Shown here in pieces: positions 1 through 64,000 of a stretch of 64,000 nucleotides of DNA. The notes under the pieces were generated by a model. It worked only from the letters and a program-made list of their open reading frames with translations, made no database searches and had not been told where the DNA came from. The translations under genes and the position numbers were made by a program. Origin of the DNA: Bradyrhizobium sp. CB1717 (GTDB lineage: Bacteria > Pseudomonadota > Alphaproteobacteria > Rhizobiales > Xanthobacteraceae). Numbering within the stretch: the stretch's first letter is position 1; every line of letters starts with the position of its first letter. The DNA lies in the NCBI RefSeq assembly GCF_029714325.1, contig NZ_CP121666.1, positions 3,286,001 to 3,350,000 of the forward strand, read 5' to 3'.

Positions 1-338
1 TCACGCACCACCGCTTTTGCCTTGGCGACATCGGGATTGGCCTCGACGGCCTGTTCGATCAGGCGGTTGAGCAGGGGATCGCGCAGGCGTAGCCACCAGC
101 GATCGAGCGTGCCTGCGCCGCGCCGCGCAGCGGTCTTGGTGATCCAGTGCGACGGTAGGTCGAGCCTGGGCGGGCCTGCATAGTCCGGCCCGACTGCACA
201 GCCTGCCAATGAGCCGCTCAGTATCAGCGCGAGGCAAACCCCGGCACGGGACAGGACTTCGCGCAGCAGGCGGGGCGTCGGATGACGGTTCTCCTTTGCG
301 GAAGGCAGGGGGATTTCGACGGACAAGTGTGACGGCAT
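1..338 (-). CDS. RND efflux outer-membrane lipoprotein, NodT/OprM type (N-terminal part)
   Basis: Only the first 112 codons lie in the window; the frame is open to the left edge. The N-terminus has a positively charged start, a hydrophobic segment and a lipobox (SGSLAGC, about residues 41-47), followed by the family hallmark CAVGPDY. Further on, WW-RL-DP-LN-LI-AVEANPD matches the first helices of the OprM/NodT outer-membrane factors, the exit ducts of tripartite RND efflux pumps. The start is the ATG ending at 338. No pump partner gene is visible on the window side, so the operon probably continues leftward. The family call is firm; the substrate is unknown. Confidence 0.85.
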   Translation of the reverse strand, partial: MPSHLSVEIPLPSAKENRHPTPRLLREVLSRAGVCLALILSGSLAGCAVGPDYAGPPRLDLPSHWITKTAARRGAGTLDRWWLRLRDPLLNRLIEQAVEANPDVAKAKAVVR

Positions 339-1233
339 CAAATCGGCTGAGATTCATTGGCCTCGCCCGGGAAGGAGGAGGGCGCTCACGGCCCTCGGAG
401 AGGCAGGACGAGGCGGGAACCACTAGCCTAGGGATCGTGGCCTTTCGGCAGCCCGAATGTTGCTGAATGTAAACAGATGTTGCGCGGCATCTCGGCGGCT
501 GCGAGCGTGGGCGGCCAGGGGCGACATCGGTCCTGTTTCGCAGCCGAGTCAAGGGCTGTCGGCGAAAAGATTCCGCTTTGCCGAAATTCGGATTTGTCGT
601 ATGTGTCGCCCGTCCCGGCTCATCCTCGAGGGGCGATCATGTGGTCGTCATTTTCGCGAGTCGGGCTTGCGGTGGACGCGGCAGCGTTGGGCGCGAAAGG
701 TGTGGGCAGGGAGGGTAGTCCCCGGTGAGCCCGCGGCCGCGCGCGGACGAACGGCGCTGTCAGGTTCGTCTCGTCTGTAAGTTTCCGGCTCCGTCGACAG
801 GGCTGGGAAAACTGCGGCGAAATGGCGGGCCGCGCGTACGGCAAAACCGTGTGGTCCTGGCCGTCGTTGCTACGGTCAAGCTCTTGCGGAGGCGGTGATC
901 GCGTCAACCGACGCGGTGCTGGTGAATTTCGCGGGAGTGAGGGAGGCCAGAACGAACTCGGCTCCCGGGAGAGCGCGGCATAAGCCGTCCAACCATCGCG
1001 CAGGGAAGGCCGAGTGATTGGCTCCACCTGTATGCTGCTGTGCGGTTCCTTTGCGCTACCTCTTCGCGCAGCGGACCGCGGGTGCGAGGTCAGCACCCGG
1101 CCTTCCCTGCGCCCTCTTGGACAAGAGGGTGGAGTAACGACGCAAAGCTCGGGCGAATTGCGCCGCGAGAATGTGGAGGCGTGTCTGCATTCAAGATGCG
1201 AGCTGGAGGAGCGAGGACGTCGCCTCATACTCC
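339..1233. other. Gene-poor stretch upstream of the efflux lipoprotein gene
   Basis: No frame here shows recognisable protein sequence, a good ribosome site plus long frame, or a conserved motif. The open frames present are arginine/serine-rich out-of-frame translations. The region may hold the promoter of the leftward lipoprotein gene and decayed sequence. It leads into two palindromic repeats at 1234-1473. Confidence 0.4.
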
Positions 1234-1311
1234 GTCATTGCGAGCGCAGCGAAGCAATCCAGAGTCTTTCCGCGGAGGGATTCTGGATTGCTTCGCTGCG
1301 CTCGCAATGAC
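1234..1311. repeat. Long inverted repeat, 30-bp perfect arms
   Basis: The arms at 1234-1263 and 1282-1311 are perfect reverse complements over 30 bases, separated by an 18-base spacer. The core (GCGAGCGCAGCGAAGCAATCC) is typical of a palindromic intergenic repeat spread through Bradyrhizobium and Rhodopseudomonas genomes. It would form a strong hairpin if transcribed. Confidence 0.85.
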
Positions 1312-1343
1312 GCTGTCGAGGTGGCAGTGCGTCGATCCATCCC

Positions 1344-1473
1344 CGTCACCCTGAGGCGGCCGCTTCTTTAGCGGCCCTCGAAGGGCGACGGCCCGGCTGC
1401 ATCTCGGCCGTGCATCCTTCGAGGCTCCGCTCGCGATGCCTTGCATCGCGAGCTTCGCACCTCAGGATGACGG
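1344..1473. repeat. Second-family palindromic intergenic repeat
   Basis: It begins CCGTCACCCTGAG and ends CTCAGGATGACGG, with internal inverted segments including GCGATGCCTTGCATCGC. This layout is a common dispersed intergenic element of Bradyrhizobiaceae. It sits directly after the first repeat and before the 3' end of the TonB receptor gene. Confidence 0.7.
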
Positions 1474-1536
1474 TGTTGAAAGCTGGATTACACAATGACG
1501 AGATTAAGCAATCAGCGCCGCGAACGCTGGCGCGCG

Positions 1537-3813
1537 CTACCACCGATAGCTCAACGTCCCGATCACCTGGCGCCTTGCGCTGGCGTAGCAATAGCCGGAC
1601 TGGCAGGTGTCATACGTCTTGTCGAACAGGTTGGTGGCGTTCACGCGCATGTAGGCGCCGCGAAAACTCCGGTCGAGCTTTCCGAGATCGTAGTCGACCA
1701 CGGCGTCGAACAACGTGACAGCGGCATTCTCGAAAGTATTTTGGTCGTTGCCGAAGTTCGCGCCGATATAGCGCAGGCCGAGGCCCAGTCCCAGTCCTTC
1801 CACCGGCGTGCCGGACTGGAACGTGTACTTGCCGAACGCCGCGAACGAGTCTCTCGGGATGCCGGAATACTCATGGCCCGTCGTATCGGGATTGCCCCGC
1901 GTGATCACGACGTTGAGATGGGTGTAGGCCGCGGTGAGGTCGAAGCTGGGTGTGAGCGCCAGTTTGGCCTCGAGCTCCAGCCCCTTGGATTCGATCTGTC
2001 CGGTGGCCGCCAGGACTGCGATGTTGTCGGGGTTGGTGCGCAGGACATTGTCCTGCTTGATGTCGAACACAGCGCCGGTCAACAGCAGTGGAACATTCGG
2101 CATCTGATACTTGACGCCGACTTCCGTTTGCTCCCCGGTGGTCGGCTTGAAGGCGGCTCCCGTCACGTCGACGCCCGTTTGCGGGCTGAACGAGGTGGCG
2201 TAGCTGACATAGGGTGCAACGCCGTTGTCGAACACATAGCTCAGGCCCGCGCGACCGGTGAAGGCCGACGGCTTCTGGGTGTCCGGGGTCCCGTCCAGGG
2301 TGGTCGTGGTGCTCTGCGAGACCCAGCTCTGGCGCCCGTTGAGCGTCAGGATGAATCCGCCGAGCCTGGCCTGCTCCTGCGCGTAGACTCCGATCTCGTT
2401 GGTCGACTGCTTGGTGAAAATCGAGAATGCCGGCGTGGCGATCGCCTGCGTGCCGTAGTTCATGGTCGCAAGATTGAGATCGGGCGCCGGCCCGTACCCG
2501 ATCTTGTCGTCGTAACGGGAATTGCTGTAGTCGACGCCGAACAGAACGGTGTTCTTGACCGCGCCGAGCATGAACTTGGCTTCGGCCTGGTTGTCGAGCG
2601 TGGCGGTCTTGAAATTGTCGAGAATTCGCCAGGCCGAACGCGTCGCGGTCCGGGTCGCGAAGTCGAGGGTATCGATCTGGGTGTACTTCGCGTCGGTGTT
2701 GACCTGATAGAACCGGAAATTCTGCCGGACGGTCCAGGTGTCGTTGACGTTGTGCTCGAACGCGTAGCCGACGCGGAACTGCTTCTGGTCCATCGCGCTG
2801 AACGCCGGATCGTTCGAGTAGATGTTGGTCAGCTTGCCATCAACCGTGCGCGCGTTGCCGATGCTCGCAGCGGTGCGGCTGGTCTGATACTCGCCGAGGA
2901 TCGTGAAGGTCGTATCGAGGTTCGGTTTCCAGGTCAGGGCCGGCGCGATATAGGCGCGATCGTCATCATTGCCGGGAAACCAGGTTTTTGCGTCGCGCAA
3001 CAGGCCCGTCAGCCGGTAATACAACTGGTCGCTGCCGGGGACCGGGCCGCCGACGTCGAAGGCGCCCTGGTAGCGATCGTAATTGCCGGCCTGCAATTGC
3101 ACCTCGCCGAACGCCGTCTGCGGCGGCCGCTTCGTCGTGACGTCGACGATGCCGCCGGGGGAGCCGAGGCCATAAAGGCCGGAGGCCGGGCCGCGGAGGA
3201 TAGATACGCTCTCGATTCCATAGGGCTCGATCTTGGGAATGGCGAAATTGCCGCCGCCCTGCCGCAGGCCGTCGCGATAGATGCCGGTATAGGTCACGTC
3301 GAAGCCGCGGATGGAAAAGGCGTCGAAGCGCGGATCGTAACCGAATGCCGCGGTCGTGACGCCGGGTGTGTAGTTCACGGCGTCCTTCAGCGTCTGGACG
3401 TTGCGATCTTCGAGCTCCTTCTTCGTCACGACGGAGAGCGACTGCGGCGTCTCGATCAGCGGCGTGTTGGTCTTGGTGCCTGCAGTGCCGCTGGTCGCGA
3501 CGTAGCCGATCGTCGTACCAGTCGCGCCTCCAGCCGCCTGCGGTGCGCGTTTCTGATCGGCTGCCAAATTGCCGCGCCGATTCGTCGTGGCCGCGCGTTG
3601 CGACCGCGTGCGCTGATTGGAAGCGGTGCTGTTGCGCGTCTTCGGCGCGCTCGGCGCTTCGACGGTGACCGGTGGCAGGTTGCTGTTCTGGGCCTGTGCC
3701 CGGGAAGCCAGGACGTCAACAGATACGAAAACGATCGAACCGAACATCGTGGCGTTGATCGCTGCTGCGCTTCCAAACCAACGAAGTTTCCTCTCCGACA
3801 AAGCAACGCCCAC
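1537..3813 (-). CDS. TonB-dependent siderophore receptor
   Basis: Outer-membrane receptor of about 758 residues. It has a signal peptide ending near RAQAQ, then the plug domain (ETPQSLSVVTKKEL, LKDAVNYTPGV, IRGF, SILRGPASGLYG-GSPGGIVD) and a 22-strand barrel ending in a terminal aromatic residue (SYRW). The plug wording is that of the ferrichrome/hydroxamate-type (FhuA/FpvA) receptors that import Fe(III)-siderophores using TonB energy. The frame stays open upstream to 4020 without a signal-like sequence. I therefore prefer the GTG ending at 3813, preceded by GGGGAT, or the TTG next to it. No siderophore biosynthesis or FhuBCD genes are nearby. The ligand is not determined. Confidence 0.9.
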   Translation of the reverse strand: MGVALSERKLRWFGSAAAINATMFGSIVFVSVDVLASRAQAQNSNLPPVTVEAPSAPKTRNSTASNQRTRSQRAATTNRRGNLAADQKRAPQAAGGATGTTIGYVATSGTAGTKTNTPLIETPQSLSVVTKKELEDRNVQTLKDAVNYTPGVTTAAFGYDPRFDAFSIRGFDVTYTGIYRDGLRQGGGNFAIPKIEPYGIESVSILRGPASGLYGLGSPGGIVDVTTKRPPQTAFGEVQLQAGNYDRYQGAFDVGGPVPGSDQLYYRLTGLLRDAKTWFPGNDDDRAYIAPALTWKPNLDTTFTILGEYQTSRTAASIGNARTVDGKLTNIYSNDPAFSAMDQKQFRVGYAFEHNVNDTWTVRQNFRFYQVNTDAKYTQIDTLDFATRTATRSAWRILDNFKTATLDNQAEAKFMLGAVKNTVLFGVDYSNSRYDDKIGYGPAPDLNLATMNYGTQAIATPAFSIFTKQSTNEIGVYAQEQARLGGFILTLNGRQSWVSQSTTTTLDGTPDTQKPSAFTGRAGLSYVFDNGVAPYVSYATSFSPQTGVDVTGAAFKPTTGEQTEVGVKYQMPNVPLLLTGAVFDIKQDNVLRTNPDNIAVLAATGQIESKGLELEAKLALTPSFDLTAAYTHLNVVITRGNPDTTGHEYSGIPRDSFAAFGKYTFQSGTPVEGLGLGLGLRYIGANFGNDQNTFENAAVTLFDAVVDYDLGKLDRSFRGAYMRVNATNLFDKTYDTCQSGYCYASARRQVIGTLSYRW

Positions 3814-4142
3814 CAATGATGATCCCCAATTGCGCCGAACTGATTCACGCGAACGCGCGCAGCTGTGTGCTGATGCGCGTCGAGCGATGCGGACTTCTAT
3901 GGGTGAAGCGATCGGAATTCCACACGCGCAAAATAGAATTGCTTGAAGTTGCGATGAGCGGATTTGGAATGGTTCGAGAGCAGTGTGGAGAACGTCAAGC
4001 CGCGTGCGGCAGATGCGCACACGCGCACGTCATCTCCGCTCGCGCGCGATTGCCAGAGGACGACCGACGCAATACCGATGGAAGCAACGAATTGACTGTC
4101 GTTTCGCTCATCGAGACGATGAGCAGAGTTTCCGTAAGCCGG
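3814..4142. other. Intergenic region upstream of the TonB receptor
   Basis: This 329-base region must hold the receptor promoter. No convincing Fur/Irr operator palindrome was recognised. The small exported-protein gene ends at its right edge, on the same strand. Confidence 0.4.
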
Positions 4143-4511
4143 TCACCACGAGATCGGGATTCTCTGCACGAACCCGCCCAGATCCGAGCCCGGGCTCAGT
4201 GGCTGGCGATCGAGCGGTCGGTTGTTGTTCTCGCGTGCGAACGAGATGCCGGGCGGGAAGGCGTAGTCGCTGAACTTGCGCTCGCCGGGGAGCAACTCGG
4301 TCCCTCCATCCAGCCAGGACCGCTTGCTGACATAGATGCGCGTGTGCGGGCCGGACTGATAGGAGTGGTTGGGGCCGCGCGGACCGTACTCATAGACCGC
4401 ATTTTGTGTCGTCTGTCGTTGATCGCGCTTGCCGGTCGTCCCGGCATGAGCGGCCAAGGTCGAGGCGAGGAGGGCGACCAGCACCGTTCTGGTCATGACA
4501 AGCGCGTTCAT
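4143..4511 (-). CDS. Small exported protein of unknown function
   Basis: Predicted 122 residues with a clear N-terminal signal peptide (TRTVLVALLASTLAAHAGT). The mature part is polar and rich in Arg, Pro, Asn and Ser, ending in ISW. No domain is recognised. It is transcribed toward the TonB receptor gene from 330 bases upstream, so co-expression is possible but not shown. The second ATG, six codons in, is an alternative start; neither has a strong Shine-Dalgarno sequence. The signal peptide and coherent composition support a real gene. Confidence 0.6.
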   Translation of the reverse strand: MNALVMTRTVLVALLASTLAAHAGTTGKRDQRQTTQNAVYEYGPRGPNHSYQSGPHTRIYVSKRSWLDGGTELLPGERKFSDYAFPPGISFARENNNRPLDRQPLSPGSDLGGFVQRIPISW

Positions 4512-4807
4512 CGACGAATACCCATGCGAGTTCCTGATGTCGTGGCCTCTCGCACCGGCTTAAACCTCTGTAAAGAATCCGAGCGTTGCGCGATGTTGCT
4601 GAAGGTCTGCATGGGCAAGCCGTATGCGCAGCGGGCTCCATGCCATTCGGTCACCGCCGCAGGCCCGCGCGATCGTCACGGCTGCTGCTTTTGCGTGCTG
4701 ATCCGCCAATCAAATTGAACGACCGGAAACAATGCAGAAATCACAAAGCCACACCGCGGCCACAGCCGTCTCGTTTCAGAGCAGGCTAGGTGCTCTTGAG
4801 GTGTGGA

Positions 4808-7321
4808 ATGTCGTTTTTGCGGCCCTGGCTGATCGCGGTGGTGATGTGCGGTATGTCGATTGCGAGTGCGGGTCCTGTCGCGCTGTTGCCGCAGCCGGCG
4901 GCCGCGCAGGCGGTGGAGACGATCGTCGTCGAGGGCAATCGCCGCGTCGAGGCCGAGACCGTGCGCTCCTATTTCAAGCCCGGCCCGGGGGGGCGCCTTG
5001 ACCAGCCGGCGATCGACGACGGCCTCAAGGCGTTGATCGCGACGGGCTTGTTCCAGGACGTGAAGATCAACCAGGCCGGCGGTCGCATCGTCGTGTCGGT
5101 GGTCGAGAATGCCGTGATCGGGCGCATCGCCTTCGAGGGCAACAAGAAGATCAAGGACGAGCAGCTGTCGGCCGAGATCCAGTCCAAGGCGCGCGGGACC
5201 TTCTCGCGGGCGCTGGTGCAGTCCGACACGCTGCGAATCGCCGAGATCTACCGCCGCTCCGGCCGCTACGACGTGCGCGTCACGCCCGAGATCATCGACC
5301 AGCCGAGCAACCGCGTCGATCTCATCTTCACGATCGTGGAAGGCGTCAAGACCGGGGTGAGGTCGGTCGAGTTCATCGGCAACAGCGCCTACTCGGCCGC
5401 GCGCCTGCGCGACGTGATCAAGACACATGAGAGCAATCTGCTCAGCTTCCTCGGCAACAACGACATCTACGACCCCGACCGCATCGAGGCCGATCGCGAC
5501 CTGATCCGCCGCTTCTATCTCAAGAACGGCTTCGCCGACGCCCAGGTCGTGGCCGCGCTCACCGAATACGATCCGGAGAAGAAGGGTTTCAACGTCACCT
5601 TCAAGATCGAGGAGGGCCAGCAATACCGCGTCGGTTCGGTCGATTTCCGCTCCAGCATCGCCAATTTCGACGCGAGCGCGATGCGCTCCTATTCACGCGT
5701 CGGTGCCGGCTCGCTCTACAACGTGGAATCGGTCGAGAAGTCGACCGAGGAGATGCAGATCGAGGCCTCGCGTCGCGGCTACGCCTTCGCCGTGGTGCGG
5801 CCGAGCGGCGACCGCAACTTCGAGGCGCACACCGTGTCCGTCGTGTTCAACATCGACGAAGGCCCGCGCACCTATATCGAGCGCATCAATCTGCGCGGCA
5901 ACACGCGCACGCGGGATTACGTCATCCGCCGCGAGTTCGACATCGCGGAAGGAGATGCCTACAACCGCGCGCTGGTCGACCGCGCCGAGCGTCGGCTGAA
6001 GAATCTCGACTACTTCAAGAGCGTCAAGATCGTCACCGAGCCGGGCTCCTCCAGCGACCGCGTCATCCTGGTCGTCGACATGGAGGAGAAGTCGACCGGC
6101 GACTTCTCGATCTCCGGCGGCTATTCCACGACCGACGGCGCGCTGGCCGAGGTCTCGGTCTCCGAACGCAACCTGCTCGGCAAGGGCCTCTATGCCAAGG
6201 CGTCCGTCAGCTACGGCCAGTATTCGCGTGGCATCTCGCTGTCCTTCGTCGAGCCGTATCTGCTCGACTACCGGCTGGCGCTCGGATTCGACACCTATTG
6301 GCGCCAACAATTGTCTAACAGCTATACAAGCTACGGCGTGACGACGCTGGGCTTCTCGCCGCGCCTGGGCTTTGCGCTGCGCGAGGATCTCTCGCTGCAG
6401 CTCCGTTACTCGCTCTATCAGCAGAGCATCACGCTCGCCAGCGCGTACAACAACTGCAACAACAATGCGTCGAATACGTCGTTGGCCTACAACCCGACGC
6501 CGGCCTACATCAAGAATGTTCTGGGCGGCGTGGACCCGACCAATGCCACGGATTCCGGCGTCTACGGTTATGGCTGCTACGGCGATGGCGAGTCGAGCCT
6601 GCCGGTCCGGAAGGAACTGGCGAACGGCGCGACCTGGACGTCGGCGCTCGGCTACACGCTGAACTACAACACGCTCGACAACACCAAGAACCCCACGGAC
6701 GGCTTGCTGATCGACTTCCGTCAGGATTTCGCCGGTGTGGGCGGCGACGTCACCTATCTCAAGACTGCGGTGGACACCAAATACTACACGCCGCTGGTGT
6801 CCGAGATCGTCAACGTGATCCACCTGCAGGGCGGCATCCTCAACAAGATCGGCAACAACGATCTGCGCATGCTGGATCACTTCCAGATGGGCCCGAACCT
6901 CGTGCGCGGCTTCGCCTCCAACGGCATCGGCCCGCGCGACATCACCTACTATAATTACGGCTCCAACGGTGATGCGCTCGGCGGCACGAAATACTGGGGC
7001 GCGTCCATGGAATTGCAGATGCCGTTCTGGTTCCTGCCGAAGGAGGTCGGCCTGAAGGGCGCGGTCTATGCCGATGCCGGCTCGCTCTGGGGCTATCAGG
7101 GGCCGACGTCGTGGACCGCCACCGGCGAGGTCAACACCAAGGCCTGTCCGACCTGCGGGCTGCAATATGACGATGGCAACGTGGTGCGCTCGTCGGTCGG
7201 CGTCGGCCTGATCTGGGCCTCGCCGTTCGGACCGCTGCGCTTCGACTACGCCGTACCGATCACGAAGGGCAAATACGACATTGTCCAGGAGTTCCGGTTC
7301 GGAGGCGGCACCTCCTTCTAG
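4808..7321 (+). CDS. bamA: Outer-membrane protein assembly factor BamA (solitary paralogue)
   Basis: BamA is the central barrel of the machine that folds and inserts outer-membrane proteins. The 837-residue product has a signal peptide ending PAAAQA, then POTRA repeats beginning VETIVVEGNRRVEAETVRSY, and a C-terminal 16-strand barrel with VRGF (GPNLVRGFASNGIGPRD) and a terminal Phe. The start is the ATG at 4808, preceded by TTGAGGTG. A GTG six codons upstream is less likely. Alphaproteobacterial housekeeping bamA normally lies between rseP and lpxD; here none of those genes is present. This copy is therefore probably a second BamA/TamA-like paralogue, or a relocated gene. The barrel has an insert rich in Asn/Tyr around 6430-6600. 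Confidence 0.9.
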   Translation: MSFLRPWLIAVVMCGMSIASAGPVALLPQPAAAQAVETIVVEGNRRVEAETVRSYFKPGPGGRLDQPAIDDGLKALIATGLFQDVKINQAGGRIVVSVVENAVIGRIAFEGNKKIKDEQLSAEIQSKARGTFSRALVQSDTLRIAEIYRRSGRYDVRVTPEIIDQPSNRVDLIFTIVEGVKTGVRSVEFIGNSAYSAARLRDVIKTHESNLLSFLGNNDIYDPDRIEADRDLIRRFYLKNGFADAQVVAALTEYDPEKKGFNVTFKIEEGQQYRVGSVDFRSSIANFDASAMRSYSRVGAGSLYNVESVEKSTEEMQIEASRRGYAFAVVRPSGDRNFEAHTVSVVFNIDEGPRTYIERINLRGNTRTRDYVIRREFDIAEGDAYNRALVDRAERRLKNLDYFKSVKIVTEPGSSSDRVILVVDMEEKSTGDFSISGGYSTTDGALAEVSVSERNLLGKGLYAKASVSYGQYSRGISLSFVEPYLLDYRLALGFDTYWRQQLSNSYTSYGVTTLGFSPRLGFALREDLSLQLRYSLYQQSITLASAYNNCNNNASNTSLAYNPTPAYIKNVLGGVDPTNATDSGVYGYGCYGDGESSLPVRKELANGATWTSALGYTLNYNTLDNTKNPTDGLLIDFRQDFAGVGGDVTYLKTAVDTKYYTPLVSEIVNVIHLQGGILNKIGNNDLRMLDHFQMGPNLVRGFASNGIGPRDITYYNYGSNGDALGGTKYWGASMELQMPFWFLPKEVGLKGAVYADAGSLWGYQGPTSWTATGEVNTKACPTCGLQYDDGNVVRSSVGVGLIWASPFGPLRFDYAVPITKGKYDIVQEFRFGGGTSF

Positions 7322-7491
7322 GTCGCGGCGCTGAGGCGGGAAGTCTCGGCATCCGTCGTGCATTTGTGAAAATCTGTGATAGGGCCGGTGCGCGAGTGCG
7401 TGGACAGCCCTTGGCGAATGTCCGATAATGTGTCCTGCAAATTGTGGGGCCCTGGGGCCTGCACTTGAGCTTCCACAGAAGGACGATCCCG

Positions 7492-8424
7492 ATGACACAG
7501 GCTGGCGCCTACGGGCAGAGGCTTGGACAGTTCCTGCGTTTGAAGGATGCGCCGCCCGCGCTGGTGGCGCGCTCGCTGCGTAGTGCCGAGCTGGCGGTCA
7601 CCGAGACCCGGAACGACAATCCGGAGCGTGGCCTGTCCGGCTCGCTGTCCGCGGAGGATGCCTTCCTGGTCAGCCTGAAGCTGCACGATTACCCGGATTG
7701 CGAGCTCTGGGAGCGCGGCAAATCCGTCATGAGGGCGGACGTTCGCGCCGGTACCACCTACCTCTACGACCTCAAGCGCGATCCGCGCTACGTGATCGAC
7801 AAGCCGTTCCATTCGCTGTTCTTCTATATTCCACGCTCGGCACTCGACAGCATCGCGGAACAGAGTCATGTACCGCGGGTCGATGATCTCGACTGCCAGG
7901 TCGGTGTCGGCCATGATGACGGAATCATCCGCCACATCGGCGCGTCGCTGCAGGAAGGGCTGCGCAGGCCGAACGAGGCCAATCAGCTCTTCATCGACCA
8001 CATGATGCTCGGTCTCACCGCCCATGTCGCCCAGACCTATGGCGGGCTGCAGCGTAAGTCCGCGCCCGCGCGTGGCGGTCTTGCGCCCTGGCAGGCGAAG
8101 CGCGCGTGCGAGCGGCTGGAGGCGGATCTCGGCGGCAAGCTCTCGCTGCAGAAGGTAGCGGCCGAGCTCGATCTCTCGGTCAGCCACTTCTCGCGCGCGT
8201 TCCGCATCTCCGTCGGCATGCCACCGCACCAATGGCTGCTGCATCAGCGCGTGAAGGCGGCCAAGCAATTGATGGGCGTCCGCGATCTGCCGCTGTCGGA
8301 GATCGCGATGTCGGCCGGCTTCGCCAACCAGAGCCATTTCACGCGCGTATTCTCCTCGATCGCCGGCGTCAGCCCGGCCGTGTGGCGTCGCGAGGCGCTC
8401 GGCGCTTCCAGCAGCGAGGCGTGA
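7492..8424 (+). CDS. AraC-family transcriptional regulator
   Basis: 310 residues. The N-terminal two thirds is an effector-sensing region of the AraC-binding type (FLVSLKLHDYPDCELW, DLKRDPRYVIDKPFHSLFFYIPR). The C-terminus holds two helix-turn-helix motifs of AraC/XylS activators (LSLQKVAAELDLSVSHFSRAF and LSEIAMSAGFANQSHFTRVF). The start is the ATG at 7492 with AGAAGG upstream. It reads toward the catalase-like gene on the other strand and follows bamA by 170 bases. The target and inducer are unknown. Confidence 0.88.
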   Translation: MTQAGAYGQRLGQFLRLKDAPPALVARSLRSAELAVTETRNDNPERGLSGSLSAEDAFLVSLKLHDYPDCELWERGKSVMRADVRAGTTYLYDLKRDPRYVIDKPFHSLFFYIPRSALDSIAEQSHVPRVDDLDCQVGVGHDDGIIRHIGASLQEGLRRPNEANQLFIDHMMLGLTAHVAQTYGGLQRKSAPARGGLAPWQAKRACERLEADLGGKLSLQKVAAELDLSVSHFSRAFRISVGMPPHQWLLHQRVKAAKQLMGVRDLPLSEIAMSAGFANQSHFTRVFSSIAGVSPAVWRREALGASSSEA

Positions 8425-8437
8425 AGCCGGACGCCTG

Positions 8438-9358
8438 TCAGCGGCGTTTCGCGAGAGAGATGGTGTAGGCGGCGCGGCGCGCGGCAAAGATCTCGTCCGG
8501 CGGGTGGCCGATGCCGTCGGCGAGATTGGCCGGATTGAAGATGGAGGCATCGCAGGCCTGGTCCGGTTCGAAGCCCGTGATCACGATCGTGCCGAGCCGC
8601 ACCTCCTCGCGATGATCCTCATCCGGCCAGCGTATGGTCACGTCCATGGTGGGGTCGCCCGGGCGGTCGAGCAGCGCCATGACGTTGAAGCGGACATAGC
8701 CCGTAGCGATCCGCGCACCCAGATCGTCGCGCAGGAAATCGGCCGGCTTCGTTCTGGCCTCGTCCGCGTTGAGCGTGATCTCGCCGCCGGCCGGAACGAC
8801 CTTGAATTTGACGAAGCGCGTCTCATTCGCGACATTCGTCGCAGGAAATGAATGCACGCCCCAATAGGTGGTGCCGGCAAGGCTTCCGGGCAGCGGGCGC
8901 GCGGCGATGTAGTTCGCCTGATTGAGCGTCTCAGGATTGGCCGCCGAGAACGCCTTCACCTTCGCCATATCAGGCTTGCCATCCGGCCCCGGGATGCGCG
9001 CCTCGAGGAAGGCCAGCATCTGGTCGAGCGTTCGTGCAAAATGCACGGGCGCGCTCTCCACGAGGATGTCCGAGCGGTGATCGTCGTCGCCGAGCTTGAA
9101 GCTGAAGCCGCGCAGCACCAGATTGTTGGTATCGGCGACGGCAGGGTTACCGCCGCCGACCGAGAAGCGTGCCAGCACGCGCGATGGCCTTGTGAAGCTC
9201 TGCGATCGCGTGACTTCTCCCGCCCGGTCCGACGGTGTGTAGGTGCCGCGAACGCACCAGCCCTTGGCAAAGCTGGCGCGGACCTTCGGCGGATTGCCGG
9301 CGACGGCCTTCAGGGCTTCGACGATGGAGGCGGGCGTTGCGGCGGGGACGTCGGACAT
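8438..9358 (-). CDS. Catalase-family haem peroxidase (SrpA-like), distal His apparently replaced
   Basis: 306 residues, the length of the small catalase-related peroxidases. Recognisable blocks are the N-terminal KGWCVRGTYTPS, the ARFSVGGGNP strand, RGFSFKL and a C-terminal RRAAYTISLAKRR. That last block corresponds to the region supplying the proximal haem tyrosine. Where relatives have the catalytic R-x-x-HAKG motif, this protein reads RASFAKG, so Phe30 appears to occupy the distal histidine position. There is no signal peptide, suggesting the cytoplasm. The start ATG at 9358 follows AGAAGG. The haem fold is likely; classical catalase activity is doubtful. Confidence 0.8.
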   Translation of the reverse strand: MSDVPAATPASIVEALKAVAGNPPKVRASFAKGWCVRGTYTPSDRAGEVTRSQSFTRPSRVLARFSVGGGNPAVADTNNLVLRGFSFKLGDDDHRSDILVESAPVHFARTLDQMLAFLEARIPGPDGKPDMAKVKAFSAANPETLNQANYIAARPLPGSLAGTTYWGVHSFPATNVANETRFVKFKVVPAGGEITLNADEARTKPADFLRDDLGARIATGYVRFNVMALLDRPGDPTMDVTIRWPDEDHREEVRLGTIVITGFEPDQACDASIFNPANLADGIGHPPDEIFAARRAAYTISLAKRR

Positions 9359-9518
9359 GTGAGCCTTCTCGCGTGGGGCGGGCAGGCTAGGCGTTGTGCG
9401 AACCGGCGTCTTTCCCAAAGCGATCGGGCCTTGCACGATCCTGCTCAAGGAGCGTTCAAGGTCGAACGAATGTGATTGGTTGCCGTCCTGTCGGCGCGAT
9501 GCGGAGGACCGCGTCCGG

Positions 9519-10751
9519 CTAAGCGCTCAGGATGCGCCGGCAGGCATCGACGAAGACCTGCGCGCCGGTGACGATATCGGCATCGGCGGTATTTTCGGTC
9601 CAGTGATGGCTGATGCCGCCGATCGACGGCACGAACAGCATGCCGGCCGGCATGACGGTCGCGAGCATCTGCGCATCGTGGCCGGCGCCGCTGGGCATGC
9701 GGATGGATCGGCCGCCGGCAACCGCCTTGCTCGCAGCTTCGATCGCGTCCTGAAAGCCCGCGTTCATCATCGCCGGTGCGCCGGTGCGGATTTTATCGAC
9801 GCTGACGGTGCAGGGGCCTCTCGCGCTGGCCTCGTCCGCCATCGTGCGCAGCAACTGCTCGAGCCGTTCGATGACCGCCGGATTGTCGTCGCGGATCTGG
9901 AATAGCATCTCGGCGCCGCCCGGAATGATGCTCGGTGCGCCCGGCTCGAGCGTGATGCGGCCGGTGGTCCAGACCGTGCGCGGACCGCATGCGGCCGGGA
10001 AACGTTCGTCGATCGCGACGCAGAATTTTGCCAGCGCGAGGCCGGCATCCTTGCGCACGGCCATGCGCGTGGTGCCGGCGTGGTTCTGCTCGCCGCTGAA
10101 ATTGATCCGGTATTGCCAGATGCCCACGATCGAGGTCACGACCCCAACCGCAAGATGGCTGCTCTCGAGCGTGTCGCCTTGCTCGATATGCGCTTCCAGA
10201 TACCCGACGTGCCGGCCCGGCTCGACAGCGACACGTGCGCGCCCCGAGAGACCCATCTCGGCGAGCGCATCGCGCATGGCGCGACCACCGGTGCGATCGC
10301 GCGCGGCGTCGATTTCAGCCTCCGTCACTTGCCCCACATAGGAGCGCGAGCCGAGGAAGCTGCCAAAATGTCCTTCCTCGTCGCACCAGGCGGCGACTTC
10401 GACGGCGCCCTTCACGGAGGGATCGGCATTGAGCACGCGGGCGGCTTCGAGCGCATAGATGACGCCGAGCGGGCCATCGAGCCAGCCGGCGTAGTTCTGG
10501 CTCTCCAGATGCGAGCCGGCAAGAAGCTTCGGTCCAGCCTTCGTGCTCGTCCCCAACACATTGCCGATGCCGTCGATCGTAGCCGAGAGGCCCGCGTCGG
10601 GCAGCTTCTGAACCAGCCAGTGCAGCGATTGCCTGTGCGGCTCGGAGAAGGTCGGCTTGTGCACGCCGCTCTTGTAGGCGCCGATGGCGCGAAGTGCGTT
10701 GAGGTCGGCGAGGACGCGCTCGCCGTTGGCGCGGGACTGAGTGTCAGGCAT
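9519..10751 (-). CDS. M20-family Zn-dependent amidohydrolase (hydantoinase/carbamoylase type)
   Basis: 410 residues with the N-carbamoyl-amino-acid amidohydrolase pattern. Metal-ligand blocks are GSHLESQNYAGWLDGPLG, WCDEEGHFGSFLGSR and EAHIEQG, with HAGTTRM in the dimerisation domain and GAGHDAQMLA plus GGISHHW near the end. These enzymes cleave N-carbamoyl, N-formyl-like or allantoate amide bonds. It is the last gene of the leftward hut operon, and its ATG overlaps the ABC ATPase stop by eight bases. No hutG is present, although hutF makes N-formylglutamate. I infer it may hydrolyse that product, but the family alone does not prove it. Confidence 0.85.
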   Translation of the reverse strand: MPDTQSRANGERVLADLNALRAIGAYKSGVHKPTFSEPHRQSLHWLVQKLPDAGLSATIDGIGNVLGTSTKAGPKLLAGSHLESQNYAGWLDGPLGVIYALEAARVLNADPSVKGAVEVAAWCDEEGHFGSFLGSRSYVGQVTEAEIDAARDRTGGRAMRDALAEMGLSGRARVAVEPGRHVGYLEAHIEQGDTLESSHLAVGVVTSIVGIWQYRINFSGEQNHAGTTRMAVRKDAGLALAKFCVAIDERFPAACGPRTVWTTGRITLEPGAPSIIPGGAEMLFQIRDDNPAVIERLEQLLRTMADEASARGPCTVSVDKIRTGAPAMMNAGFQDAIEAASKAVAGGRSIRMPSGAGHDAQMLATVMPAGMLFVPSIGGISHHWTENTADADIVTGAQVFVDACRRILSA

Positions 10752-11529
10752 GTTCGGCAACCTTCAGCGCCTCGGTGCGGATCTCCTCGACCAGCCGCTC
10801 CTTGAGCTGGACGAATTCGGGCGTGGTCTTGATCTTGTACGAGCGTGGATGCGGCAGGTCCACGGTAATCTCGGCCTTGATGCGGCCGGGACGGGCACTC
10901 ATGACGATGACGCGGCTGCCGAGGAAGATCGCTTCCTCGATGTCGTGGGTCACGAACAGCACGGTCTTCTGGTCGCGCTCCCAGATTCCGAGCAGCATTT
11001 CCTGCATCAGGGCGCGGGTCTGGTTGTCCAGCGCGCCGAAGGGCTCGTCGAGCAGCAGGATTTTTGGATCATTGGCGAGCGCGCGTGCGATCGCCGTGCG
11101 CTGCTGCATGCCGCCGGAGAGCTGCTTGGGCCAATGGTTCTCGAAGCCGGACAGTCCGACCTGGCGGATGAAGGCATCCGCGATCTTGTTCCGCTCCTGC
11201 TCGGACACGCCGCGCTCGCGCAGGCCGAAGGCGATGTTCTCGCGCACGGTCAGCCAGGGGAACAGCGTGTAGGACTGGAACACCATGCCGCGATCGGCGC
11301 CCGGCCCGGTCACCTCGCGCCCGTCAAGCGTGACGCGGCCGCCGGTCGGGCGGTCGAGCCCGGCGACGATGCGGAGGAGTGTGGACTTGCCGCAGCCGGA
11401 CGGGCCGAGGATGGTGACGAAGTCGTTGTTGCCGATGGTGAGGTCGGTCGGCTCCAGCGCCCTGGTCGGCGCGTTGCCGTGGCGGGCGGGGAAGGTGCGC
11501 GAGACCTGTTCGATCTTGAGAATGGTCAT
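10744..11529 (-). CDS. ABC transporter ATP-binding protein (NitT/TauT family)
   Basis: 261 residues. Walker A GPSGCGKST, signature LSGGMQQR and Walker B ILLLDEPFGALD followed by the H-loop VTHDIEEA are all intact. The subtype matches TauB/SsuB/NrtD importers. The ATG overlaps the permease stop (ATGA), and the 3' end overlaps the amidohydrolase start, so the genes are translationally coupled. In this hut context it probably energises uptake of histidine, urocanate or a related imidazole compound. Confidence 0.92.
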   Translation of the reverse strand: MTILKIEQVSRTFPARHGNAPTRALEPTDLTIGNNDFVTILGPSGCGKSTLLRIVAGLDRPTGGRVTLDGREVTGPGADRGMVFQSYTLFPWLTVRENIAFGLRERGVSEQERNKIADAFIRQVGLSGFENHWPKQLSGGMQQRTAIARALANDPKILLLDEPFGALDNQTRALMQEMLLGIWERDQKTVLFVTHDIEEAIFLGSRVIVMSARPGRIKAEITVDLPHPRSYKIKTTPEFVQLKERLVEEIRTEALKVAEHA

Positions 11530-12299
11530 GCGAGCTTCCACGGGAACAGCCAGGCGTTGAACGCCTTGAACAGGAAGTCGGAGACGAGCCCGATCAATCC
11601 GATCACGATGATGCCGAAGATGATCTGGCCGGTATTGAGCAGCGCCTGGCTGTCGGTGATCATGTGGCCGATGCCGGACGATGAGCCGATCAGCTCGGCG
11701 ACGATGACATAGGTCCAGGCCCAGCCCAGCACCAGCCGCAGGATCTCAGCGATCTCCGGCGCAGAGGAAGGAAGCAGCACACGGCGGATGATGCCGCGGT
11801 CCTTGGCGCCCAGCGTGTAGGCCGCCTCGACCAGGTCGCGTCGCGTGGCACCGACGGTCACGGCGACCATCAGGATGACCTGAAACACCGAACCGATGAA
11901 GATGACGAGCAGCTTTTGCAACTCGCCGATACCGGCCCAAAGAATCAACAATGGAATGAAGGCGGACGCGGGCAGATACCGCGCGAAGGAGACGAACGGC
12001 TCAAGGAAGGCCTCGACCGGCTTGTAGGCGCCCATCAGAACGCCGAGCGGCACCGCGATGATCGCCGCGAGCGCAAAGCCGCCGACGACGCGCCAGATCG
12101 TCATGCCGATGTCGAAGACGAAGCCCTGCTTCGTCAGCAGCTCGAAACCTTCCTGCACCATGGTCAGCGGGTTAGCGAGAAAGGTCTTCGACACATGGCC
12201 GCCGAAGGTCGCCCAGGACCAGAGGGCAACGAAAAGCACGAAGAACGCGAGGCCAAAGGCCACGCGCTGCCTCGATGTCACGGGATCCAGGGGACGCAT
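11526..12299 (-). CDS. ABC transporter permease (NitT/TauT family)
   Basis: 257 residues with about six membrane segments and the EAA-like loop (VEAAYTLGAKDRGIIRRVLLPSSAPEI) that docks with the ATPase. Typical of SsuC/TauC permeases. The start ATG is at 12299; the stop overlaps the ATPase start. It follows the binding-protein gene by 71 bases that contain a strong stem-loop, an arrangement that usually lowers permease expression relative to the binding protein. Confidence 0.92.
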   Translation of the reverse strand: MRPLDPVTSRQRVAFGLAFFVLFVALWSWATFGGHVSKTFLANPLTMVQEGFELLTKQGFVFDIGMTIWRVVGGFALAAIIAVPLGVLMGAYKPVEAFLEPFVSFARYLPASAFIPLLILWAGIGELQKLLVIFIGSVFQVILMVAVTVGATRRDLVEAAYTLGAKDRGIIRRVLLPSSAPEIAEILRLVLGWAWTYVIVAELIGSSSGIGHMITDSQALLNTGQIIFGIIVIGLIGLVSDFLFKAFNAWLFPWKLA

Positions 12300-12329
12300 C
12301 AAACTGTCTATCCGGGTGGTCGATCACGC

Positions 12330-12357
12330 GCCGGTCCCGCCTCGTGGCGGGACCGGC
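12330..12357 (-). terminator. Intercistronic 12-bp stem-loop after the binding-protein gene
   Basis: GCCGGTCCCGCC and GGCGGGACCGGC form a perfect 12-bp stem with a TCGT loop, lying between the binding-protein stop (12371) and the permease ATG (12299). There is no U-run, so this is more likely an attenuator or 3'-end mRNA stabiliser than a full terminator. Confidence 0.7.
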
Positions 12358-12370
12358 AGCTCGGTGAAGC

Positions 12371-13315
12371 TTACTTGATGAAGCTGGCGTCGTAGAGGTC
12401 TTCGACCTTCGGCGCGGCCTTGATGATGCCGATCTCGAGCAGGAGCTCGGCAGCGTCCTTATTGAAGGTCAGGAAGTCGCCGGCGAAGAACTTCTGGTTC
12501 GCGGCCTTGTCCTGCCAGCGCAGGTACTTTGCCGAGTTACCGAACTGCTCGCCGGTCTGCTTCACGTCCGCGCCCATGATCTCATAGGCCTTGGCCTGGT
12601 CCTTGGCGATCATGTCGAGCGCCTCGAAATAGCTGTTGGCAAGCGCCTGCGCGGCCTTCGGGTTCTCGCTCAGGAATTTGGGCGTGCAGCCAAAGGTGTC
12701 CATCACGATCGGATAGTCCAGCGTGGTCGCGATGATCTTGCCCTTGTCGGGGGCGGCGCGTACGGTCGACAGATACGGCTCATAGGTCATCGCGGCGTCG
12801 TTCTGGCCGGAGACGAAGGCCTGCGCTGCGGCTGCCGGCTCGAGGTTCACGACGGTCACGTCCTTCGTGGTGAGGCCGTTCTTCTTGAGCATCCAGGCCA
12901 GTGCGAAATAGGGCGACGTGCCCGGCGCGGACGCTGCGACCGTCTTGCCCTTCAGGTCCTTGATCGCGGCGATGTCGTTGCGCACGGCCATGCCGTCGGC
13001 GCCATAGCTCTTGTCGAGCTGGAAGATCTGCTTGGTGGCGACGCCGTTGGCGTTCCAGGAGATCCAGGTCTCGACCGTGGTCGCCGCGCACTGGATGTCG
13101 CCGGAGGCGATCGCGAGGTGGCGGTCCTTCTGCGGAATCTTCTTGATGGTGACGTCGAGACCGTTCTTCTTGAAGATGCCGGCTTCCTTCGCCAGCGTCA
13201 GCGGCGCGAAGCCGGTCCATCCGGAGATGCCAACGCCGACCTTGACGTCGTCGGCGAGCACGGGAGTGGCGGCCGTAAGCGCAATGATTGTCGCAAATAC
13301 CTTTGAACTACGCAT
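12371..13315 (-). CDS. ABC transporter substrate-binding protein (NitT/TauT family)
   Basis: 314 residues with a signal peptide (MRSSKVFATIIALTAATPVLA) and a type II periplasmic binding fold of the NMT1/THI5-like group (GWTGFAPLTLAKEAGIFKKN, GDIQCAATTVETW, GKTVAASAPGTSPYF). First gene of the transporter set, with ribosome site AAGAGGAC. The hut genes upstream and the amidohydrolase downstream suggest a histidine-related ligand. The ligand is inferred from context only. Confidence 0.9.
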   Translation of the reverse strand: MRSSKVFATIIALTAATPVLADDVKVGVGISGWTGFAPLTLAKEAGIFKKNGLDVTIKKIPQKDRHLAIASGDIQCAATTVETWISWNANGVATKQIFQLDKSYGADGMAVRNDIAAIKDLKGKTVAASAPGTSPYFALAWMLKKNGLTTKDVTVVNLEPAAAAQAFVSGQNDAAMTYEPYLSTVRAAPDKGKIIATTLDYPIVMDTFGCTPKFLSENPKAAQALANSYFEALDMIAKDQAKAYEIMGADVKQTGEQFGNSAKYLRWQDKAANQKFFAGDFLTFNKDAAELLLEIGIIKAAPKVEDLYDASFIK

Positions 13316-13421
13316 GTTTGTCGTCCTCTTGCCGATCGATGGATTGACGTCCTGTTGATCCCTATTGGTCCACGCAGACCGTTGCCCGAAGCGTTGCACG
13401 AATTGTGCCGACATCGTTCTC

Positions 13422-14150
13422 TCAGCCTCCCTTGAATCGGGCGACAAGGCGGTGAGAGTCACCGGGATAAAGCAGCCGCACCGCGGTGATGGTGCGCGCG
13501 CTGCGCCAGGTGTAGCGGTCGATCACGAGGCATGGCGCGCCGACGGCGATGTCGAGCGCTTCCGCCGTGCGATCGTCCGCGACAATGGCGCTGATCGTAT
13601 GCTCGGCCTCTGTCCATGGGACATGGTGAAGCAGCCAGGAGCCGGGCGGCTCGCGCGAAAAATCGGCGGTCGCCGCATTCGGCACGGAGGAGAGATCGAT
13701 CAGCCTGTCCTCGACTGCGAACGGTACCTTGTCGGCGCTGTGGCGGCAGGTGATCGCGACCACCTTGCCGGCCTTCTTGACGCCGAGACGGTCGCGGTCG
13801 GCGGCGGTCGCCGCGCGCAGCTTGCGGCCGATCAGCTCGTAGCCGTAAGCGCGGCCGAGCGCGGTGATCTCGGCGCGGATGTCGGCGATCTTGAGCACCG
13901 CCGACTGATGCTGAGGCCGGCGCACGAACGAGCCGGCGCGCCGCCGCCGTTCGATCAGGTCGGCCTGCGCGAGCTCCGACAGCGCCTTGTTGACGGTCAT
14001 GCGCGAACAGCCGTAGCGCGCGACCAGCTCATGCTCGAAGGGAATGCGATGCCCGGGCGGCCACTCGCCGGTCAGGATGCGCTTCTCGATATCGGCGCGG
14101 ATGCGCTTGTAGAGCGTCGGCTGGTCGGCTGCGTCTGCGGTGAGGCTCAT
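13422..14150 (-). CDS. hutC: Histidine utilisation repressor HutC (GntR family)
   Basis: 242 residues: an N-terminal winged HTH (LYKRIRADIEKRIL, GHRIPFEHELVARYGCSR, MTVNKALSELAQADLIERR) and a C-terminal UTRA effector domain (HSADKVPFAVEDRLIDLS, IVIDRYTWRSA-like). HutC represses hut operons and is released by urocanate. Its ATG overlaps the hutF stop (ATGA), so it is co-transcribed with hutF. The perfect palindrome at 15540-15559 is the likely operator. The assignment is strong because of both sequence and neighbours. Confidence 0.93.
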   Translation of the reverse strand: MSLTADAADQPTLYKRIRADIEKRILTGEWPPGHRIPFEHELVARYGCSRMTVNKALSELAQADLIERRRRAGSFVRRPQHQSAVLKIADIRAEITALGRAYGYELIGRKLRAATAADRDRLGVKKAGKVVAITCRHSADKVPFAVEDRLIDLSSVPNAATADFSREPPGSWLLHHVPWTEAEHTISAIVADDRTAEALDIAVGAPCLVIDRYTWRSARTITAVRLLYPGDSHRLVARFKGG

Positions 14151-15505
14151 GCAACGAGCCTCCGCATCGCTGTGTTGAAGCGCTCGCGCGCGGCTTGGCG
14201 CAGCCTGTGCCGCCCGCCTTCGACCACCTTGTTGCCGCCGGCCCAGACGCAATCGACCGCAGCGCCGCTCGCGGCAAAGATCCAGCCGTCGATGACGGCG
14301 TCATGCGTACGTCCTGCGAGCGACGGATGTGCGGCGTCGAGCGTGACGATGTCGGCGCGCGCGCCGGACGCAAGGCCGACCGTTGGCTGCGCCAGCGCCC
14401 GCGCGCCGCCGGCAAGCGCATCATCGAACAGCGAGCGCCCGGTCGAGCGACCTGCGCCGCCGGAGAGGACGTTGCGCTGGCGGTGCTTGAGCCGCTGACC
14501 GTATTCGAGCTGGCGCAATTCGTCGGCGGCGCCGATCAGCACGTTGGAATCGGTGCCGACGCCGAAACGGCCGCCCGCGTCGAGAAACTCGCGTGCCGCA
14601 AAAATGCCGTCGCCGAGGCTTGCTTCCGTGATCGGGCAGAGGCCGGCGACCGCGCCGGTCTTCGCGAATGCCGTCACTTCCTCAGTCGTCATGTGGGTCG
14701 CATGAATGAGACACCAGCGCTGATCGACCGGGGCGTGCTCCAGCAGCCATTCCACCGGGCGCCGGGCCGACCAAGCGAGGCAATCCTCGACTTCCTTGAC
14801 CTGCTCGGCGGCGTGGATATGGATCGGGCCGCCTTCTGCAAGTGGAATGATCGCGGTGAGTTCGTCCGGCGTCACTGCGCGCAAGCTATGCGGCGCGATG
14901 CCAATATTGGCGCCCGGCAATGCTGCAATCGTCTTGCGCGAGGCCGCCATCAACGCGTCGAACTGATCGACCGTGCAGATGAAGCGGCGCTGGCCGGCAT
15001 GCGGCGCTGCGCCTCCAAAAGAGCCATGCGCATAAAAACTCGGCAGTAGCGTGAGCGCGATGCCGGAGGCCTCGGCGGCCTGCGCGATCTGCGCGGCCAT
15101 CTCGGCGATATCGGCATAGGGCGAACCGTCGCGGTTGTGATGCAGATAGTGGAATTCGCCGACGCGGGTAAAACCCTGCTCCAGCATCTCGATATAAAGC
15201 AGCGTCGCAACAGCCACGACGTCGTCCGGTGTCATTGCCAGCGCAAAGCGATACATCGTCTCGCGCCAGGTCCAGAATGTGTCGGTGCTGTCGCCGCGCA
15301 GTTCCGCCAGGCCCGCCATGCCGCGCTGGAACGCGTGGCTATGCAGGCTCGCAAGTCCCGGAAGCGCGATGGCATGGCGCTCGTCGCCGGCGGCGGGCGG
15401 CACGCCCGGCGTCACCGCCGCGATCGCGCCGGCGGTGACGACCACCTGCACGTCATTGGCCCAGCCCGAAGGCAGGAGCGCGGAAGCGAAATGCAGTCGG
15501 GACAT
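14147..15505 (-). CDS. hutF: Formimidoylglutamate deiminase HutF
   Basis: 452 residues, amidohydrolase superfamily. Metal-site motifs are LHSHAFQR, IHIHAAEQ, LIHATHM and GTDSNVLIG. HutF converts N-formimidoyl-L-glutamate to N-formyl-L-glutamate plus ammonia in the five-step histidine pathway. It is the first gene of the leftward operon, divergent from hutI, with a short shared promoter region holding the predicted HutC operator. The product needs a deformylase, and no HutG gene is in the window. Confidence 0.94.
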   Translation of the reverse strand: MSRLHFASALLPSGWANDVQVVVTAGAIAAVTPGVPPAAGDERHAIALPGLASLHSHAFQRGMAGLAELRGDSTDTFWTWRETMYRFALAMTPDDVVAVATLLYIEMLEQGFTRVGEFHYLHHNRDGSPYADIAEMAAQIAQAAEASGIALTLLPSFYAHGSFGGAAPHAGQRRFICTVDQFDALMAASRKTIAALPGANIGIAPHSLRAVTPDELTAIIPLAEGGPIHIHAAEQVKEVEDCLAWSARRPVEWLLEHAPVDQRWCLIHATHMTTEEVTAFAKTGAVAGLCPITEASLGDGIFAAREFLDAGGRFGVGTDSNVLIGAADELRQLEYGQRLKHRQRNVLSGGAGRSTGRSLFDDALAGGARALAQPTVGLASGARADIVTLDAAHPSLAGRTHDAVIDGWIFAASGAAVDCVWAGGNKVVEGGRHRLRQAARERFNTAMRRLVA

Positions 15506-15539
15506 GATGACACGCCGGCTGGACAGAACCGCCTTACGA

Positions 15540-15559
15540 TTATATGTCTAGACATATAA
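15540..15559. promoter_or_regulatory. Predicted HutC operator, perfect 20-bp palindrome
   Basis: TTATATGTCTAGACATATAA is its own reverse complement and lies between the divergent hutF and hutI starts. GntR/HutC proteins bind palindromes with a central GT-N-AC pattern, matched here by TGTCTAGACA. It could control both operons at once. Confidence 0.85.
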
Positions 15560-15578
15560 GTCAAGCATCCGACGGCGA

Positions 15579-16805
15579 ATGGATACCCGCATGGCAGAGC
15601 GCTTCGACCGGATCTGGCACAATGCCCGGCTCGCCACGATGCTGGCCGATCGTCCCGATCTCGGCGAGATCGAGCACGGTGTCATCGCTGCGCGCGGCGG
15701 CCGCATTGTCTATGCGGGCGCGAAGGCGGATTTTCCCGTTGATGCGGAGGCGATCGATCGGATCGATTGCGAGGGACGCTGGATCACGCCGGGTCTCGTC
15801 GACTGCCACACCCATCTCGTCTATGGCGGTAACCGCGCGCATGAATTCGAGCTGCGCCTGAAGGGCGCAAGCTACGAAGAGATTGCCCGCGCCGGCGGCG
15901 GCATCGTCTCGACGGTGGCGGCAACGCGCAAGGCGAGCGAAGCCGAGCTCGTTGCAAGCGCGCTGCCGCGGCTCGATGCGCTGATCGGCGAGGGCGCGAC
16001 CACGGTCGAGATCAAATCCGGCTACGGCCTCGATGTTGAAACCGAGATGCGGCAACTCTCCGCAGCGCGCAGCCTCGGTCGTCGGCGGCCGGTCGCGATC
16101 CGCACCTCCTTCCTCGGCGCCCATGCGCTGCCGGTGGAGGCCGATGGCGACAAGGATCGCTACATCGACCTTGTCTGCAAGGAGATGTTGCCCGCTGTGG
16201 CAAAGGCTGGCCTTGCCGATGCCGTCGACGCCTTCATGGAAGGGATCGCGTTCTCGGCAGAACAGACCGCGCGGGTCTTCGAGGCCGCGAGAGGGCTCGG
16301 GCTGCCGGTGAAGCTTCATGCCGACCAGCTGTCGAACCTCGGCGGCGCTGCGCTTGCCGCCAAATACGCCGCATTGTCGGCCGATCACCTCGAACACACG
16401 GATGAAGCCGGTGCGGCGGCGATGGCGAAAGCCGGAACGGTGGCCGTGCTGCTGCCCGGCGCGTTCTACTTCATCCGCGAGACGCAGAAGCCACCGGTCG
16501 AGGCGTTCCGCAAGCATGGCGTTGCCATGGCGCTCGCGACCGACTGCAATCCCGGCAGCTCGCCGCTGACATCGTTGCTGCTCGCGATGAACATGGGCGC
16601 AACGCTGTTCCGGATGAATGTGGCCGAGTGTCTTGCGGGCGTCACCCGTGAAGGCGCGCGTGCACTTGGTGTGCTGGGCGAGACCGGCACACTGGAAGCC
16701 GGGAAATGGTGCGACCTCGCGATCTGGGACATCGAGCGTCCCGCCGAGCTCGTCTACCGCATCGGCTTCAATCCGCTGCATCGCCGCGTATGGAGGGCAC
16801 AGTGA
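15579..16805 (+). CDS. hutI: Imidazolonepropionase HutI
   Basis: 408 residues, amidohydrolase fold. Motifs are [48 protein letters not shown] and [10 protein letters not shown]. It hydrolyses 4-imidazolone-5-propionate to N-formimidoyl-L-glutamate in the cytoplasm. The start is the ATG at 15579 or the in-frame ATG at 15591; neither has a strong ribosome site. The stop overlaps the hutH start (GTGA), indicating coupled translation. Confidence 0.95.
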
Positions 16806-18361
16806 CCGAGCAGGGCGCGGCAATCGTCGTCAAGCCGGGAACGGTGAGCTTCGACGATCTCGTGCGCGTACTCGAAGGCGCCCCTGTCGTCCTCGATCCA
16901 TCGTTCTGGCCGCGTGTGGAGGCGGCTGCGCAGATCGTTGCGCAGGCCGCGCAGGCCGATGTTCCCGTCTATGGTATCAACACCGGCTTCGGGAAGCTGG
17001 CCTCGAAGCGCATTCCGCCCGACCAGACCGCGCTGCTGCAGCGCAATCTCATCGTCTCGCATTGCTGCGGCGTCGGCCCGGCGACGCCGGAGCCGATCGT
17101 GCGGCTGATGATGGCGCTGAAGATCGTCTCGCTCGGGCGCGGTGCCTCCGGCGTGCGCCGCGCGGTGATCGAGCAATTGCAGGGCATGTTGGCGCGGGGC
17201 GTCTACCCGCTGGTGCCGCAGCAGGGCTCGGTCGGCGCCTCCGGCGATCTCGCGCCGCTTGCGCATATGACGGCGGTGATGATCGGCGAGGGGCAGGCGA
17301 TCATTGACGGTAAGACGGTGTCCGGCAGCGAGGCGCTCGCCGTCGCCGGCCTCGCGCCGCTGACACTTGGACCCAAGGAAGGCCTTGCGCTGATCAACGG
17401 CACGCAGTTCTCGGCCGCCTACGCCATATCGGGCGTGCTGCGCGCGTTTCGCCTCGCGAGGGCCGCGCTCGTGACCGGCGCGCTCTCGGTCGATGCGGCG
17501 ATGGCCTCGACGGCGCCGTTCCGTCCCGAAATCCAGGCGCTGCGCGGCCATGCCGGCCAGATCGCCGCGGCGGCCACGCTGACCGCGCTGCTCGACGGCA
17601 GCGACATCCGCCTGTCGCATCTCGAAGGCGATGAGAGGGTGCAGGATCCCTATTGCCTGCGCTGCCAGCCGCAGGTCGCGGGCGCAGCACTCGACCTCAT
17701 CTCGCAGGCCGCCCGCACCCTGATCGTCGAGGCCAATGCGGTCACCGACAATCCGCTGGTACTGGTCGAGACCGGCGAGATCGTCTCCGGCGGCAATTTC
17801 CACGCCGAGCCGGTCGCCTTCGCCGCCGACGCAATCGCGCTGGCGTTGTCGGAGATCGGCGCGATCAGCGAGAGGCGGATCGCAACGCTGGTCGATCCTG
17901 CGCTGAATTTCGGCCTGCCGCCGTTCCTCACCCCCGATCCCGGCCTCAATTCCGGCTTCATGATCGCCGAGGTGACGGCGGCCGCGCTCTACGCCGAGAA
18001 CAAGCAGCGCGCGCTCGCATGCTCGATCGATTCGACGCCGACCAGCGCCAACCAGGAAGACCACGTCTCGATGGCCGCGCATGCCGCGCGGCGCCTCTCC
18101 GACATGGCCGACAATCTCGCCGCCATTCTCGGCATTGAGCTTCTGGTCGCAGCCCAAGGCATCACGCTGCGCGCGCCGCACGCGACCAGCGCGCCGCTGG
18201 TCGCCGTCATCGCAGCGCTACGCGAGCAGGTGCCCGCACTCGGCGCCGACCGTTACATGGCCGGCGATCTCGCCAAGGCCGCCGCGCTGATCGAAGCCGA
18301 TGCATTGCCAGCAGCAGCGCTCGCCGCGCTTCCAACCGATCCGTTTCCGCGACTTGACTGA
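16802..18361 (+). CDS. hutH: Histidine ammonia-lyase HutH
   Basis: 519 residues. It converts L-histidine to urocanate plus ammonia. The self-forming MIO cofactor triad Ala-Ser-Gly is at about residues 146-148 ([10 protein letters not shown]), with other conserved blocks [17 protein letters not shown]-like ([11 protein letters not shown]) and EDHVSMA. The start is the GTG at 16802, because GGAGGGCAC sits just upstream and the codon overlaps the hutI stop. The open frame extends further 5' into hutI, but that part is not HutH-like. Confidence 0.95.
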
Positions 18362-18374
18362 AGAGGTGTTCCGC

Positions 18375-20045
18375 ATGAACCGCCGACTGGACAATGACCG
18401 CACCATTCGCGCCCCGCGCGGCAGCGAGATCAGCGCCAAGAGCTGGCTGACGGAAGCGCCCTTGCGCATGCTGATGAACAATCTCGATCCTGATGTGGCG
18501 GAGCGTCCGAGCGAGCTGGTTGTCTACGGCGGTATCGGCCGCGCCGCGCGCGACTGGGAGAGCTTCGACCGGATCACGGCCGCCTTGCGCAAGCTCGAAG
18601 GCGACCAGACGCTGCTGGTGCAGTCCGGCAAGCCCGTCGGCGTCTTCCGCACCCACGCCGATGCGCCGCGCGTGCTGATCGCGAACTCCAACATCGTCCC
18701 GCATTGGGCGACGCTCGATCATTTCAACGAGCTCGATCGCCAGGGCCTGATGATGTACGGCCAGATGACGGCGGGCTCGTGGATCTATATCGGCAGCCAG
18801 GGCATCGTGCAGGGCACCTACGAAACCTTCGTCGAAGTCGGCCGTCGCCATTATGGCGGCAGCCTCGCCGGCAAATGGATCCTGACCGCCGGCCTCGGCG
18901 GCATGGGCGGTGCGCAGCCGCTGGCCGCAACCATGGCCGGCGCATCGATGCTTGCTGTCGAATGCCAGCCGAGCCGCATCGAGATGCGCTTGCGCACCGG
19001 CTATCTCGACCGGCAGGCTGCAACGCTCGATGAAGCGCTCGCGATCATGGCGGACGCCGCGAAGACGAAGAAGGCCGTCTCGGTCGGCCTGCTCGGCAAT
19101 GCCGCGGAGATTTTTCCGGAACTGGTCCGCCGCGGCGTCAAGCCCGACATCGTCACCGACCAGACCAGCGCGCACGATCCGATCAACGGCTATTTGCCGA
19201 AGGGCTGGACGCTCGCCGATTGGGAGGCCAAGCGCGCCTCTGATCCAAAGACGGTCGAGCGCGCCTCGAAGACGTCGATGGTCGAGCACGTCCAGGCCAT
19301 GCTGGATTTCCACGCGCAGGGCATTCCGACGCTCGATTACGGCAACAACATCCGTCAGATGGCGCAGGACATGGGCCTGAAGAACGCGTTCGATTTCCCC
19401 GGCTTTGTTCCCGCCTATATCCGTCCCCTGTTCTGCCGCGGCGTCGGGCCGTTCCGCTGGGCCGCGCTGTCGGGCGATCCCGAGGACATCTTCAAGACCG
19501 ACGCCAGGGTCAAGGAGCTGATGCCTGACGACAAGCATCTGCACAACTGGCTCGACATGGCCAAGGAGCGCATCAAGTTCCAGGGCCTGCCAGCGCGGAT
19601 CTGCTGGGTCGGCCTCGGCGATCGCCATCGCCTCGGCCTTGCCTTCAACGAGATGGTGGCGCGCGGCGAGTTGAAAGCGCCGGTCGTGATCGGCCGCGAT
19701 CATCTCGACAGCGGCTCGGTGGCGAGTCCCAACCGCGAGACCGAGGCGATGAAGGACGGATCGGACGCGGTGTCCGACTGGCCCCTGCTCAACGCACTGC
19801 TCAATTGCGCCAGCGGCGCGACCTGGGTCTCGCTGCATCATGGCGGCGGCGTCGGCATCGGCTATTCGCAGCATGCCGGCATGGTGATCGTCGCCGACGG
19901 CACGCCGGAAGCGGCCAGGCGCATCGAGCGCGTGCTCTGGAACGATCCTGCCAGCGGTGTCATGCGCCACGCCGACGCGGGTTACGACATCGCGATCGAC
20001 TGCGCTCGTGACAAAGGGCTCGATCTGCCGAGCCTGGCGAAATAG
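18375..20045 (+). CDS. hutU: Urocanate hydratase HutU
   Basis: 556 residues, full length for urocanase. Motifs include [39 protein letters not shown] and the NAD-binding [10 protein letters not shown], plus [13 protein letters not shown] near the end. It hydrates urocanate to imidazolonepropionate using tightly bound NAD as electrophile. ATG at 18375 after AAGAGGTG, 13 bases past hutH; last gene of the rightward hut operon. Confidence 0.96.
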
Positions 20046-20052
20046 CTACGCC

Positions 20053-22062
20053 TCAGGCCACGATCTTGGCTCCGGCGCCGCCGAGGCGCCGGCCTTCGTT
20101 CGCGAGGTAGTCGCCGATCGCGTCGGCCGGCATCGGCTTTGCGAAATAATAGCCCTGGATGAAGTCGCATCCCAGCCGCCGCAGGGTATCGAGCTGGGCG
20201 CGCGTCTCGACGCCCTCGACGACGCAGGCGATCTCCATGTCGTCGCACAGGCCCGTGAGCGACTTGATGATCTTGTGACTCACCGGATTGTCGTTGATGT
20301 CGGCGACGAAGCTGCGGTCGATCTTGATCTTGTCGAGCGGCAGCCGGTGCACGTGGCTCAGCGAGGAATAGCCGGTGCCGAAATCGTCCAGCGAAATGCC
20401 ACAGCCCATCGCCTTCAGCGTTGCGATCGACTGCTGTGCACGCACGAAGTCGAAGGTAACGGCGGTCTCGGTGATCTCGAAGTCGATCCGGTGCGGCGGC
20501 AGTCCGCTCTTCTCGATGATCGAGATCAGCGGCAGGATACCCTCGGCCGCGCAGACGTCGTGAGCGGAGAGGTTGAACGACAGGCGGATGTGGTCGGGCC
20601 AGGTCTTGGCCGTTGCGAGCGCGCGAACCAGCAGCGCCTGGGTCAGCGGCCGGATCAGGCCGATGCGTTCGGCGGCCGGGATGAAGTCGGCCGGCGACAC
20701 GAGGCCAAGGCGGGAGCTGTGCCAGCGCGCCAGCACCTCGAAGCCGGCGGTGTGCTCGCTCATGGCGTCCACGATCGGCTGGAACACCAGGTCCATCTCG
20801 GTGCCGAAATCGGCGGTGCGCAGCAGGTTCTCGATCACGCCGCGGCTGCGGATCTCGGCCTCGAGCTCGCTCGAGAAGATCACGGTGCGGCCGCGCAGAT
20901 GGCGCTTGGCGTGATAGAGCGAATAATCGGCGCACTCGTAGAGCGCTTCCGCCGTCGTCGCCGATTGCGGGAACAACGCAAAGCCGATCGAGCAGGACAG
21001 CCCCGTATGTGCGGTGTCGAGTTGATAGGGAAGCTTGACCTGATCGCCGATGCGCTGGCCAAGCCGGAGCAGATCCGCATCATCGGGATCGCCGCACACA
21101 ACGAGACCGAATTCGTCGCCGCCGAGTCGGGCGAATTCGACCCGCTGCGGACCAAAACCCTCGCAGACCTCGCGAATGCGCCGGCCGGCCTCGATCAGCA
21201 CGCGATCGCCGACCGAGTGACCGTAATTGTCGTTGATCGGCTTGAAGCCGTCGAGATCGATGATGCCGACCGCGACGCGAACGTTCCTGCGCTCGGCATC
21301 GGTGAAGGCACTCGACAGCTCGGCGAAGAAGCGGCGGCGGTTCGGCAGCTCGGTGAGGGAATCGAGATTGGCGAGGCGGAAATTCTCGTCCGACAGCGCT
21401 TGCGTCGCAGCCTGTTGTGCGAGCAGCGATTTGCGGCTGGCGACGAGATCGGCGAAGTCGCGATAGTAGATGACCAGCACCGTCACCATCGCGCCCGAGA
21501 CGAGCAGGTTGTTGACCGCGATCGCCTTCAGCGTCGGCTCGCCGGTGGCCCAGAAGAACAGCACATAGGGTACGTCGACGACCAGCGTCACGATCAGCGC
21601 CGCGGAGCGCAGATGCATCAGCGAGAAGATGCAGCCGATTACGGTGACGGCCATGTAGAAGGCCACCTGGCTCTTGGCGAAGGGATCGCCGTAAGGGAAG
21701 AGCGCGAAGGACCAGGCGGTGAAGCCCGCGCCGATCGGCAGCGTCATCCAGTTGGTGGCGCGCAGGTTGCGAAGGATGTCGGCATCGCTGCGCACGAGAT
21801 GACGCTGGCGCAGCCACCAGAAGGTACGCAGAGCCGCCAGCACGGTGAGCACGCTCGGCACGATCATCGTCAGCCAGTCCGGCGCCACGTTCACAAAGGT
21901 GTAGGCGACGGCGATCGTGTTGCTCATGAGGATGAAGTAGAGCAGCGGGATCTGCTTGGAGAAGGCGTCGAACTGCGCGCGCGTCAGGTCCGGATTGTCG
22001 GCCGGCACGCGAAACAGCCGCGTCGCGGCGGCGATATGAGACTTCAAATTGGCGACAGGCAT
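20053..22062 (-). CDS. Membrane GGDEF-EAL protein (cyclic-di-GMP turnover)
   Basis: About 669 residues. Roughly the first 230 hold several membrane helices. A GGDEF domain (LTELPNRRRFF, RLGGDEFGLV) and an EAL domain follow. In the EAL domain the signature reads EVL (GFEVLARW), while the catalytic blocks FNLSAHD, DFEITET, LDDFGTGYSSL, KIDRSFV and VVEGVET are intact. Both diguanylate cyclase and phosphodiesterase sites look usable. There is no RxxD inhibitory site directly before GGDEF. The start is the ATG ending at 22062; the frame extends upstream without membrane-like sequence. It is convergent with hutU, 8 bases apart, and unrelated in function. Confidence 0.9.
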   Translation of the reverse strand: MPVANLKSHIAAATRLFRVPADNPDLTRAQFDAFSKQIPLLYFILMSNTIAVAYTFVNVAPDWLTMIVPSVLTVLAALRTFWWLRQRHLVRSDADILRNLRATNWMTLPIGAGFTAWSFALFPYGDPFAKSQVAFYMAVTVIGCIFSLMHLRSAALIVTLVVDVPYVLFFWATGEPTLKAIAVNNLLVSGAMVTVLVIYYRDFADLVASRKSLLAQQAATQALSDENFRLANLDSLTELPNRRRFFAELSSAFTDAERRNVRVAVGIIDLDGFKPINDNYGHSVGDRVLIEAGRRIREVCEGFGPQRVEFARLGGDEFGLVVCGDPDDADLLRLGQRIGDQVKLPYQLDTAHTGLSCSIGFALFPQSATTAEALYECADYSLYHAKRHLRGRTVIFSSELEAEIRSRGVIENLLRTADFGTEMDLVFQPIVDAMSEHTAGFEVLARWHSSRLGLVSPADFIPAAERIGLIRPLTQALLVRALATAKTWPDHIRLSFNLSAHDVCAAEGILPLISIIEKSGLPPHRIDFEITETAVTFDFVRAQQSIATLKAMGCGISLDDFGTGYSSLSHVHRLPLDKIKIDRSFVADINDNPVSHKIIKSLTGLCDDMEIACVVEGVETRAQLDTLRRLGCDFIQGYYFAKPMPADAIGDYLANEGRRLGGAGAKIVA

Positions 22063-22356
22063 TGCAATACGCGCCCCGGATCCCTTCAAAACGGGAGCGA
22101 TCTTGCACGGCAGGGGTAAAGGGCGCGTTAGACGGGTTCCATGCGGAAAGGCCAGTACAGGTTGCACGCGGCCGCAGGAATTTCCGGCCGCGTGCATTGG
22201 TGAGGCCGCGTTAACGATACGAGGCGGGGGAAGCGAGCCTTATCAACTGCAAAGTGCTGCAGAGCCGCGGCTACACTCTGCTAACCATGGCGCCGGCACA
22301 ACGTGTTGCCGACCCCCCTCCGTCGCTGGGGAGAGGCGGGCAGCACCTGCCGGCCG

Positions 22357-23241
22357 CTATTTCTTCTCCAGCGCGGCGGTCTGCTTCGCGAGCTGCTTGT
22401 CGAATTCCTCGGAGAGGCTGGTTGCGTAAGTTGCGAGCTCGCCCGGCTTGACGAACGCGTTCGGTGCGCCGTCCTTCATCTCCGCGCGCTTGGCCTGCAT
22501 GCCATAGACTTCCGGATGCGGTCCGAGCAGCACGTCGATCTTCATCGCCTTCACCTTGTCGTAGGTCGCACGGTAGTCATCGACGATGCCGGGATAGGTG
22601 GGCTGGCCGACCAGGCGGTTCAGCGCCACCGTGCCGCTACAGAAAAACAGCACTTCGCGATCCTCCCTGCCGTCCTTGACGGTCATCTCCCAGCTGGTGC
22701 AACCCGGCGAATGGCCGGGCGTTGCATGCGCGGTGAGCGTTGTGTCGCCAAGCGTGACCTTGTCGCCTTCCTTGATGGTACGGTCGACCTTCACCGCGGG
22801 GAAGGCGAGATCCTCGTTCTTCTCGTCGCCCGGATAATAGCCGCCTTCGAGCAGCGGCTTGTCGCGCTCGCCGGCGATGAGCTGTGCGCCGGTCTCCTTC
22901 TTGATCTCGGCAAAGCCGCCGGTGTGGTCGAGATGCGCGTGCGAGTTGAGAATGATCTTGATGTCGGCGACCTTGAAGCCGAGCTTGGCGATGTTGTCCT
23001 TGATCATGCCGGTCGACTGCGGCATCGCCGTATCCATCAGGATCAGGCCCTGCGACGTCTTGATGACGTAGACGGCAATGCCGTCGGTGCCGACATAGTA
23101 GATGTTTCCGATGAGCTGGAACGGCTCGAACGGCGCCGTCCAGTTCTTCATGGCGATTGCCAGGAAATCCTTGATGGTCCGCGCCTGCGCGCCAGTTGAG
23201 AGCAGGGCCAGTGCACAAAGCGCGGCCGCGAGCCTTCTCAT
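22357..23241 (-). CDS. Subclass B3 metallo-beta-lactamase, BJP-1-like
   Basis: 294 residues with a signal peptide (MRRLAAALCALALLSTGAQA) and the B3 zinc motif HAHLDH, then H in ATPGHSPG and H in GPHPEVYG. From memory the sequence is close to identical to BJP-1 of Bradyrhizobium diazoefficiens USDA110, a periplasmic zinc enzyme that hydrolyses carbapenems and other beta-lactams. The start is the ATG ending at 23241, with GGGAGG seven bases upstream. The much longer open frame 5' of it is not protein-like. It stands alone, with no regulator nearby. Confidence 0.94.
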   Translation of the reverse strand: MRRLAAALCALALLSTGAQARTIKDFLAIAMKNWTAPFEPFQLIGNIYYVGTDGIAVYVIKTSQGLILMDTAMPQSTGMIKDNIAKLGFKVADIKIILNSHAHLDHTGGFAEIKKETGAQLIAGERDKPLLEGGYYPGDEKNEDLAFPAVKVDRTIKEGDKVTLGDTTLTAHATPGHSPGCTSWEMTVKDGREDREVLFFCSGTVALNRLVGQPTYPGIVDDYRATYDKVKAMKIDVLLGPHPEVYGMQAKRAEMKDGAPNAFVKPGELATYATSLSEEFDKQLAKQTAALEKK

Positions 23242-23509
23242 AGTCTGCCTCCCGAATTGTTCTTCATTTTTGATCGGACGCGACTCTCGTACGGCGCGAC
23301 CGGCGATTAAGTTACGTCGCGCTCGCTGCGGCAGCAACCACCTCACGCCGTCAAATATCCGGCCGTATCCGCGGAATAAGCGCGCCTCTCCGGTTTGAGC
23401 ATGGCGGCCTTGCCGCAACGCGACCGGTTGACGTTTGACCGCGCGAAAGGAGGCCGCCATACTTTGCGTCAAGACGGGCCGGAAAGACTCGTCAGCACCG
23501 GGAGCTGAA

Positions 23510-24823
23510 ATGACAATTTCATTATCCGTCCTCGCGGGGACGCTGATTGCTTTCGTCTCCGTCTCGGCAAGTGTGGCGCAGCCGGCCTGCGTCACCCAGA
23601 ATATGGCCGTGCCGCCGGGCGCCAACACCACCGACAAGGCCGCACCGTTCTTCATCGACACCACGGGTCTCGACTTCAAGACGGCGCCGCCGACGCGCGA
23701 TCCCCTCAGTGCCAATTACCCGCGCGCGACCGAATTGCCGGACGGAACGCTGCCGCCGCCGGGCGCGGAAGGCAATTTCATCATCGGTCCCACCCACAAT
23801 CCCGCGCCGGAGACGATCGCGAAGGAGGGCGTGCCGCGCGGAACGACGAAATCCTTCACGCTCTCCTCGAAGGAGAGCACGATCTACAATCCCGGCCTGA
23901 TCCGCGACGACGTCGCCGGCTGCACCAATTCCTCGATCATGACGACCGTCACGGCACCTGACGACAAGTCGCATATGGTCATCACCACCAGCCATCCCGG
24001 AATCTGGTCGCGCACGGTCGATGTTTACGTGCCCGCGCAGTATGTACGCGGCAGCGAGGCGCCGTTCATCGTGGTCGGCGACGGTGGCTCGAACGCCTAC
24101 AAGGACCTCGCCACCACGCTCGACAATCTGATCGCGCAGCGGCGGGTGCCGCCGATGATCGCGATCCAGATCGGCAATGGCGGCCAGGACGCGCAGGGCA
24201 GCCAGCGCGGCCGCGAATATGACGCGGTGTCAGGCGTCTACGCGCAATTCGTCGAACGCGAGGTGCTGCCGCTTGTCGAGAAGAACGCCGACGTCAAGCT
24301 GACCAGAAATCCCGATGGCCGCGCGACCATGGGGCTGAGCTCGAGCGGCGCTGCCGCCTTCACCATGGCGTGGTTCTATCCAGATCTCTATCACCGCGTG
24401 CTGGCTTTCTCGCCGACCATGGTCAACCAGCAATGGCCGCACGATCCGTCGCTACGCGGTGGCGCCTGGGAATATCACAGTGCGTGGACGGGGCCGGCCG
24501 GTCCCAACCTCATCTGGAAAGCAGGCGTGCTGACCCCCTCCGATCCGCCCGGCGTGCCGCTGATGGTGGCCGCACCGACGAAGCCGATCCGCTTCTGGTT
24601 CTTCGGCGGCGACCAGGATCTGTTCTATCCGAACCCCACCATTCCCGACGGCATGCACGACTGGACGCTGTCGAACGCCCTGATGGCGAAGGTGTTGGCG
24701 GAGAAGGGCTATCATTACCAGTTCCTGTTCGTGCGCAACGCCAAGCACGTCGATCGCCCGACGATCGCGCAGACACTGCCGTCGGCGCTGGAGTGGGTGT
24801 GGAAGGGCTATCCAATTCCCTGA
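23510..24823 (+). CDS. Secreted alpha/beta-hydrolase esterase (Fes/esterase D type)
   Basis: 437 residues. A signal peptide ending SVAQPA is followed by a proline-rich N-terminal part of about 150 residues. A putative-esterase fold follows, with nucleophile elbow GLSSSGAAAF, the strand block RTVDVYVPAQYV and a late VRNAKHVDRP carrying a candidate catalytic His. Relatives hydrolyse feruloyl or siderophore esters. The start is the ATG at 23510 after GGGAGCTGA. The truncated TonB receptor fragment just downstream on the other strand may have been a functional partner, but that is a guess. Confidence 0.8.
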   Translation: MTISLSVLAGTLIAFVSVSASVAQPACVTQNMAVPPGANTTDKAAPFFIDTTGLDFKTAPPTRDPLSANYPRATELPDGTLPPPGAEGNFIIGPTHNPAPETIAKEGVPRGTTKSFTLSSKESTIYNPGLIRDDVAGCTNSSIMTTVTAPDDKSHMVITTSHPGIWSRTVDVYVPAQYVRGSEAPFIVVGDGGSNAYKDLATTLDNLIAQRRVPPMIAIQIGNGGQDAQGSQRGREYDAVSGVYAQFVEREVLPLVEKNADVKLTRNPDGRATMGLSSSGAAAFTMAWFYPDLYHRVLAFSPTMVNQQWPHDPSLRGGAWEYHSAWTGPAGPNLIWKAGVLTPSDPPGVPLMVAAPTKPIRFWFFGGDQDLFYPNPTIPDGMHDWTLSNALMAKVLAEKGYHYQFLFVRNAKHVDRPTIAQTLPSALEWVWKGYPIP

Positions 24824-24836
24824 AGGGAGGAAGTGC

Positions 24837-25133
24837 CTATCGCCCGATCGTCACGCCCGCGGTCGAGCGCATGGCGTCCCGCAGGCTCGTCGCCTTCATG
24901 TCGTCGAGGACCTCTCGCGTCAGCACGGTGGTCTGGCCAGGCGTGTTGAGGATCGTCTCGCCACGCGAGGACGAAAGCCGGTCGACTTTGTAGCGCGGTG
25001 CGGCATCGGCGGCATGCGCCGTTGGCGGCACGTGACGCGGCCGTTTGCTGGACGCTGCAAAGGCTCCTTGCGAGAAGCAGAGGGCCGCGATGACGATCAA
25101 TCGCAACGATGTCGCGCGCATGCGATCTCCCAT
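24837..25133 (-). pseudogene. TonB-dependent receptor remnant: signal peptide plus partial plug
   Basis: 98 codons encode a signal peptide (RATSLRLIVIAALCFSQGAFA) and the start of a TonB plug domain (GETILNTPGQTTVLTREVLDDM, then SLRDAMRSTAGVTIG). It stops with TAG straight after VTIGR, where full receptors continue for another 550 or more residues. The neighbouring esterase ends 14 bases away on the opposite strand, so the barrel is missing rather than frameshifted. It could still be expressed as a short periplasmic protein, but a truncated receptor is the simplest reading. Confidence 0.65.
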
Positions 25134-25184
25134 AGCCGGGGCATCAGCCTAGCATATGGCGAGCATTCTTCGCAGAGAAAAGGA

Positions 25185-25559
25185 TCAGGCGAGTGCGGCC
25201 TGGCGTTCCCGCGCGGATTCACGAACCCGGTCCGGAACTCGCGGCTCGGCGAGCCGGGTGAAGCTGCGATGGCCGGCCTGCGCGGGCGCCTCGACGATGA
25301 CGCCCTCGCACACGATCTGCCCGCCGAGCATCCTGAATTCCAGCTTGTCGTAGCGCGGCATGGTCTCACCGGGGGCAGGCGGCAGCAGCTCGATGCTGCC
25401 CTGGATGTTCAGCGTGGCATCGCCGGTGCCGTGAAGCCGCGGATTCCACATCCTGATCCCGGTCTCGGTCCAGCGCTGCCGGATCAGCGCGGCACGATCG
25501 GCCGGTTCCGCGGGCTTGGCGCGAACTTTCGGTGTGCTGCGGACATCGGGCGCCGGAGG
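25185..25559 (-). pseudogene. C-terminal domain out of frame with the upstream acidic protein
   Basis: In the frame offset from the preceding gene, the sequence reads as well-formed protein: PPAPDVRSTPKVRAKP, then ALIRQRWTETGIRMW, then LHGTGDATLNIQGSIELLPP and LEFRMLGGQIVCEGVIVE. The block before the first Met in this frame is coherent and has no start signal. I read it as the original C-terminus of the gene at 25484-26533, separated by a one-base frameshift near 25560. Function unknown. Confidence 0.5.
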
Positions 25560-26533
25560 CGCAAGTCCTGCTCCGGCGCGATGTCCGTGACGATTCCGGG
25601 CGTGTCGTCCGAGGAGCTCTCAGTGGCGGCTGCGGCGACGACCGGCGCAGGATCGTTCGCGGGGACCGGCTCGATCTCGACCGCGTCGCTGGAGGACGGC
25701 GCGTTGTCGATGCCGCTTTCGGAGACGTCCTCCACCGCGGCTTCGCTGACGCCAAGCGCGACGCAGAGTGCGTCTGCTACGGCCGGTTCGACATCCGCGG
25801 GAATGCCAGGGGAGTGATCGTCGTTGACGACGAGGGCGTCAACCGGCGCGATCGCGCCGTCGACAGACACGGCCTCGGTCTCCTCCGCGACGACGGGCTC
25901 GATGCCGGTCGGAAGCTCGGGAGATGGATCTCTGCTGATAGCAATGGGCTCGGCGTTGACCGATTCTCGTTCGGCCTCGACAGATGCGCCCACGGCCTGC
26001 TCGGTCTCGTCGGGCGCAACGTCGGCCGAATCTTCGGCCGGCGGATCGTTGTCGATGATGAACTCGGGAACATTGGTCGACTCGGGCGCGAGGTCGGCCG
26101 GCGAGATTGCAGTCTCCGCCACGACGACCGGCTCGGCTTCTGTCGGCGTCTCCCGGCATGAATCGTCGGTGATGCTCTCATCGGTCGGCGCTGCCGAGGG
26201 GCCCTCCGCGACGACAGAGATTGTGGCTTCGTCCGCGGCGACTGCGACGTCTGCGTCACTGGGCAGTGGATCGGCGCTGATGCTGACGCTCGGAGCCGGC
26301 GCCGTTTCTGCAGCGTCGACGATGAGGGCGGGTGAGTCGTTTGCGGCAATCGGGGCGGCGTCGATGCCGCCGCCGTGCGGCGAGGGCCGAAGCCGGGTCA
26401 ACGCCCATTTCACCGCAGGGATGCGGTGCAGCAACGATATCAGTCTCGAAAGCACTGGGAGTTGTCCAAGAGGTACTCGGCGTGAGGCAATCGCTGATTC
26501 GTCAGCAATGTGAAAAACTGCCCCGGCCGTCAC
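25484..26533 (-). CDS. Acidic Ala/Asp/Glu/Pro-rich protein, probably frameshifted
   Basis: 349 residues from a GTG at 26533. A short basic/hydrophobic N-terminus (LSRLISLLHRIPAVKWALTRL) is followed by about 270 residues of low-complexity acidic sequence with repeated units of the type P-A-D-V-E-P-V-V-A-E-E. It ends in a basic, non-acidic tail (HRKFAPSPRNRPIVPR). That tail is probably the out-of-frame read-through of a frameshift, because another frame continues sensibly to 25185. No known domain. The gene could be a pseudogene or a sequencing artefact. Confidence 0.5.
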   Translation of the reverse strand: MTAGAVFHIADESAIASRRVPLGQLPVLSRLISLLHRIPAVKWALTRLRPSPHGGGIDAAPIAANDSPALIVDAAETAPAPSVSISADPLPSDADVAVAADEATISVVAEGPSAAPTDESITDDSCRETPTEAEPVVVAETAISPADLAPESTNVPEFIIDNDPPAEDSADVAPDETEQAVGASVEAERESVNAEPIAISRDPSPELPTGIEPVVAEETEAVSVDGAIAPVDALVVNDDHSPGIPADVEPAVADALCVALGVSEAAVEDVSESGIDNAPSSSDAVEIEPVPANDPAPVVAAAATESSSDDTPGIVTDIAPEQDLRLRRPMSAAHRKFAPSPRNRPIVPR

Positions 26534-26643
26534 ACCGATGTCAATGTAGGTGGGACCAATTGCAGAACATGCGCGCGTCGCTGGCTAGGCTCTCGATTCG
26601 AATCTGTGGCGCGGCGCGACACTGCCGATCGATCTTGCCTTCC

Positions 26644-26678
26644 CGTGGGAGAGGAGGGGACATCCGTCCCCTCCCACG
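26644..26678 (-). terminator. Stem-loop 3' of the small exported protein gene
   Basis: GAGGGGAC-ATCC-GTCCCCTC forms an 8-bp perfect stem, extended by CGTGG/CCACG across a small bulge. It lies 10 bases past the leftward stop at 26688. There is no U-tract, so factor-independent termination is uncertain. Confidence 0.5.
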
Positions 26679-26687
26679 ATATCGCGG

Positions 26688-26960
26688 TTACTTCCCGGAG
26701 CCTGCGCCACCGCCGGCCTGGCTGCCCATGTTGTTGGTGTTGCTGCCGCCGGCCGAAGGCGACTGCTTGCCCTTGCTGTCGGCAGCCTCGTTCTGCATGT
26801 TCGAGGAACGCCCCGTCGTCATCCCCTTGGTGGCAGGGCCTCGCGACGAGGGACCGACCTCGCCTTGACCGGACGCGCCTGGAGCGGGTTGTGTCTGAGC
26901 GAAGGCGCTGCCGGTCGCCAGCGCCATGATGCACGCCGATGCCAGAATGATCTTCTTCAT
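26688..26960 (-). CDS. Small exported Gly/Ser/Asn-rich protein
   Basis: 90 residues with a strong signal peptide (MKKIILASACIMALATGSAFA) and a low-complexity mature part containing SNMQNEAADSKG and ending GGGAGSGK. The start ATG at 26960 has GGAGAACAAC just upstream. No known domain. Such small secreted proteins are common orphans in Bradyrhizobium. It is divergent from tupA. Confidence 0.7.
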   Translation of the reverse strand: MKKIILASACIMALATGSAFAQTQPAPGASGQGEVGPSSRGPATKGMTTGRSSNMQNEAADSKGKQSPSAGGSNTNNMGSQAGGGAGSGK

Positions 26961-27123
26961 GTTGTTCTCCTGCATTGCCCGAGACAACCTGTGCGTGGAG
27001 GGGGCGTTCCAAACTCGGGCGTGGCGCGTCGCAGCAATGTGAGTTGCACCGAATGTGGGGGTTCCTGTGGTGCGCTCTCAAGGTTAGCTTGGAACTCCCG
27101 GGCATCTGGTGTGAGGACGAGGC

Positions 27124-27933
27124 ATGAAAAGAATAGTCGCCATCGGAGCAGTTCTGCTCTGGTCCACCATTGCATTCGCGCAGAATCGCACCATCACGGT
27201 GGCCTCGACGACGTCGACCGAGCAGTCGGGATTGTTCGGCCATCTGCTGCCGCTGTTCTCGAAGGCCGAGGGCATCGACGTGAAGGTCGTTGCCGTCGGC
27301 ACCGGCCAGGCGCTGGACATCGGGCGGCGCGGTGATGCCGACGTGGTGTTCGTCCATGACAGGCCTGCCGAAGACAAGTTCATGTCGGAAGGGCAGGGCG
27401 TGAAGCGCTTTGACGTGATGTACAACGACTTCATCATCATCGGCCCGAAAAGCGATCCGGCGCAGATTGCCGGCAGCAAGGACGTCACCGACGCGCTGCG
27501 CAGGATCGCCGCGGCAAAGGCCCCGTTCATCTCGCGCGGCGACAAGTCCGGCACGCACGCAGCCGAACTGAGATTGTGGAAGGATGCGGGTGTCGATGTC
27601 AGTTCCGGCAAGGACAGCTGGTATCGCGAGATCGGCCAGGGCATGGGGCCCGCGCTGAACATGGCCTCGTCCTCGAACGCCTATCTGCTGTCGGATCGTG
27701 GCACCTGGTTGTCGTTCAGGAATCGCGGCGAGCTCGCCATCCTCACCGAGGGCGACAAGCGGCTCTTCAACCAGTATGGCGTCATGCTGGTCAATCCGGC
27801 CAAGCATTCGAACGTGAAGGCACAGGATGGGCAGGCCTTCATCGACTGGCTGGTGTCTCCGAAGGGACAGCAGGCGATTGCCGGCTACAAGGTCGGCGGC
27901 GAGCAGCTATTTTTCCCCAACGCGGCCAACTAG
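27124..27933 (+). CDS. tupA: Tungstate ABC transporter substrate-binding protein TupA
   Basis: 269 residues with a signal peptide (MKRIVAIGAVLLWSTIAFA). The anion-binding signature is TVASTTSTEQSGLFGHLLP, with GTGQALDIGRRGDADVVFVHD, YNDFIIIGP and FISRGDKSGTHAAE, as in TupA/WtpA-like tungstate (or molybdate) binders. It supplies the metal for tungsto- or molybdoenzymes. The ATG is preceded by GAGGACGAGG. Its 3' end overlaps the convergent permease gene by 27 bases, which is unusual for partners of one transporter. Confidence 0.92.
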   Translation: MKRIVAIGAVLLWSTIAFAQNRTITVASTTSTEQSGLFGHLLPLFSKAEGIDVKVVAVGTGQALDIGRRGDADVVFVHDRPAEDKFMSEGQGVKRFDVMYNDFIIIGPKSDPAQIAGSKDVTDALRRIAAAKAPFISRGDKSGTHAAELRLWKDAGVDVSSGKDSWYREIGQGMGPALNMASSSNAYLLSDRGTWLSFRNRGELAILTEGDKRLFNQYGVMLVNPAKHSNVKAQDGQAFIDWLVSPKGQQAIAGYKVGGEQLFFPNAAN

Positions 27934-28605
27934 CAAGAAGGCGACGGTCGACACCGCAACGCTCAGTGCGAGCAGGATCAGCCCGAGACCCAGCGCCAGC
28001 GGCAGGTCGCCCTTGCTGGTCTCCAGCGCGATCGCGGTCGTCATCGTGCGCGTAAAGCCGCGGATGTTGCCGCCGACGATGATGATGGCGCCGACCTCCG
28101 CGATGGCGCGGCCGAAGGCCGCGAGAAAGGCCGTCAGCAGCGAGGTCCGTCCCAGCGCGAGCAGGAGCGCCATGCTGCGCAGGGCCGACAGACCGTCGAT
28201 CCGCGCCAGATCGCCATACTCCGCCCAGAGCAGGCTCGCCGGCCGATGCACCAGCGCCACCACGATCGGCGTGGCGAGCAGCGTCTGCGCGATCACCATG
28301 GCGGTAGGCGTGAACAGCAGGCCGGCGGCCCCGAGCGGGCCGGACCGCGACAGCAGCAGATAGAGCGCGAGCCCGACCACGACCGGCGGCAGGCCGAGCA
28401 GCGCATTGGTCAGCACGATGATGATTTGCCGTCCGCGGAAACGGGTGATCGCAAGCAGGGCGCCAAACGGTGCGCCGATCAGCAGCGCGACGATGCTCGC
28501 GGTCAGGCTGACGCGGACCGACAATGCGACGATGCCGAGAAGCTCGGCGTCGGCCTCGCCGATCAGCGTGAAGGCGGCGCCGATGGATCGCGCGAAGTCG
28601 TTCAT
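27907..28605 (-). CDS. tupB: Tungstate-type ABC transporter permease TupB
   Basis: 232 residues with five to six membrane segments. The coupling loop has the TupB/ModB pattern (GDLARIDGLSALRSMALLLALGR, then FGRAIAEVGAIIIVGGNIRGFTR). The ATG at 28605 has AGG upstream; the frame extends further 5' but is not membrane-like. It converges on tupA with overlapping 3' ends. The expected ATPase (TupC) is not in the window. Confidence 0.88.
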   Translation of the reverse strand: MNDFARSIGAAFTLIGEADAELLGIVALSVRVSLTASIVALLIGAPFGALLAITRFRGRQIIIVLTNALLGLPPVVVGLALYLLLSRSGPLGAAGLLFTPTAMVIAQTLLATPIVVALVHRPASLLWAEYGDLARIDGLSALRSMALLLALGRTSLLTAFLAAFGRAIAEVGAIIIVGGNIRGFTRTMTTAIALETSKGDLPLALGLGLILLALSVAVSTVAFLLVGRVGEK

Positions 28606-28814
28606 CCGCGCCTGAACTTCGGGTTTCGGCCGTATGCCTCCGGGGCATCGATGTCGAGGTTGCAAAAGCGCGTCACGGGCGGTCCCTGCAAATTTCGCCG
28701 TCTGGAGCAAAGCAGCGAGCCATCGCCCGCCATCGAAGGCGATCACAGCATACTCGGCAGGAGCGTTTTGAAAACCCGATTCATCCGGCTGCAAATGCCG
28801 CAGCCGTCCCGGCG

Positions 28815-29507
28815 TCAGGATGCGTGCAGCTGGGCATTCTGCTTCGCCCGCGCGCCGCCCCAAAGCCAGCACGCAAGCGGAACGGCGAGAAGCGCGCCGA
28901 CGAGCTGCGCAGCGATGAAGGCCGGCACGCCCTGCGGGGCGATGCCCGCGAAGGTATTGGACAGCGACCTAGCGATGGTGACCGCCGGATTGGCAAAGGA
29001 CGTCGAGGCCGTGAACCAGTACGCCGAGGTGATGTACAGGCCGACCGCGTAAGGCACGGCGGGTTGTGTTCGGGACGCGACGCCGAAGATCGTCAGCAGC
29101 AGGCCGAAGGTCGCTGCGGCTTCGGCAAGCCATTGTCCGGCTCCGGTACGCTGCGTCAGGGAAAGCTGGAGGACCGGAAGCTCGAACATCAGATGCGCGA
29201 TCCATACGCCGGCGATTGCGCCGGTGGTCTGTGCGGCGACGTAGATCGCCGCATTGCTCCAGGCCATCTCGCCGCGCAGGGTGAAGGCCAGCGTCACCGC
29301 CGGATTGAAATGGGCGCCCGACACGGAGGCGAAGGTGAGGATCAGCGAGACCAGGATCGCGCCGGTGGCGATCGTGTTGCACAGGAGCGCGAGCGCGATA
29401 TTTCCGCCCGAAAGCTTCTGTGCCATGATCCCCGAACCGACCACCGCGGCAAGCAGGAAGGCGGTCCCGAGCCATTCGGCGAAGGCACGGCGCGCCAGCC
29501 CTGGCAT
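28815..29507 (-). CDS. Aquaporin-family channel of the arsenic operon (AqpS-like)
   Basis: 230 residues, six membrane helices and two Asn-Pro-Ala half-helices (HFNPAVTLAF and FANPAVTIAR). In rhizobia an aquaglyceroporin in the ars operon lets the arsenite made by ArsC leave the cell down its gradient, replacing ArsB. The ATG shares one base with the arsC stop. It is last of four genes in the arsR operon. Confidence 0.9.
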   Translation of the reverse strand: MPGLARRAFAEWLGTAFLLAAVVGSGIMAQKLSGGNIALALLCNTIATGAILVSLILTFASVSGAHFNPAVTLAFTLRGEMAWSNAAIYVAAQTTGAIAGVWIAHLMFELPVLQLSLTQRTGAGQWLAEAAATFGLLLTIFGVASRTQPAVPYAVGLYITSAYWFTASTSFANPAVTIARSLSNTFAGIAPQGVPAFIAAQLVGALLAVPLACWLWGGARAKQNAQLHAS

Positions 29508-29917
29508 CAGGCGCCGCGCTCCAGCCGGACCCGCTCGCCGTCTTCCTTGACGAACTCGCCCTGCTGCGCCGGCAGCAGATCCAATACCAGCTCCGACGGG
29601 CGACAGAGTCTTGCGCCTTTCGGCGTGACCACGATCGGCCTGTTGATGAGGATCGGGTGCGCCAGCATCGCATCGAGAAGCTGGTCGTCGGTCAGCGCGG
29701 CGTTGCCGAGCCCGAGCTCGGCATAGGGCGTGCCCTTTTCGCGCAGCAGCTCGCGTACGGAAAGCCCCATGCGCTGGACGAGCTGCTGCAACATTGCCCG
29801 CGACGGCGGCGTCTTCAGATACTCGATCACATGCGGCTCGATGCCGGCGTGGCGGATCATTGCGAGCGTGTTGCGCGAGGTGCCGCAAGCGGGATTGTGG
29901 TAGATGATCGCGTCCAT
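29507..29917 (-). CDS. arsC: Arsenate reductase ArsC (glutaredoxin-dependent)
   Basis: 136 residues. The catalytic cysteine lies in IIYHNPACGTSRNTL and the arginines in the HPILINRPIVVTPKGARLCRPSE block. This is the ArsC/ Spx-type fold that reduces arsenate to arsenite with glutathione and glutaredoxin. The start is the ATG ending at 29917, 10 bases after the ArsI-like gene; the frame extends upstream without similarity. Confidence 0.94.
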   Translation of the reverse strand: MDAIIYHNPACGTSRNTLAMIRHAGIEPHVIEYLKTPPSRAMLQQLVQRMGLSVRELLREKGTPYAELGLGNAALTDDQLLDAMLAHPILINRPIVVTPKGARLCRPSELVLDLLPAQQGEFVKEDGERVRLERGA

Positions 29918-29927
29918 GGCTGGATCT

Positions 29928-30410
29928 TCAGCAGCAGGCCGACGATTGCTTCGGCGCCGCCTGAGGCGCGCAGCAGGCCGATTGCTTTTCTGCCTGCTTG
30001 GCATGTGCAACCCGCGCGCCGTTCTCGCCGGTGCCGTCGCCGTAGTCGGTGCTCTCGCCGGTGGTGTGGAATGTCTCCCAGGCGATGCCGGCGGGATCGT
30101 CAATCCAGGATTTCTCCGATTTCGCGTAGCAGCAGGTCGTCTCGCCCTGTTCGATGATGTTGCCGCCAGCCTGACGCAGCCGCGCATAGACCTCCTGGAG
30201 CTCGTCGCCGGTCTCGACCTGGATGCCGAGATGGTCGAGACCGGGCTCGCGTCCGCGCGTCGAGATCGCAAAATTCACGCGAGGGTCTTCGAGCATCCAT
30301 TTGGCATAGTCGGATTTCACGACCGAGGGCTCGCTCGCGAACAGGGCCGAGTAGAATCGGATGGAGTGAGAGAGGTCCTCGACGGACACGTGAACGTGCA
30401 GGCGCTTCAT
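29928..30410 (-). CDS. ArsI/CadI-type VOC metalloprotein
   Basis: 160 residues. A vicinal-oxygen-chelate fold starts MKRLHVHVSVEDLSHSIRFY, with ligand blocks LDHLGIQVE and WETFHTT. The paired cysteines in TTCCYAKSEKSWIDDP are the As(III)-binding site of ArsI C-As lyases. It adds a tail with two more Cys pairs (SACCAPQ and SSACC). ArsI cleaves carbon-arsenic bonds of methylarsenite using O2 and Fe(II); the cadmium-induced CadI proteins share the fold. It is second in the ars operon. Confidence 0.85.
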   Translation of the reverse strand: MKRLHVHVSVEDLSHSIRFYSALFASEPSVVKSDYAKWMLEDPRVNFAISTRGREPGLDHLGIQVETGDELQEVYARLRQAGGNIIEQGETTCCYAKSEKSWIDDPAGIAWETFHTTGESTDYGDGTGENGARVAHAKQAEKQSACCAPQAAPKQSSACC

Positions 30411-30420
30411 GCTCTTCCTT

Positions 30421-30765
30421 TCAGGCTGGCACTCTGTTGCGCTTGCGCGCGGGCTTGCAGGCGGGGGCCGGCGTGCATGACGTTCCGCCACAGCAGTTCT
30501 CGGTGAGGAAGCCGACGAGCGCGTTCATGGTCTCGAACCGCGCCGCATAGATCATTGAGCGCCCCTCGCGCCGCACGGTGGCAAGGCCCGCCATCCGCAG
30601 CCGGTCGAAGTGAAATGTCAGCGTGTTCGGCGCGAGATCCAGCGCCTCGGAGACCGCGCCCGCCGCCATGCCGTCAGGTCCGGCCTGCACCAGCAGGCGG
30701 AACACGTCGAGGCGGTTGTCCTGGGCAAGCGCGGCGAGCGCCGCGACGGCGTCCATCTTTTCCAT
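30421..30765 (-). CDS. arsR: Arsenic-responsive repressor ArsR
   Basis: 114 residues, winged HTH of the ArsR/SmtB family (LAALAQDNRLDVFRLLVQAG, then LAPNTLTFHFDRLRMAGL, RREGRSMIYAA). Candidate As(III) ligands are the C-terminal cysteines in ENCCGGTSC and PAC, rather than the helix-3 CVC of E. coli ArsR. First gene of the ars operon; its operator overlaps the region just upstream of the ATG. Confidence 0.92.
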   Translation of the reverse strand: MEKMDAVAALAALAQDNRLDVFRLLVQAGPDGMAAGAVSEALDLAPNTLTFHFDRLRMAGLATVRREGRSMIYAARFETMNALVGFLTENCCGGTSCTPAPACKPARKRNRVPA

Positions 30766-30785
30766 ATTTCAACGATTATTGAAAT
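30766..30785. promoter_or_regulatory. Predicted ArsR operator
   Basis: ATTTCAA-CGATTA-TTGAAAT has perfect 7-bp arms with a 6-base spacer and abuts the arsR ATG. It fits the ArsR/SmtB pattern of AT-rich inverted repeats with TTGAA half-sites. Binding here would block translation-proximal transcription of the whole operon. Confidence 0.8.
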
Positions 30786-30856
30786 AATGGCGCGCTGTCA
30801 ATCGGGTCGAGGCTATTCGCCGTCAATCTCGATCGACGCCAGGTCCGGGAGCAGTC

Positions 30857-31909
30857 TCAGCGTTTGGCGGTTGCCGACGCCGAGACGGTGGAGGCGTCGA
30901 GGTTCTGCTGCCAGTAGCGTTCGATCTGCCCGATCAAGGCGGTGGGCAGCGGAACGTAGTTCAACGTTTCGGCCTGGGGCTTGCCATTCTCCAGCGACCA
31001 GCGGACGAAGTCGATCACGCCTGCCGATCGCTCCTGTGATTTCGGCGTCTTCGGCATCAGCACGAAGGTGGTGGCCGTGATCGGGTAGGCATCTTCGCCG
31101 GGTGCGTTGGTGAGCACGAGATGGAAGTCCTTCTCCGCCTTCCAGTCCGCGCTCGAGGCTGCCGCCTGGAACGAGGCGGCATCGGGGACGACGAAATTGC
31201 CGGCGCTGTTCTGCACGATGCCAAACGAGATTCGATCCAGCCGCTGCAGCGCATAGGTGTATTCGAGATAGCCGATCGCGCCTGGGACCAGGCTGACGAG
31301 CGAGGCGACGCCGTCATTGCCCCGGCCGCCGAGGCCAAGCGGCCATTCGACCGAGGTGCCTTCGCCCACGCTTGTCTTCCATTGCGGGCTGACCTTCGAG
31401 AGGTAGTTCGACCAGTTGAACGTGGTCCCGGATCCGTCGATGCGATGGACCACCGTGATCGGCGCATTCGGCAGCCTGATATCGGGATTGATCGCGCGAA
31501 TGGCCGGATCGTTCCAGGATTTGAGCCGGCCGAGATGGATGTCGGCGAGCATCTGGCCGGTGAAGCGTATCTGGCCGGGCTTGACGCCGTCGATATTGAC
31601 GACAGGCACGACGCCCCCGATCACGATCGGGAATTGCATCAAGCCGAGCCTATCCAGCTCTTTGGGATCGAGCGGCATGTCACTTGCGCCGAAATCGACG
31701 GCTCCTGTCTTGATCAGGCCGACACCGGTGCTCGAGCCGACCGCTTGATAGTTGACGATGTTTCCGGTCCTGGCCTTGTACGCGTCGATCCATTTCGCCA
31801 TCACGGGCGAAACGAAGGTTGAGCCGGCTCCTTCGATCTCGGCGGCGAGGCTTTGCGTGGCGACGAGCAGAGCGGCGAGGATGATGGGGAGCTTGATGGG
31901 TTTCGTCAT
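30857..31909 (-). CDS. pstS: Phosphate ABC transporter substrate-binding protein PstS
   Basis: 350 residues with a signal peptide (PIILAALLVATQSLAAE). Phosphate-site motifs are GAGSTFVSPVMAKW, AVGSSTGVG, FGASDMPL and HRIDGSGTTFNWSNYLS. No pstCAB-phoU follows. The gene is 91 bases upstream of arsR on the same strand. Extra PstS copies next to ars genes are known and may favour phosphate over arsenate, though that role here is inferred. Confidence 0.93.
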   Translation of the reverse strand: MTKPIKLPIILAALLVATQSLAAEIEGAGSTFVSPVMAKWIDAYKARTGNIVNYQAVGSSTGVGLIKTGAVDFGASDMPLDPKELDRLGLMQFPIVIGGVVPVVNIDGVKPGQIRFTGQMLADIHLGRLKSWNDPAIRAINPDIRLPNAPITVVHRIDGSGTTFNWSNYLSKVSPQWKTSVGEGTSVEWPLGLGGRGNDGVASLVSLVPGAIGYLEYTYALQRLDRISFGIVQNSAGNFVVPDAASFQAAASSADWKAEKDFHLVLTNAPGEDAYPITATTFVLMPKTPKSQERSAGVIDFVRWSLENGKPQAETLNYVPLPTALIGQIERYWQQNLDASTVSASATAKR

Positions 31910-32002
31910 GTGCGCGACGCTAACAGGTCGCGCACCCAGCCGATGTGGCTTATGTCACAAAAAGGTCGCAGAGCGCCCGGCGTGCGCCCGGAAAAGCCTT
32001 GG

Positions 32003-33055
32003 TCAGAACAACCCGCGCAGGACCTCAATCAGCCGGCCGCACTGCTCATCCGTTCCGACCGTGATGCGCAGGAAGTCCTCGATGCGCGGCTTCTTGAAAT
32101 TCCGGACCAGCACGCCGCGCTGGCGGAGTGCGGCCGCGAGATCGGTACCGCTCCGGCTGCGATGACGTGCGAACACGAAGTTCGCAAGCGAGGGCAATAC
32201 CTCGAAGCCAAGTTGCCCGAGATCGCGCGCCAACACGTCGCGGCTTGCGATGATACGGGCGCGGGTCTCGAGGAACCATGCGTCGTCCTCGATGGCGGCG
32301 ACGGCGCCGGCGATCGCGAGACAGTCGACGGGATAGGAGTTGAAGCTGTCCTTCACCCGCTCCAGCGCCTCGATCAGCGGCCGCTGGCCGATGGCAAATC
32401 CGACCCTGAGGCCCGCGAGCGAGCGCGACTTCGAGAAGGTCTGGATGACCAGCAGATTGTCGTGGCGCGCAACGAGCGGCACGGCGCTCTCGGCGCCGAA
32501 ATCGACATAGGCCTCGTCCACCACCACCAGCCGGTCCGGATTTTCCGCGAGCAGTGCGGCGATCGCCTCGCGCGAAAGGGCGATACCGGTGGGCGCATTG
32601 GGATTGCAGAGCAGGATGGCGCTCGACGGCCGCCTGTAGCCGGCGATCTCGATCCTCATCGCGGCATCGAGCGGCACTTCGTCATGCGCTATGCCATAGA
32701 GGCGGCAATAGACCGGGTAGAAGCTATAGGTGACGTCGGGAAACAGAAGCGGCCTATCGTGCTTCAGGAGCGCCTGGAAGGTGTGGGCCAGAACCTCGTC
32801 CGATCCGTTGCCGACGAACACCTGCTCGGGCGCAACGTCACTATGGGCCGCGATCGCCTCGCGCAGGCGTGTGGCGTGCGGGTCGGGATAGAGGCGCAGC
32901 CGCTCCGCAGCGGACGCGATCGCCGTCAGCACGCGCGGCGAGGGCGGATAGGGATTCTCGTTGGTGTTGAGCTTGACGACGCCGTCCTGCTTCGGCTGCT
33001 CGCCCGGCACATAGGGCGAAAGCGTTTGGACGACGGGACTCCAGAAGCGGCTCAT
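32003..33055 (-). CDS. hisC: Histidinol-phosphate aminotransferase HisC
   Basis: 350 residues, class I/II PLP aminotransferase. Motifs are [13 protein letters not shown] at the N-terminus, [25 protein letters not shown], the PLP lysine in [18 protein letters not shown] and LRITVGT near the end. It makes histidinol phosphate from imidazole-acetol phosphate; HisC2-like paralogues also act on tyrosine and phenylalanine. The ATG ends at 33055 after GGAGATC. Stand-alone gene. Confidence 0.92.
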
Positions 33056-33282
33056 GATCTCCAATCCGGGTTGATCCGGCACACTAGGGGATGCGGGGCC
33101 TCGGCGGAAGGGCACTTTCCGTCGGCATGCTCGGCAGATCCGCGCGGGCCACATGTCGGGCGACGTTCCCCCAAGCGCGGCCTTCATGCTAGCCTCATCG
33201 TGCAAACGCAAGACCTGAAAACAACAAAGAAGGGGCCGGCGCAGCCCAAGGCTGCGCAGAGGAGCCGCAAAGAGAGGAACAG

Positions 33283-34761
33283 ATGCCGGGTGCTGCCCTT
33301 GTCACCGCTCCCTCCATTCCGACCGCGCCCGTGACCCCAGCCGTTCTCGACCGCCTGCGAGTCATCTTGGGCGACAAGGGCCTGATCCTGGATGAGCACG
33401 ACAAACGGCCGTTCGTGACCGACTGGCGCGGCGAGCTCGCAGGGCAGGCTGCAGCGGTCGTGCGACCGGCCAGCACCGCGGAAGTCTCCGCGGTCGTCAA
33501 GCTCTGCCACGACAACGGCATTGCCATCGTGCCGCAAGGCGGCAACACCGGCCTGATGGGTGGTGCCACGCCGTGGCCTGCGCACCGCGGCATCCTGCTC
33601 TCGCTCGGCCGCATGAACCACGTGCTGCATGTCGATCCCGTCGGCTACACCATGACCGTGGAGGCGGGCTGCATCCTCCAGACGCTTCAGGACATCGCCG
33701 CGCGCCATGACCGCTTGTTTCCGCTCAGCCTGGGCGCGCAGGGCTCGTGCATGATCGGGGGTAATCTCTCTACCAACGCCGGCGGCGTGCAGGTGTTGCG
33801 CTACGGCAATGCGCGCAATCTGGTGCTGGGTCTCGAGGTCGTCTTGGCCAACGGCGATGTCTGGGACGGGCTGCGTGCGCTCAAGAAGGACAACACCGGC
33901 TACGACCTCAAGCACCTGTTCATGGGCGCCGAAGGCACGCTCGGCATCATCACCAAGGCGGTGCTGAAGCTCTGGCCCACGCCGAAGGACGTCTGCACGA
34001 CATGGCTCGCGATCCGCGATCCCAGTGCTGCGATCGAGCTCCTGTCGGAGGCGCATGCCGCCTCCGACGACAATGTCAGCTCCTGCGAGCTGATGAGCCG
34101 CGCATGCATCGATATGGTGCTGCGGCATATTCCCGGCGCCCAGGATCCTCTCAAGGCGGAGACCGATTGGTATCTCCTGCTCGAATGGTCGTCGGCCCGC
34201 CCGCGGCAGGACGGCGGTGCAGGCATGTCGGACAGGATGGAGCAGTTTCTGGCTGATCAGCTCGAGGCGGGCCGGGTGCTCGATGCGGTGATCGCGCAAA
34301 CCGAAACGCAGTCGCGCAACATGTGGCGCATTCGCGAGAGCGTGGCCGAGGCCTCACGCGCCGAGGGGCCCGGTCTGAGCTACGACGTGTCGGTCGCAAT
34401 CTCCCGGATTCCCGAATTCATCGACAAGGGCCTGAAGTCCGCGCTCGACATCCTGCCGACGATCCGCCCTTATCCGCTCGGCCACATCGGCGACGGCAAT
34501 GTGCACTTCTCCTTCATGGGTCCGAAGGGCATGGATCGCGCCACGCTCGGCCAGTATTCCCCGGCGATCACACGGGCCGTCAACGACCTCATCACCTCGA
34601 TGGGCGGCTCGATCTCGGCCGAACACGGCATCGGCATCGAGAAGCTCGACGAGCTCCAGCACTATCGCTCCAGGACCGAGCTCGACATCATGCGCACGAT
34701 CAAGCGGGCGCTCGACCCCGACAACATCATGAATCCGGGCAAGGTGCTGCGTCTCGGGTGA
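33283..34761 (+). CDS. FAD-binding oxidase, D-2-hydroxyglutarate/D-lactate dehydrogenase family
   Basis: 492 residues. The PCMH-type FAD domain ([54 protein letters not shown]) is followed by the C-terminal cap with [12 protein letters not shown] and [10 protein letters not shown]. That pattern fits the D2HGDH/GlcD-like group that oxidises D-2-hydroxy acids and passes electrons to ETF or a quinone. No signal peptide. It is the only gene between hisC and the hydroxybutyryl-CoA dehydrogenase gene. Confidence 0.88.
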
Positions 34762-34993
34762 GATGAGGGGCGGCGGAGGCGGGATGTGGCGCAAACCCGG
34801 GCAAAAACAGGCTCCAACGGTGCCAAATCATGCCTTTTCGCCGCGGACGAACGGCTTTATTCCCTCCTTGGATGCTTTAAGGAAGGGGCAGGATCAGGTC
34901 GCAGGCGTCCCTTGGCGGTGCTAGACCCTGATGCAGAAACAATGGGGCCGGGCCGGTAGCCGGCTGGCCCGCTAGGATGAAGGATATGAGGCA

Positions 34994-35845
34994 ATGATCC
35001 AGAGCGTTGGCATCATCGGGGCAGGCACCATGGGGAACGGTATCGCGCAGATCTGCGCGGCGGCCGGGCTCTCGGTCGTGATGGTCGACATCTCCGACGC
35101 GGCGGTGAACCGCGGCCTGTCGACCGTTGGCAGTAGCCTCGAGCGCCTGGTCAAGAAAGAGAAGATGTCGGCGGCCGACCGTGAGGCGACGCTCAAGCGC
35201 ATCACCGGCACGACCGACCGCGCGAAGCTGTCGGATTGCGACCTCGTCATCGAGGCTGCAACCGAGAACGAGGAGCTCAAGGTCAAGATCCTGAAGGATC
35301 TCTGCGCGACGCTGTCGCCGCGCACGCTGGTTGCGACCAACACCTCCTCGATCTCGATCACCAAGCTCGCGGCGGCGACCGACCGCCCCGATCGTTTCAT
35401 CGGCATGCACTTCTTCAACCCGGTGCCGGTGATGGCGCTGCTGGAATTGATCCGCGGCCTGCAGACCTCCGACGACACGCACGCCAAGGCGCTCGATTTC
35501 GCCCAGCGCGTCGGCAAGGTGGCGATCACCGCCAAGAACAGCCCGGGCTTCGCTGTCAACCGCATCCTCTGCCCGATGATCAACGAAGCGATCTTCGCGC
35601 TCCAGGAAGGCATCGCGACCGCGGAAGAGATCGACGCCGGCATGAAGCTCGGCTGCAACCACCCGATCGGACCGCTGGCGCTCGCCGATCTCGTCGGCCT
35701 TGACACCATGCTCTCGGTCATGGAGGTCTTTTACAAAGGCTTCAACGATCCCAAATATCGGCCAGCGCCGCTGCTCAAAGAGATGGTCGATGCCGGCCAT
35801 CTCGGTCGCAAGACCGGGCAGGGTTTCTACACTTACAACGCCTGA
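34994..35845 (+). CDS. 3-hydroxybutyryl-CoA dehydrogenase
   Basis: 283 residues. The Rossmann NAD site is [14 protein letters not shown], with catalytic/binding blocks [23 protein letters not shown] and [11 protein letters not shown], the usual short stand-alone HbdA/PaaH length. It interconverts acetoacetyl-CoA and 3-hydroxybutyryl-CoA in butyrate or polyhydroxybutyrate metabolism. ATG at 34994, with AGGATATGAGG upstream. In Bradyrhizobium the gene often follows etfAB; here those genes are not adjacent. Confidence 0.94.
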
Positions 35846-35983
35846 TCAAGGCGTCGGCGGCGGGCGTCGAGCGTCCGCCGCCAGATCCCGCAATTTGCGC
35901 TGCGACAAAGACGCCGCGCGCGATTGGCCCGACAATGTCGAACGGGCGGCCTTGCGGGAACAACGGAACGGAAAACAAAGGAC

Positions 35984-36448
35984 ATGTCGGATCGACTGAA
36001 GGCCGAGCGCGAAGCTGCGGCTGTGCGACGGAACCTGTTGACCCAGGATGCGATCGAGCGGACCGGGATCACTGAGGAGATGATCGGGGAACTCGTCACC
36101 CGCTTTTACGGGCGCGTGCGCGAGGACGCGCTGCTGGGGCCGGTGTTTGCGATCGTGCAGAATTGGGACGAGCATCTCGCCAAGCTTAGGGATTTCTGGT
36201 CGTCGGTCGTGCTGATGAGCGGCCGCTATCATGGCTCGCCGATGCGGGCGCATCTGCCGCTGAGCCTGGTCGGCGGCCATTTCGATCGCTGGCTCGATCT
36301 GTTCGAACAGACCGCACGCGAAGTCTGTCCACCTCCGGCGGCCGCGCTCCTCATCGACAAGGCGCGTCGCATCGCCGACAGTTTTGAGATGGCGTCGGCA
36401 ACTGTTGCAGGCCGCATCGCTTCACCGCGTCACGTGCTCAGGTCGTGA
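35984..36448 (+). CDS. Group III truncated haemoglobin
   Basis: 154 residues with the trHb3 pattern: ITEEMIGELVTRFYGRVREDALLGPVF, then FWSSVVLMSGRYHGSPMRAHLPL, where the H of MRAHLPL is the likely proximal haem ligand. These small globins bind O2 or NO in the cytoplasm. ATG at 35984 with AAAGGAC just upstream. Flanked by intergenic DNA on both sides. Confidence 0.88.
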   Translation: MSDRLKAEREAAAVRRNLLTQDAIERTGITEEMIGELVTRFYGRVREDALLGPVFAIVQNWDEHLAKLRDFWSSVVLMSGRYHGSPMRAHLPLSLVGGHFDRWLDLFEQTAREVCPPPAAALLIDKARRIADSFEMASATVAGRIASPRHVLRS

Positions 36449-36584
36449 ATACAAAATGCGTGCCTGAGAAACGTGCAGCACGCATCGCGTGATGGCGCGT
36501 TGCACCAATTCCTGTAGCATCGGTCTGATCTGCAAAATCATCATGCTGTTCGCGCAATGCGAAGTAGAATTTGCGAAAACACGC

Positions 36585-36621
36585 TTGCTCGCGTTCATTC
36601 TCATTCAATCAACGCGAGCAA
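36585..36621. other. Inverted repeat, 11-bp arms, upstream of the Rieske gene
   Basis: TTGCTCGCGTT (36585-36595) and AACGCGAGCAA (36611-36621) are perfect reverse complements around a 15-base AT-rich loop. It lies 73 bases before the Rieske start and 137 past the globin stop. It could be an operator or a transcription end signal. Confidence 0.45.
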
Positions 36622-36693
36622 AGCCATATTGATGCACTGCGGTGCCAAGTCTTCGCCTTGTTTTCGGCAGAGTTCCAGCGCCTGCTAGCGGGC

Positions 36694-37347
36694 ATGGCTT
36701 GCGCATCGTTCAACACCACATCTTCACCCTCCGAGAGTGCTGCGGAACCTGAAGTTGACGCGGGCACCGAGCAGACGCGGCGAACGCTGTTGCTCGGTGC
36801 ACTCGCCACCACCGCATGCCTCGGCTGTTCCACTCAGGCGCGCGCCGGCGAGGATGCGCCCGGCTCCGACGAACGGCCTCAGAAAGGTGACGTGCTCGTC
36901 TTCTCCGAAGGCGACCGGGAAGGAAAGCCGGTCACGTTGGCCGATCTGGCGGCCGGCGGGCCGCCGGTGCATGCCTGGCCCAAGGATCCCAAGACATCGG
37001 TGGTGCGCAGTGCATCCCGGCTCAACGAGATCCTGATCATCCGCCTCGATCCCAACGAGCTCGACGAAAAGACCCGTGAGCGTGCCGTCGATGGCATCCT
37101 CGCCTATTCGGCGATCTGCTCGCATGCCGGCTGTCCCGTCACCGCCTGGGTCAAGAGCGATGTCGGCGACAAGGAGGTGTTCAAGTGCATGTGCCACAAC
37201 TCCGAATACGATCCTCGCGCGGGCGCACAGGTCGTGTTCGGACCGGCGCCGCGGCGGCTCGCGGCGCTGCCGCTCGCGCTCGCTGATGGATCGCTCAGCG
37301 TCGCCGGCAACTTCATCGGAAAGGTAGGTGGCGCGCAGCCTGGATGA
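36694..37347 (+). CDS. Exported Rieske [2Fe-2S] protein
   Basis: 217 residues. A twin-arginine-type export signal (TRRTLLLGALATTACLGC) is followed by a Rieske domain with both cluster boxes, CSHAGCP and CMCHNSEYD. Export folded, with the cluster loaded, fits the Tat signal. It precedes a PQQ dehydrogenase by 116 bases on the same strand, so it may accept electrons from that enzyme in place of cytochrome c; this is inference. The start at 36694 is the first Met near the signal. The frame extends upstream, and the ribosome site is weak. Confidence 0.82.
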   Translation: MACASFNTTSSPSESAAEPEVDAGTEQTRRTLLLGALATTACLGCSTQARAGEDAPGSDERPQKGDVLVFSEGDREGKPVTLADLAAGGPPVHAWPKDPKTSVVRSASRLNEILIIRLDPNELDEKTRERAVDGILAYSAICSHAGCPVTAWVKSDVGDKEVFKCMCHNSEYDPRAGAQVVFGPAPRRLAALPLALADGSLSVAGNFIGKVGGAQPG

Positions 37348-37463
37348 TGGACGGTGCGGGGTATGCCCGCGTCACGAGAGGCCGCATCCGCCGACGGGCG
37401 GACGACGGGACGAACGACAAGAATTCACAACAAGAATTCAAACGGATGAAAAGGGGAACGTCC

Positions 37464-39191
37464 ATGACCAGGAAGCAATGGTACCTGTCCGGCTTCGTCG
37501 CCTTCACCTGTCTTGCCGCGACCGCCGCAATCGCCGGTCCGATCGAGAGCTACACGCCGGTCACCGCGCAGCGGCTGGAAAATCCGGAACCCGCCAACTG
37601 GATGCTCTACCGGCGGACCTATGACGGGCAGGGCTACAGCCCGCTCGACCAGATCAACGCCTCGAACGTGAAGAATCTCACGCCGGTCTGGACCTTTGCC
37701 ACCGGCGTGGTCGAAGGCCACGAGGCGCCGCCCATCGTCAACAACGGTGTGATGTTCGTGGCGACCCCGATGGGGCAGGTGATAGCATTGAACGCGAAGA
37801 CCGGCGACGAATACTGGCGCTACAAGCGGCAACTTCCGGATGATCTGTTCCAGCTGCATCCGACCAGCCGCGGCGTCGGCCTCTGGGAGGACAAGCTCTA
37901 TCTCGCCACCACCGACGACCACGTCGTCGCGCTCGATGCCAAGTCCGGCAAGGTGGTGTGGGACACCAAGGTGCAGGACTACAAGAAGGGCCAGTACATG
38001 ACGCTGATGCCGCTGATCGTCGACGGCAAGGTCATCGTCGGTGGCTCAGGCGGCGAGTTCGGCGTGCGCGGCTATGTCGCCGCTTTCGACGCCAAGGACG
38101 GCAAGGAGTTGTGGCGGACCTACACCATCCCCGGCGAAGGCGAGCCCGGCCACGACACCTGGCAGGGCGACGACTGGAAGAACGGCGGCGGCTCGGCCTG
38201 GATGACCGGCAATTACGACAAGGACACCAAGACGATCTATTGGGGCGTCGGCAATGCGGCGCCATGGCCCGGCGAGACTCATCCCGGCGACAATCTCTAC
38301 ACCTCGTCGGTGCTCGCGCTCGATCCGAACAACGGCAAGATCAAGACCTATCACCAATATCACCAGAACGATTCCTGGGATTGGGACGAGGTCGAGGCGC
38401 CGATGCTGATCGACCTGCAACGCGATGGCCGCAACATCAAGAGCCTGGTCCATCCGGGGCGCGACGCGATCTTCTGGGTGCTCGAGCGCACGCCGACCAA
38501 AATCAACTACGTCGCCGGCTGGCCATTCGTCTCGACCGATGTCTGGAAGGGCATCGATGCCGAGAGCGGCAAGCCGATCGTCGATCCCGCGCATAAGCCG
38601 GTGATCGGCAAGCGGGTGGAGTTCTGCCCGTCGCTGTGGGGCGGCAAGGATTGGCCGTCGGCGGCCTATAGCGAAAGGACCAAGCTGGTCTACGTGCCCG
38701 CCAACGAGAACTTCTGCGGTGGCTTCACCGGCGAGAAGGTTGCGCTCAAGCCGGGTGAGCTCTGGCTCGGTACCAAGCCCGAAGACATCGGGCTGAAGAC
38801 AAAGCCCGGCGCCGATCATTTCGGCGAGCTGCAGGCGTGGGATCCCGTCACCGGCAAGAAGGTGTGGCAGCACAATTTCCCGAAGTCGCAGCTGTTCGGA
38901 TCGGTCACGGCAACCGCGGGCGATCTCGTCTTCGCTGGCGGCACCAACGACCGCAACTTCCGCGCTTTCAACGCCAAGACCGGTGAGCTGTTGTGGGAGC
39001 AGAAGACCAACTCCGGCATCATGGGCATGCCGGTGTCCTATGAGGTCGACGGCATCCAGTACATCGCGATCCAGTCGGGATGGGGCGTGGACGCGCAACG
39101 TATCCAGGATGCGCTGGCGACCAACAACATCGGCATCGAGGCCAACGTGCCGCAGGGCGGCGTGATCTGGGTGTTCGCGCTGAAGAAATAG
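37464..39191 (+). CDS. PQQ-dependent alcohol dehydrogenase, lanthanide-type signature, no Cys-Cys pair
   Basis: 575-residue periplasmic quinoprotein with a signal peptide ending AAIAG and eight-bladed propeller repeats (ALDAKSGKVVWD, AFDAKDGKELWR). Predicted metal/PQQ residues are Glu198 (GGEFG), Asn264 (GVGNAAPW), Asp306 and Asp308 (WDWDEV). The second Asp is the mark of lanthanide rather than calcium enzymes. Where methanol dehydrogenases have adjacent cysteines (CCDTVNRG), this one reads HPTSRG. The start is ATG 37464 after AAGGGGAACG. No cytochrome gene follows; the Rieske gene precedes. Substrate unknown. Confidence 0.88.
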   Translation: MTRKQWYLSGFVAFTCLAATAAIAGPIESYTPVTAQRLENPEPANWMLYRRTYDGQGYSPLDQINASNVKNLTPVWTFATGVVEGHEAPPIVNNGVMFVATPMGQVIALNAKTGDEYWRYKRQLPDDLFQLHPTSRGVGLWEDKLYLATTDDHVVALDAKSGKVVWDTKVQDYKKGQYMTLMPLIVDGKVIVGGSGGEFGVRGYVAAFDAKDGKELWRTYTIPGEGEPGHDTWQGDDWKNGGGSAWMTGNYDKDTKTIYWGVGNAAPWPGETHPGDNLYTSSVLALDPNNGKIKTYHQYHQNDSWDWDEVEAPMLIDLQRDGRNIKSLVHPGRDAIFWVLERTPTKINYVAGWPFVSTDVWKGIDAESGKPIVDPAHKPVIGKRVEFCPSLWGGKDWPSAAYSERTKLVYVPANENFCGGFTGEKVALKPGELWLGTKPEDIGLKTKPGADHFGELQAWDPVTGKKVWQHNFPKSQLFGSVTATAGDLVFAGGTNDRNFRAFNAKTGELLWEQKTNSGIMGMPVSYEVDGIQYIAIQSGWGVDAQRIQDALATNNIGIEANVPQGGVIWVFALKK

Positions 39192-39278
39192 CTCCGCGGG
39201 CGGATCGACGAAGGCGGAGCAGCAGGGGGGTGGCGAATGCGGCGGACGGCAACGTCCGCCGCATTTTGCGTGGGCCTT

Positions 39279-39479
39279 CTTCCTTCTCCCCTTGTGGGAG
39301 AAGGTGGCATAGGCGGCCTTCGGCCGCCGTACTTGAGAACGCCGAAGCCAAGCTTCGGCTACGGTGCCGGATGAGGGGTTCTATCCGCGCGCAAACCGTT
39401 CATGAGGATGGAGACCCCTCACCCAAGTGAGTGCGCATCTACCAGCGTCGCTGCCCTCTCCCACAACAAGGGGAGAGGG
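39279..39479. repeat. Palindromic intergenic repeat, copy 1
   Basis: It begins CCTTCTCCCCTTGTGGGAGAAGG and ends near CTCTCCCACAACAAGGGGAG, with GGATGAGGGG and CCCCTCACC as inner arms. The same element recurs at 62486-62628. It fills the gap between the PQQ dehydrogenase and the next gene. Confidence 0.8.
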
Positions 39480-39527
39480 CGCATCAACGCGCATCGGCGA
39501 TGGCGGAAACGTCGGTGCGCGTACAGC

Positions 39528-39785
39528 CTACTTCCCCTGCCGGTCCACCTTGTCCTTCTCCTTCTGGTTCATCTCCTGAACCTTCGGATCCGGATTGTGC
39601 TGACCGGTGGTCTGGGTCGTCGACGCCGGCGGAGCGTTGGCGTTGGGTAGCGAGTTCTGGTCCGGCGCGGTGGGGCGCGTGGCTGTGGTCGGGGGCGTGG
39701 CGTTGCTCTGGGCGGATGCGCCTGCGGCAGCCAAAAGAAAGGCGCCCGACAGCGAGACTGCGAGCGCCCTTGAGATGTTGATCAT
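39528..39785 (-). CDS. Small exported Thr/Pro/Asn-rich protein
   Basis: 85 residues with a signal peptide ([21 protein letters not shown]), a low-complexity middle ([17 protein letters not shown]) and a charged tail ([15 protein letters not shown]). The ATG ending at 39785 has CAGGAGCAG upstream. No known domain. It is downstream of the molybdopterin oxidoreductase operon on the same strand, 55 bases past its stop. Confidence 0.7.
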
Positions 39786-39840
39786 CGATCTGCTCCTGTC
39801 AGATCGATGGAAACGGCGCGAGGCCGCCTCTGTTCCGTGT

Positions 39841-42153
39841 CTACGCCTCCAATTGCTTGCCGAGCGGCAAGCTCCGGATGCGTTTTCCGGTCGCCGCGAA
39901 GATGGCATTGATCAGCGCCGGTGCGAACGGCGGCACGCCGGGCTCGCCGACGCCGCTCGGCGGCGTGTCCGGACCGGGCGGCACAATGTAGACGTTGGTC
40001 ACGACAGGAGAGTCGTCCATCCTGACGACCTGGAAGTCGTCAAAGTTCTTCTGCTGCACCTTGCCGTCCTTGAACGTGATCTCGCCGTATTTGGCGATGC
40101 TCAGGCCCATGATCGCCGCGCCCTCGATCTGCGAGGCGATGCGCTCGGGGTTGACATAGGTGCCGCAGTCGATCGCGGTGTCGACCCGCGGCACCGTCAG
40201 TTTGCCCTTCTCATCGACGGCGACCTCGACGATGGTTGCGATGTAGCTGACGAAGCTGCGGTGGACGGCGATGCCGAGACCGTGCCCCTTCGGCACCTGG
40301 CGTCCCCATTCGCCCTTCTCGGCGACCAGCTCGACCACCTTGCGCAGGCGCGCGGTGTCGATCGGGTAGCTGTCAAAGGGCTCGCCGTAGTTCCAGAGAT
40401 CCTTCACCGCCGGCTTGACGATGCGCGGACTTCCGATCAGCGCGAGCAGCGTCTCCTTCTGGTCGCGGCCTGTGGCCTGCGCGATCTCGCCGACCATCGA
40501 CTGCACCGCGAAGGCGCGCGGGATGTTCGAGACCGAGCGGAACCAGCCGATGCGGGTGTGCGCGGCCGCTTCCGGATTCTCGCAAGAGATGTTGGCGATC
40601 TCGAACGGCATGTCGACGAGGCCCATGCCGATTTCGAATGGCGCCTGATGCACCGTGCCGGCCGCAAAGGTCGAGGCGATGCTGGGGGCCACGCTACGGT
40701 GGCGCCAGGCGATCACCTTGCCGCTCTTGTCGAGACCGGCCTCGATCCGCTCGACCGAGACGGTGTGCAGGAAGCCGTTGTGTATGTCGTCCTCCCGCGT
40801 CCACTGCACCTTGACCGGTGCGCCGAGCTCCTTCGACAGGAGCGCGGCCTCGAGCGCAAAGTCGCATTTCGACTTGCGGCCGAAACCGCCGCCGAGCAGC
40901 GTCACGTTGACGGTGACGTTCGCTTCCGGAATGCCGAGCGTCTTGGCGACATCCTCGCGCGTGCCGCCCGGGCTCTGCACCGGCGCCCAGATCTCGGCCT
41001 TGTCGCCTTTGACGTCGGCCACCGCCACCGGCGGCTCCATGCTGACATGGGCGAGGTGCGGGATGTAGTACTCGCCGACGATGACCTTGTCGGCGCCCTT
41101 CAGGGCGGCGTCCGCATCGCCCTCCTGGCGCAGGACCAGGCCGGGCTTGCGCGAGGCCTCCTCGAGCTCCTTGCGATAGGCGGCCGACTCGTACTTGCCG
41201 TTGGGGCCGTCGTCCCAGGTCAGCTTCAGCGCATCGCGGCCCTTGATCGCCGCGCCGGTGTTGCGCGCGATCACGGCGACGCCGCCGAGCGGCTGGAATT
41301 TCGACGGCCACGGCCAGCCCTGCACCTGCATCACCTTTTCGACGCCGGGCACCTTCAGCGCCTCGTCCGGCTCGAACTTGACCAGCTTGCCGCCGGTCAC
41401 CGGCGGCCGCGCGATCACCGCGTACTTCATGCCGGGCAAGCGTACGTCGGCGCCGTATCGCGCCTTCCCGGTGGTGATGTCGTGGAGATCGACGATGCCG
41501 ATCTGGCCCTTGCCGAGATAGCGGAAATCCCGGGGGTCCTTCAGCTTGAGGCCTTCGATGCTCGGCACCGATTCCTTGGCGGCGTCGGCAGCAAGCTCGC
41601 CGAAGCCGAGCTTGCGTCCGCTGGCGCTGTGGACGACCTCGTGATTGACGGCCTTGACCTCGGTCGCCGGCACCTTCCAGCGTTTCGCCGCGGCCTGCTC
41701 CAGCATGGTGCGGGCGGAGGCGCCGATCTGGCGCATCGGGATCAGATAGTGCCGCGTGCTGCGCGAGCCGTCGGTGTCCTGGTTGCCGAACTTGACCTCG
41801 TCGCCATGGGCCTGCTGCACCTTGACCCTGGACCAGTCGGCTTCCATTTCCTCGGCCACGATCAGCGGCAGGCTGGTGCGCACGCCAGTGCCCATTTCGG
41901 AGCGGTGCCCGACGATGGTGACGATCCCATCAGGCGCGACCGAAACGAACACGCGCGGATCGACCACGACGCCGTGCGGCATCTTTCCGGCGCCTGTCTC
42001 ATAGGCGAGCGCCTGGCGCGACATCACGGGCGCGGCAAGCACGAAGCCACCGGTGACGCCGAGCCCCTTCAGGATGCTGCGGCGCGAGACCTTCTCGACC
42101 CTGATATGCTTTTCGAAGCCGCGAAGCTTGCGGGGATTGTCGATGAAATTCAT
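39841..42153 (-). CDS. Molybdopterin-binding oxidoreductase, large subunit (IorB/aldehyde dehydrogenase type)
   Basis: 770 residues of the xanthine dehydrogenase family. A Tat signal ([19 protein letters not shown]) is followed by the molybdopterin domains, with [23 protein letters not shown] and a terminal [18 protein letters not shown] containing the catalytic-type Glu. The small [2Fe-2S] gene lies one base upstream, the gene order of isoquinoline 1-oxidoreductase and periplasmic aldehyde oxidases. It could oxidise aldehydes from the nearby PQQ dehydrogenases, which is inference from position only. Confidence 0.9.
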
Positions 42154-42154
42154 G

Positions 42155-42607
42155 TCACACTCCCGTCGATGCGAGATGGACCGCGTTCTCGATGCGCTGA
42201 TAGCAGCCGCAGCGGCAGATGTTGCCGGCCATCGCCTCGCGGATCTGGTCGTGCGACGGCTTTGGATTGTCCATCAGAAGCGCGGCTGCCTGCATGATCT
42301 GGCCGGCCTGGCAGAAGCCACATTGGGGAACGTTGACCTGGCGCCAGGCCTTTTGAACCGGGTGATCGCCGCTCGGGTGCAGCCCCTCGATCGTCGTGAC
42401 CTCGCGTCCGGCGACGTCGTTCACGGACGTGATGCAGGCGCGCACGGCTTGCTTGTCGACGATGACGGTGCAGGCGCCGCACAGGGCCTGGCCGCAGCCG
42501 AACTTGGTCCCGGTCAGCCCGGCCTCGTCACGCAAGAACCAGAGTAGCGGGAGATCCGGGTCGCCGTCCCAGCTCTGTTCCTGGCCGTTGATCTTCACCT
42601 TGATCAT
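42155..42607 (-). CDS. [2Fe-2S] subunit of the molybdopterin oxidoreductase (IorA type)
   Basis: 150 residues carrying two [2Fe-2S] clusters: the plant-ferredoxin type [11 protein letters not shown] and the alpha-helical type CGFCQAGQ with CRCGCY. It passes electrons from the molybdenum site in the large subunit toward an external acceptor. The stop is one base from the large-subunit ATG. It lacks its own export signal, so it is probably carried out with the Tat-tagged partner. Confidence 0.93.
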
Positions 42608-43254
42608 GATCGTCCCTCGCTCTTCATAAGCATGCCGAATTCAAATCGCCGACGTGAGTCAGCGGTGGTTTGTGCGTCGTGGTGCGACATCCCGCCGTCA
42701 TCCCGCGCGGGCAAATCCCGGAGGGAGGCAGGAACGCCGATGGCGATGTCTGGATGTGCTCGATCCCCCCGTGTTGTTCTTAATTGATTGAACGTCGTGC
42801 GGCATCGTGACGGCGCGAGCCTAGCAGAGATCGCGCCGGCCCGGCGTTCACAGCCGAGTGTTCTCGGCGGGAAAAGATTGCATCGATGATTTGTCAAAAG
42901 CAGGGCGCGGCATCACGCCGCGTTCATTGCGGCCGCGAAGGCGAGGTGCACAAAAAAAGCTTCGTCCGACAGTATGACTGCGCGGACGAAGCAGGATGCC
43001 TCAGTCGAGGGAGGGAGAAACGCAAGCGCCGCAAACTTCAAGACGGAAGTTGGCGGCCCTGCGCAGTCATTCAGAGACCAGGACTGAGGGAGCCGATGGT
43101 TCTCGCCAGTCCATCGCAGGCGAGGAGGCGGCTTCGCCGCGATCGTCCGGGGCCAGGCCCGTCCGGTTGGGAGTTGGGCAACCAGCGATCGGACGGGCGT
43201 GGCGAGAGCGTGGGCCGCCGGTTCAGACGGCCCGTTCAGTCCAAGCTGCCTTGT
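42608..43254. other. Intergenic region between the molybdo-oxidoreductase and gfa operons
   Basis: This 647-base region must hold the leftward promoter of the [2Fe-2S]/molybdopterin pair. No protein-like frame was found; one 97-codon leftward frame has no domain, no signal and an Arg-rich shadow composition. A structured inverted repeat at 43157-43198 is listed separately. Confidence 0.45.
43157..43198 (-). terminator. Stem-loop 3' of gfa, possible operon terminator
   Basis: GCCCGTCCG (43157-43165) pairs with CGGACGGGC (43190-43198), with an inner GGTTG/CAACC pairing. It is about 56 bases past the gfa stop, the last gene of the leftward xoxF operon. There is no U-run. Confidence 0.45.
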
Positions 43255-43818
43255 TCAGGCGGCCTTGGCTTTGGCCACGTGGGTCGCGATCGCGTCCATC
43301 AGCGCCGGCGACAGGCAGTCATAGGGCTCGAGCCCGATTTCCTTCAGCCGCGAACGGATGCCGGCCATCTGCTCCGGCTTCACGCCGGATTCGATCACCG
43401 AGGAGACGAAGGCGGCGAATTGCGGCGCCTGCGAGCCCTGCTCCTGGAACAGTTCGGGATGGATGAAGTCGAGTCCGTAGAACGGATGGTTCTTGTTCTC
43501 GATGCGGCCGTACATGTGCGTGCCGCAGGCCTTGCAGGCATAGCGCTGGATCACCGCCGAGGGGTCGACGATCTGGAGCTTGTCGCCGTTCTCGAGCACG
43601 GTGACGTTCTGGCGTGGCACCACGGCGACGACGGAGAACGTCGCGCCTTGCGGCTTCCAGCATTTGGTGCAGCCGCAGGCGTGATTGTGGGCGACGTCGC
43701 CCTTGACGCCGACCTTGACCGGATGGTCGCTGCATTTGCAGACCAGGGTGCCGCCGGCAAAGCTGCCGCTCCCCTGCTTGACGCCGTTGTCGATCGATGG
43801 ATGGAGTGCAACAGTCAT
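43255..43818 (-). CDS. gfa: S-(hydroxymethyl)glutathione synthase (formaldehyde-activating, Gfa)
   Basis: 187 residues with the Gfa zinc-cysteine pattern: [23 protein letters not shown] and [13 protein letters not shown]. It speeds condensation of formaldehyde with glutathione, the entry step of the glutathione-linked formaldehyde pathway. It is 32 bases downstream of adhI and the last gene of xoxF-xoxG-adhI-gfa. Formaldehyde from methanol oxidation by XoxF is the obvious substrate once it enters the cytoplasm. Confidence 0.94.
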
Positions 43819-43850
43819 GGGTCGATCCTCCTGGGTGTGATGTCTTAGGG

Positions 43851-44960
43851 CTAGTACACGACGACTGAACGGATGGATTTGCCCTCGTGCATGAGGTCAA
43901 AGCCCTTGTTGATCTCTTCGAGCTTGAGCACGTGGGTGATCATCGGATCGATCTGGATCTTTCCGTTCATGTACCAGTCGACGATCTTCGGCACGTCGGT
44001 GCGGCCGCGCGCGCCGCCGAACGCGGTGCCGCGCCAGTTGCGCCCGGTGACGAGCTGGAACGGGCGGGTGGCGATCTCCTTGCCGGCTTCGGCGACGCCG
44101 ATGATGATCGAGGTGCCCCAGCCGCGATGGCAGGCTTCCAGCGCCTGGCGCATCACGGTGGTGTTGCCGGTGCAGTCGAAGGTGTAGTCGGCGCCGCCGT
44201 CGGTCAGGTTGACGAGATGCGGGACGATGTCGCCGGTGATCTTCTTGGGATTGACGAAGTGGGTCATGCCGAACCGGCGGCCCCAATCCTCCTTGGAGTC
44301 GTTGACGTCGACGCCGATGATCTTGTCGGCGCCAGCCATCTTGGCACCCTGGATCACGTTGAGGCCGATGCCGCCGAGGCCGAACACGACCACGTTGGCG
44401 CCCGGCTCGACCTTGGCGGTGTTGACGACGGCGCCGACGCCGGTGGTGACGCCGCAGCCGATGTAGCAGCTCTTGTCGAACGGCGCGTCCTCGCGGATCT
44501 TGGCGACCGCGATCTCCGGCAGCACGGTGAAGTTCGAGAAGGTCGAGCAGCCCATGTAGTGGTAGATCGGCTTGCCCTTGTAGGAGAAGCGGCTGGTGCC
44601 GTCGGGCATCACGCCCTTGCCCTGCGTCGCGCGAATCGCGGTGCAGAGATTGGTCTTCTGGCTCAGGCAGCTTTTGCACTGCCGGCATTCCGGCGTGTAG
44701 AGCGGAATGACGTGGTCACCCGGCTTCACCGAGGTCACGCCGGGGCCGATCTCGCGGATGATCCCGGCGCCCTCATGGCCCAGGATCGACGGGAAGATTC
44801 CCTCGCTGTCGAAACCGTCGAGCGTGTAGGCGTCGGTGTGGCAGATGCCCGTTGCCTTGATCTCGACCAGGACCTCGCCGGCCTTGGGCCCTTCCAGGTC
44901 GACTTCGACGATCTCGAGCGGCTTCTTTGCTTCGAAAGCGACGGCGGCACGTGTCTTCAT
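43851..44960 (-). CDS. adhI: S-(hydroxymethyl)glutathione dehydrogenase / class III alcohol dehydrogenase
   Basis: 369 residues, zinc medium-chain dehydrogenase. Catalytic zinc site [14 protein letters not shown] and GHEGAG; structural zinc [18 protein letters not shown] site [14 protein letters not shown]. It oxidises S-hydroxymethylglutathione to S-formylglutathione. ATG ending at 44960 after GAGGAGCTACC. The S-formylglutathione hydrolase (fghA) is not in the window. Also called flhA or adhC in relatives. Confidence 0.95.
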
Positions 44961-45020
44961 TGGTAGCTCCTCAAATTCTCGTAAGACGCCAGGACGTAGT
45001 CCCGGCGGTCCTCGCAACGT

Positions 45021-45542
45021 TCATTTCTTGCCCATGCAGGCGTCTTCGGCCTTGGTGTAGGCCTCATTCTTCTCCTCCTTCTTGGAGGGACGCTGTCGGC
45101 CCCACGCCTCGTCGGAGCGCGCGCGCAGATAGACATAGAGATCATCCATGTAGCAGGCGACGTTGGGGTTGTCGCCGAAGGCGGGCATGACGTTCTCCTG
45201 CGCGGTCGAGATGTTCTTGCGACCGGAGGCGACGACGCCAAGGAAGTCGCCATAGCTCATGGTCTTGACGGAATCCTTCAGCGCCGGTGCGTAGGTGGAT
45301 CCCATGCCGTCGGGGCCATGGCAGACGTGGCAGTCGGAGTGATAGCGGCGGTAGCCGGAATAGGTGAACCAGTCCACGGTGCCGTCGGCCGAAATCTTGT
45401 AGGTCGGGTTTCCTTCCTTATCGAGCCATTTCCCGTCGTCTTCTTTCTTCACGGCGGCCGGGTCGCCCGGACCGTCCGCGGTCGCAATTCCTCCCGACCC
45501 AACGAAGATCATCGCAGCAATGACAAAGCAGATTTTACGCAA
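45021..45542 (-). CDS. xoxG: Cytochrome c, electron acceptor of XoxF (XoxG)
   Basis: 173 residues from a TTG start at 45542, chosen because GAGGAAAAATCTC precedes it and the signal peptide begins there (RKICFVIAAMIFVGSGG). A single haem motif CHVCH (SDCHVCHGPDGMGS) and a distal Met region (NVMPAFGDNPNVA) are present. The charged C-terminal extension (RQRPSKKEEKNEAYTKAEDAC) is typical of cytochrome cL/XoxG. It lies directly after xoxF, separated by a strong stem-loop. Confidence 0.9.
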   Translation of the reverse strand: MRKICFVIAAMIFVGSGGIATADGPGDPAAVKKEDDGKWLDKEGNPTYKISADGTVDWFTYSGYRRYHSDCHVCHGPDGMGSTYAPALKDSVKTMSYGDFLGVVASGRKNISTAQENVMPAFGDNPNVACYMDDLYVYLRARSDEAWGRQRPSKKEEKNEAYTKAEDACMGKK

Positions 45543-45578
45543 GAGATTTTTCCTCGGAAGGCGTTCGGTGGAGACGAG

Positions 45579-45606
45579 CCGGCGCGTGGAGCGATCCACG
45601 CGCCGG
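45579..45606 (-). terminator. Perfect 12-bp stem-loop with GCGA tetraloop between xoxF and xoxG
   Basis: CCGGCGCGTGGA and TCCACGCGCCGG pair perfectly around GCGA, a GNRA-type loop. It sits 16 bases past the xoxF stop and 36 bases before the xoxG start. With no U-run it is best read as a partial terminator or a 3' stabiliser of xoxF mRNA. Confidence 0.75.
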
Positions 45607-45622
45607 AGCGATGCTGAGAGGC

Positions 45623-47437
45623 CTAGTTCGTCGGCAGCGAGAACACGGTCAGCGTACCGCCGAGCGCCGTGTAGTTGCTGAGGGCCGCGTAGCCGCCGAC
45701 CGCGCCGAGACCGGCGGTCGGATCGGTCAGGCCGGCGGCCAGACCAATGCCGGCCCAGCCACCGACGCCGGAGAGCACTGCGACATACTGCTTGCCGCCG
45801 TTCTCATAGGTCGTGACGTTGCCGATGATGCCGGAGGGAGTCTTGAACTTGTAGAGCTCCTTGCCGGACTTGGCGTCGACCGCCTTCAGGTAGCCTTCGA
45901 GCGTGCCGTAGAACACCACGCCGCCGGCGGTTGCGAGCGCACCCGACCAGACCGAGAACTGCTCCTTGTTCGACCAGACGATCTTGCCGGTCTTGCCGTC
46001 CCAGGCGATGAAATTGCCCATGTGGCTTTCACCCTGCGGCGGATACATCGAGAGCGTCGCACCCACATAGGGCTGGCCCGCGGTGTAGCTCACCTTGAAC
46101 GGCTCGTAGTCCATGCAGACGTGGTTGGTCGGGACGTAGAACAGCTGCGTCTCCGGCGAGTAGGCTGCCGGCTGCTCGTCCTTGGTGCCGAGCGCGGCCG
46201 GGCAGATGCCCTTCACGTTGTGGTCTTCACCGGCCTTGTCGGTCGAAGCTGCGTCGAGCACCTTCGGACGGCCATAGGTCGGCGAGTTCTTGTCCATGTC
46301 GACGCCGGAGGTCCAGTTCACCTTCGGATCGTATTTTTCGGCGACCAGCAACTCGCCGTTCTCACGGTCCATGGTGTAGGCGAGACCGTTGCGATCGAAA
46401 TGGGTCAGGAGCTTGCGCGCCTGGCCGTTGATCTGCTGATCCGAGAGGATCATCTCGTTGACGCCGTCATAGTCCCACTCGTCGTGGGGCGTCATCTGAT
46501 AGACCCACTTGGCCATGCCGGTGTCGGCGTCGCGCGCGAAGATGGTCATCGACCATTTGTTGTCGCCCGGACGCTGCTTCGGATTCCAGGTCGAGGGGTT
46601 GCCCGACCCGTAATAGACCAGGTTCAGAGCGGGATCGTAGGACATCCAGCCCCAGGTGCAGCCGCCGCCGATCTTCCACTGATCGCCTTGCCAGGTCTTC
46701 AGCGAGGAGTCGGCTCCGACCGGCTTGCCGAGCGACGTCGTCTTGGCCGGATCGACCTTGATCTGGTCATCCGGACCTTCCGAGAAGGCGCGCCAGACTT
46801 GCTTGCCGCTCTTCAGATCGTAAGCGGTGACGTGACACTGCACGCCGAATTCGCCGCCGGAGATGCCGACCAGGACCTTGTCCTTGACGATGAGCGCCGC
46901 CGAGGTGCCGGTCTCACCCTTCGCAGGGTTGCCGTTGGTCGAACTCCAGGCCACCTGGCCTGTCTTGGCATCGAGAGCGACGAGGTTGGTGTCGGCCTGA
47001 TGCAGGATGATCTTGCCGTCGCCATAGGCCAAGCCGCGATTCACCGTGTCGCAGCACATCACCGGAATGACGTTCGGGTCCTGCTTGGGCTCGTACTTCC
47101 AGATGATCTTGTTCTCATTGGAAAGGTCAATAGCGTAGACCTTGTTCGGGAACGGCGTATGGACATACATGACGTTGCCGATGATCAGCGGGCCGCCTTC
47201 ATGGCCGCGCAGCACGCCGGTCGAGAAGGTCCAGGCGACCTGGAGCTTGCCCACGTTTTGTGCGTTGATCTGGTTCAGCTTGGAATAGCGGGTATTGGCG
47301 TAGTCCCCCGCCGGCATTACCCAGTCCTTCGGGTTCTGCGACATCTTGATCAGCTCGTCATTGGCTGAAGCGCTCCCGACGGCGAGAGCCGCCGCGGAGC
47401 CAAGATAGGTCGCCAGTAGCACCTTGCGCATAGTCAT
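45623..47437 (-). CDS. xoxF: Lanthanide-dependent methanol dehydrogenase XoxF
   Basis: 604 residues, periplasmic, signal peptide ending GSASA. It has the redox-active adjacent cysteines Cys128-Cys129 (MCCDTVNRG) and predicted metal ligands Glu196, Asn280, Asp322 and Asp324 (WDYDGVNE). Asp324 is the lanthanide-specific residue, Ala in calcium MxaF. It oxidises methanol, and possibly formaldehyde, passing electrons through PQQ to XoxG. GGAGGAA precedes the ATG. It heads the operon xoxF-xoxG-adhI-gfa, and an AraC regulator lies divergently 508 bases away. No mxaI or calcium-type mxaF is nearby. Confidence 0.96.
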
Positions 47438-47945
47438 TTCCTCCGTTGGTCTCGTTTATTGTTTCCGAAGCATTGCTCAATCACCGGGCTTCTCGTCCGG
47501 CGTCTGCTCGTGCAGGGCGGTCACTTTGGGACCAGAAACGATGCTGTGGTGTTTCCTCCTCCTGATGAGAGCCACGGGTCCACGTGCAGGAGCGGCCCGT
47601 TCTTGTTGTTCCTGCCGCAATCCCTAACCACTTCCCCATCGGGAAACTTGCCCAAGAGAGAAGGCGGTTTGCTTGACAGCGCACGGAGGCGAAGATTTTG
47701 ATTTTGCAGTAGCGAATTCAGCGGCTTCGGTAAGCCTTTTGCACTGCCTTCAACGCTCAGGTTCCCCTTGACGGCGCTGCAACTAAGGCGGAGGATTAAG
47801 TTTCAAGAGTGGCAATGGAACGATGGCGCTCGTTGCAAAAGACCGCTCAAATTCGAGGTAAACGTCACGCAATCACGGCTGAGGGCTCCGGTGGCGCTGG
47901 TCGCGATTCGCGTCGAATCTCCGGATCAAACCAGTGGCTGGATTA
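47438..47945. other. Divergent promoter region of xoxF and the AraC gene
   Basis: 508 bases with no credible gene. It must contain the xoxF promoter and probably binding sites of the divergent AraC regulator. I did not find a clear direct-repeat operator by eye. Confidence 0.5.
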
Positions 47946-48914
47946 ATGTCCGACACCATTCACACGCTTTCGACGACCGGAATGACGCCGAAGCGGCAGA
48001 TCCAGAGTTGGATCGACGGGCTGACGAGCCTGTGCGGGTATTTCGACGTCGATCCGCTGGAGGCGTCCTCGCTCGAAGGTCGCATCGACTACACCACGGT
48101 CTCGCGCCTGAAGCTCTGCCAGATCGAGGTCAGCCAGCATCGCATCGCGCACACGATGGCGCGCGCCAAGGCCAATGAACACCCGTACATAAAAATTCAC
48201 TTCCAGACCTACGGGGTGTCGTATTTCGAGCAGGAAGGCCGCCACATCGAAATCAATCCGGGCGACATCATCGCCTATGACGTCTCCTGCCCGCATTCGA
48301 TCATCAGTCCCGCCTTCACGCGTCACGATGTGGTGATCGTGCCGAAGGCGCTGCTGCGCGACCGCGGATTCCCCTCGCAGCGGATGCCTGCGTGCAAATT
48401 GTCGGCGAAGACGGGGACGGGGCGGATCGCCCATGATTTCGTCCATGCGACCTTCGACGAGGCGGCAAAACTGTCCGCGAACAGCGCGGTCGGCGTCGCC
48501 GATTCGCTGATCGACCTGCTGCTGCTGCCGCTACGCGAAGCCGACACGATGTTCGACCGCGTCGGGCCCGAAGCGATGTATGTGCGTGCCCAGTTCTTCA
48601 TCCGCGAGCACCTGCGCGATCCCGACCTGTGCATCGACCAGATCTCCGCCGAACTCGGCTGCTCCAAGCGCTATCTGCACATGCTGTTCTCCGAGCGCGG
48701 CACCACGGTGAGCGACTACATCTGGCAGGCTCGCCTGCAGAACTGCCGGCAGGAGCTCGAGGCGCACGCCGGCAAGACCATCACCGACGTGGCGTTCTCC
48801 TGGGGGTTCTCCAGCTCATCGCATTTCAGCCGCGTGTTCCGGAAATATTTCGGCGTGGTGCCGTCCTCGATCCACAAGGCCCAGCAGGGCACGGCGGCCT
48901 CGGGCGAACATTAG
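47946..48914 (+). CDS. AraC-family regulator divergent from xoxF
   Basis: 322 residues. An N-terminal AraC-binding-2 type sensor region (KIHFQTYGVSYFEQEGRHIEI, GDIIAYDVSCPHSI) is followed by a C-terminal double HTH (LCIDQISAELGCSKRYLHMLF and ITDVAFSWGFSSSSHFSRVF, then RKYFGVVPSSIH). Its position suggests control of the xoxF operon, but it is not one of the described MxbDM/MxcQE-type systems. The start is ATG 47946; a GTG four codons earlier is possible. Confidence 0.87.
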   Translation: MSDTIHTLSTTGMTPKRQIQSWIDGLTSLCGYFDVDPLEASSLEGRIDYTTVSRLKLCQIEVSQHRIAHTMARAKANEHPYIKIHFQTYGVSYFEQEGRHIEINPGDIIAYDVSCPHSIISPAFTRHDVVIVPKALLRDRGFPSQRMPACKLSAKTGTGRIAHDFVHATFDEAAKLSANSAVGVADSLIDLLLLPLREADTMFDRVGPEAMYVRAQFFIREHLRDPDLCIDQISAELGCSKRYLHMLFSERGTTVSDYIWQARLQNCRQELEAHAGKTITDVAFSWGFSSSSHFSRVFRKYFGVVPSSIHKAQQGTAASGEH

Positions 48915-48953
48915 GCGCACGCCGGAGCATTTCCGGCGAGGTGGCCGACGGGG

Positions 48954-49379
48954 TTACGCAGTCCTCGCAATATAGGGAATGCTCGCCACGAGAGCGACGA
49001 GCAGCGCCGCATTGCCCAGCATTCCGCTCCAATGCAGCCGGCGCAACCGGCGCGGAGCCTCGGTATCGCCGGCGTCCCTCGCGTTGAGCTGGTCGTCCAT
49101 CCGTTGCATGAACCAGCGGCGTCCCCAGATCGCCAGGGCCGCGAGCACGCCGACGCCCATCGCGGCAAGCAGGCGGCCGTCGAGCAGGAGAATCACCGTT
49201 CCGACGACGCCGGCAACGCGCATCACCAGGAAATGGGCGTTGAACATTCCGCGCAGCAACTGCGCGACGGGCTGGATATCGAGCTTCACCAGCAGGAAGG
49301 CGGGCGATGCCAGCGTGAAATAGCCCATCGGAAAGAGCAGGATGACCATAACGCCAACGGCGACTGCATCCGGTGTCAT
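48954..49379 (-). CDS. Small integral membrane protein, unknown function
   Basis: 141 residues with about four hydrophobic helices (VAVGVMVILLFPMGYFTLA, VMRVAGVVGTVILLLDG, LAAMGVGVLAALAIW, NAALLVALVASIPYIA) and a basic loop (RRWFMQRMDDQLNARD). The ATG ending at 49379 has AGAAGGG upstream. Longer frames 5' of it are not protein-like. It is convergent with the AraC gene. No family recognised. Confidence 0.7.
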   Translation of the reverse strand: MTPDAVAVGVMVILLFPMGYFTLASPAFLLVKLDIQPVAQLLRGMFNAHFLVMRVAGVVGTVILLLDGRLLAAMGVGVLAALAIWGRRWFMQRMDDQLNARDAGDTEAPRRLRRLHWSGMLGNAALLVALVASIPYIARTA

Positions 49380-49519
49380 GCGATCGGCCCTTCTTGTCCG
49401 CCCCACGCGGCCCCACGGCAACGGCACAATCATAGCGTGAAAATGCGTTTCCAACACTAGGCTTTGGTCGGACGCCGGGCCGCCCAGCGGACGCTTTTCC
49501 GCTGCGCCTTGCCCAAGGT

Positions 49520-50521
49520 TCAGGCCGGCTCGAGCCCGAGCGACTTTGCGCTCTCGATCCAGATCGGCAGCTCGCGCCGATACAGCTCGTTGGTCTCCTT
49601 GAAGCCGATCGCGGGTTCGAGCACGAAGGTCGCGAGAACCTCCTTCACCTTCGGATCGTTGTTGGCGGCGACGCAGAGCTCGGCGAGGCGGTCGACCACC
49701 GGCTGTGGCGTCGCCTTCGGCACGGCCCATCCCGAGAAACCGCTCACCGTGAAGAACTTTGAGGTCGCGCCCTGTTCGGGCAGCGTCTTCACGGTCGGGA
49801 TTGCGTCGACCTTCTTCGAATGCACCGCGAACACGGTGCCGCGGTCGCTTTGCAGAACCGACTGCGCGGCCGTGTAGCTTCCCATGGCGGCATCGAGCGT
49901 GCCCTCCAGCATGCCCGTCCACATCGGCGCTTCGCCGCGATAGTGCACCGGCTCGATGGTGAGGCCGTACTGCTTGTTGAGCTCGTTGATCGTCATGTGC
50001 GGCGCCGAACCCGCGCTGTAGGTGCCGAAATTCACCTTGCCGCTCTTGCGCGCGAAGGCGACGAAATCCTCCAGCGTCTTGACGCCGGTCTTGGGGTTCG
50101 CCACCAGCAACAGGCCGGCGCCCGGAATGACGCTGACCAGCGTCAGATCCTTGTCCATGTCGTAGCCCGGGTTCTTCATCACCACCCGGTTCATGATGTA
50201 GGTGGTCGAGATCGAGCACAGGATGGTGTGGCCGTCGGGCTCCGCACGGGCGACTTCCGCGGTGCCGATCGCGCCGGCGGCGCCGGGCTTGTTCTCGACG
50301 ACGACGGTCTTGCCGACCTGCTTGGAGATGAATTCGCCATAGGCGCGCGCGAGCAGGTCGGTCTGCCCGCCGGCGGGATAGCTACAAATCATGCGGATCT
50401 GCCGTGACGGCCAGGTGCCTTGCGGTGTGCCCTGTGCCGAGGCGCTGCGCGAGAGAAAGGGCATCGCGAGTGCGGCGCTACCGGCGGCGACGAAATGGCG
50501 GCGATCGAGTTTGGCGGACAT
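49520..50521 (-). CDS. Tripartite tricarboxylate transporter substrate-binding protein (Bug family)
   Basis: 333 residues with a Tat-like signal (LDRRHFVAAGSAALAMPFLSR) and the Bug fold: RMICSYPAGGQTDLLARAY, VENKPGAAGAIGT, NFGTYSAGSAPHM and PVHYRGEAPMW. These capture small carboxylates for TctAB, but no tctAB is adjacent, so it is an orphan receptor. ATG ending at 50521 after GGGGAGAGA. Confidence 0.9.
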   Translation of the reverse strand: MSAKLDRRHFVAAGSAALAMPFLSRSASAQGTPQGTWPSRQIRMICSYPAGGQTDLLARAYGEFISKQVGKTVVVENKPGAAGAIGTAEVARAEPDGHTILCSISTTYIMNRVVMKNPGYDMDKDLTLVSVIPGAGLLLVANPKTGVKTLEDFVAFARKSGKVNFGTYSAGSAPHMTINELNKQYGLTIEPVHYRGEAPMWTGMLEGTLDAAMGSYTAAQSVLQSDRGTVFAVHSKKVDAIPTVKTLPEQGATSKFFTVSGFSGWAVPKATPQPVVDRLAELCVAANNDPKVKEVLATFVLEPAIGFKETNELYRRELPIWIESAKSLGLEPA

Positions 50522-50630
50522 GATTCTCTCCCCGGTTTTTGCCGAAGGTACTGCATCGGGCTGGCGCCGGCATGGGCGGCAGGCGAGACAGATTGGCGCA
50601 TTCGAGAAAGCGGCGCTGCTCATTTGGGCG

Positions 50631-51656
50631 TCACCCGGACGGTCGCACCTTTCGTACGACCCGCAGCCAGACGATTTCGGTCAGCGCCACTGCAATCAGG
50701 CCGAAGGTGCCGCCGATCAGGACGTTGACGATGCGCTCCTCGGCGATGCCGCTGGCGCCGCCGGCAAAGGACGCAGCCAGCGCAATGAAGAAGCAGCGCA
50801 GGCCGAAGCCGACGATATAGCGGGATAACGAGATCAGCGTGAGGGTGGCCGCGAGCACAGCGACCGCATAGCCGACCCGGCTTTGCGGCAGCGCCATGCC
50901 GGCGAGGAAGCCGAGCGGCACGCCGACGAGGGCGCCGATCGCCCGCTGCTTCAGCTTGCCGGTGGAGGCGGCGAGATCGCCGACGACGACGCTTGCGGCC
51001 GACCACATCACCCATTGCCCCTGCGCAAGGTCGAGGAGCTCGACCAGCGCGGCCGCAGCGAACACCGCCATGGCGGTTGCGAGCGCGGGCAGAAACCACG
51101 CGTCCGCGGGCGGCCCGAACGAGGTCGAAGCGGCACCGCCGCGCCGGCGCCGGTCGTAAATCTGGATGGCGCAGACCAGCGCCAGCGCGATCGGAGAGGA
51201 CACGATGATCACGCCGGCATGCCGCAGCGCCTCGGACGCGCTGACACCTTCCCGCACTTCACAGGCGAGATAGACGGCGGGAATGAACACCCAATTGCCG
51301 AGGGTGCGGAAATGCTCGCCATAGCGCGTCCCCGCCACCGCCAGGAAGCCGGCAAGCGCCGTCAGCACCGCGAACAACGGCTTGATCGGAGCAGCGAGAA
51401 AAAGCGCGGAAAAGGTGACGAGAATGGCAAGGTAGTGCCACGCGACCACCTTGGGCGGAAGGTGCAGCCTGAGCGCGGGAATGAGCAGCGAGACCGCGAC
51501 CAGGGCGAGATTGAGCAGCGCCGTCTCGCGCGCGATGAAATAGGCCGCCACCATCGGGCCGACGACGATCAGCGCGCGCGCGAGCTCGCGGGTCTTGATC
51601 TCCCGGGAGAGGACGTCGCGCAGATCGGCGGCAGAAGGAATGGTCGGTGAATTCAC
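50631..51656 (-). CDS. FUSC-type aromatic-acid exporter-like membrane protein
   Basis: 341 residues. Two blocks of about five to six membrane helices each are separated by a basic stretch (IYDRRRRGGAAS). The second block (WVMWSAASVVVGDLAASTGKLKQRAIGALVG, GIAEERIVNVLIGG) is the FUSC signature found in fusaric-acid and p-hydroxybenzoate efflux proteins. The start is uncertain; a GTG ending at 51656 just before NSPTIPSAADL is preferred because upstream sequence is not coherent. It is about half the length of the full FUSC exporters and lacks their cytoplasmic domain. Confidence 0.75.
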   Translation of the reverse strand: MNSPTIPSAADLRDVLSREIKTRELARALIVVGPMVAAYFIARETALLNLALVAVSLLIPALRLHLPPKVVAWHYLAILVTFSALFLAAPIKPLFAVLTALAGFLAVAGTRYGEHFRTLGNWVFIPAVYLACEVREGVSASEALRHAGVIIVSSPIALALVCAIQIYDRRRRGGAASTSFGPPADAWFLPALATAMAVFAAAALVELLDLAQGQWVMWSAASVVVGDLAASTGKLKQRAIGALVGVPLGFLAGMALPQSRVGYAVAVLAATLTLISLSRYIVGFGLRCFFIALAASFAGGASGIAEERIVNVLIGGTFGLIAVALTEIVWLRVVRKVRPSG

Positions 51657-51743
51657 AGGGCACCGAATGGGCGAATGAAATGCAAAGCATAGCACGGAAT
51701 GACGTCGGCACTTTAACGTCGCACGAGGGGCGCACCACACCCT

Positions 51744-51853
51744 CCGCTGTCATCGCCCGGCTTGACCGGGCGATCCAGCACCCCGAGACAGTTGTGGTCC
51801 AATCGACGGGCCGCGGCGTACGGGATGCCCCGGTCGAGCCGGGGCATGACACC
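51744..51853. repeat. Palindromic intergenic repeat, third family
   Basis: It consists of TGTCATCGCCCGGCTTGACC with GGGCG, then a second unit GATGCCCCGGTCGAGCCGGGGC-ATGACA. Each unit is a hairpin, and the outer TGTCAT/ATGACA pair as well. It resembles a dispersed Bradyrhizobium repeat. It lies between the exporter gene and the XoxJ-like gene. Confidence 0.75.
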
Positions 51854-51880
51854 GGCTATGTGGAGGTACGTGAGGTCACG

Positions 51881-52804
51881 TCACCGCTGAATGATCTTCA
51901 TCCAGACATCGCCCAGGATCGCCGGCTCGCGCGGCGGCAGATAGGTCAGGCCGGCCTGCTTGCCGAACTCTGCGATCTTGCCTTCCGCGGCAAGCTCCGT
52001 CAGCGCCTTGTTGACCGCCTCGATCAGCGCGGGCTCGCTGGCGAGCCCCACATAGCCGCGATTGGCGCCGATCGGGTAGTAGTAGCCGGACGCGGTGATC
52101 GCCGTATCGGGATGCGCGGCGCGATAGGCGTCGAAGCGGCCGAGGTCAATCAGCGTCGCGTCATGGTCGCCGCGGTTGAGCGCGCCGAGGAGGTCGTCGC
52201 GGCCGGGGACGAGATGCGTGATGCTGTCGATCAGGCGTCCCTTGTCGAAGGTCATCAGGATGGCATCGCCGAGCGAGCCGCTCTCGATCACGAGGCGGAG
52301 GCCGGCGAGATCGCCGATGTCGGCGATCTTGCGCCCCTGCGCCTTCGGTCCGAGCACCACCGTCATGGGCGAATAGACGTAAGGCCGGCTCGGTGCGAGC
52401 ACGCCAAGCGCGACGCGGCGGCGCCGGTCATCGCGGGTGGCCCCGGCGAAGTCCGGCAGGCGCGCCGTCTTCATGCCGGGCTTGACGAGGGAATCCATCG
52501 TCAGCGCGTAGCCGCCGACCAGCGCGCAGCGCCCGTCGGAGAGCAGTGCATTGGCCTCGAGCTGCGGGCTGGAATCCTCGTCCAGCTTGCTTTCGAACCA
52601 CTGGATCTTCAGCGGCCGGCCAAGACGCTCCGCAATCGCCTGCGCCAGCAGCACGTCGAAGCCGGCGTCCGGCTTGCCCTTGTGATGCACCGAGAGCGGC
52701 GGCCGGTCCTCGTCGAGACAGATTTTCAGCGGATCGTCGGCCGCATGCGCGGTGGCCGCCGCGAGCATCGCAGCAACGCTCCACACCGCGAGCCAGCGTC
52801 TCAT
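51881..52804 (-). CDS. Quinoprotein-associated periplasmic binding protein (XoxJ/MoxJ-like)
   Basis: 307 residues with a signal peptide (RRWLAVWSVAAMLAAATAHA) and a type II solute-binding fold (LKICLDEDRPPLSVH, GFDVLLAQAIAERLGRPLKI, DATLIDLGRFDAYRA). This subfamily is found beside PQQ alcohol dehydrogenases and cytochromes c and is thought to help activate the dehydrogenase rather than import a solute. The ATG overlaps the cytochrome stop (ATGA). It is third in the operon with a PQQ dehydrogenase and cytochrome. No ABC permease is attached. Confidence 0.85.
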   Translation of the reverse strand: MRRWLAVWSVAAMLAAATAHAADDPLKICLDEDRPPLSVHHKGKPDAGFDVLLAQAIAERLGRPLKIQWFESKLDEDSSPQLEANALLSDGRCALVGGYALTMDSLVKPGMKTARLPDFAGATRDDRRRRVALGVLAPSRPYVYSPMTVVLGPKAQGRKIADIGDLAGLRLVIESGSLGDAILMTFDKGRLIDSITHLVPGRDDLLGALNRGDHDATLIDLGRFDAYRAAHPDTAITASGYYYPIGANRGYVGLASEPALIEAVNKALTELAAEGKIAEFGKQAGLTYLPPREPAILGDVWMKIIQR

Positions 52805-53157
52805 GGCTTCCTCCGACTCGAGACGAAGGCCCAGAGATCACCGATATCGTCGTCGCTCAGGATATCGCCCCAGGGCGGCATCTTGTTGTTCTTGCCGTTC
52901 TTCACGGTAGTGACGAAGCGCGTCTTGTCGTCGGGAAAGGCGCGCAAATCCGGCGTGATGGTGCCGGAGTTCATCATGTTCGGGCCGTGGCAGTGCGAGC
53001 ATTTCGAAGCATAGGTCGACTTGCCGTGGTCGATCTGCGTCTGCAGGGGATTGCCGGTTGCGTCATCGGCGGCGCGGACGGTCGCCGCAAGCGCGACCGT
53101 CAGCATCGCGACGGTGGCGATCGTCGCCACCGTCTTCTGGGCTACGTCTTTCAGCAT
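52801..53157 (-). CDS. Small periplasmic cytochrome c, partner of the PQQ dehydrogenase
   Basis: 118 residues with a signal peptide (TVATIATVAMLTVALAATVRA), one haem motif CSHCH (KCSHCHGPNMM) and a distal Met in NNKMPPWGDILSD. Class I monohaem cytochrome of the c550 type used by ethanol-type quinoproteins. It begins 10 bases past the dehydrogenase stop and overlaps the XoxJ-like gene, so all three are coupled. Confidence 0.9.
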   Translation of the reverse strand: MLKDVAQKTVATIATVAMLTVALAATVRAADDATGNPLQTQIDHGKSTYASKCSHCHGPNMMNSGTITPDLRAFPDDKTRFVTTVKNGKNNKMPPWGDILSDDDIGDLWAFVSSRRKP

Positions 53158-53167
53158 CGTGCCGTGG

Positions 53168-54832
53168 TTACTGCTTGACCGCAAAAACCCACAGCGAGCC
53201 GCCGGGCGGCACCTTGGCAAGCCGCTCGTCACCGGAGAACAGCGAGTAGACGCCGCCATAGCCGCTTGTGACCGCGACATACTGCACGCCGTCCTGCTGC
53301 CAGGTCACCGGTTGTCCCTCGATGCCGGAGCCGGTCTGGAACTGCCAGAGCTTCTTGCCGCTGTCGGCATCGAAAGCCTCGAACTCGCCGGTCAGCGCGC
53401 CCGTGAACACGACGCCGCCCGCGGTCGACAGCACTCCGGAGAAGCGCGGAATGTCGGCGGGAGCTTCCCACTTGGCCTTGCCGGTCATGGGATCGATCGC
53501 CTTCAGATGACCGCGCGCGCCGTCACCCCATTCCCAGAGGTCGGTGAGGTCCATGCCGAGATACCATTCACCCTGCTTGAAGGTAACAGGTTCGGTCTTG
53601 TACCTGCCGCCGAAGGCGAGGGTGTTGGCGTAGGCGAGGCCGGTCTGCGGGTTGAACGACATCGGCTCCCAGTTCTTGCCGCCGAGGATCGACGGATAGA
53701 CCGTCACCTTTTTGCCCTCGCGCGCGTCCTTGCTGACATCGGTCTCGATCGGACGGCCCGTCTTCATGTCGATGCCGGTTGCCCAGTTGACCTTCACGTA
53801 GGGGTTGGCCGCGAGCAGCTTTCCATTGGTGCGGTCGAGCACGTAGAAGAAGCCGTTGCGGTTGGCGTCCATCAGCACCTTGGTCGGCTTGCCTTCGACG
53901 TTCATGTCGGCGAGCACCATCTCGGCCACCGAGTCATAGTCGAACGGATTGTTCGGCGAGAACTGGTAGTGCCACTTGATCTTGCCGGTCTTGGGATCCA
54001 TCGCCAGCACGGAGCAGGTGTAGAGATTGTCGCCGGGGCGCACCGCCGAATTGAACGGGCCGGGATTGCCGATGCCCCAATACACCGTGTTCAGCTCGGG
54101 ATCGTAGGACCCGGTGATCCAGGTCGAGCCGCCGCCGAGCTTCCAGGTGTCGCCCTTCCAGGTGTCGCCGCCGGGCTCGTCCGGCGAGGGGATCGAATGG
54201 GTGCGCCAGAGATGCTTGCCCGTCGCCGGATCCCAGCCGTCGATGAAGCCGCGGGTGCCGAACTCGGCGCCGGAGATGCCGGTGATGACGACACCGTCGG
54301 CGACCAGTGGCGCCACCGTCATCGAATAGCCTTCCTTGATGTCGGCCGCCTTCTGCCGCCACAGCTCCTTGCCGTCCTTGGCGTCGAGCGCGATCACGTT
54401 GGCATCCAACGTGGTGCGGAACACCTTGCCGTCGTAGAGCGCCGCGCCGCGGTTGATGATGCCGCAGCAGACGATGCGCGGCGTCTCGGCGGGATATTCG
54501 ATCTTGGATTTCCAGATCTGCTTGCCGGTCTTGGCATCGACCGCCATGGTCGCGTTGTGGGAGGTCACGTAGATCACGCCCTGGTACACCAGCGGCTGCG
54601 ATTCCTCGCTGCGATCGTCATTGAAGGAGTAGTTCCAGACCGGGACGAGGTTCTTGACGGTGTCCTTGTTGATCTGGTTCAGCGTCGAGAAGCGCTGCAG
54701 ATTGTAGCCCATCCCGTAGTTGAGAACGTTCGATGTATCGGTCGCGCCCTTGACCAGCTGCTCGGTGGTCTGTGCGTACGCACACGTCGATGCAAGCATG
54801 ACGAGGCTCGCGGCCATCGCAAAGCGTTTCAT
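53168..54832 (-). CDS. PQQ-dependent alcohol dehydrogenase, ExaF/PedH-like, lanthanide-type
   Basis: 554 residues, signal peptide ending STCAYA. It has adjacent cysteines Cys122-Cys123 (IVCCGIINRG) and predicted metal ligands Glu190 (GAEFG), Asn256 (GIGNPGPF), Asp298 and Asp300 (FDYDSVAE). The additional Asp300 predicts lanthanide dependence, as in ExaF and PedH. It probably oxidises ethanol or other short alcohols. GGAGGAACGG precedes the ATG at 54832. Operon order is dehydrogenase, cytochrome c, XoxJ-like; the lanmodulin-like gene is divergent, 332 bases away. Confidence 0.92.
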   Translation of the reverse strand: MKRFAMAASLVMLASTCAYAQTTEQLVKGATDTSNVLNYGMGYNLQRFSTLNQINKDTVKNLVPVWNYSFNDDRSEESQPLVYQGVIYVTSHNATMAVDAKTGKQIWKSKIEYPAETPRIVCCGIINRGAALYDGKVFRTTLDANVIALDAKDGKELWRQKAADIKEGYSMTVAPLVADGVVITGISGAEFGTRGFIDGWDPATGKHLWRTHSIPSPDEPGGDTWKGDTWKLGGGSTWITGSYDPELNTVYWGIGNPGPFNSAVRPGDNLYTCSVLAMDPKTGKIKWHYQFSPNNPFDYDSVAEMVLADMNVEGKPTKVLMDANRNGFFYVLDRTNGKLLAANPYVKVNWATGIDMKTGRPIETDVSKDAREGKKVTVYPSILGGKNWEPMSFNPQTGLAYANTLAFGGRYKTEPVTFKQGEWYLGMDLTDLWEWGDGARGHLKAIDPMTGKAKWEAPADIPRFSGVLSTAGGVVFTGALTGEFEAFDADSGKKLWQFQTGSGIEGQPVTWQQDGVQYVAVTSGYGGVYSLFSGDERLAKVPPGGSLWVFAVKQ

Positions 54833-55164
54833 CCGTTCCTCCCAATATGCGCGCCTTTTGACGCTGCGACGGCAACACTCCGCCCGAATGCAAAACGCGT
54901 CAATACGAAAGTCGTAATCGCGACGCGGATATGTTGAACGCCGGATGCCAGTCACCTGACGGAGACCTTACAGACGACTCTCACTTGCGTGCAGGCGCTG
55001 GAAAAATTCCGCGGCATGGCGCAGTGCTCGGGCACAGGTGCGGGCAGTTGGGTTCCCTGGGGTTGTGCGGCGCGCGGGTTGTAATTCCGCTTCCTGGGCT
55101 CGCCTTGCCGACTTATGTTGCCTTGATCCCGCTTGAATCGGGGCTCTTGGTCTGGGAGGTCTTG
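54833..55164. other. Shared upstream region of the PQQ dehydrogenase and lanmodulin-like genes
   Basis: 332 bases without a credible gene, holding both divergent promoters. A short palindrome at 54905-54917 lies 73-85 bases from the dehydrogenase start. No riboswitch fold was recognised. Confidence 0.5.
54905..54917. promoter_or_regulatory. Candidate operator palindrome TACGA-AAG-TCGTA
   Basis: Perfect 5-bp arms around a 3-base spacer, upstream of the ExaF-like operon and in the region shared with the lanmodulin-like gene. No second copy was spotted upstream of the other quinoprotein genes, so the regulator is unknown. Confidence 0.4.
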
Positions 55165-55551
55165 ATGATATCGCGTCGTTCTGTTGCACTTGCGCTCACG
55201 CTTGCAGTTCTGTCCGGCCCCGCCTGGTCGGCATCCGCCGTCAAGATGTTCGATACCGACAATGACGGGACGCTCGATCTTGCCGAAGTGAAGAAGGCTG
55301 CGAGCGCGCTGTTCGCCAAGCTCGATCCCGATCACGACGGCACGCTGGACGCGCGTGAATTGCGCGGACGGTTAACGGCGAAGGAGCTCGCCGCCGCCGA
55401 TCCCGATCGTGACGGCACGCTCACGCTCGACGAATATCTGTCCGTGGTGGAGCAGCGCTTCAACGCGGCCAATCCCGACAAGGACGGAACGCTGGACGCA
55501 AAGGAGCTCAACTCGCGCGCCGGCCGGGCGCTGCTGCGATTGCTGCGGTAG
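55165..55551 (+). CDS. lanM: Lanmodulin-like lanthanide-binding EF-hand protein
   Basis: 128 residues with a signal peptide ending AWSASA. Four EF-hand loops lie at residues 30-41 (DTDNDGTLDLAE), 54-65 (DPDHDGTLDARE), 79-90 (DPDRDGTLTLDE) and 103-114 (NPDKDGTLDAKE). Proline at loop position 2 in three of four hands, spacing of only 12-13 residues between hands, an Asn first residue in hand 4 and the closing AG-ALLRLLR helix are all hallmarks of lanmodulin. That periplasmic protein binds lanthanides far more tightly than calcium. Hand 1 has Thr instead of Pro, and hand 3 has Thr at position 9 instead of Asp. ATG at 55165 after GGGAGGTC. Confidence 0.88.
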   Translation: MISRRSVALALTLAVLSGPAWSASAVKMFDTDNDGTLDLAEVKKAASALFAKLDPDHDGTLDARELRGRLTAKELAAADPDRDGTLTLDEYLSVVEQRFNAANPDKDGTLDAKELNSRAGRALLRLLR

Positions 55552-55712
55552 CGCTTGACTGGGAGCGAAGGCGATTTGCACGAGAGCGAAATTCGCAAGC
55601 AATATTCGACAGTTCGCTTTATTCGCGGCTCGATTCCAGCTTGCGCTGTGCATGATGCAGCCCTAGGTTTTGCCCCGCGCGATGTCGCGCTCAATCCCTT
55701 GGGAGACCCCGA

Positions 55713-55793
55713 ATGGCTTGGAAAGCTCCGAAGATCGTGGAAGTGCCGGTCGGCATGGAAATCAACATGTACGCCTGCGCTGCGCGCAAGTAA
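55713..55793 (+). CDS. pqqA: PQQ precursor peptide PqqA
   Basis: A 26-residue peptide beginning MAWKAPKIVEVP and ending ACAARK. It contains the Glu16 and Tyr20 (GMEINMYA) that PqqE cross-links to make the PQQ skeleton. GGGAGAC lies seven to eight bases before the ATG. Length, start MxWxxPxxxE and the E-x3-Y core fit PqqA exactly. No pqqBCDE follows; the next gene is an outer-membrane protein. It is therefore an orphan or additional pqqA copy beside the quinoprotein genes. Confidence 0.9.
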   Translation: MAWKAPKIVEVPVGMEINMYACAARK

Positions 55794-55856
55794 GACTGAC
55801 GAACCTGCCGCGGCTTCGGTGGCGAATGCCATCGGAGCCGTGGTAGTGTTCGCCGG

Positions 55857-56726
55857 ATGCGCATTGGAGCCCACACAATTCGGATGGCGGTCGCGTGCAC
55901 GGTCGCGCTCGCGCCGGCATGCGCAGGCGCCGAAGAGGGTTTTGATACCGAGCACATCTTCGGCTTCATGATCGGCACCGATGTCGGCAACGTCGGTGAG
56001 CGCGAATTCCAGACCCAGACCACGGGCCGCTTCGGCAAGGGCGGCGGCGCCTATCGTGCCCTCGCGCAGGAGGTCGAGATCGAAGTGGTGCCGCTGCCGA
56101 ACTTCCGCATCGAGCTCGGCGGCACGGCCAGCCTGCACGACATCACCGGCGTCCCTGACATCGACGACCGCCGCCAGTTCAATTTCCAGGGCGCCTCGCT
56201 CGACCTGCGTTACCGCCTGCTTGATCGCGAGCGTGCCCCGTTCGGTCTCACCATCTCCGCCGAGCTCCATGGCGACCGTATCGACGAGACCAGCGGCGCC
56301 AAGGGGCGGATGTACGGCACCGACTTCACGCTCGCCTTCGACCGCGAGCTCGTTCCGAACTTCGTCATCGGCGCGCTCAATTTGATCTATCAGCCGGAAT
56401 GGGCGCGCTTCGAGGTGGCGGGGACGTCCGAGAAGAGTTCGACCATCGGCGCGGCGTTTGCCGCCCTGGCGCGGGTGCGCCCCAATGTGCTGCTCGGCGG
56501 CGAGATGCGCTATTTCCGGCAATATGAGGGCATCGGCCTCGGCGAGTTCTCAGGCCAGGCTCTGTTTGTCGGGCCGACGGCCTATTTCCAGCTATCGGAG
56601 AAGTCGCGGCTGACCCTGAGCTGGAGCATGCAGGCCTGGGGGCGCCCGACCGGCGCAGGCGGCAATCTCGACCTCGTCAATTTCGAGCGCCATCAGGCGC
56701 GACTGGTGTTCGGGGTGAATTTTTAG
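55857..56726 (+). CDS. Outer-membrane beta-barrel protein, unknown function
   Basis: 289 residues with a signal peptide (AVACTVALAPACAGAEE). Alternating amphipathic strands (FRIELGGTASLHDI, ASLDLRYRLLDRERAPFGLTISAEL, PNVLLGGEMRYFRQY, SRLTLSWSMQAWG) close with a C-terminal FGVNF, the BAM recognition type of ending. It lies 63 bases after pqqA on the same strand and after lanM, so it may be co-expressed with them. No known family recognised; a role in the periplasmic quinoprotein system is speculation. Confidence 0.72.
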   Translation: MRIGAHTIRMAVACTVALAPACAGAEEGFDTEHIFGFMIGTDVGNVGEREFQTQTTGRFGKGGGAYRALAQEVEIEVVPLPNFRIELGGTASLHDITGVPDIDDRRQFNFQGASLDLRYRLLDRERAPFGLTISAELHGDRIDETSGAKGRMYGTDFTLAFDRELVPNFVIGALNLIYQPEWARFEVAGTSEKSSTIGAAFAALARVRPNVLLGGEMRYFRQYEGIGLGEFSGQALFVGPTAYFQLSEKSRLTLSWSMQAWGRPTGAGGNLDLVNFERHQARLVFGVNF

Positions 56727-56868
56727 CGCGCTTGTTTCGCCTCTACCGACGTGCGCGGAGAGGGGACGGAGGTAGTTCCCCCATCCTGACGTCCGATTGA
56801 AACTTCCCGCTCCCTGACACGTAACCTATCGTGCTAGTCTCGATTGCCCCCGGCGAGAGGATCCCGGA

Positions 56869-57078
56869 ATGAACCCGATCGACCTTGTGGTGACTGTGTG
56901 TGCGGTGCTCTCGCCTGCGACTTGCGAGGAGCAGCATCTGGTGTTCAACTATTCGGGGTCGCCCCGCCAATGCGTGATGGCCGCGCCGCCCTATATCGCG
57001 CAATGGGTCGGCGAGCATCCGAAATGGCAGGCGGTGCGCTGGCGCTGCGAATATCCGCACCCGAACGACAAGGCGTAA
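56869..57078 (+). CDS. Small conserved protein of unknown function
   Basis: 69 residues (starts MNPIDLVVTVCAVLSPATCEE, ends WRCEYPHPNDKA) with four cysteines. GAGAGGATCCCGGA precedes the ATG. The N-terminal hydrophobic stretch may act as an export signal. Similar short proteins are, as I recall, widespread in Bradyrhizobium. Nothing indicates its function. Confidence 0.65.
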   Translation: MNPIDLVVTVCAVLSPATCEEQHLVFNYSGSPRQCVMAAPPYIAQWVGEHPKWQAVRWRCEYPHPNDKA

Positions 57079-57097
57079 GCCGGGCGCGCTGCTCTAA

Positions 57098-57196
57098 GAT
57101 CCTCATGGTGAGGAGCGCGAAGCGCGTCTCGAACCATGCAGGCCCGGCTCTCGCTCGCAGCCATCCTTCGAGACGCCTGCTTCGCAGGCTCCTCAG
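57098..57196. repeat. Palindromic repeat interrupted by the insertion sequence (left part)
   Basis: It begins GATCCTCATGGTGAGGAGC and runs to GGCTCCTCAG at the insertion junction. The missing right edge, GATGAGGGG, is found at 58324 after the element. Joined, the ends read CTCCTCAGGATGAGG, which pairs with the left arm as expected for this rhizobial repeat. Confidence 0.8.
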
Positions 57197-57211
57197 CGAC
57201 TGTGTTCTTCG

Positions 57212-58144
57212 TCAAGCGGGTTGCCATTGTTTTTGGTCCCTGAGCATGGCGTTGAGGATGGTGAGGACTTTGCGAGCGACGGCGATGAGGGCCACCATCT
57301 TCGGCTTCCCGGCGATCAGCAGGCGTTGATAGAAGAGCTTGAGCTGCGGATGGTGTCGGCTGGCCGAGAGAGCGGCCATGTAGAGCCCGGCGCGCAGTGC
57401 GGCTCGCCCGCCGCCGATCATGCTCTTGCCCTTCCAGCGGCCGGATTGGCGGGTGAACGGAGCAAGGCCGGCGAGGCTTGCGATCTGGCGCCGATTGAGG
57501 GTGCCGAGCTCGGGCACCTCGGCCAGGAAGGTGCGGGCGAGCGTGTTGCTTACACCCGGAAAGCTCACCAGCAACTCCTCCTTGGCGCGCCAGACCGGCG
57601 AACCGCGCACCAGCGTGTCGATGTCGTTGTCGATCTCCAGCAGCTCCTTCTCGAGGACCTTGATGTGGCGGGCAAGGCTCTTGCGAACGCGGACATTCTC
57701 GGCCCGCTTCTCGCGCTGGCGCTCGGCAACGATCATCTCGATGATCTGCCGTCGGCGGCTGACCAGTTCGGCCAGCAGCCGGGCTTCCTGATCTGGCATG
57801 GCACGCGGCGTCGGCTTCACCGCCTCGACAAACCGCGCGATGACTGCCGCATCGATCGGATCGGTCTTGGCGCGCTGGCCAACGGCCTGCGCGAAGTGCC
57901 GGATTTGGGCCGGATTGACCACCACCAGCGGCAGTTGGGCGCCGGCCAGCGCCGCCGCGACAATGGTCTCGAAGCCGCCCGTCGCTTCCACTGCAATCAG
58001 CGTTGGCGAACAGGCCTGCAGACGAGCAACAAGGTCTTCCAAGCCTTTGCCGTCACGCGCCACGGCAAAGGCTTCCCCGCTCGGACGCAAATGCACGTCC
58101 AGCCGGTCCTTCGATACATCAATGCCAATATAGATCGCGTCCAT
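57212..58144 (-). CDS. IS110-family transposase (DEDD recombinase)
   Basis: 310 residues. The N-terminal RuvC-like DEDD domain has YIGIDVSKDRLDVH, VEATGGFE and QRAKTDPIDAAVIARF. The C-terminal Transposase_20 domain, FPGVSNTLARTFLAEVPELG and IASLAGLAPFTRQSGRWKGK, carries the catalytic serine region. It is full length and undamaged, so the element may be active. The start ATG ends at 58144; the frame runs on into the non-coding end of the element, but that part is not transposase. Confidence 0.95.
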   Translation of the reverse strand: MDAIYIGIDVSKDRLDVHLRPSGEAFAVARDGKGLEDLVARLQACSPTLIAVEATGGFETIVAAALAGAQLPLVVVNPAQIRHFAQAVGQRAKTDPIDAAVIARFVEAVKPTPRAMPDQEARLLAELVSRRRQIIEMIVAERQREKRAENVRVRKSLARHIKVLEKELLEIDNDIDTLVRGSPVWRAKEELLVSFPGVSNTLARTFLAEVPELGTLNRRQIASLAGLAPFTRQSGRWKGKSMIGGGRAALRAGLYMAALSASRHHPQLKLFYQRLLIAGKPKMVALIAVARKVLTILNAMLRDQKQWQPA

Positions 58145-58321
58145 CTGCACCCATCCTTGCGCAATCGGGCTCGCCAGGCGGCCCTCGCGACTGTTCGGGT
58201 TCAATGGAACAACGGACGGGGCGCCGCGCTGAGGCTCGGGCTTCAAAGCCCTGGGATGAGGCGGTCTCCCGTCCGCTACCGCACCGGACACTCTATCCGA
58301 TCCAGTGAGTCGAAACTTACA
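58145..58321 (-). ncRNA. Predicted IS110 bridge RNA region
   Basis: Non-coding 5' end of the element. Read on the minus strand, a first loop has CCTCATC (plus 58255-58261) and CCTCAG (58229-58234) on either side of a GGGCTT-TG-AAGCCC hairpin (58238-58251). These match the two genomic flanks (58324-58330 and 57191-57196). A second loop has ACAGTCG (58188-58194), matching the right element end (57197-57203), and CAAG (58156-58159), matching the left end with the core. This is the target-loop then donor-loop order known for IS110 bridge RNAs. Exact RNA ends are not known. Confidence 0.8.
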
Positions 58322-58344
58322 AGGATGAGGGGAGGTGCTTGCGG

Positions 58345-58692
58345 CTACTTCGTGCAGTCCTTCAGGTCCTTGTCGGCGATCGAGAACACGGCGTCCGCCC
58401 TGATCTCGATGTCGCGGACGATGCACTGCCGCGCGCTGGGATAGCTGACCTTGGCGTCGTAGCGGCCGGGCTCGACGCCGGTGATGCGCAGCCGCTCGTC
58501 ATGGTCGACCTCCTTGTCCTTGTCGTTGAGACACTGGTTCGGTCCCCAGTCGGCCTTGCCGGCGGGCGAGAGCTGGAAGCCGGAGATCGTCTCCGTCGTC
58601 AGATTCCACAGCCTTATGCCCTTGCCCTTGGTCTGCGCGGCGGCTTCGCCGGCAAGCGTCAACAACGCGATCAAAGCCAGATTCCAACGCAT
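58345..58692 (-). CDS. Small exported protein, last gene of the ABC/pentapeptide operon
   Basis: 115 residues with a signal peptide (RWNLALIALLTLAGEAAAQ). The mature part has two central cysteines and a terminal one (NQCLNDKDKEVDHDERL, ARQCIVRDIEI, LKDCTK) and looks like a small beta-rich periplasmic domain (IRLWNLTTETISGFQLSPAG). It starts 27 bases past the pentapeptide-repeat gene. No family recognised. The insertion sequence sits 21 bases past its stop, so it was not disrupted. Confidence 0.72.
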   Translation of the reverse strand: MRWNLALIALLTLAGEAAAQTKGKGIRLWNLTTETISGFQLSPAGKADWGPNQCLNDKDKEVDHDERLRITGVEPGRYDAKVSYPSARQCIVRDIEIRADAVFSIADKDLKDCTK

Positions 58693-58719
58693 CAGCCAGT
58701 CCCTCCCAAAGGCGCGCCG

Positions 58720-59528
58720 TCATTCCCTGATCAGGCGCTCGCGGTTCTTTGCCTTGTCGAAATTTTTGGCGCGGTCAAGGCCGTTCGGTGCGATCAGCTT
58801 TGCCGAGACGAGATCGGCGCCGTCGAAGTCCGCGTCGATGACGATGGCGCCGGTCAGATCGGCTCCACCGAGCTGGGCGTTTTTCAGTGATGCGCCGCTC
58901 AGATCGGCGCCCCTGAGGACTGCGAATTCGAGGTCGACACGCGACAAATCGGCGTTGCGCGCGTTCAGCCGTTCCAGGTTGGCGGATCTCAGCACCGCGC
59001 GCATCAGTCCCATCGACTGGTTGCGCATATCGGCGCCAAGATGCGCGTCCGCGATCGAGGCGCCGACCAGGCTGGCGCCGGTGAGGTCGGCAGCGATGCG
59101 CGCTCCCGACAGGTTCGCGCCGTCGAGACGCGCGCGGGCCATTTGCGAGGCGAACAGATTGGCGCCTTTCAGGCTTGCGCCGGTCAGATCCGCATCCAGC
59201 AGCCACGCCTGATCGAGGATCGCGCGGTCAAGCCTGGCGTCTCGGAGTATCGTCTTGTTGAGCCGCGCGGCGCGGAGAACCGCGTTGGACAGGTCCAGCC
59301 CCGAGAGATCGAGACCCGACAGGCGTTTGCCGGTGAAATCGGCAGGTTGCGCTGGGCTCGCTTTGGCCAGCACGGCCTCGACCTCTGGCCTCGTCATTTC
59401 GGCCGAGACCATCGCGGGGGAGGTAAGGTCGACGCCACGCATCATGTCCTGCGCGCCCGCCGTCATCGCAACGAGTGCGAGGCTGAGCGCTGCAAGACCA
59501 AGCGTTGCGAGGGTGACTGTTCGCGTCA
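58720..59528 (-). CDS. Exported pentapeptide-repeat protein
   Basis: 269 residues with a signal peptide (LATLGLAALSLALVAMTAGAQ). From about residue 65 there are two long runs of A(D/N)LxG-type pentapeptides (LSGLDLSGLDLSNAVLRAA, DLTGASLKGANLFASQMA, ADLSGASLKNAQLGGADLTG) that fold as a right-handed quadrilateral helix. It lies 48 bases after an ABC ATPase gene in the same operon. A periplasmic location is unusual for the better-known cytoplasmic pentapeptide proteins. Function unknown. Confidence 0.85.
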
Positions 59529-59576
59529 TCGTCAACTCCGCCGCCGGCCTGTCTAGCACGTCCGCCAGGCGACCGG

Positions 59577-60305
59577 CTATGAGACATCTCGCTCAGTGCG
59601 GTCGCCGTGAATCCGTTGGGCGAGGCCGGACTTGATCGCCGCAATCTCGGCTTCGCCGCGCATGTCGCGCGGGATGCCGATAGGCACCTCGGCCACGATC
59701 CGCGCCGGCCGCGGCGACAGGAAGAACAGCCGGTCGCCCAGGCGCACTGCATCGTCCAGGCTGTGTGTCACCAAAAGCGTCATCACCGGGCGGCTCGCCA
59801 CCAGCGTCGCGATCTCGTCACGCAGGCGGCCGGCGAGGGCGTCGTCGAGCGAGGCCAGGGGCTCGTCGAGCACCAGGAGATCGGGCTCGACCGCAAAGGC
59901 GCGCGCGAGCGCGACGCGGCGGGCAAGCCCCAGCGACAATTCGCCGGGGAAGTGGCTGCGATGGGCTTCCAGCTCCAAAATCCTGAACAGCTCGGACAGC
60001 TTGGCTTCGGTGACATCGGGCGCCGCCAGCCGCACATTCTGCTCGACCGAGCGCCACGGCAGCAGTCGCGGCTCCTGGAACACCATGCCGATCCGCGCCT
60101 CCGGCGGCCGCGCGATGCGGCCTCCAAAGTCGTGGTCCAATCCCAGGATGATGCGCAGCATCGTGCTCTTGCCGCAGCCGGACGGGCCGATCAGCACGCC
60201 GACCTCGCCGGATTGAAGCGCGAACTTGACCGGCGCCAGCACCTCGTGCGTTCCGCCCGCGGCACTCCTGAAGGTCTTGCCTGTGATATCGACCTCAAGC
60301 CGCAC
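59577..60305 (-). CDS. ABC transporter ATP-binding protein (NitT/TauT-like), quinoprotein region
   Basis: 242 residues from a GTG at 60305 with AGGTGG upstream. Walker A GPSGCGKST, Q-loop FQEPRLLPW, signature LSLGLARR (a variant of LSGGQ), Walker B LLVLDEPLASLD and H-loop THSLDDAV. The variant signature is tolerated in this subfamily. It overlaps the permease gene by 11 bases. The substrate is unknown; the neighbourhood suggests a link to PQQ enzymes or their metal. Confidence 0.9.
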   Translation of the reverse strand: MRLEVDITGKTFRSAAGGTHEVLAPVKFALQSGEVGVLIGPSGCGKSTMLRIILGLDHDFGGRIARPPEARIGMVFQEPRLLPWRSVEQNVRLAAPDVTEAKLSELFRILELEAHRSHFPGELSLGLARRVALARAFAVEPDLLVLDEPLASLDDALAGRLRDEIATLVASRPVMTLLVTHSLDDAVRLGDRLFFLSPRPARIVAEVPIGIPRDMRGEAEIAAIKSGLAQRIHGDRTERDVS

Positions 60306-61032
60306 GGGGCCGCCACCTGTTTGCGCGGGCTTCGAACGGCTGCACCAGCAAGGTCTCGATGACGAGCACGACGGCGGCGAATGTCAGCGAATAGGCCAGC
60401 AGCCGCGGCGTGTCGAACAGCTGGAAGGCGATGCCGATCTCGAAGCCGACGCCGTTCGGCCGTCCAAGCAGCTCGGCGACCAGCACGATCTTCCACACCA
60501 GCGACAGGCCGGAGCGGGCCGAGGCCGCGATATAGGGCGCGAGCTGCGGCAGCACGACGTGGCGGAACGCGCGCCAGCGCGGCATCGCGAACACGCTCGC
60601 CATCTCGTCCAGGGAACGGTCGAGCGCGCGCGTGCCCTCGCGCAAGGTGACGATGGCCGTCGGCAGCTTGTTGATGGCGATCGCGGCGATGGCCGCGGCT
60701 TCGGTGAGCCCGGCCCAGATATAGGCGAGCACGATCACGACGAGCGCCGGCAGATTGAGCAGCAGGATCAGCCAGGGATCGCCGAGCCGGTCGGCAAGCT
60801 TCACCCGGCCCATCAGGTAGCCGATGGCGCTGCCGAGTGACATCGCCAGGATGAAGGCGAGCGCGACGCGGGCCAGCGTCGCCCCGAGATGCAGGAACAG
60901 CGCGCCGCTTGATGCTTCTGCGACCATCACCTGCAGCACGGCCGGCGGGGAGGGCAGCTTCGCGCCGCCGACGAGGAGTGCGGCAATCCACCAGATCACG
61001 AGAAACAGGGCGAACGACAGAAGGCGCAGCAC
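60295..61032 (-). CDS. ABC transporter permease, quinoprotein region
   Basis: 245 residues from a GTG ending at 61032, one base past the binding-protein stop. It has about six membrane helices and the ATPase-docking loop DEMASVFAMPRWRAFRHVVLPQLAPYI. SsuC/TauC-like. GGAGACTGAG inside the upstream gene serves as ribosome site. Longer frames upstream are overlaps with the binding-protein gene. Confidence 0.9.
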   Translation of the reverse strand: MLRLLSFALFLVIWWIAALLVGGAKLPSPPAVLQVMVAEASSGALFLHLGATLARVALAFILAMSLGSAIGYLMGRVKLADRLGDPWLILLLNLPALVVIVLAYIWAGLTEAAAIAAIAINKLPTAIVTLREGTRALDRSLDEMASVFAMPRWRAFRHVVLPQLAPYIAASARSGLSLVWKIVLVAELLGRPNGVGFEIGIAFQLFDTPRLLAYSLTFAAVVLVIETLLVQPFEARANRWRPRAA

Positions 61033-61033
61033 C

Positions 61034-62065
61034 TCAGTCTCCGGGGATGGCGTGATAGAAGGTGCCGGGATCGAGCTCGGCCGCGGGGCCGACGAGATCG
61101 CGGCCGCCGATCTCGGCCAGCACGCGATAGAGCACGCGCGCGTCCTTCTCCTCGTCGTCGATGCTCCGGTGCGGAATGCCGTCGCGGTAGCGCTCGCGGT
61201 AGGTCTTGAGCATGGCCGGATCGGACGTGCCAGTGAGCGGCGCGACCTTGTCCCAGGCGGCATCGGATGTGACCAGCAGCTGCTTGGCCTTGCGGGTCAT
61301 CGCGATGAAGCGGGCGACGGCATCCTTGTGGCTCGCGGCCCAGCTCTCGTCGAAGACGTAGCCGACCGCGGAGACAGCGCCCTTGGCGCCGAGCTTCGGC
61401 AAAATCTCCTCGATGCCCGCGAGGCGCCGAAAACCCTTGGCCTCGAGCTGGGCGCAGAAATTCCAGAAATTGAGGCTCGCATCCATTTCGCCGTCGAGGG
61501 CCTTGGCCGCGATCAAAGGCGGGGCGCCGTAGACGATGGTCGCGTCCGACTTCAGGTCGATGCCGTCCTGCTTCATTCGCGCCTGCAGCAGCAGCCAGCT
61601 CTTGTCGATCGCCCCGCCGGCGACCGCGAGCTTGCGGCCCTTGAGGTCGGCGAGCGTTTGAAGCGGCGAGGACGCCGGCACCATCACCGCGCCGAGCGCG
61701 CTGGAATAGGGATAGAAGGTGAGCTTGGCGCCGAGCGCGCGCTCGCGCGACACCCACAACCAGTCCGACAGGATGATGTCGGCGCTGCCTGCACGCATCG
61801 CGATCTTGCCGGCTTCGGTGCTGGCGAGCTCAGTGACCTCCAGCGACAGGTCGGCCTCCTTGTCGAGGCCGGTGCTGCGGATCGCGGCCAGCTCCCAGGA
61901 GAATGTTCCGGTCTTCTGCACCGCAAGGCGGATGGTATCCGCGGCGCGGGCCGGTGCAGCCAGCGTCAGCACCAGCGTCACCGCGAGCGCCAATATTCGT
62001 CCCAAAACTCTCGTCACCTTGTGAGCCGCTTCCTCTGACAGAATGCTTTTCAGGACAATACGCAT
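61034..62065 (-). CDS. ABC transporter substrate-binding protein, quinoprotein region
   Basis: 343 residues with a long signal peptide (RILALAVTLVLTLAAPARA). NitT/TauT fold: VQKTGTFSWELAAIRSTGLDKEADL, GSADIILSDWLWVSRERALG, LKGRKLAVAGGAIDKSWLLLQ. First gene of a five-gene leftward operon with permease, ATPase, pentapeptide-repeat and small exported protein. It is divergent from a small exported protein gene only 36 bases away. Ligand unknown. Confidence 0.88.
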   Translation of the reverse strand: MRIVLKSILSEEAAHKVTRVLGRILALAVTLVLTLAAPARAADTIRLAVQKTGTFSWELAAIRSTGLDKEADLSLEVTELASTEAGKIAMRAGSADIILSDWLWVSRERALGAKLTFYPYSSALGAVMVPASSPLQTLADLKGRKLAVAGGAIDKSWLLLQARMKQDGIDLKSDATIVYGAPPLIAAKALDGEMDASLNFWNFCAQLEAKGFRRLAGIEEILPKLGAKGAVSAVGYVFDESWAASHKDAVARFIAMTRKAKQLLVTSDAAWDKVAPLTGTSDPAMLKTYRERYRDGIPHRSIDDEEKDARVLYRVLAEIGGRDLVGPAAELDPGTFYHAIPGD

Positions 62066-62101
62066 AGCATAGCTTTGGTCGCAACCAGCGGGAGGACGCG
62101 C

Positions 62102-62461
62102 ATGAAACTGGCCGGGCAGCTACGACCGATTGTCGCCGCATTGGCGGTATTGGCGGAGACCGCTTGCGTGGCGCGGGCCGGGGAGGCCAATGACTATCCG
62201 ACCTCAGCGCGCGCGGAATATGTCTACGGCTGCATGAAGGCCAATGGAGAGACACGGTCGGCGATCGAGCAATGTTCCTGCTCCATCGACGTGGTCGCCT
62301 CGATCGTGCCCTATGAGCGCTATGTGACCGCAGAGACTGCGCTCAGCATGTCCCAGGTCCGCGGTAATCTCGGCGTGCAATTTCGCACCTCGGAGCAGGC
62401 GAACTCGGCCGTGAATGATTTGCGCCGCGCGCAGGCGGAGGCTGAGGTGAGGTGTTTTTGA
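62102..62461 (+). CDS. Small exported Cys-containing protein
   Basis: 119 residues with a signal peptide (PIVAALAVLAETACVARAGE) and a mature domain with four cysteines (YVYGCMKANG, EQCSCSIDV, VRCF) likely forming disulfides. GGGAGGACGCGC precedes the ATG. It is divergent from the ABC binding-protein gene and shares a 36-base gap. I do not recognise a named family; position suggests a quinoprotein-associated periplasmic role. Confidence 0.7.
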   Translation: MKLAGQLRPIVAALAVLAETACVARAGEANDYPTSARAEYVYGCMKANGETRSAIEQCSCSIDVVASIVPYERYVTAETALSMSQVRGNLGVQFRTSEQANSAVNDLRRAQAEAEVRCF

Positions 62462-62485
62462 TTTCTGCTGCGCAAACGGTGGTCT

Positions 62486-62628
62486 CTTCCTTCTCCCCTT
62501 GTGGGAGAAGGTGGCGCGAAGCGCCGGATGAGGGGTATCTCACGGCGCGCTCGTCTGCGGAGACATACCCCTCACCCGTCTCGCCGCTACTGCGGCGAGC
62601 CACCCTCTCCCACAAGGGGAGAGGGAAG
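62486..62628. repeat. Palindromic intergenic repeat, copy 2
   Basis: CTTCCTTCTCCCCTTGTGGG at the left and CCCTCTCCCACAAGGGGAG at the right pair with each other, and inner arms GGATGAGGGGTA and TACCCCTCACCC pair too. Same family as 39279-39479. It separates two convergent genes. Confidence 0.85.
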
Positions 62629-62648
62629 GGCAGCGCAAGCCGCGCGCG

Positions 62649-63467
62649 CTACGTCCCCGGCTTCTCCACGTCCCATTCATTCCGGAACACGTGCCCGTCC
62701 GTGTCCTTGGCTTCCGCGCGAAAACGCTTGGCGCCGTTGGAGACGTAGGTGAAGCGCAGGTTGGGATCTTCCGAGATCGAGATGCCGCCTTCCATCGACA
62801 GCACGGGGCTGTCGTCCTGCGTCAGCTTGAGCTGGTTGATGAAGAAGGCGGGAATGTAGAGCTGCGTGACTTGGTCCATCTGCAGCCCGGAATTGTTGGG
62901 ATGGCCGATCATGATCTGCGCTTCGCGGACGCGGCTCGCGGGACCGTCCTCACGGGCGAATTGCCGGTAGCGCATCTGGCCGAGACGGTTCCTGGCCTCC
63001 TCGATGTTCTTTCCCGCCGGTGCGGAGCAGCCGCCGGAGGCCTTCACATAGACTTTCGAGACGTAGAGCTGGCCGTCGCTGAGCTCGGCGACCGCGTGGA
63101 CGTCGGTATAGTTGTTGACGCGCACGCGGGTCGAGATTTCCGTGACATTGGCCTCCGGGCCGAGCTCGAACTTCGCGGCCATCGGCGCCGGATTGCGGTC
63201 GATCACCAGGGTGATCGAGCGGATGCGGCGGCTGTCAGCCGGCGACAGCTTGCTGCGCAGGGTCACCGGCACGATCGCCGCATCCTCGGCACGATACGGC
63301 ATCTCGATGCCGATGATGTCGGCACCGTCGTTCATCGGACGGTTGCTGAAGATGTCCTGCACCAGGCCCGGCCAGGGATCGTAGGCCTCCTCAGCCTGCG
63401 CCGGCAGGGCGAAGGTGATGCCGAGGAGCAGGGCGATCAGGGGCAGGCGGCGTGTGCATCCCGTCAT
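62649..63467 (-). CDS. Quinoprotein dehydrogenase-associated SoxYZ-like carrier
   Basis: 272 residues. A signal peptide (RRLPLIALLLGITFALPAQAEE) is followed by a SoxY-like N-terminal domain with a lone carrier-type cysteine Cys147 (YVKASGGCSAPAGKN), then a SoxZ-like domain (MIGHPNNSGLQMDQVT, SISEDPNLRFTY). This fused SoxYZ form occurs with PQQ dehydrogenases rather than with sulfur oxidation, and its job is undefined. It lies 62 bases after the metallohydrolase gene on the same strand, matching the known relay pair. Confidence 0.85.
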   Translation of the reverse strand: MTGCTRRLPLIALLLGITFALPAQAEEAYDPWPGLVQDIFSNRPMNDGADIIGIEMPYRAEDAAIVPVTLRSKLSPADSRRIRSITLVIDRNPAPMAAKFELGPEANVTEISTRVRVNNYTDVHAVAELSDGQLYVSKVYVKASGGCSAPAGKNIEEARNRLGQMRYRQFAREDGPASRVREAQIMIGHPNNSGLQMDQVTQLYIPAFFINQLKLTQDDSPVLSMEGGISISEDPNLRFTYVSNGAKRFRAEAKDTDGHVFRNEWDVEKPGT

Positions 63468-63529
63468 GGTTATGGTCCGGTCATGGTCCTACGCGCGAAG
63501 CAGAGTTCGGCCTGAGCGTAGCGTGCCCG

Positions 63530-64000
63530 CTACTCCCATTCAATTTCCGAAAATGCTGCAGTTGCGTTGCGGGCGTTGTAGTCCTCGAACAGCTGCCAGT
63601 GCGGCCGCTCCTCAGCGGCCGCCTTGTCCGCGGCGGTGCGGATCGGCTCGCCTTTCTTGTTCAGTGCGCGGACGTCGGACAGCAGCGTTGACAGGTAACG
63701 CCGTTCATCACTGAGCGCGGCGGGCCACGCGCTCACAGGGCCGTGACCGGGAACGACGCGCAGTGCCGGGATGGCCTCCAGCTCCTTCAGCATGGCGAGC
63801 CAGCCGCGAATGCTGCCGTCCATCACCGGAATGTGGCGGAGAAAGACGAGATCGCCTGCGAACAGGGTTTTGGTGGTCTCGTCGAACACGGTCAGATCGT
63901 TGTCGCTGTGCCCGGCCGGCCATGCCCGCAAGGTCAGGCGGCGTGAGCCAAGGTCGAGCGTCAGTGTGTCCGTCACGAGCAGGGTGGGGGGCACGATCCT
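63530..64000 (-). CDS. Quinoprotein relay zinc metallohydrolase (C-terminal part)
   Basis: Cut by the right edge; 156 codons are visible. Metallo-beta-lactamase fold C-terminal half: PAGHSDNDLTVFDETTKTLFAGDLVF (zinc-ligand Asp in AGDLVF) and VVPGHGPVSAW (zinc-ligand His). The tail after it (RYLSTLLSDVRALNKKGE, NARNATAAFSEIEWE) matches the SoxH-like quinoprotein relay hydrolases. The HxHxDH half lies outside the window. It is upstream of the SoxYZ-like carrier in one operon. Confidence 0.8.
   Translation of the reverse strand, partial: RIVPPTLLVTDTLTLDLGSRRLTLRAWPAGHSDNDLTVFDETTKTLFAGDLVFLRHIPVMDGSIRGWLAMLKELEAIPALRVVPGHGPVSAWPAALSDERRYLSTLLSDVRALNKKGEPIRTAADKAAAEERPHWQLFEDYNARNATAAFSEIEWE

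Follow-up and report, generated by a model that had tools for sequence, protein, structure and literature searches.

A lanmodulin gene of Bradyrhizobium between a PedH-like dehydrogenase gene and a solo pqqA, with a 9-to-11 acid exchange in its third EF hand

The window analysed here is a stretch of 64,000 nucleotides of Bradyrhizobium sp. CB1717 (contig NZ_CP121666.1, positions 3,286,001 to 3,350,000), and it carries at 55165..55551 (+) a 387-bp open reading frame of 128 codons and a stop. The earlier note had read this gene as a lanmodulin (LanM) and proposed a profile search; the LanM equivalog model NF053806.1 gave the product 180.5 bits against a cut-off of 135, and the identification is supported by this family model, by sequence matches to solved lanmodulins in the PDB, by the predicted fold and by the spacing and proline rules of the family. 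Residues ~1-23 (55165..55233, +) look by eye like a signal peptide and form a low-confidence N-terminus in the structure model, and export to the periplasm is likely. The translation and the loop comparison place four canonical 12-residue EF loops on the + strand: EF1 DTDNDGTLDLAE with Thr2 (residues 30-41, 55252..55287), EF2 DPDHDGTLDARE (residues 54-65, 55324..55359), EF3 DPDRDGTLTLDE (residues 79-90, 55399..55434) and EF4 NPDKDGTLDAKE (residues 103-114, 55471..55506). In EF3, Thr at position 9 is encoded at 55423-55425 (+) and Asp at position 11 at 55429-55431 (+). The linkers are 12, 13 and 12 residues, in line with the 12- to 13-residue spacing first described, and the translation likewise contains the Pro2 of three loops (EF2, EF3 and EF4) and the Asn1 of EF4.

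Lanmodulins have been defined by four EF hands, fewer than 200 residues and at least one pair of hands less than 14 residues apart (PMC10232371), and the window protein, of 128 residues with the linkers above, falls within this description; lanmodulins are also expected to have Pro2 in at least one loop. Its mature part gave four loop matches, while 20,000 composition shuffles gave none in 19,946 cases, one in 54 and never more than one. The AF2 model, which was built from a shallow alignment (32 close relatives) and whose training data may include LanM structures, predicts the compact three-helix bundle with peripheral metal sites that is typical of lanmodulin. A search of the 9.23-Mb, single-contig genome (E 0.001) found no second LanM, the sole match being the window lanM itself. 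The protein is 100% identical to LanM of Bradyrhizobium huanghuaihaiense CGMCC 1.10948 (L067).

Mex-LanM of Methylorubrum extorquens AM1 (6MI5, 8FNS) is identical to the window LanM at 62 of 110 aligned residues and resembles it in the loop spacing, in Asn1 of EF4 and, as modelled, in the fold. On the other hand, Mex-LanM has Pro2 in EF1 where the window protein has Thr2, and Asp9/Lys11 in EF3 where the window protein has Thr9/Asp11. Moreover, the Mex-LanM gene lies in the lut cluster (PMC9260416), whereas the window lanM lies beside a PedH-like gene and a pqqA. That paper also describes LanM of Methylobacterium aquaticum 22A, which shares Thr2 of EF1 and a location outside the lut cluster with ours but has Lys2 in its second hand; La changes its conformation, and the neighbours of its gene are said to have no functional relation to Ln transport (PMC9260416).

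The earlier note had singled out Thr at EF1 position 2 and Thr at EF3 position 9 as departures of this protein. Both are present but both are usual in the genus. Among 98 distinct LanMs (111 rows from the window, L002-L031 and L067-L146, second copies left out, with one locus titled Frankia sp. RB7 and the same species possibly present twice among the genomes), Thr (79) or Pro (19) stands at EF1 position 2, Thr (97) or Ser (1) at EF3 position 9, and Asp (96) or Glu (2) at EF3 position 11. The loop comparison left out the weak class-level matches L040-L066 and matches below 80 bits. Asn at the opening of EF4, which had been taken as one of the defining marks of lanmodulin, does not hold as such: it occurs in 78 of the 98, and Asp in the other 20. 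EF1 position 2 covaries with EF4 position 1 in this set (Thr/Asn 77, Pro/Asp 18, exceptions 3). EF3 Thr9 is written with four different codons in 110 of the 111 rows (Ser in the remaining one), and Arg98 (EF3 position 20), also with four codons, in all 111. The variety of codons for the same residues, together with a median dN/dS of 0.049 relative to the window copy (111 rows), shows that Thr9 and Arg98 are kept by selection; lanM, as judged from these substitutions, is under purifying selection.

The EF3 departure is thus real, but it is not a lone change: it belongs to an exchange of acids between positions 9 and 11 that had gone unnoticed. We compared 365 homologues, a non-random sample made of the best 120 matches to each of three queries and a few others (366 distinct rows minus one that is gapped in EF3). 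Thr or Ser at position 9 of EF3 is paired with Asp or Glu at position 11 in 264 of 279 rows, and Asp9 is so paired in only 1 of 83; Hans-LanM combines Glu9 with Asp11, and the other two rows carry Gly9 and no acid at 11. The exceptions include second LanM copies (L147-L149) with Ser9 and Asn11. Of the same homologues, 66 have Thr or Ser at position 9 of EF2, in every case without an acid at 11; the link between the two positions is thus peculiar to EF3. On a tree of 85 rows and 99 columns Thr/Ser9 needs nine changes at best, of which well-supported branches force only one. Shared ancestry of the exchange is therefore possible, to judge from these branches, and the proposal of independent origins was set aside because the tree and the paired 9/11 test, with one pair on supported branches, are too weak to decide it. 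Asp9 of Mex-LanM forms a hydrogen bond with a metal-bound water, and Asp11 of Hans-LanM supports Arg100 across the dimer interface (PMC10232371). A review states that, compared with Mex-LanM, the Hans Glu9 and Asp11 are found only in Hans-LanM (PMC11845868), unlike our sample, in which an acid at EF3 position 11 is common. Thr9 with an acid at 11 would change the ordering of water and the affinity or size preference of EF3 alone, and so might influence metal choice, while binding would not be abolished.

Upstream, a divergent intergenic region of 332 nt (54833..55164) separates lanM from a gene for a PQQ alcohol dehydrogenase of 554 aa (53168..54832, −). The earlier note had called this enzyme ExaF/PedH-like, rightly, as its best solved relative is PedH (6zcv, E 8.2e-138). 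Like PedH/ExaF (6ZCV), it has the second Asp of the lanthanide site two residues past the catalytic Asp (FDYDSV, the D-x-D marker), and its use of lanthanides is likely by this motif. It is followed by a c-type cytochrome (52801..53175, −; PF13442; start codon chosen by eye, the longer ORF 52801-53280 having been scanned), which is the likely electron acceptor, and by a periplasmic solute-binding protein (51881..52804, −; PF00497), labelled XoxJ-like from the gene order. Among the best 80 of 258 confirmed loci (79 titled Bradyrhizobium), hereafter the named loci, the PedH-like gene is divergent from lanM in 76, and FDYD[S/A]V occurs in an equal number. The remaining one of the 80 by title, L110 (JAUEPE010000019.1, titled Frankia sp. 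RB7), carries the lanM locus of Bradyrhizobium in an unchanged gene order and is probably mislabelled or a mixed assembly. Three loci (L124, L128 and L144) keep lanM and pqqA and lack the PedH-like gene within 10 kb upstream, so that the enzyme is not an obligate partner of lanM; in the fourth locus without the dehydrogenase (L089) the sequence begins 604 nt before lanM and is uninformative there.

Conservation within the intergenic region is strong over the ~80 nt adjoining the dehydrogenase and poor in the lanM half. An inverted repeat TACGA-N3-TCGTA lies at 54904-54916, with the left arm mostly kept and the right arm variable. The conserved block 54890-54916 that holds it, as TACGA-AAG-TCGTA, occurs once in the window (up to 2 mismatches) and is possibly a regulator site. 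A promoter motif shared with lanM was rejected because the conserved part sits by the dehydrogenase, and no sigma-70-like site emerged from a simple scan of 54800-55860.

Downstream of lanM, after a gap of 161 nt, lies a solo pqqA (55713..55793, +) for a 26-aa PQQ precursor peptide, which matches TIGR02107 with 46.3 bits (cut-off 20) and has the Glu-x3-Tyr core; this core is kept in all 12 PqqA variants of 81 loci (the window and the 80 named ones). In all 80 named loci pqqA follows lanM in the same orientation at a distance of less than 2 kb, and pqqA is also present in all 30 loci of a separate set from the genus. Among 29 LanM loci of mixed origin it was found near lanM in 9 of 9 from this genus and 0 of 20 from other genera, by a strict motif (GMEI-x2-Y within 1.5 kb) that a divergent peptide could escape. 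The window's genome has pqqE at 2.835 Mb with a pqqA of its own at 2.8386 Mb, about 500 kb off, and pqqB-, C- and D-like ORFs (by eye) between them; a further pqqA-like match, the third and a weaker one, is at 7.489 Mb.

The distance from the lanM start to the pqqA start is at least 700 nt in 37 of the 81 loci and shorter in 44. The leader of pqqA (55645..55712, +) is partly conserved in the 81 loci, parts of it in both spacing classes and more weakly in the long one, so that the solo pqqA may have its own promoter. The long spacing and this leader weaken the idea of a single lanM-pqqA transcript. In two loci (L091:10478-10855 and L106:10488-10865) the gap between lanM and pqqA is ~500 nt longer and holds a small ORF that looks exported (up to 125 aa, MNTKRS...GPCNTG...); no such ORF lies between them in the long-spacing loci L002 and L115. 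All three pqqA copies of another methylotroph went down with Nd and with a Ln cocktail (PMC10848612), and methanol did not induce the PQQ synthesis genes in Bradyrhizobium (PMC12628762).

A methanol oxidation cluster lies 8-12 kb from lanM. It comprises an XoxF5-type lanthanide methanol dehydrogenase with the WDYDGV marker (45623..47437, −; 1068 bits to M. extorquens XoxF 6oc5), an XoxG-like methanol-metabolism cytochrome (45021..45599, −; TIGR03874), and the formaldehyde genes frmA for S-(hydroxymethyl)glutathione dehydrogenase (43851..45017, −; TIGR02818) and gfa for the corresponding synthase (43255..43818, −; TIGR02820). Beside xoxF5 lies an AraC/FeaR-like regulator gene (47934..48914, +; FeaR model 178.3 bits, below the cut-off of 199). 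The fetched flank includes xoxF5 in 67 of the 80 named loci. Bradyrhizobium sp. USDA 3456 has xoxF5, the cytochrome gene, frmA and gfa in identical order; they were up 27- to 59-fold with methanol and La versus succinate and La, and a lanthanide was required for growth on methanol (PMC12628762). The main text of that paper contains no word starting with lanM, lanmod, exaF or pqqA. In L128 and L144, where the PedH-like operon is missing, lanM lies behind an AraC-type regulator gene (by eye) and next to xoxF5, which makes XoxF5 as likely a client of LanM as the divergent enzyme.

Downstream of pqqA is a gene (55857..56726, +) whose product matches DUF6662 weakly, scoring under the family cut-off, and has relatives in 67 of the 80 named loci. 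An IS110-family transposase gene (57212-58426) lies between it and an ABC transporter (59577-62065); among the 80 named loci, the flank of L069 alone has an IS110 match (38% identical). A lanthanide role for the transporter is not supported by its best NCBIfam matches, which are sub-cut-off and of phosphonate, sulfonate or taurine type. Further on are a quinoprotein-associated SoxYZ-like carrier (62649-63467; TIGR04557, over the cut-off) and a zinc metallohydrolase 2 relative (63530-64000), which is cut by the window end and continues in L193. The third quinoprotein dehydrogenase of the window (37344-39191) did not match the lanthanide-marker pattern applied. Rfam gave no known RNA element at gathering thresholds in 44000-64000.

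Some genomes of the genus have a second LanM. It was found in at least 5 of 146 (L147-L151 in G040, G056, G082, G130 and G060) and is 64-67% identical to the window LanM, except for the copy in G130, which is 55% identical and interrupted by two stops. The second gene lies ~18-19 kb from the first in four genomes and on a separate contig in the fifth, and the four intact copies read GTLSVNE in EF3. In L148 and L149 it adjoins another quinoprotein dehydrogenase and a response regulator, and L149 also has a sensor kinase and a second regulator (these regulatory labels are by eye). No pqqA match lies near the second LanM in any of the five loci. For the kinase, the second regulator and the S-formylglutathione hydrolase of that locus, relatives are retained in the window's genome, where the corresponding place shows no match to the second LanM or its dehydrogenase.

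We propose, with a probability of about 0.78, that exported LanM binds trivalent lanthanides in the periplasm and keeps them available to the PQQ alcohol dehydrogenases encoded alongside. The family, the loops, the gene order and the conservation are the steps read from sequence. Lanmodulins are marked by picomolar Ln affinity and a large selectivity over Ca; after export, this LanM would bind three to four Ln3+ ions tightly and with a disorder-to-order change, by analogy with Mex- and Hans-LanM, and would buffer the ion for the XoxF5 and PedH-like enzymes or hand it over to them. The solo PqqA encoded next to it would raise the supply of the PQQ precursor, and one locus would thus supply both halves of the dehydrogenase cofactor, the metal and the quinone. 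How the locus is regulated in this scheme is inferred as well. The lowering of pqqA by Nd elsewhere and the PQQ genes that methanol leaves uninduced tell against the scheme, as does the unimpaired methylotrophic growth of lanM deletion strains in other genera.

The closest rival is that LanM serves as a lanthanide store or detoxifier, soaking up excess periplasmic Ln3+ while the dehydrogenases obtain their metal otherwise, through lut transport. This would agree with the lack of a methylotrophic growth defect in lanM deletions of M. aquaticum 22A and mxaF-negative M. extorquens PA1 (PMC9260416), for which reason delivery by LanM is unproved even in the organisms studied. It would also agree with a review that calls the role of LanM in transport unclear (PMC11845868) and with the lut homologues reported in Bradyrhizobium (PMC12628762). 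However, the linkage of lanM to lanthanide-type dehydrogenases (76/80) and to pqqA (80/80) fits cofactor supply better than general detoxification, and we consider storage possible but rather unlikely, even though gene order by itself cannot decide against it.

Other readings concern the protein itself. General Pfam EF-hand models match it, and record names, where given, are 'calcium-binding protein', 'EF-hand domain-containing protein' or similar; many public records would thus make it an ordinary calcium-binding EF-hand protein. Such proteins, from which the earlier note had already separated it, have ~25 residues between adjacent hands (24-25 in its wording), as in calmodulin, in contrast to the 12-13 residues here. 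With Pro2 in three loops, the equivalog score and a model that matches the lanmodulin fold well above calmodulin-type folds, this reading was ruled out by spacing, family score and fold and is hardly credible. The common Asp11 of EF3 could instead suggest a protein like Hans-LanM of Hansschlegelia quercus (8DQ2, 8FNR), dimerising through EF3, since this residue supports Arg100 at the dimer interface there (PMC10232371). The Asn1 and Glu9 of that cluster, however, are missing from EF1-3 of the window LanM, which open with Asp1 and have Asp, Asp and Thr at position 9. From the network of Asp3, Glu9, Asp11 and Arg100 it retains Asp3 and Asp11, with Thr9 in EF3 and Glu96 (EF3 position 18) aligned with Hans Arg100; Arg98 lies two residues beyond. 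A Hans-type dimer, whose key residues are missing, was rejected as improbable.

Beyond the proposed supply of metal to the dehydrogenases, a bolder combination seems doubtful to us: that Bradyrhizobium LanMs form a third functional type of lanmodulin, marked by T9-D11 of EF3 and the genus-invariant Arg20, and that lanM-pqqA is a dedicated lanthanide-controlled cassette from which XoxF5 and the PedH-like dehydrogenase receive metal (LanM) and extra PQQ precursor (solo PqqA). Bradyrhizobium LanMs as such are already published, 15 plasmid-borne ones being listed in a survey (PMC12482762). Our full-text searches of the openly accessible literature turned up neither binding, expression or localisation data nor other biochemistry for a Bradyrhizobium LanM, and they gave no report of lanM paired with pqqA or of the EF3 9/11 exchange.

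Finally, LanM is present in 107 of 146 sampled genomes of the genus, about three quarters. Characterised lanmodulins are few, and those encountered in the cited papers come from methylotrophs. A legume-symbiont genus with a different EF3 lends itself to natural comparisons of rare-earth selectivity and separation. As an acid at position 11 is the rule in the Thr/Ser9 group, the role of EF3 Asp11 can be tested away from the dimer setting. The cellular role of LanM becomes directly testable through the lanM-pqqA pairing, because the two genes are separately removable beside a known lanthanide-dependent methanol pathway.
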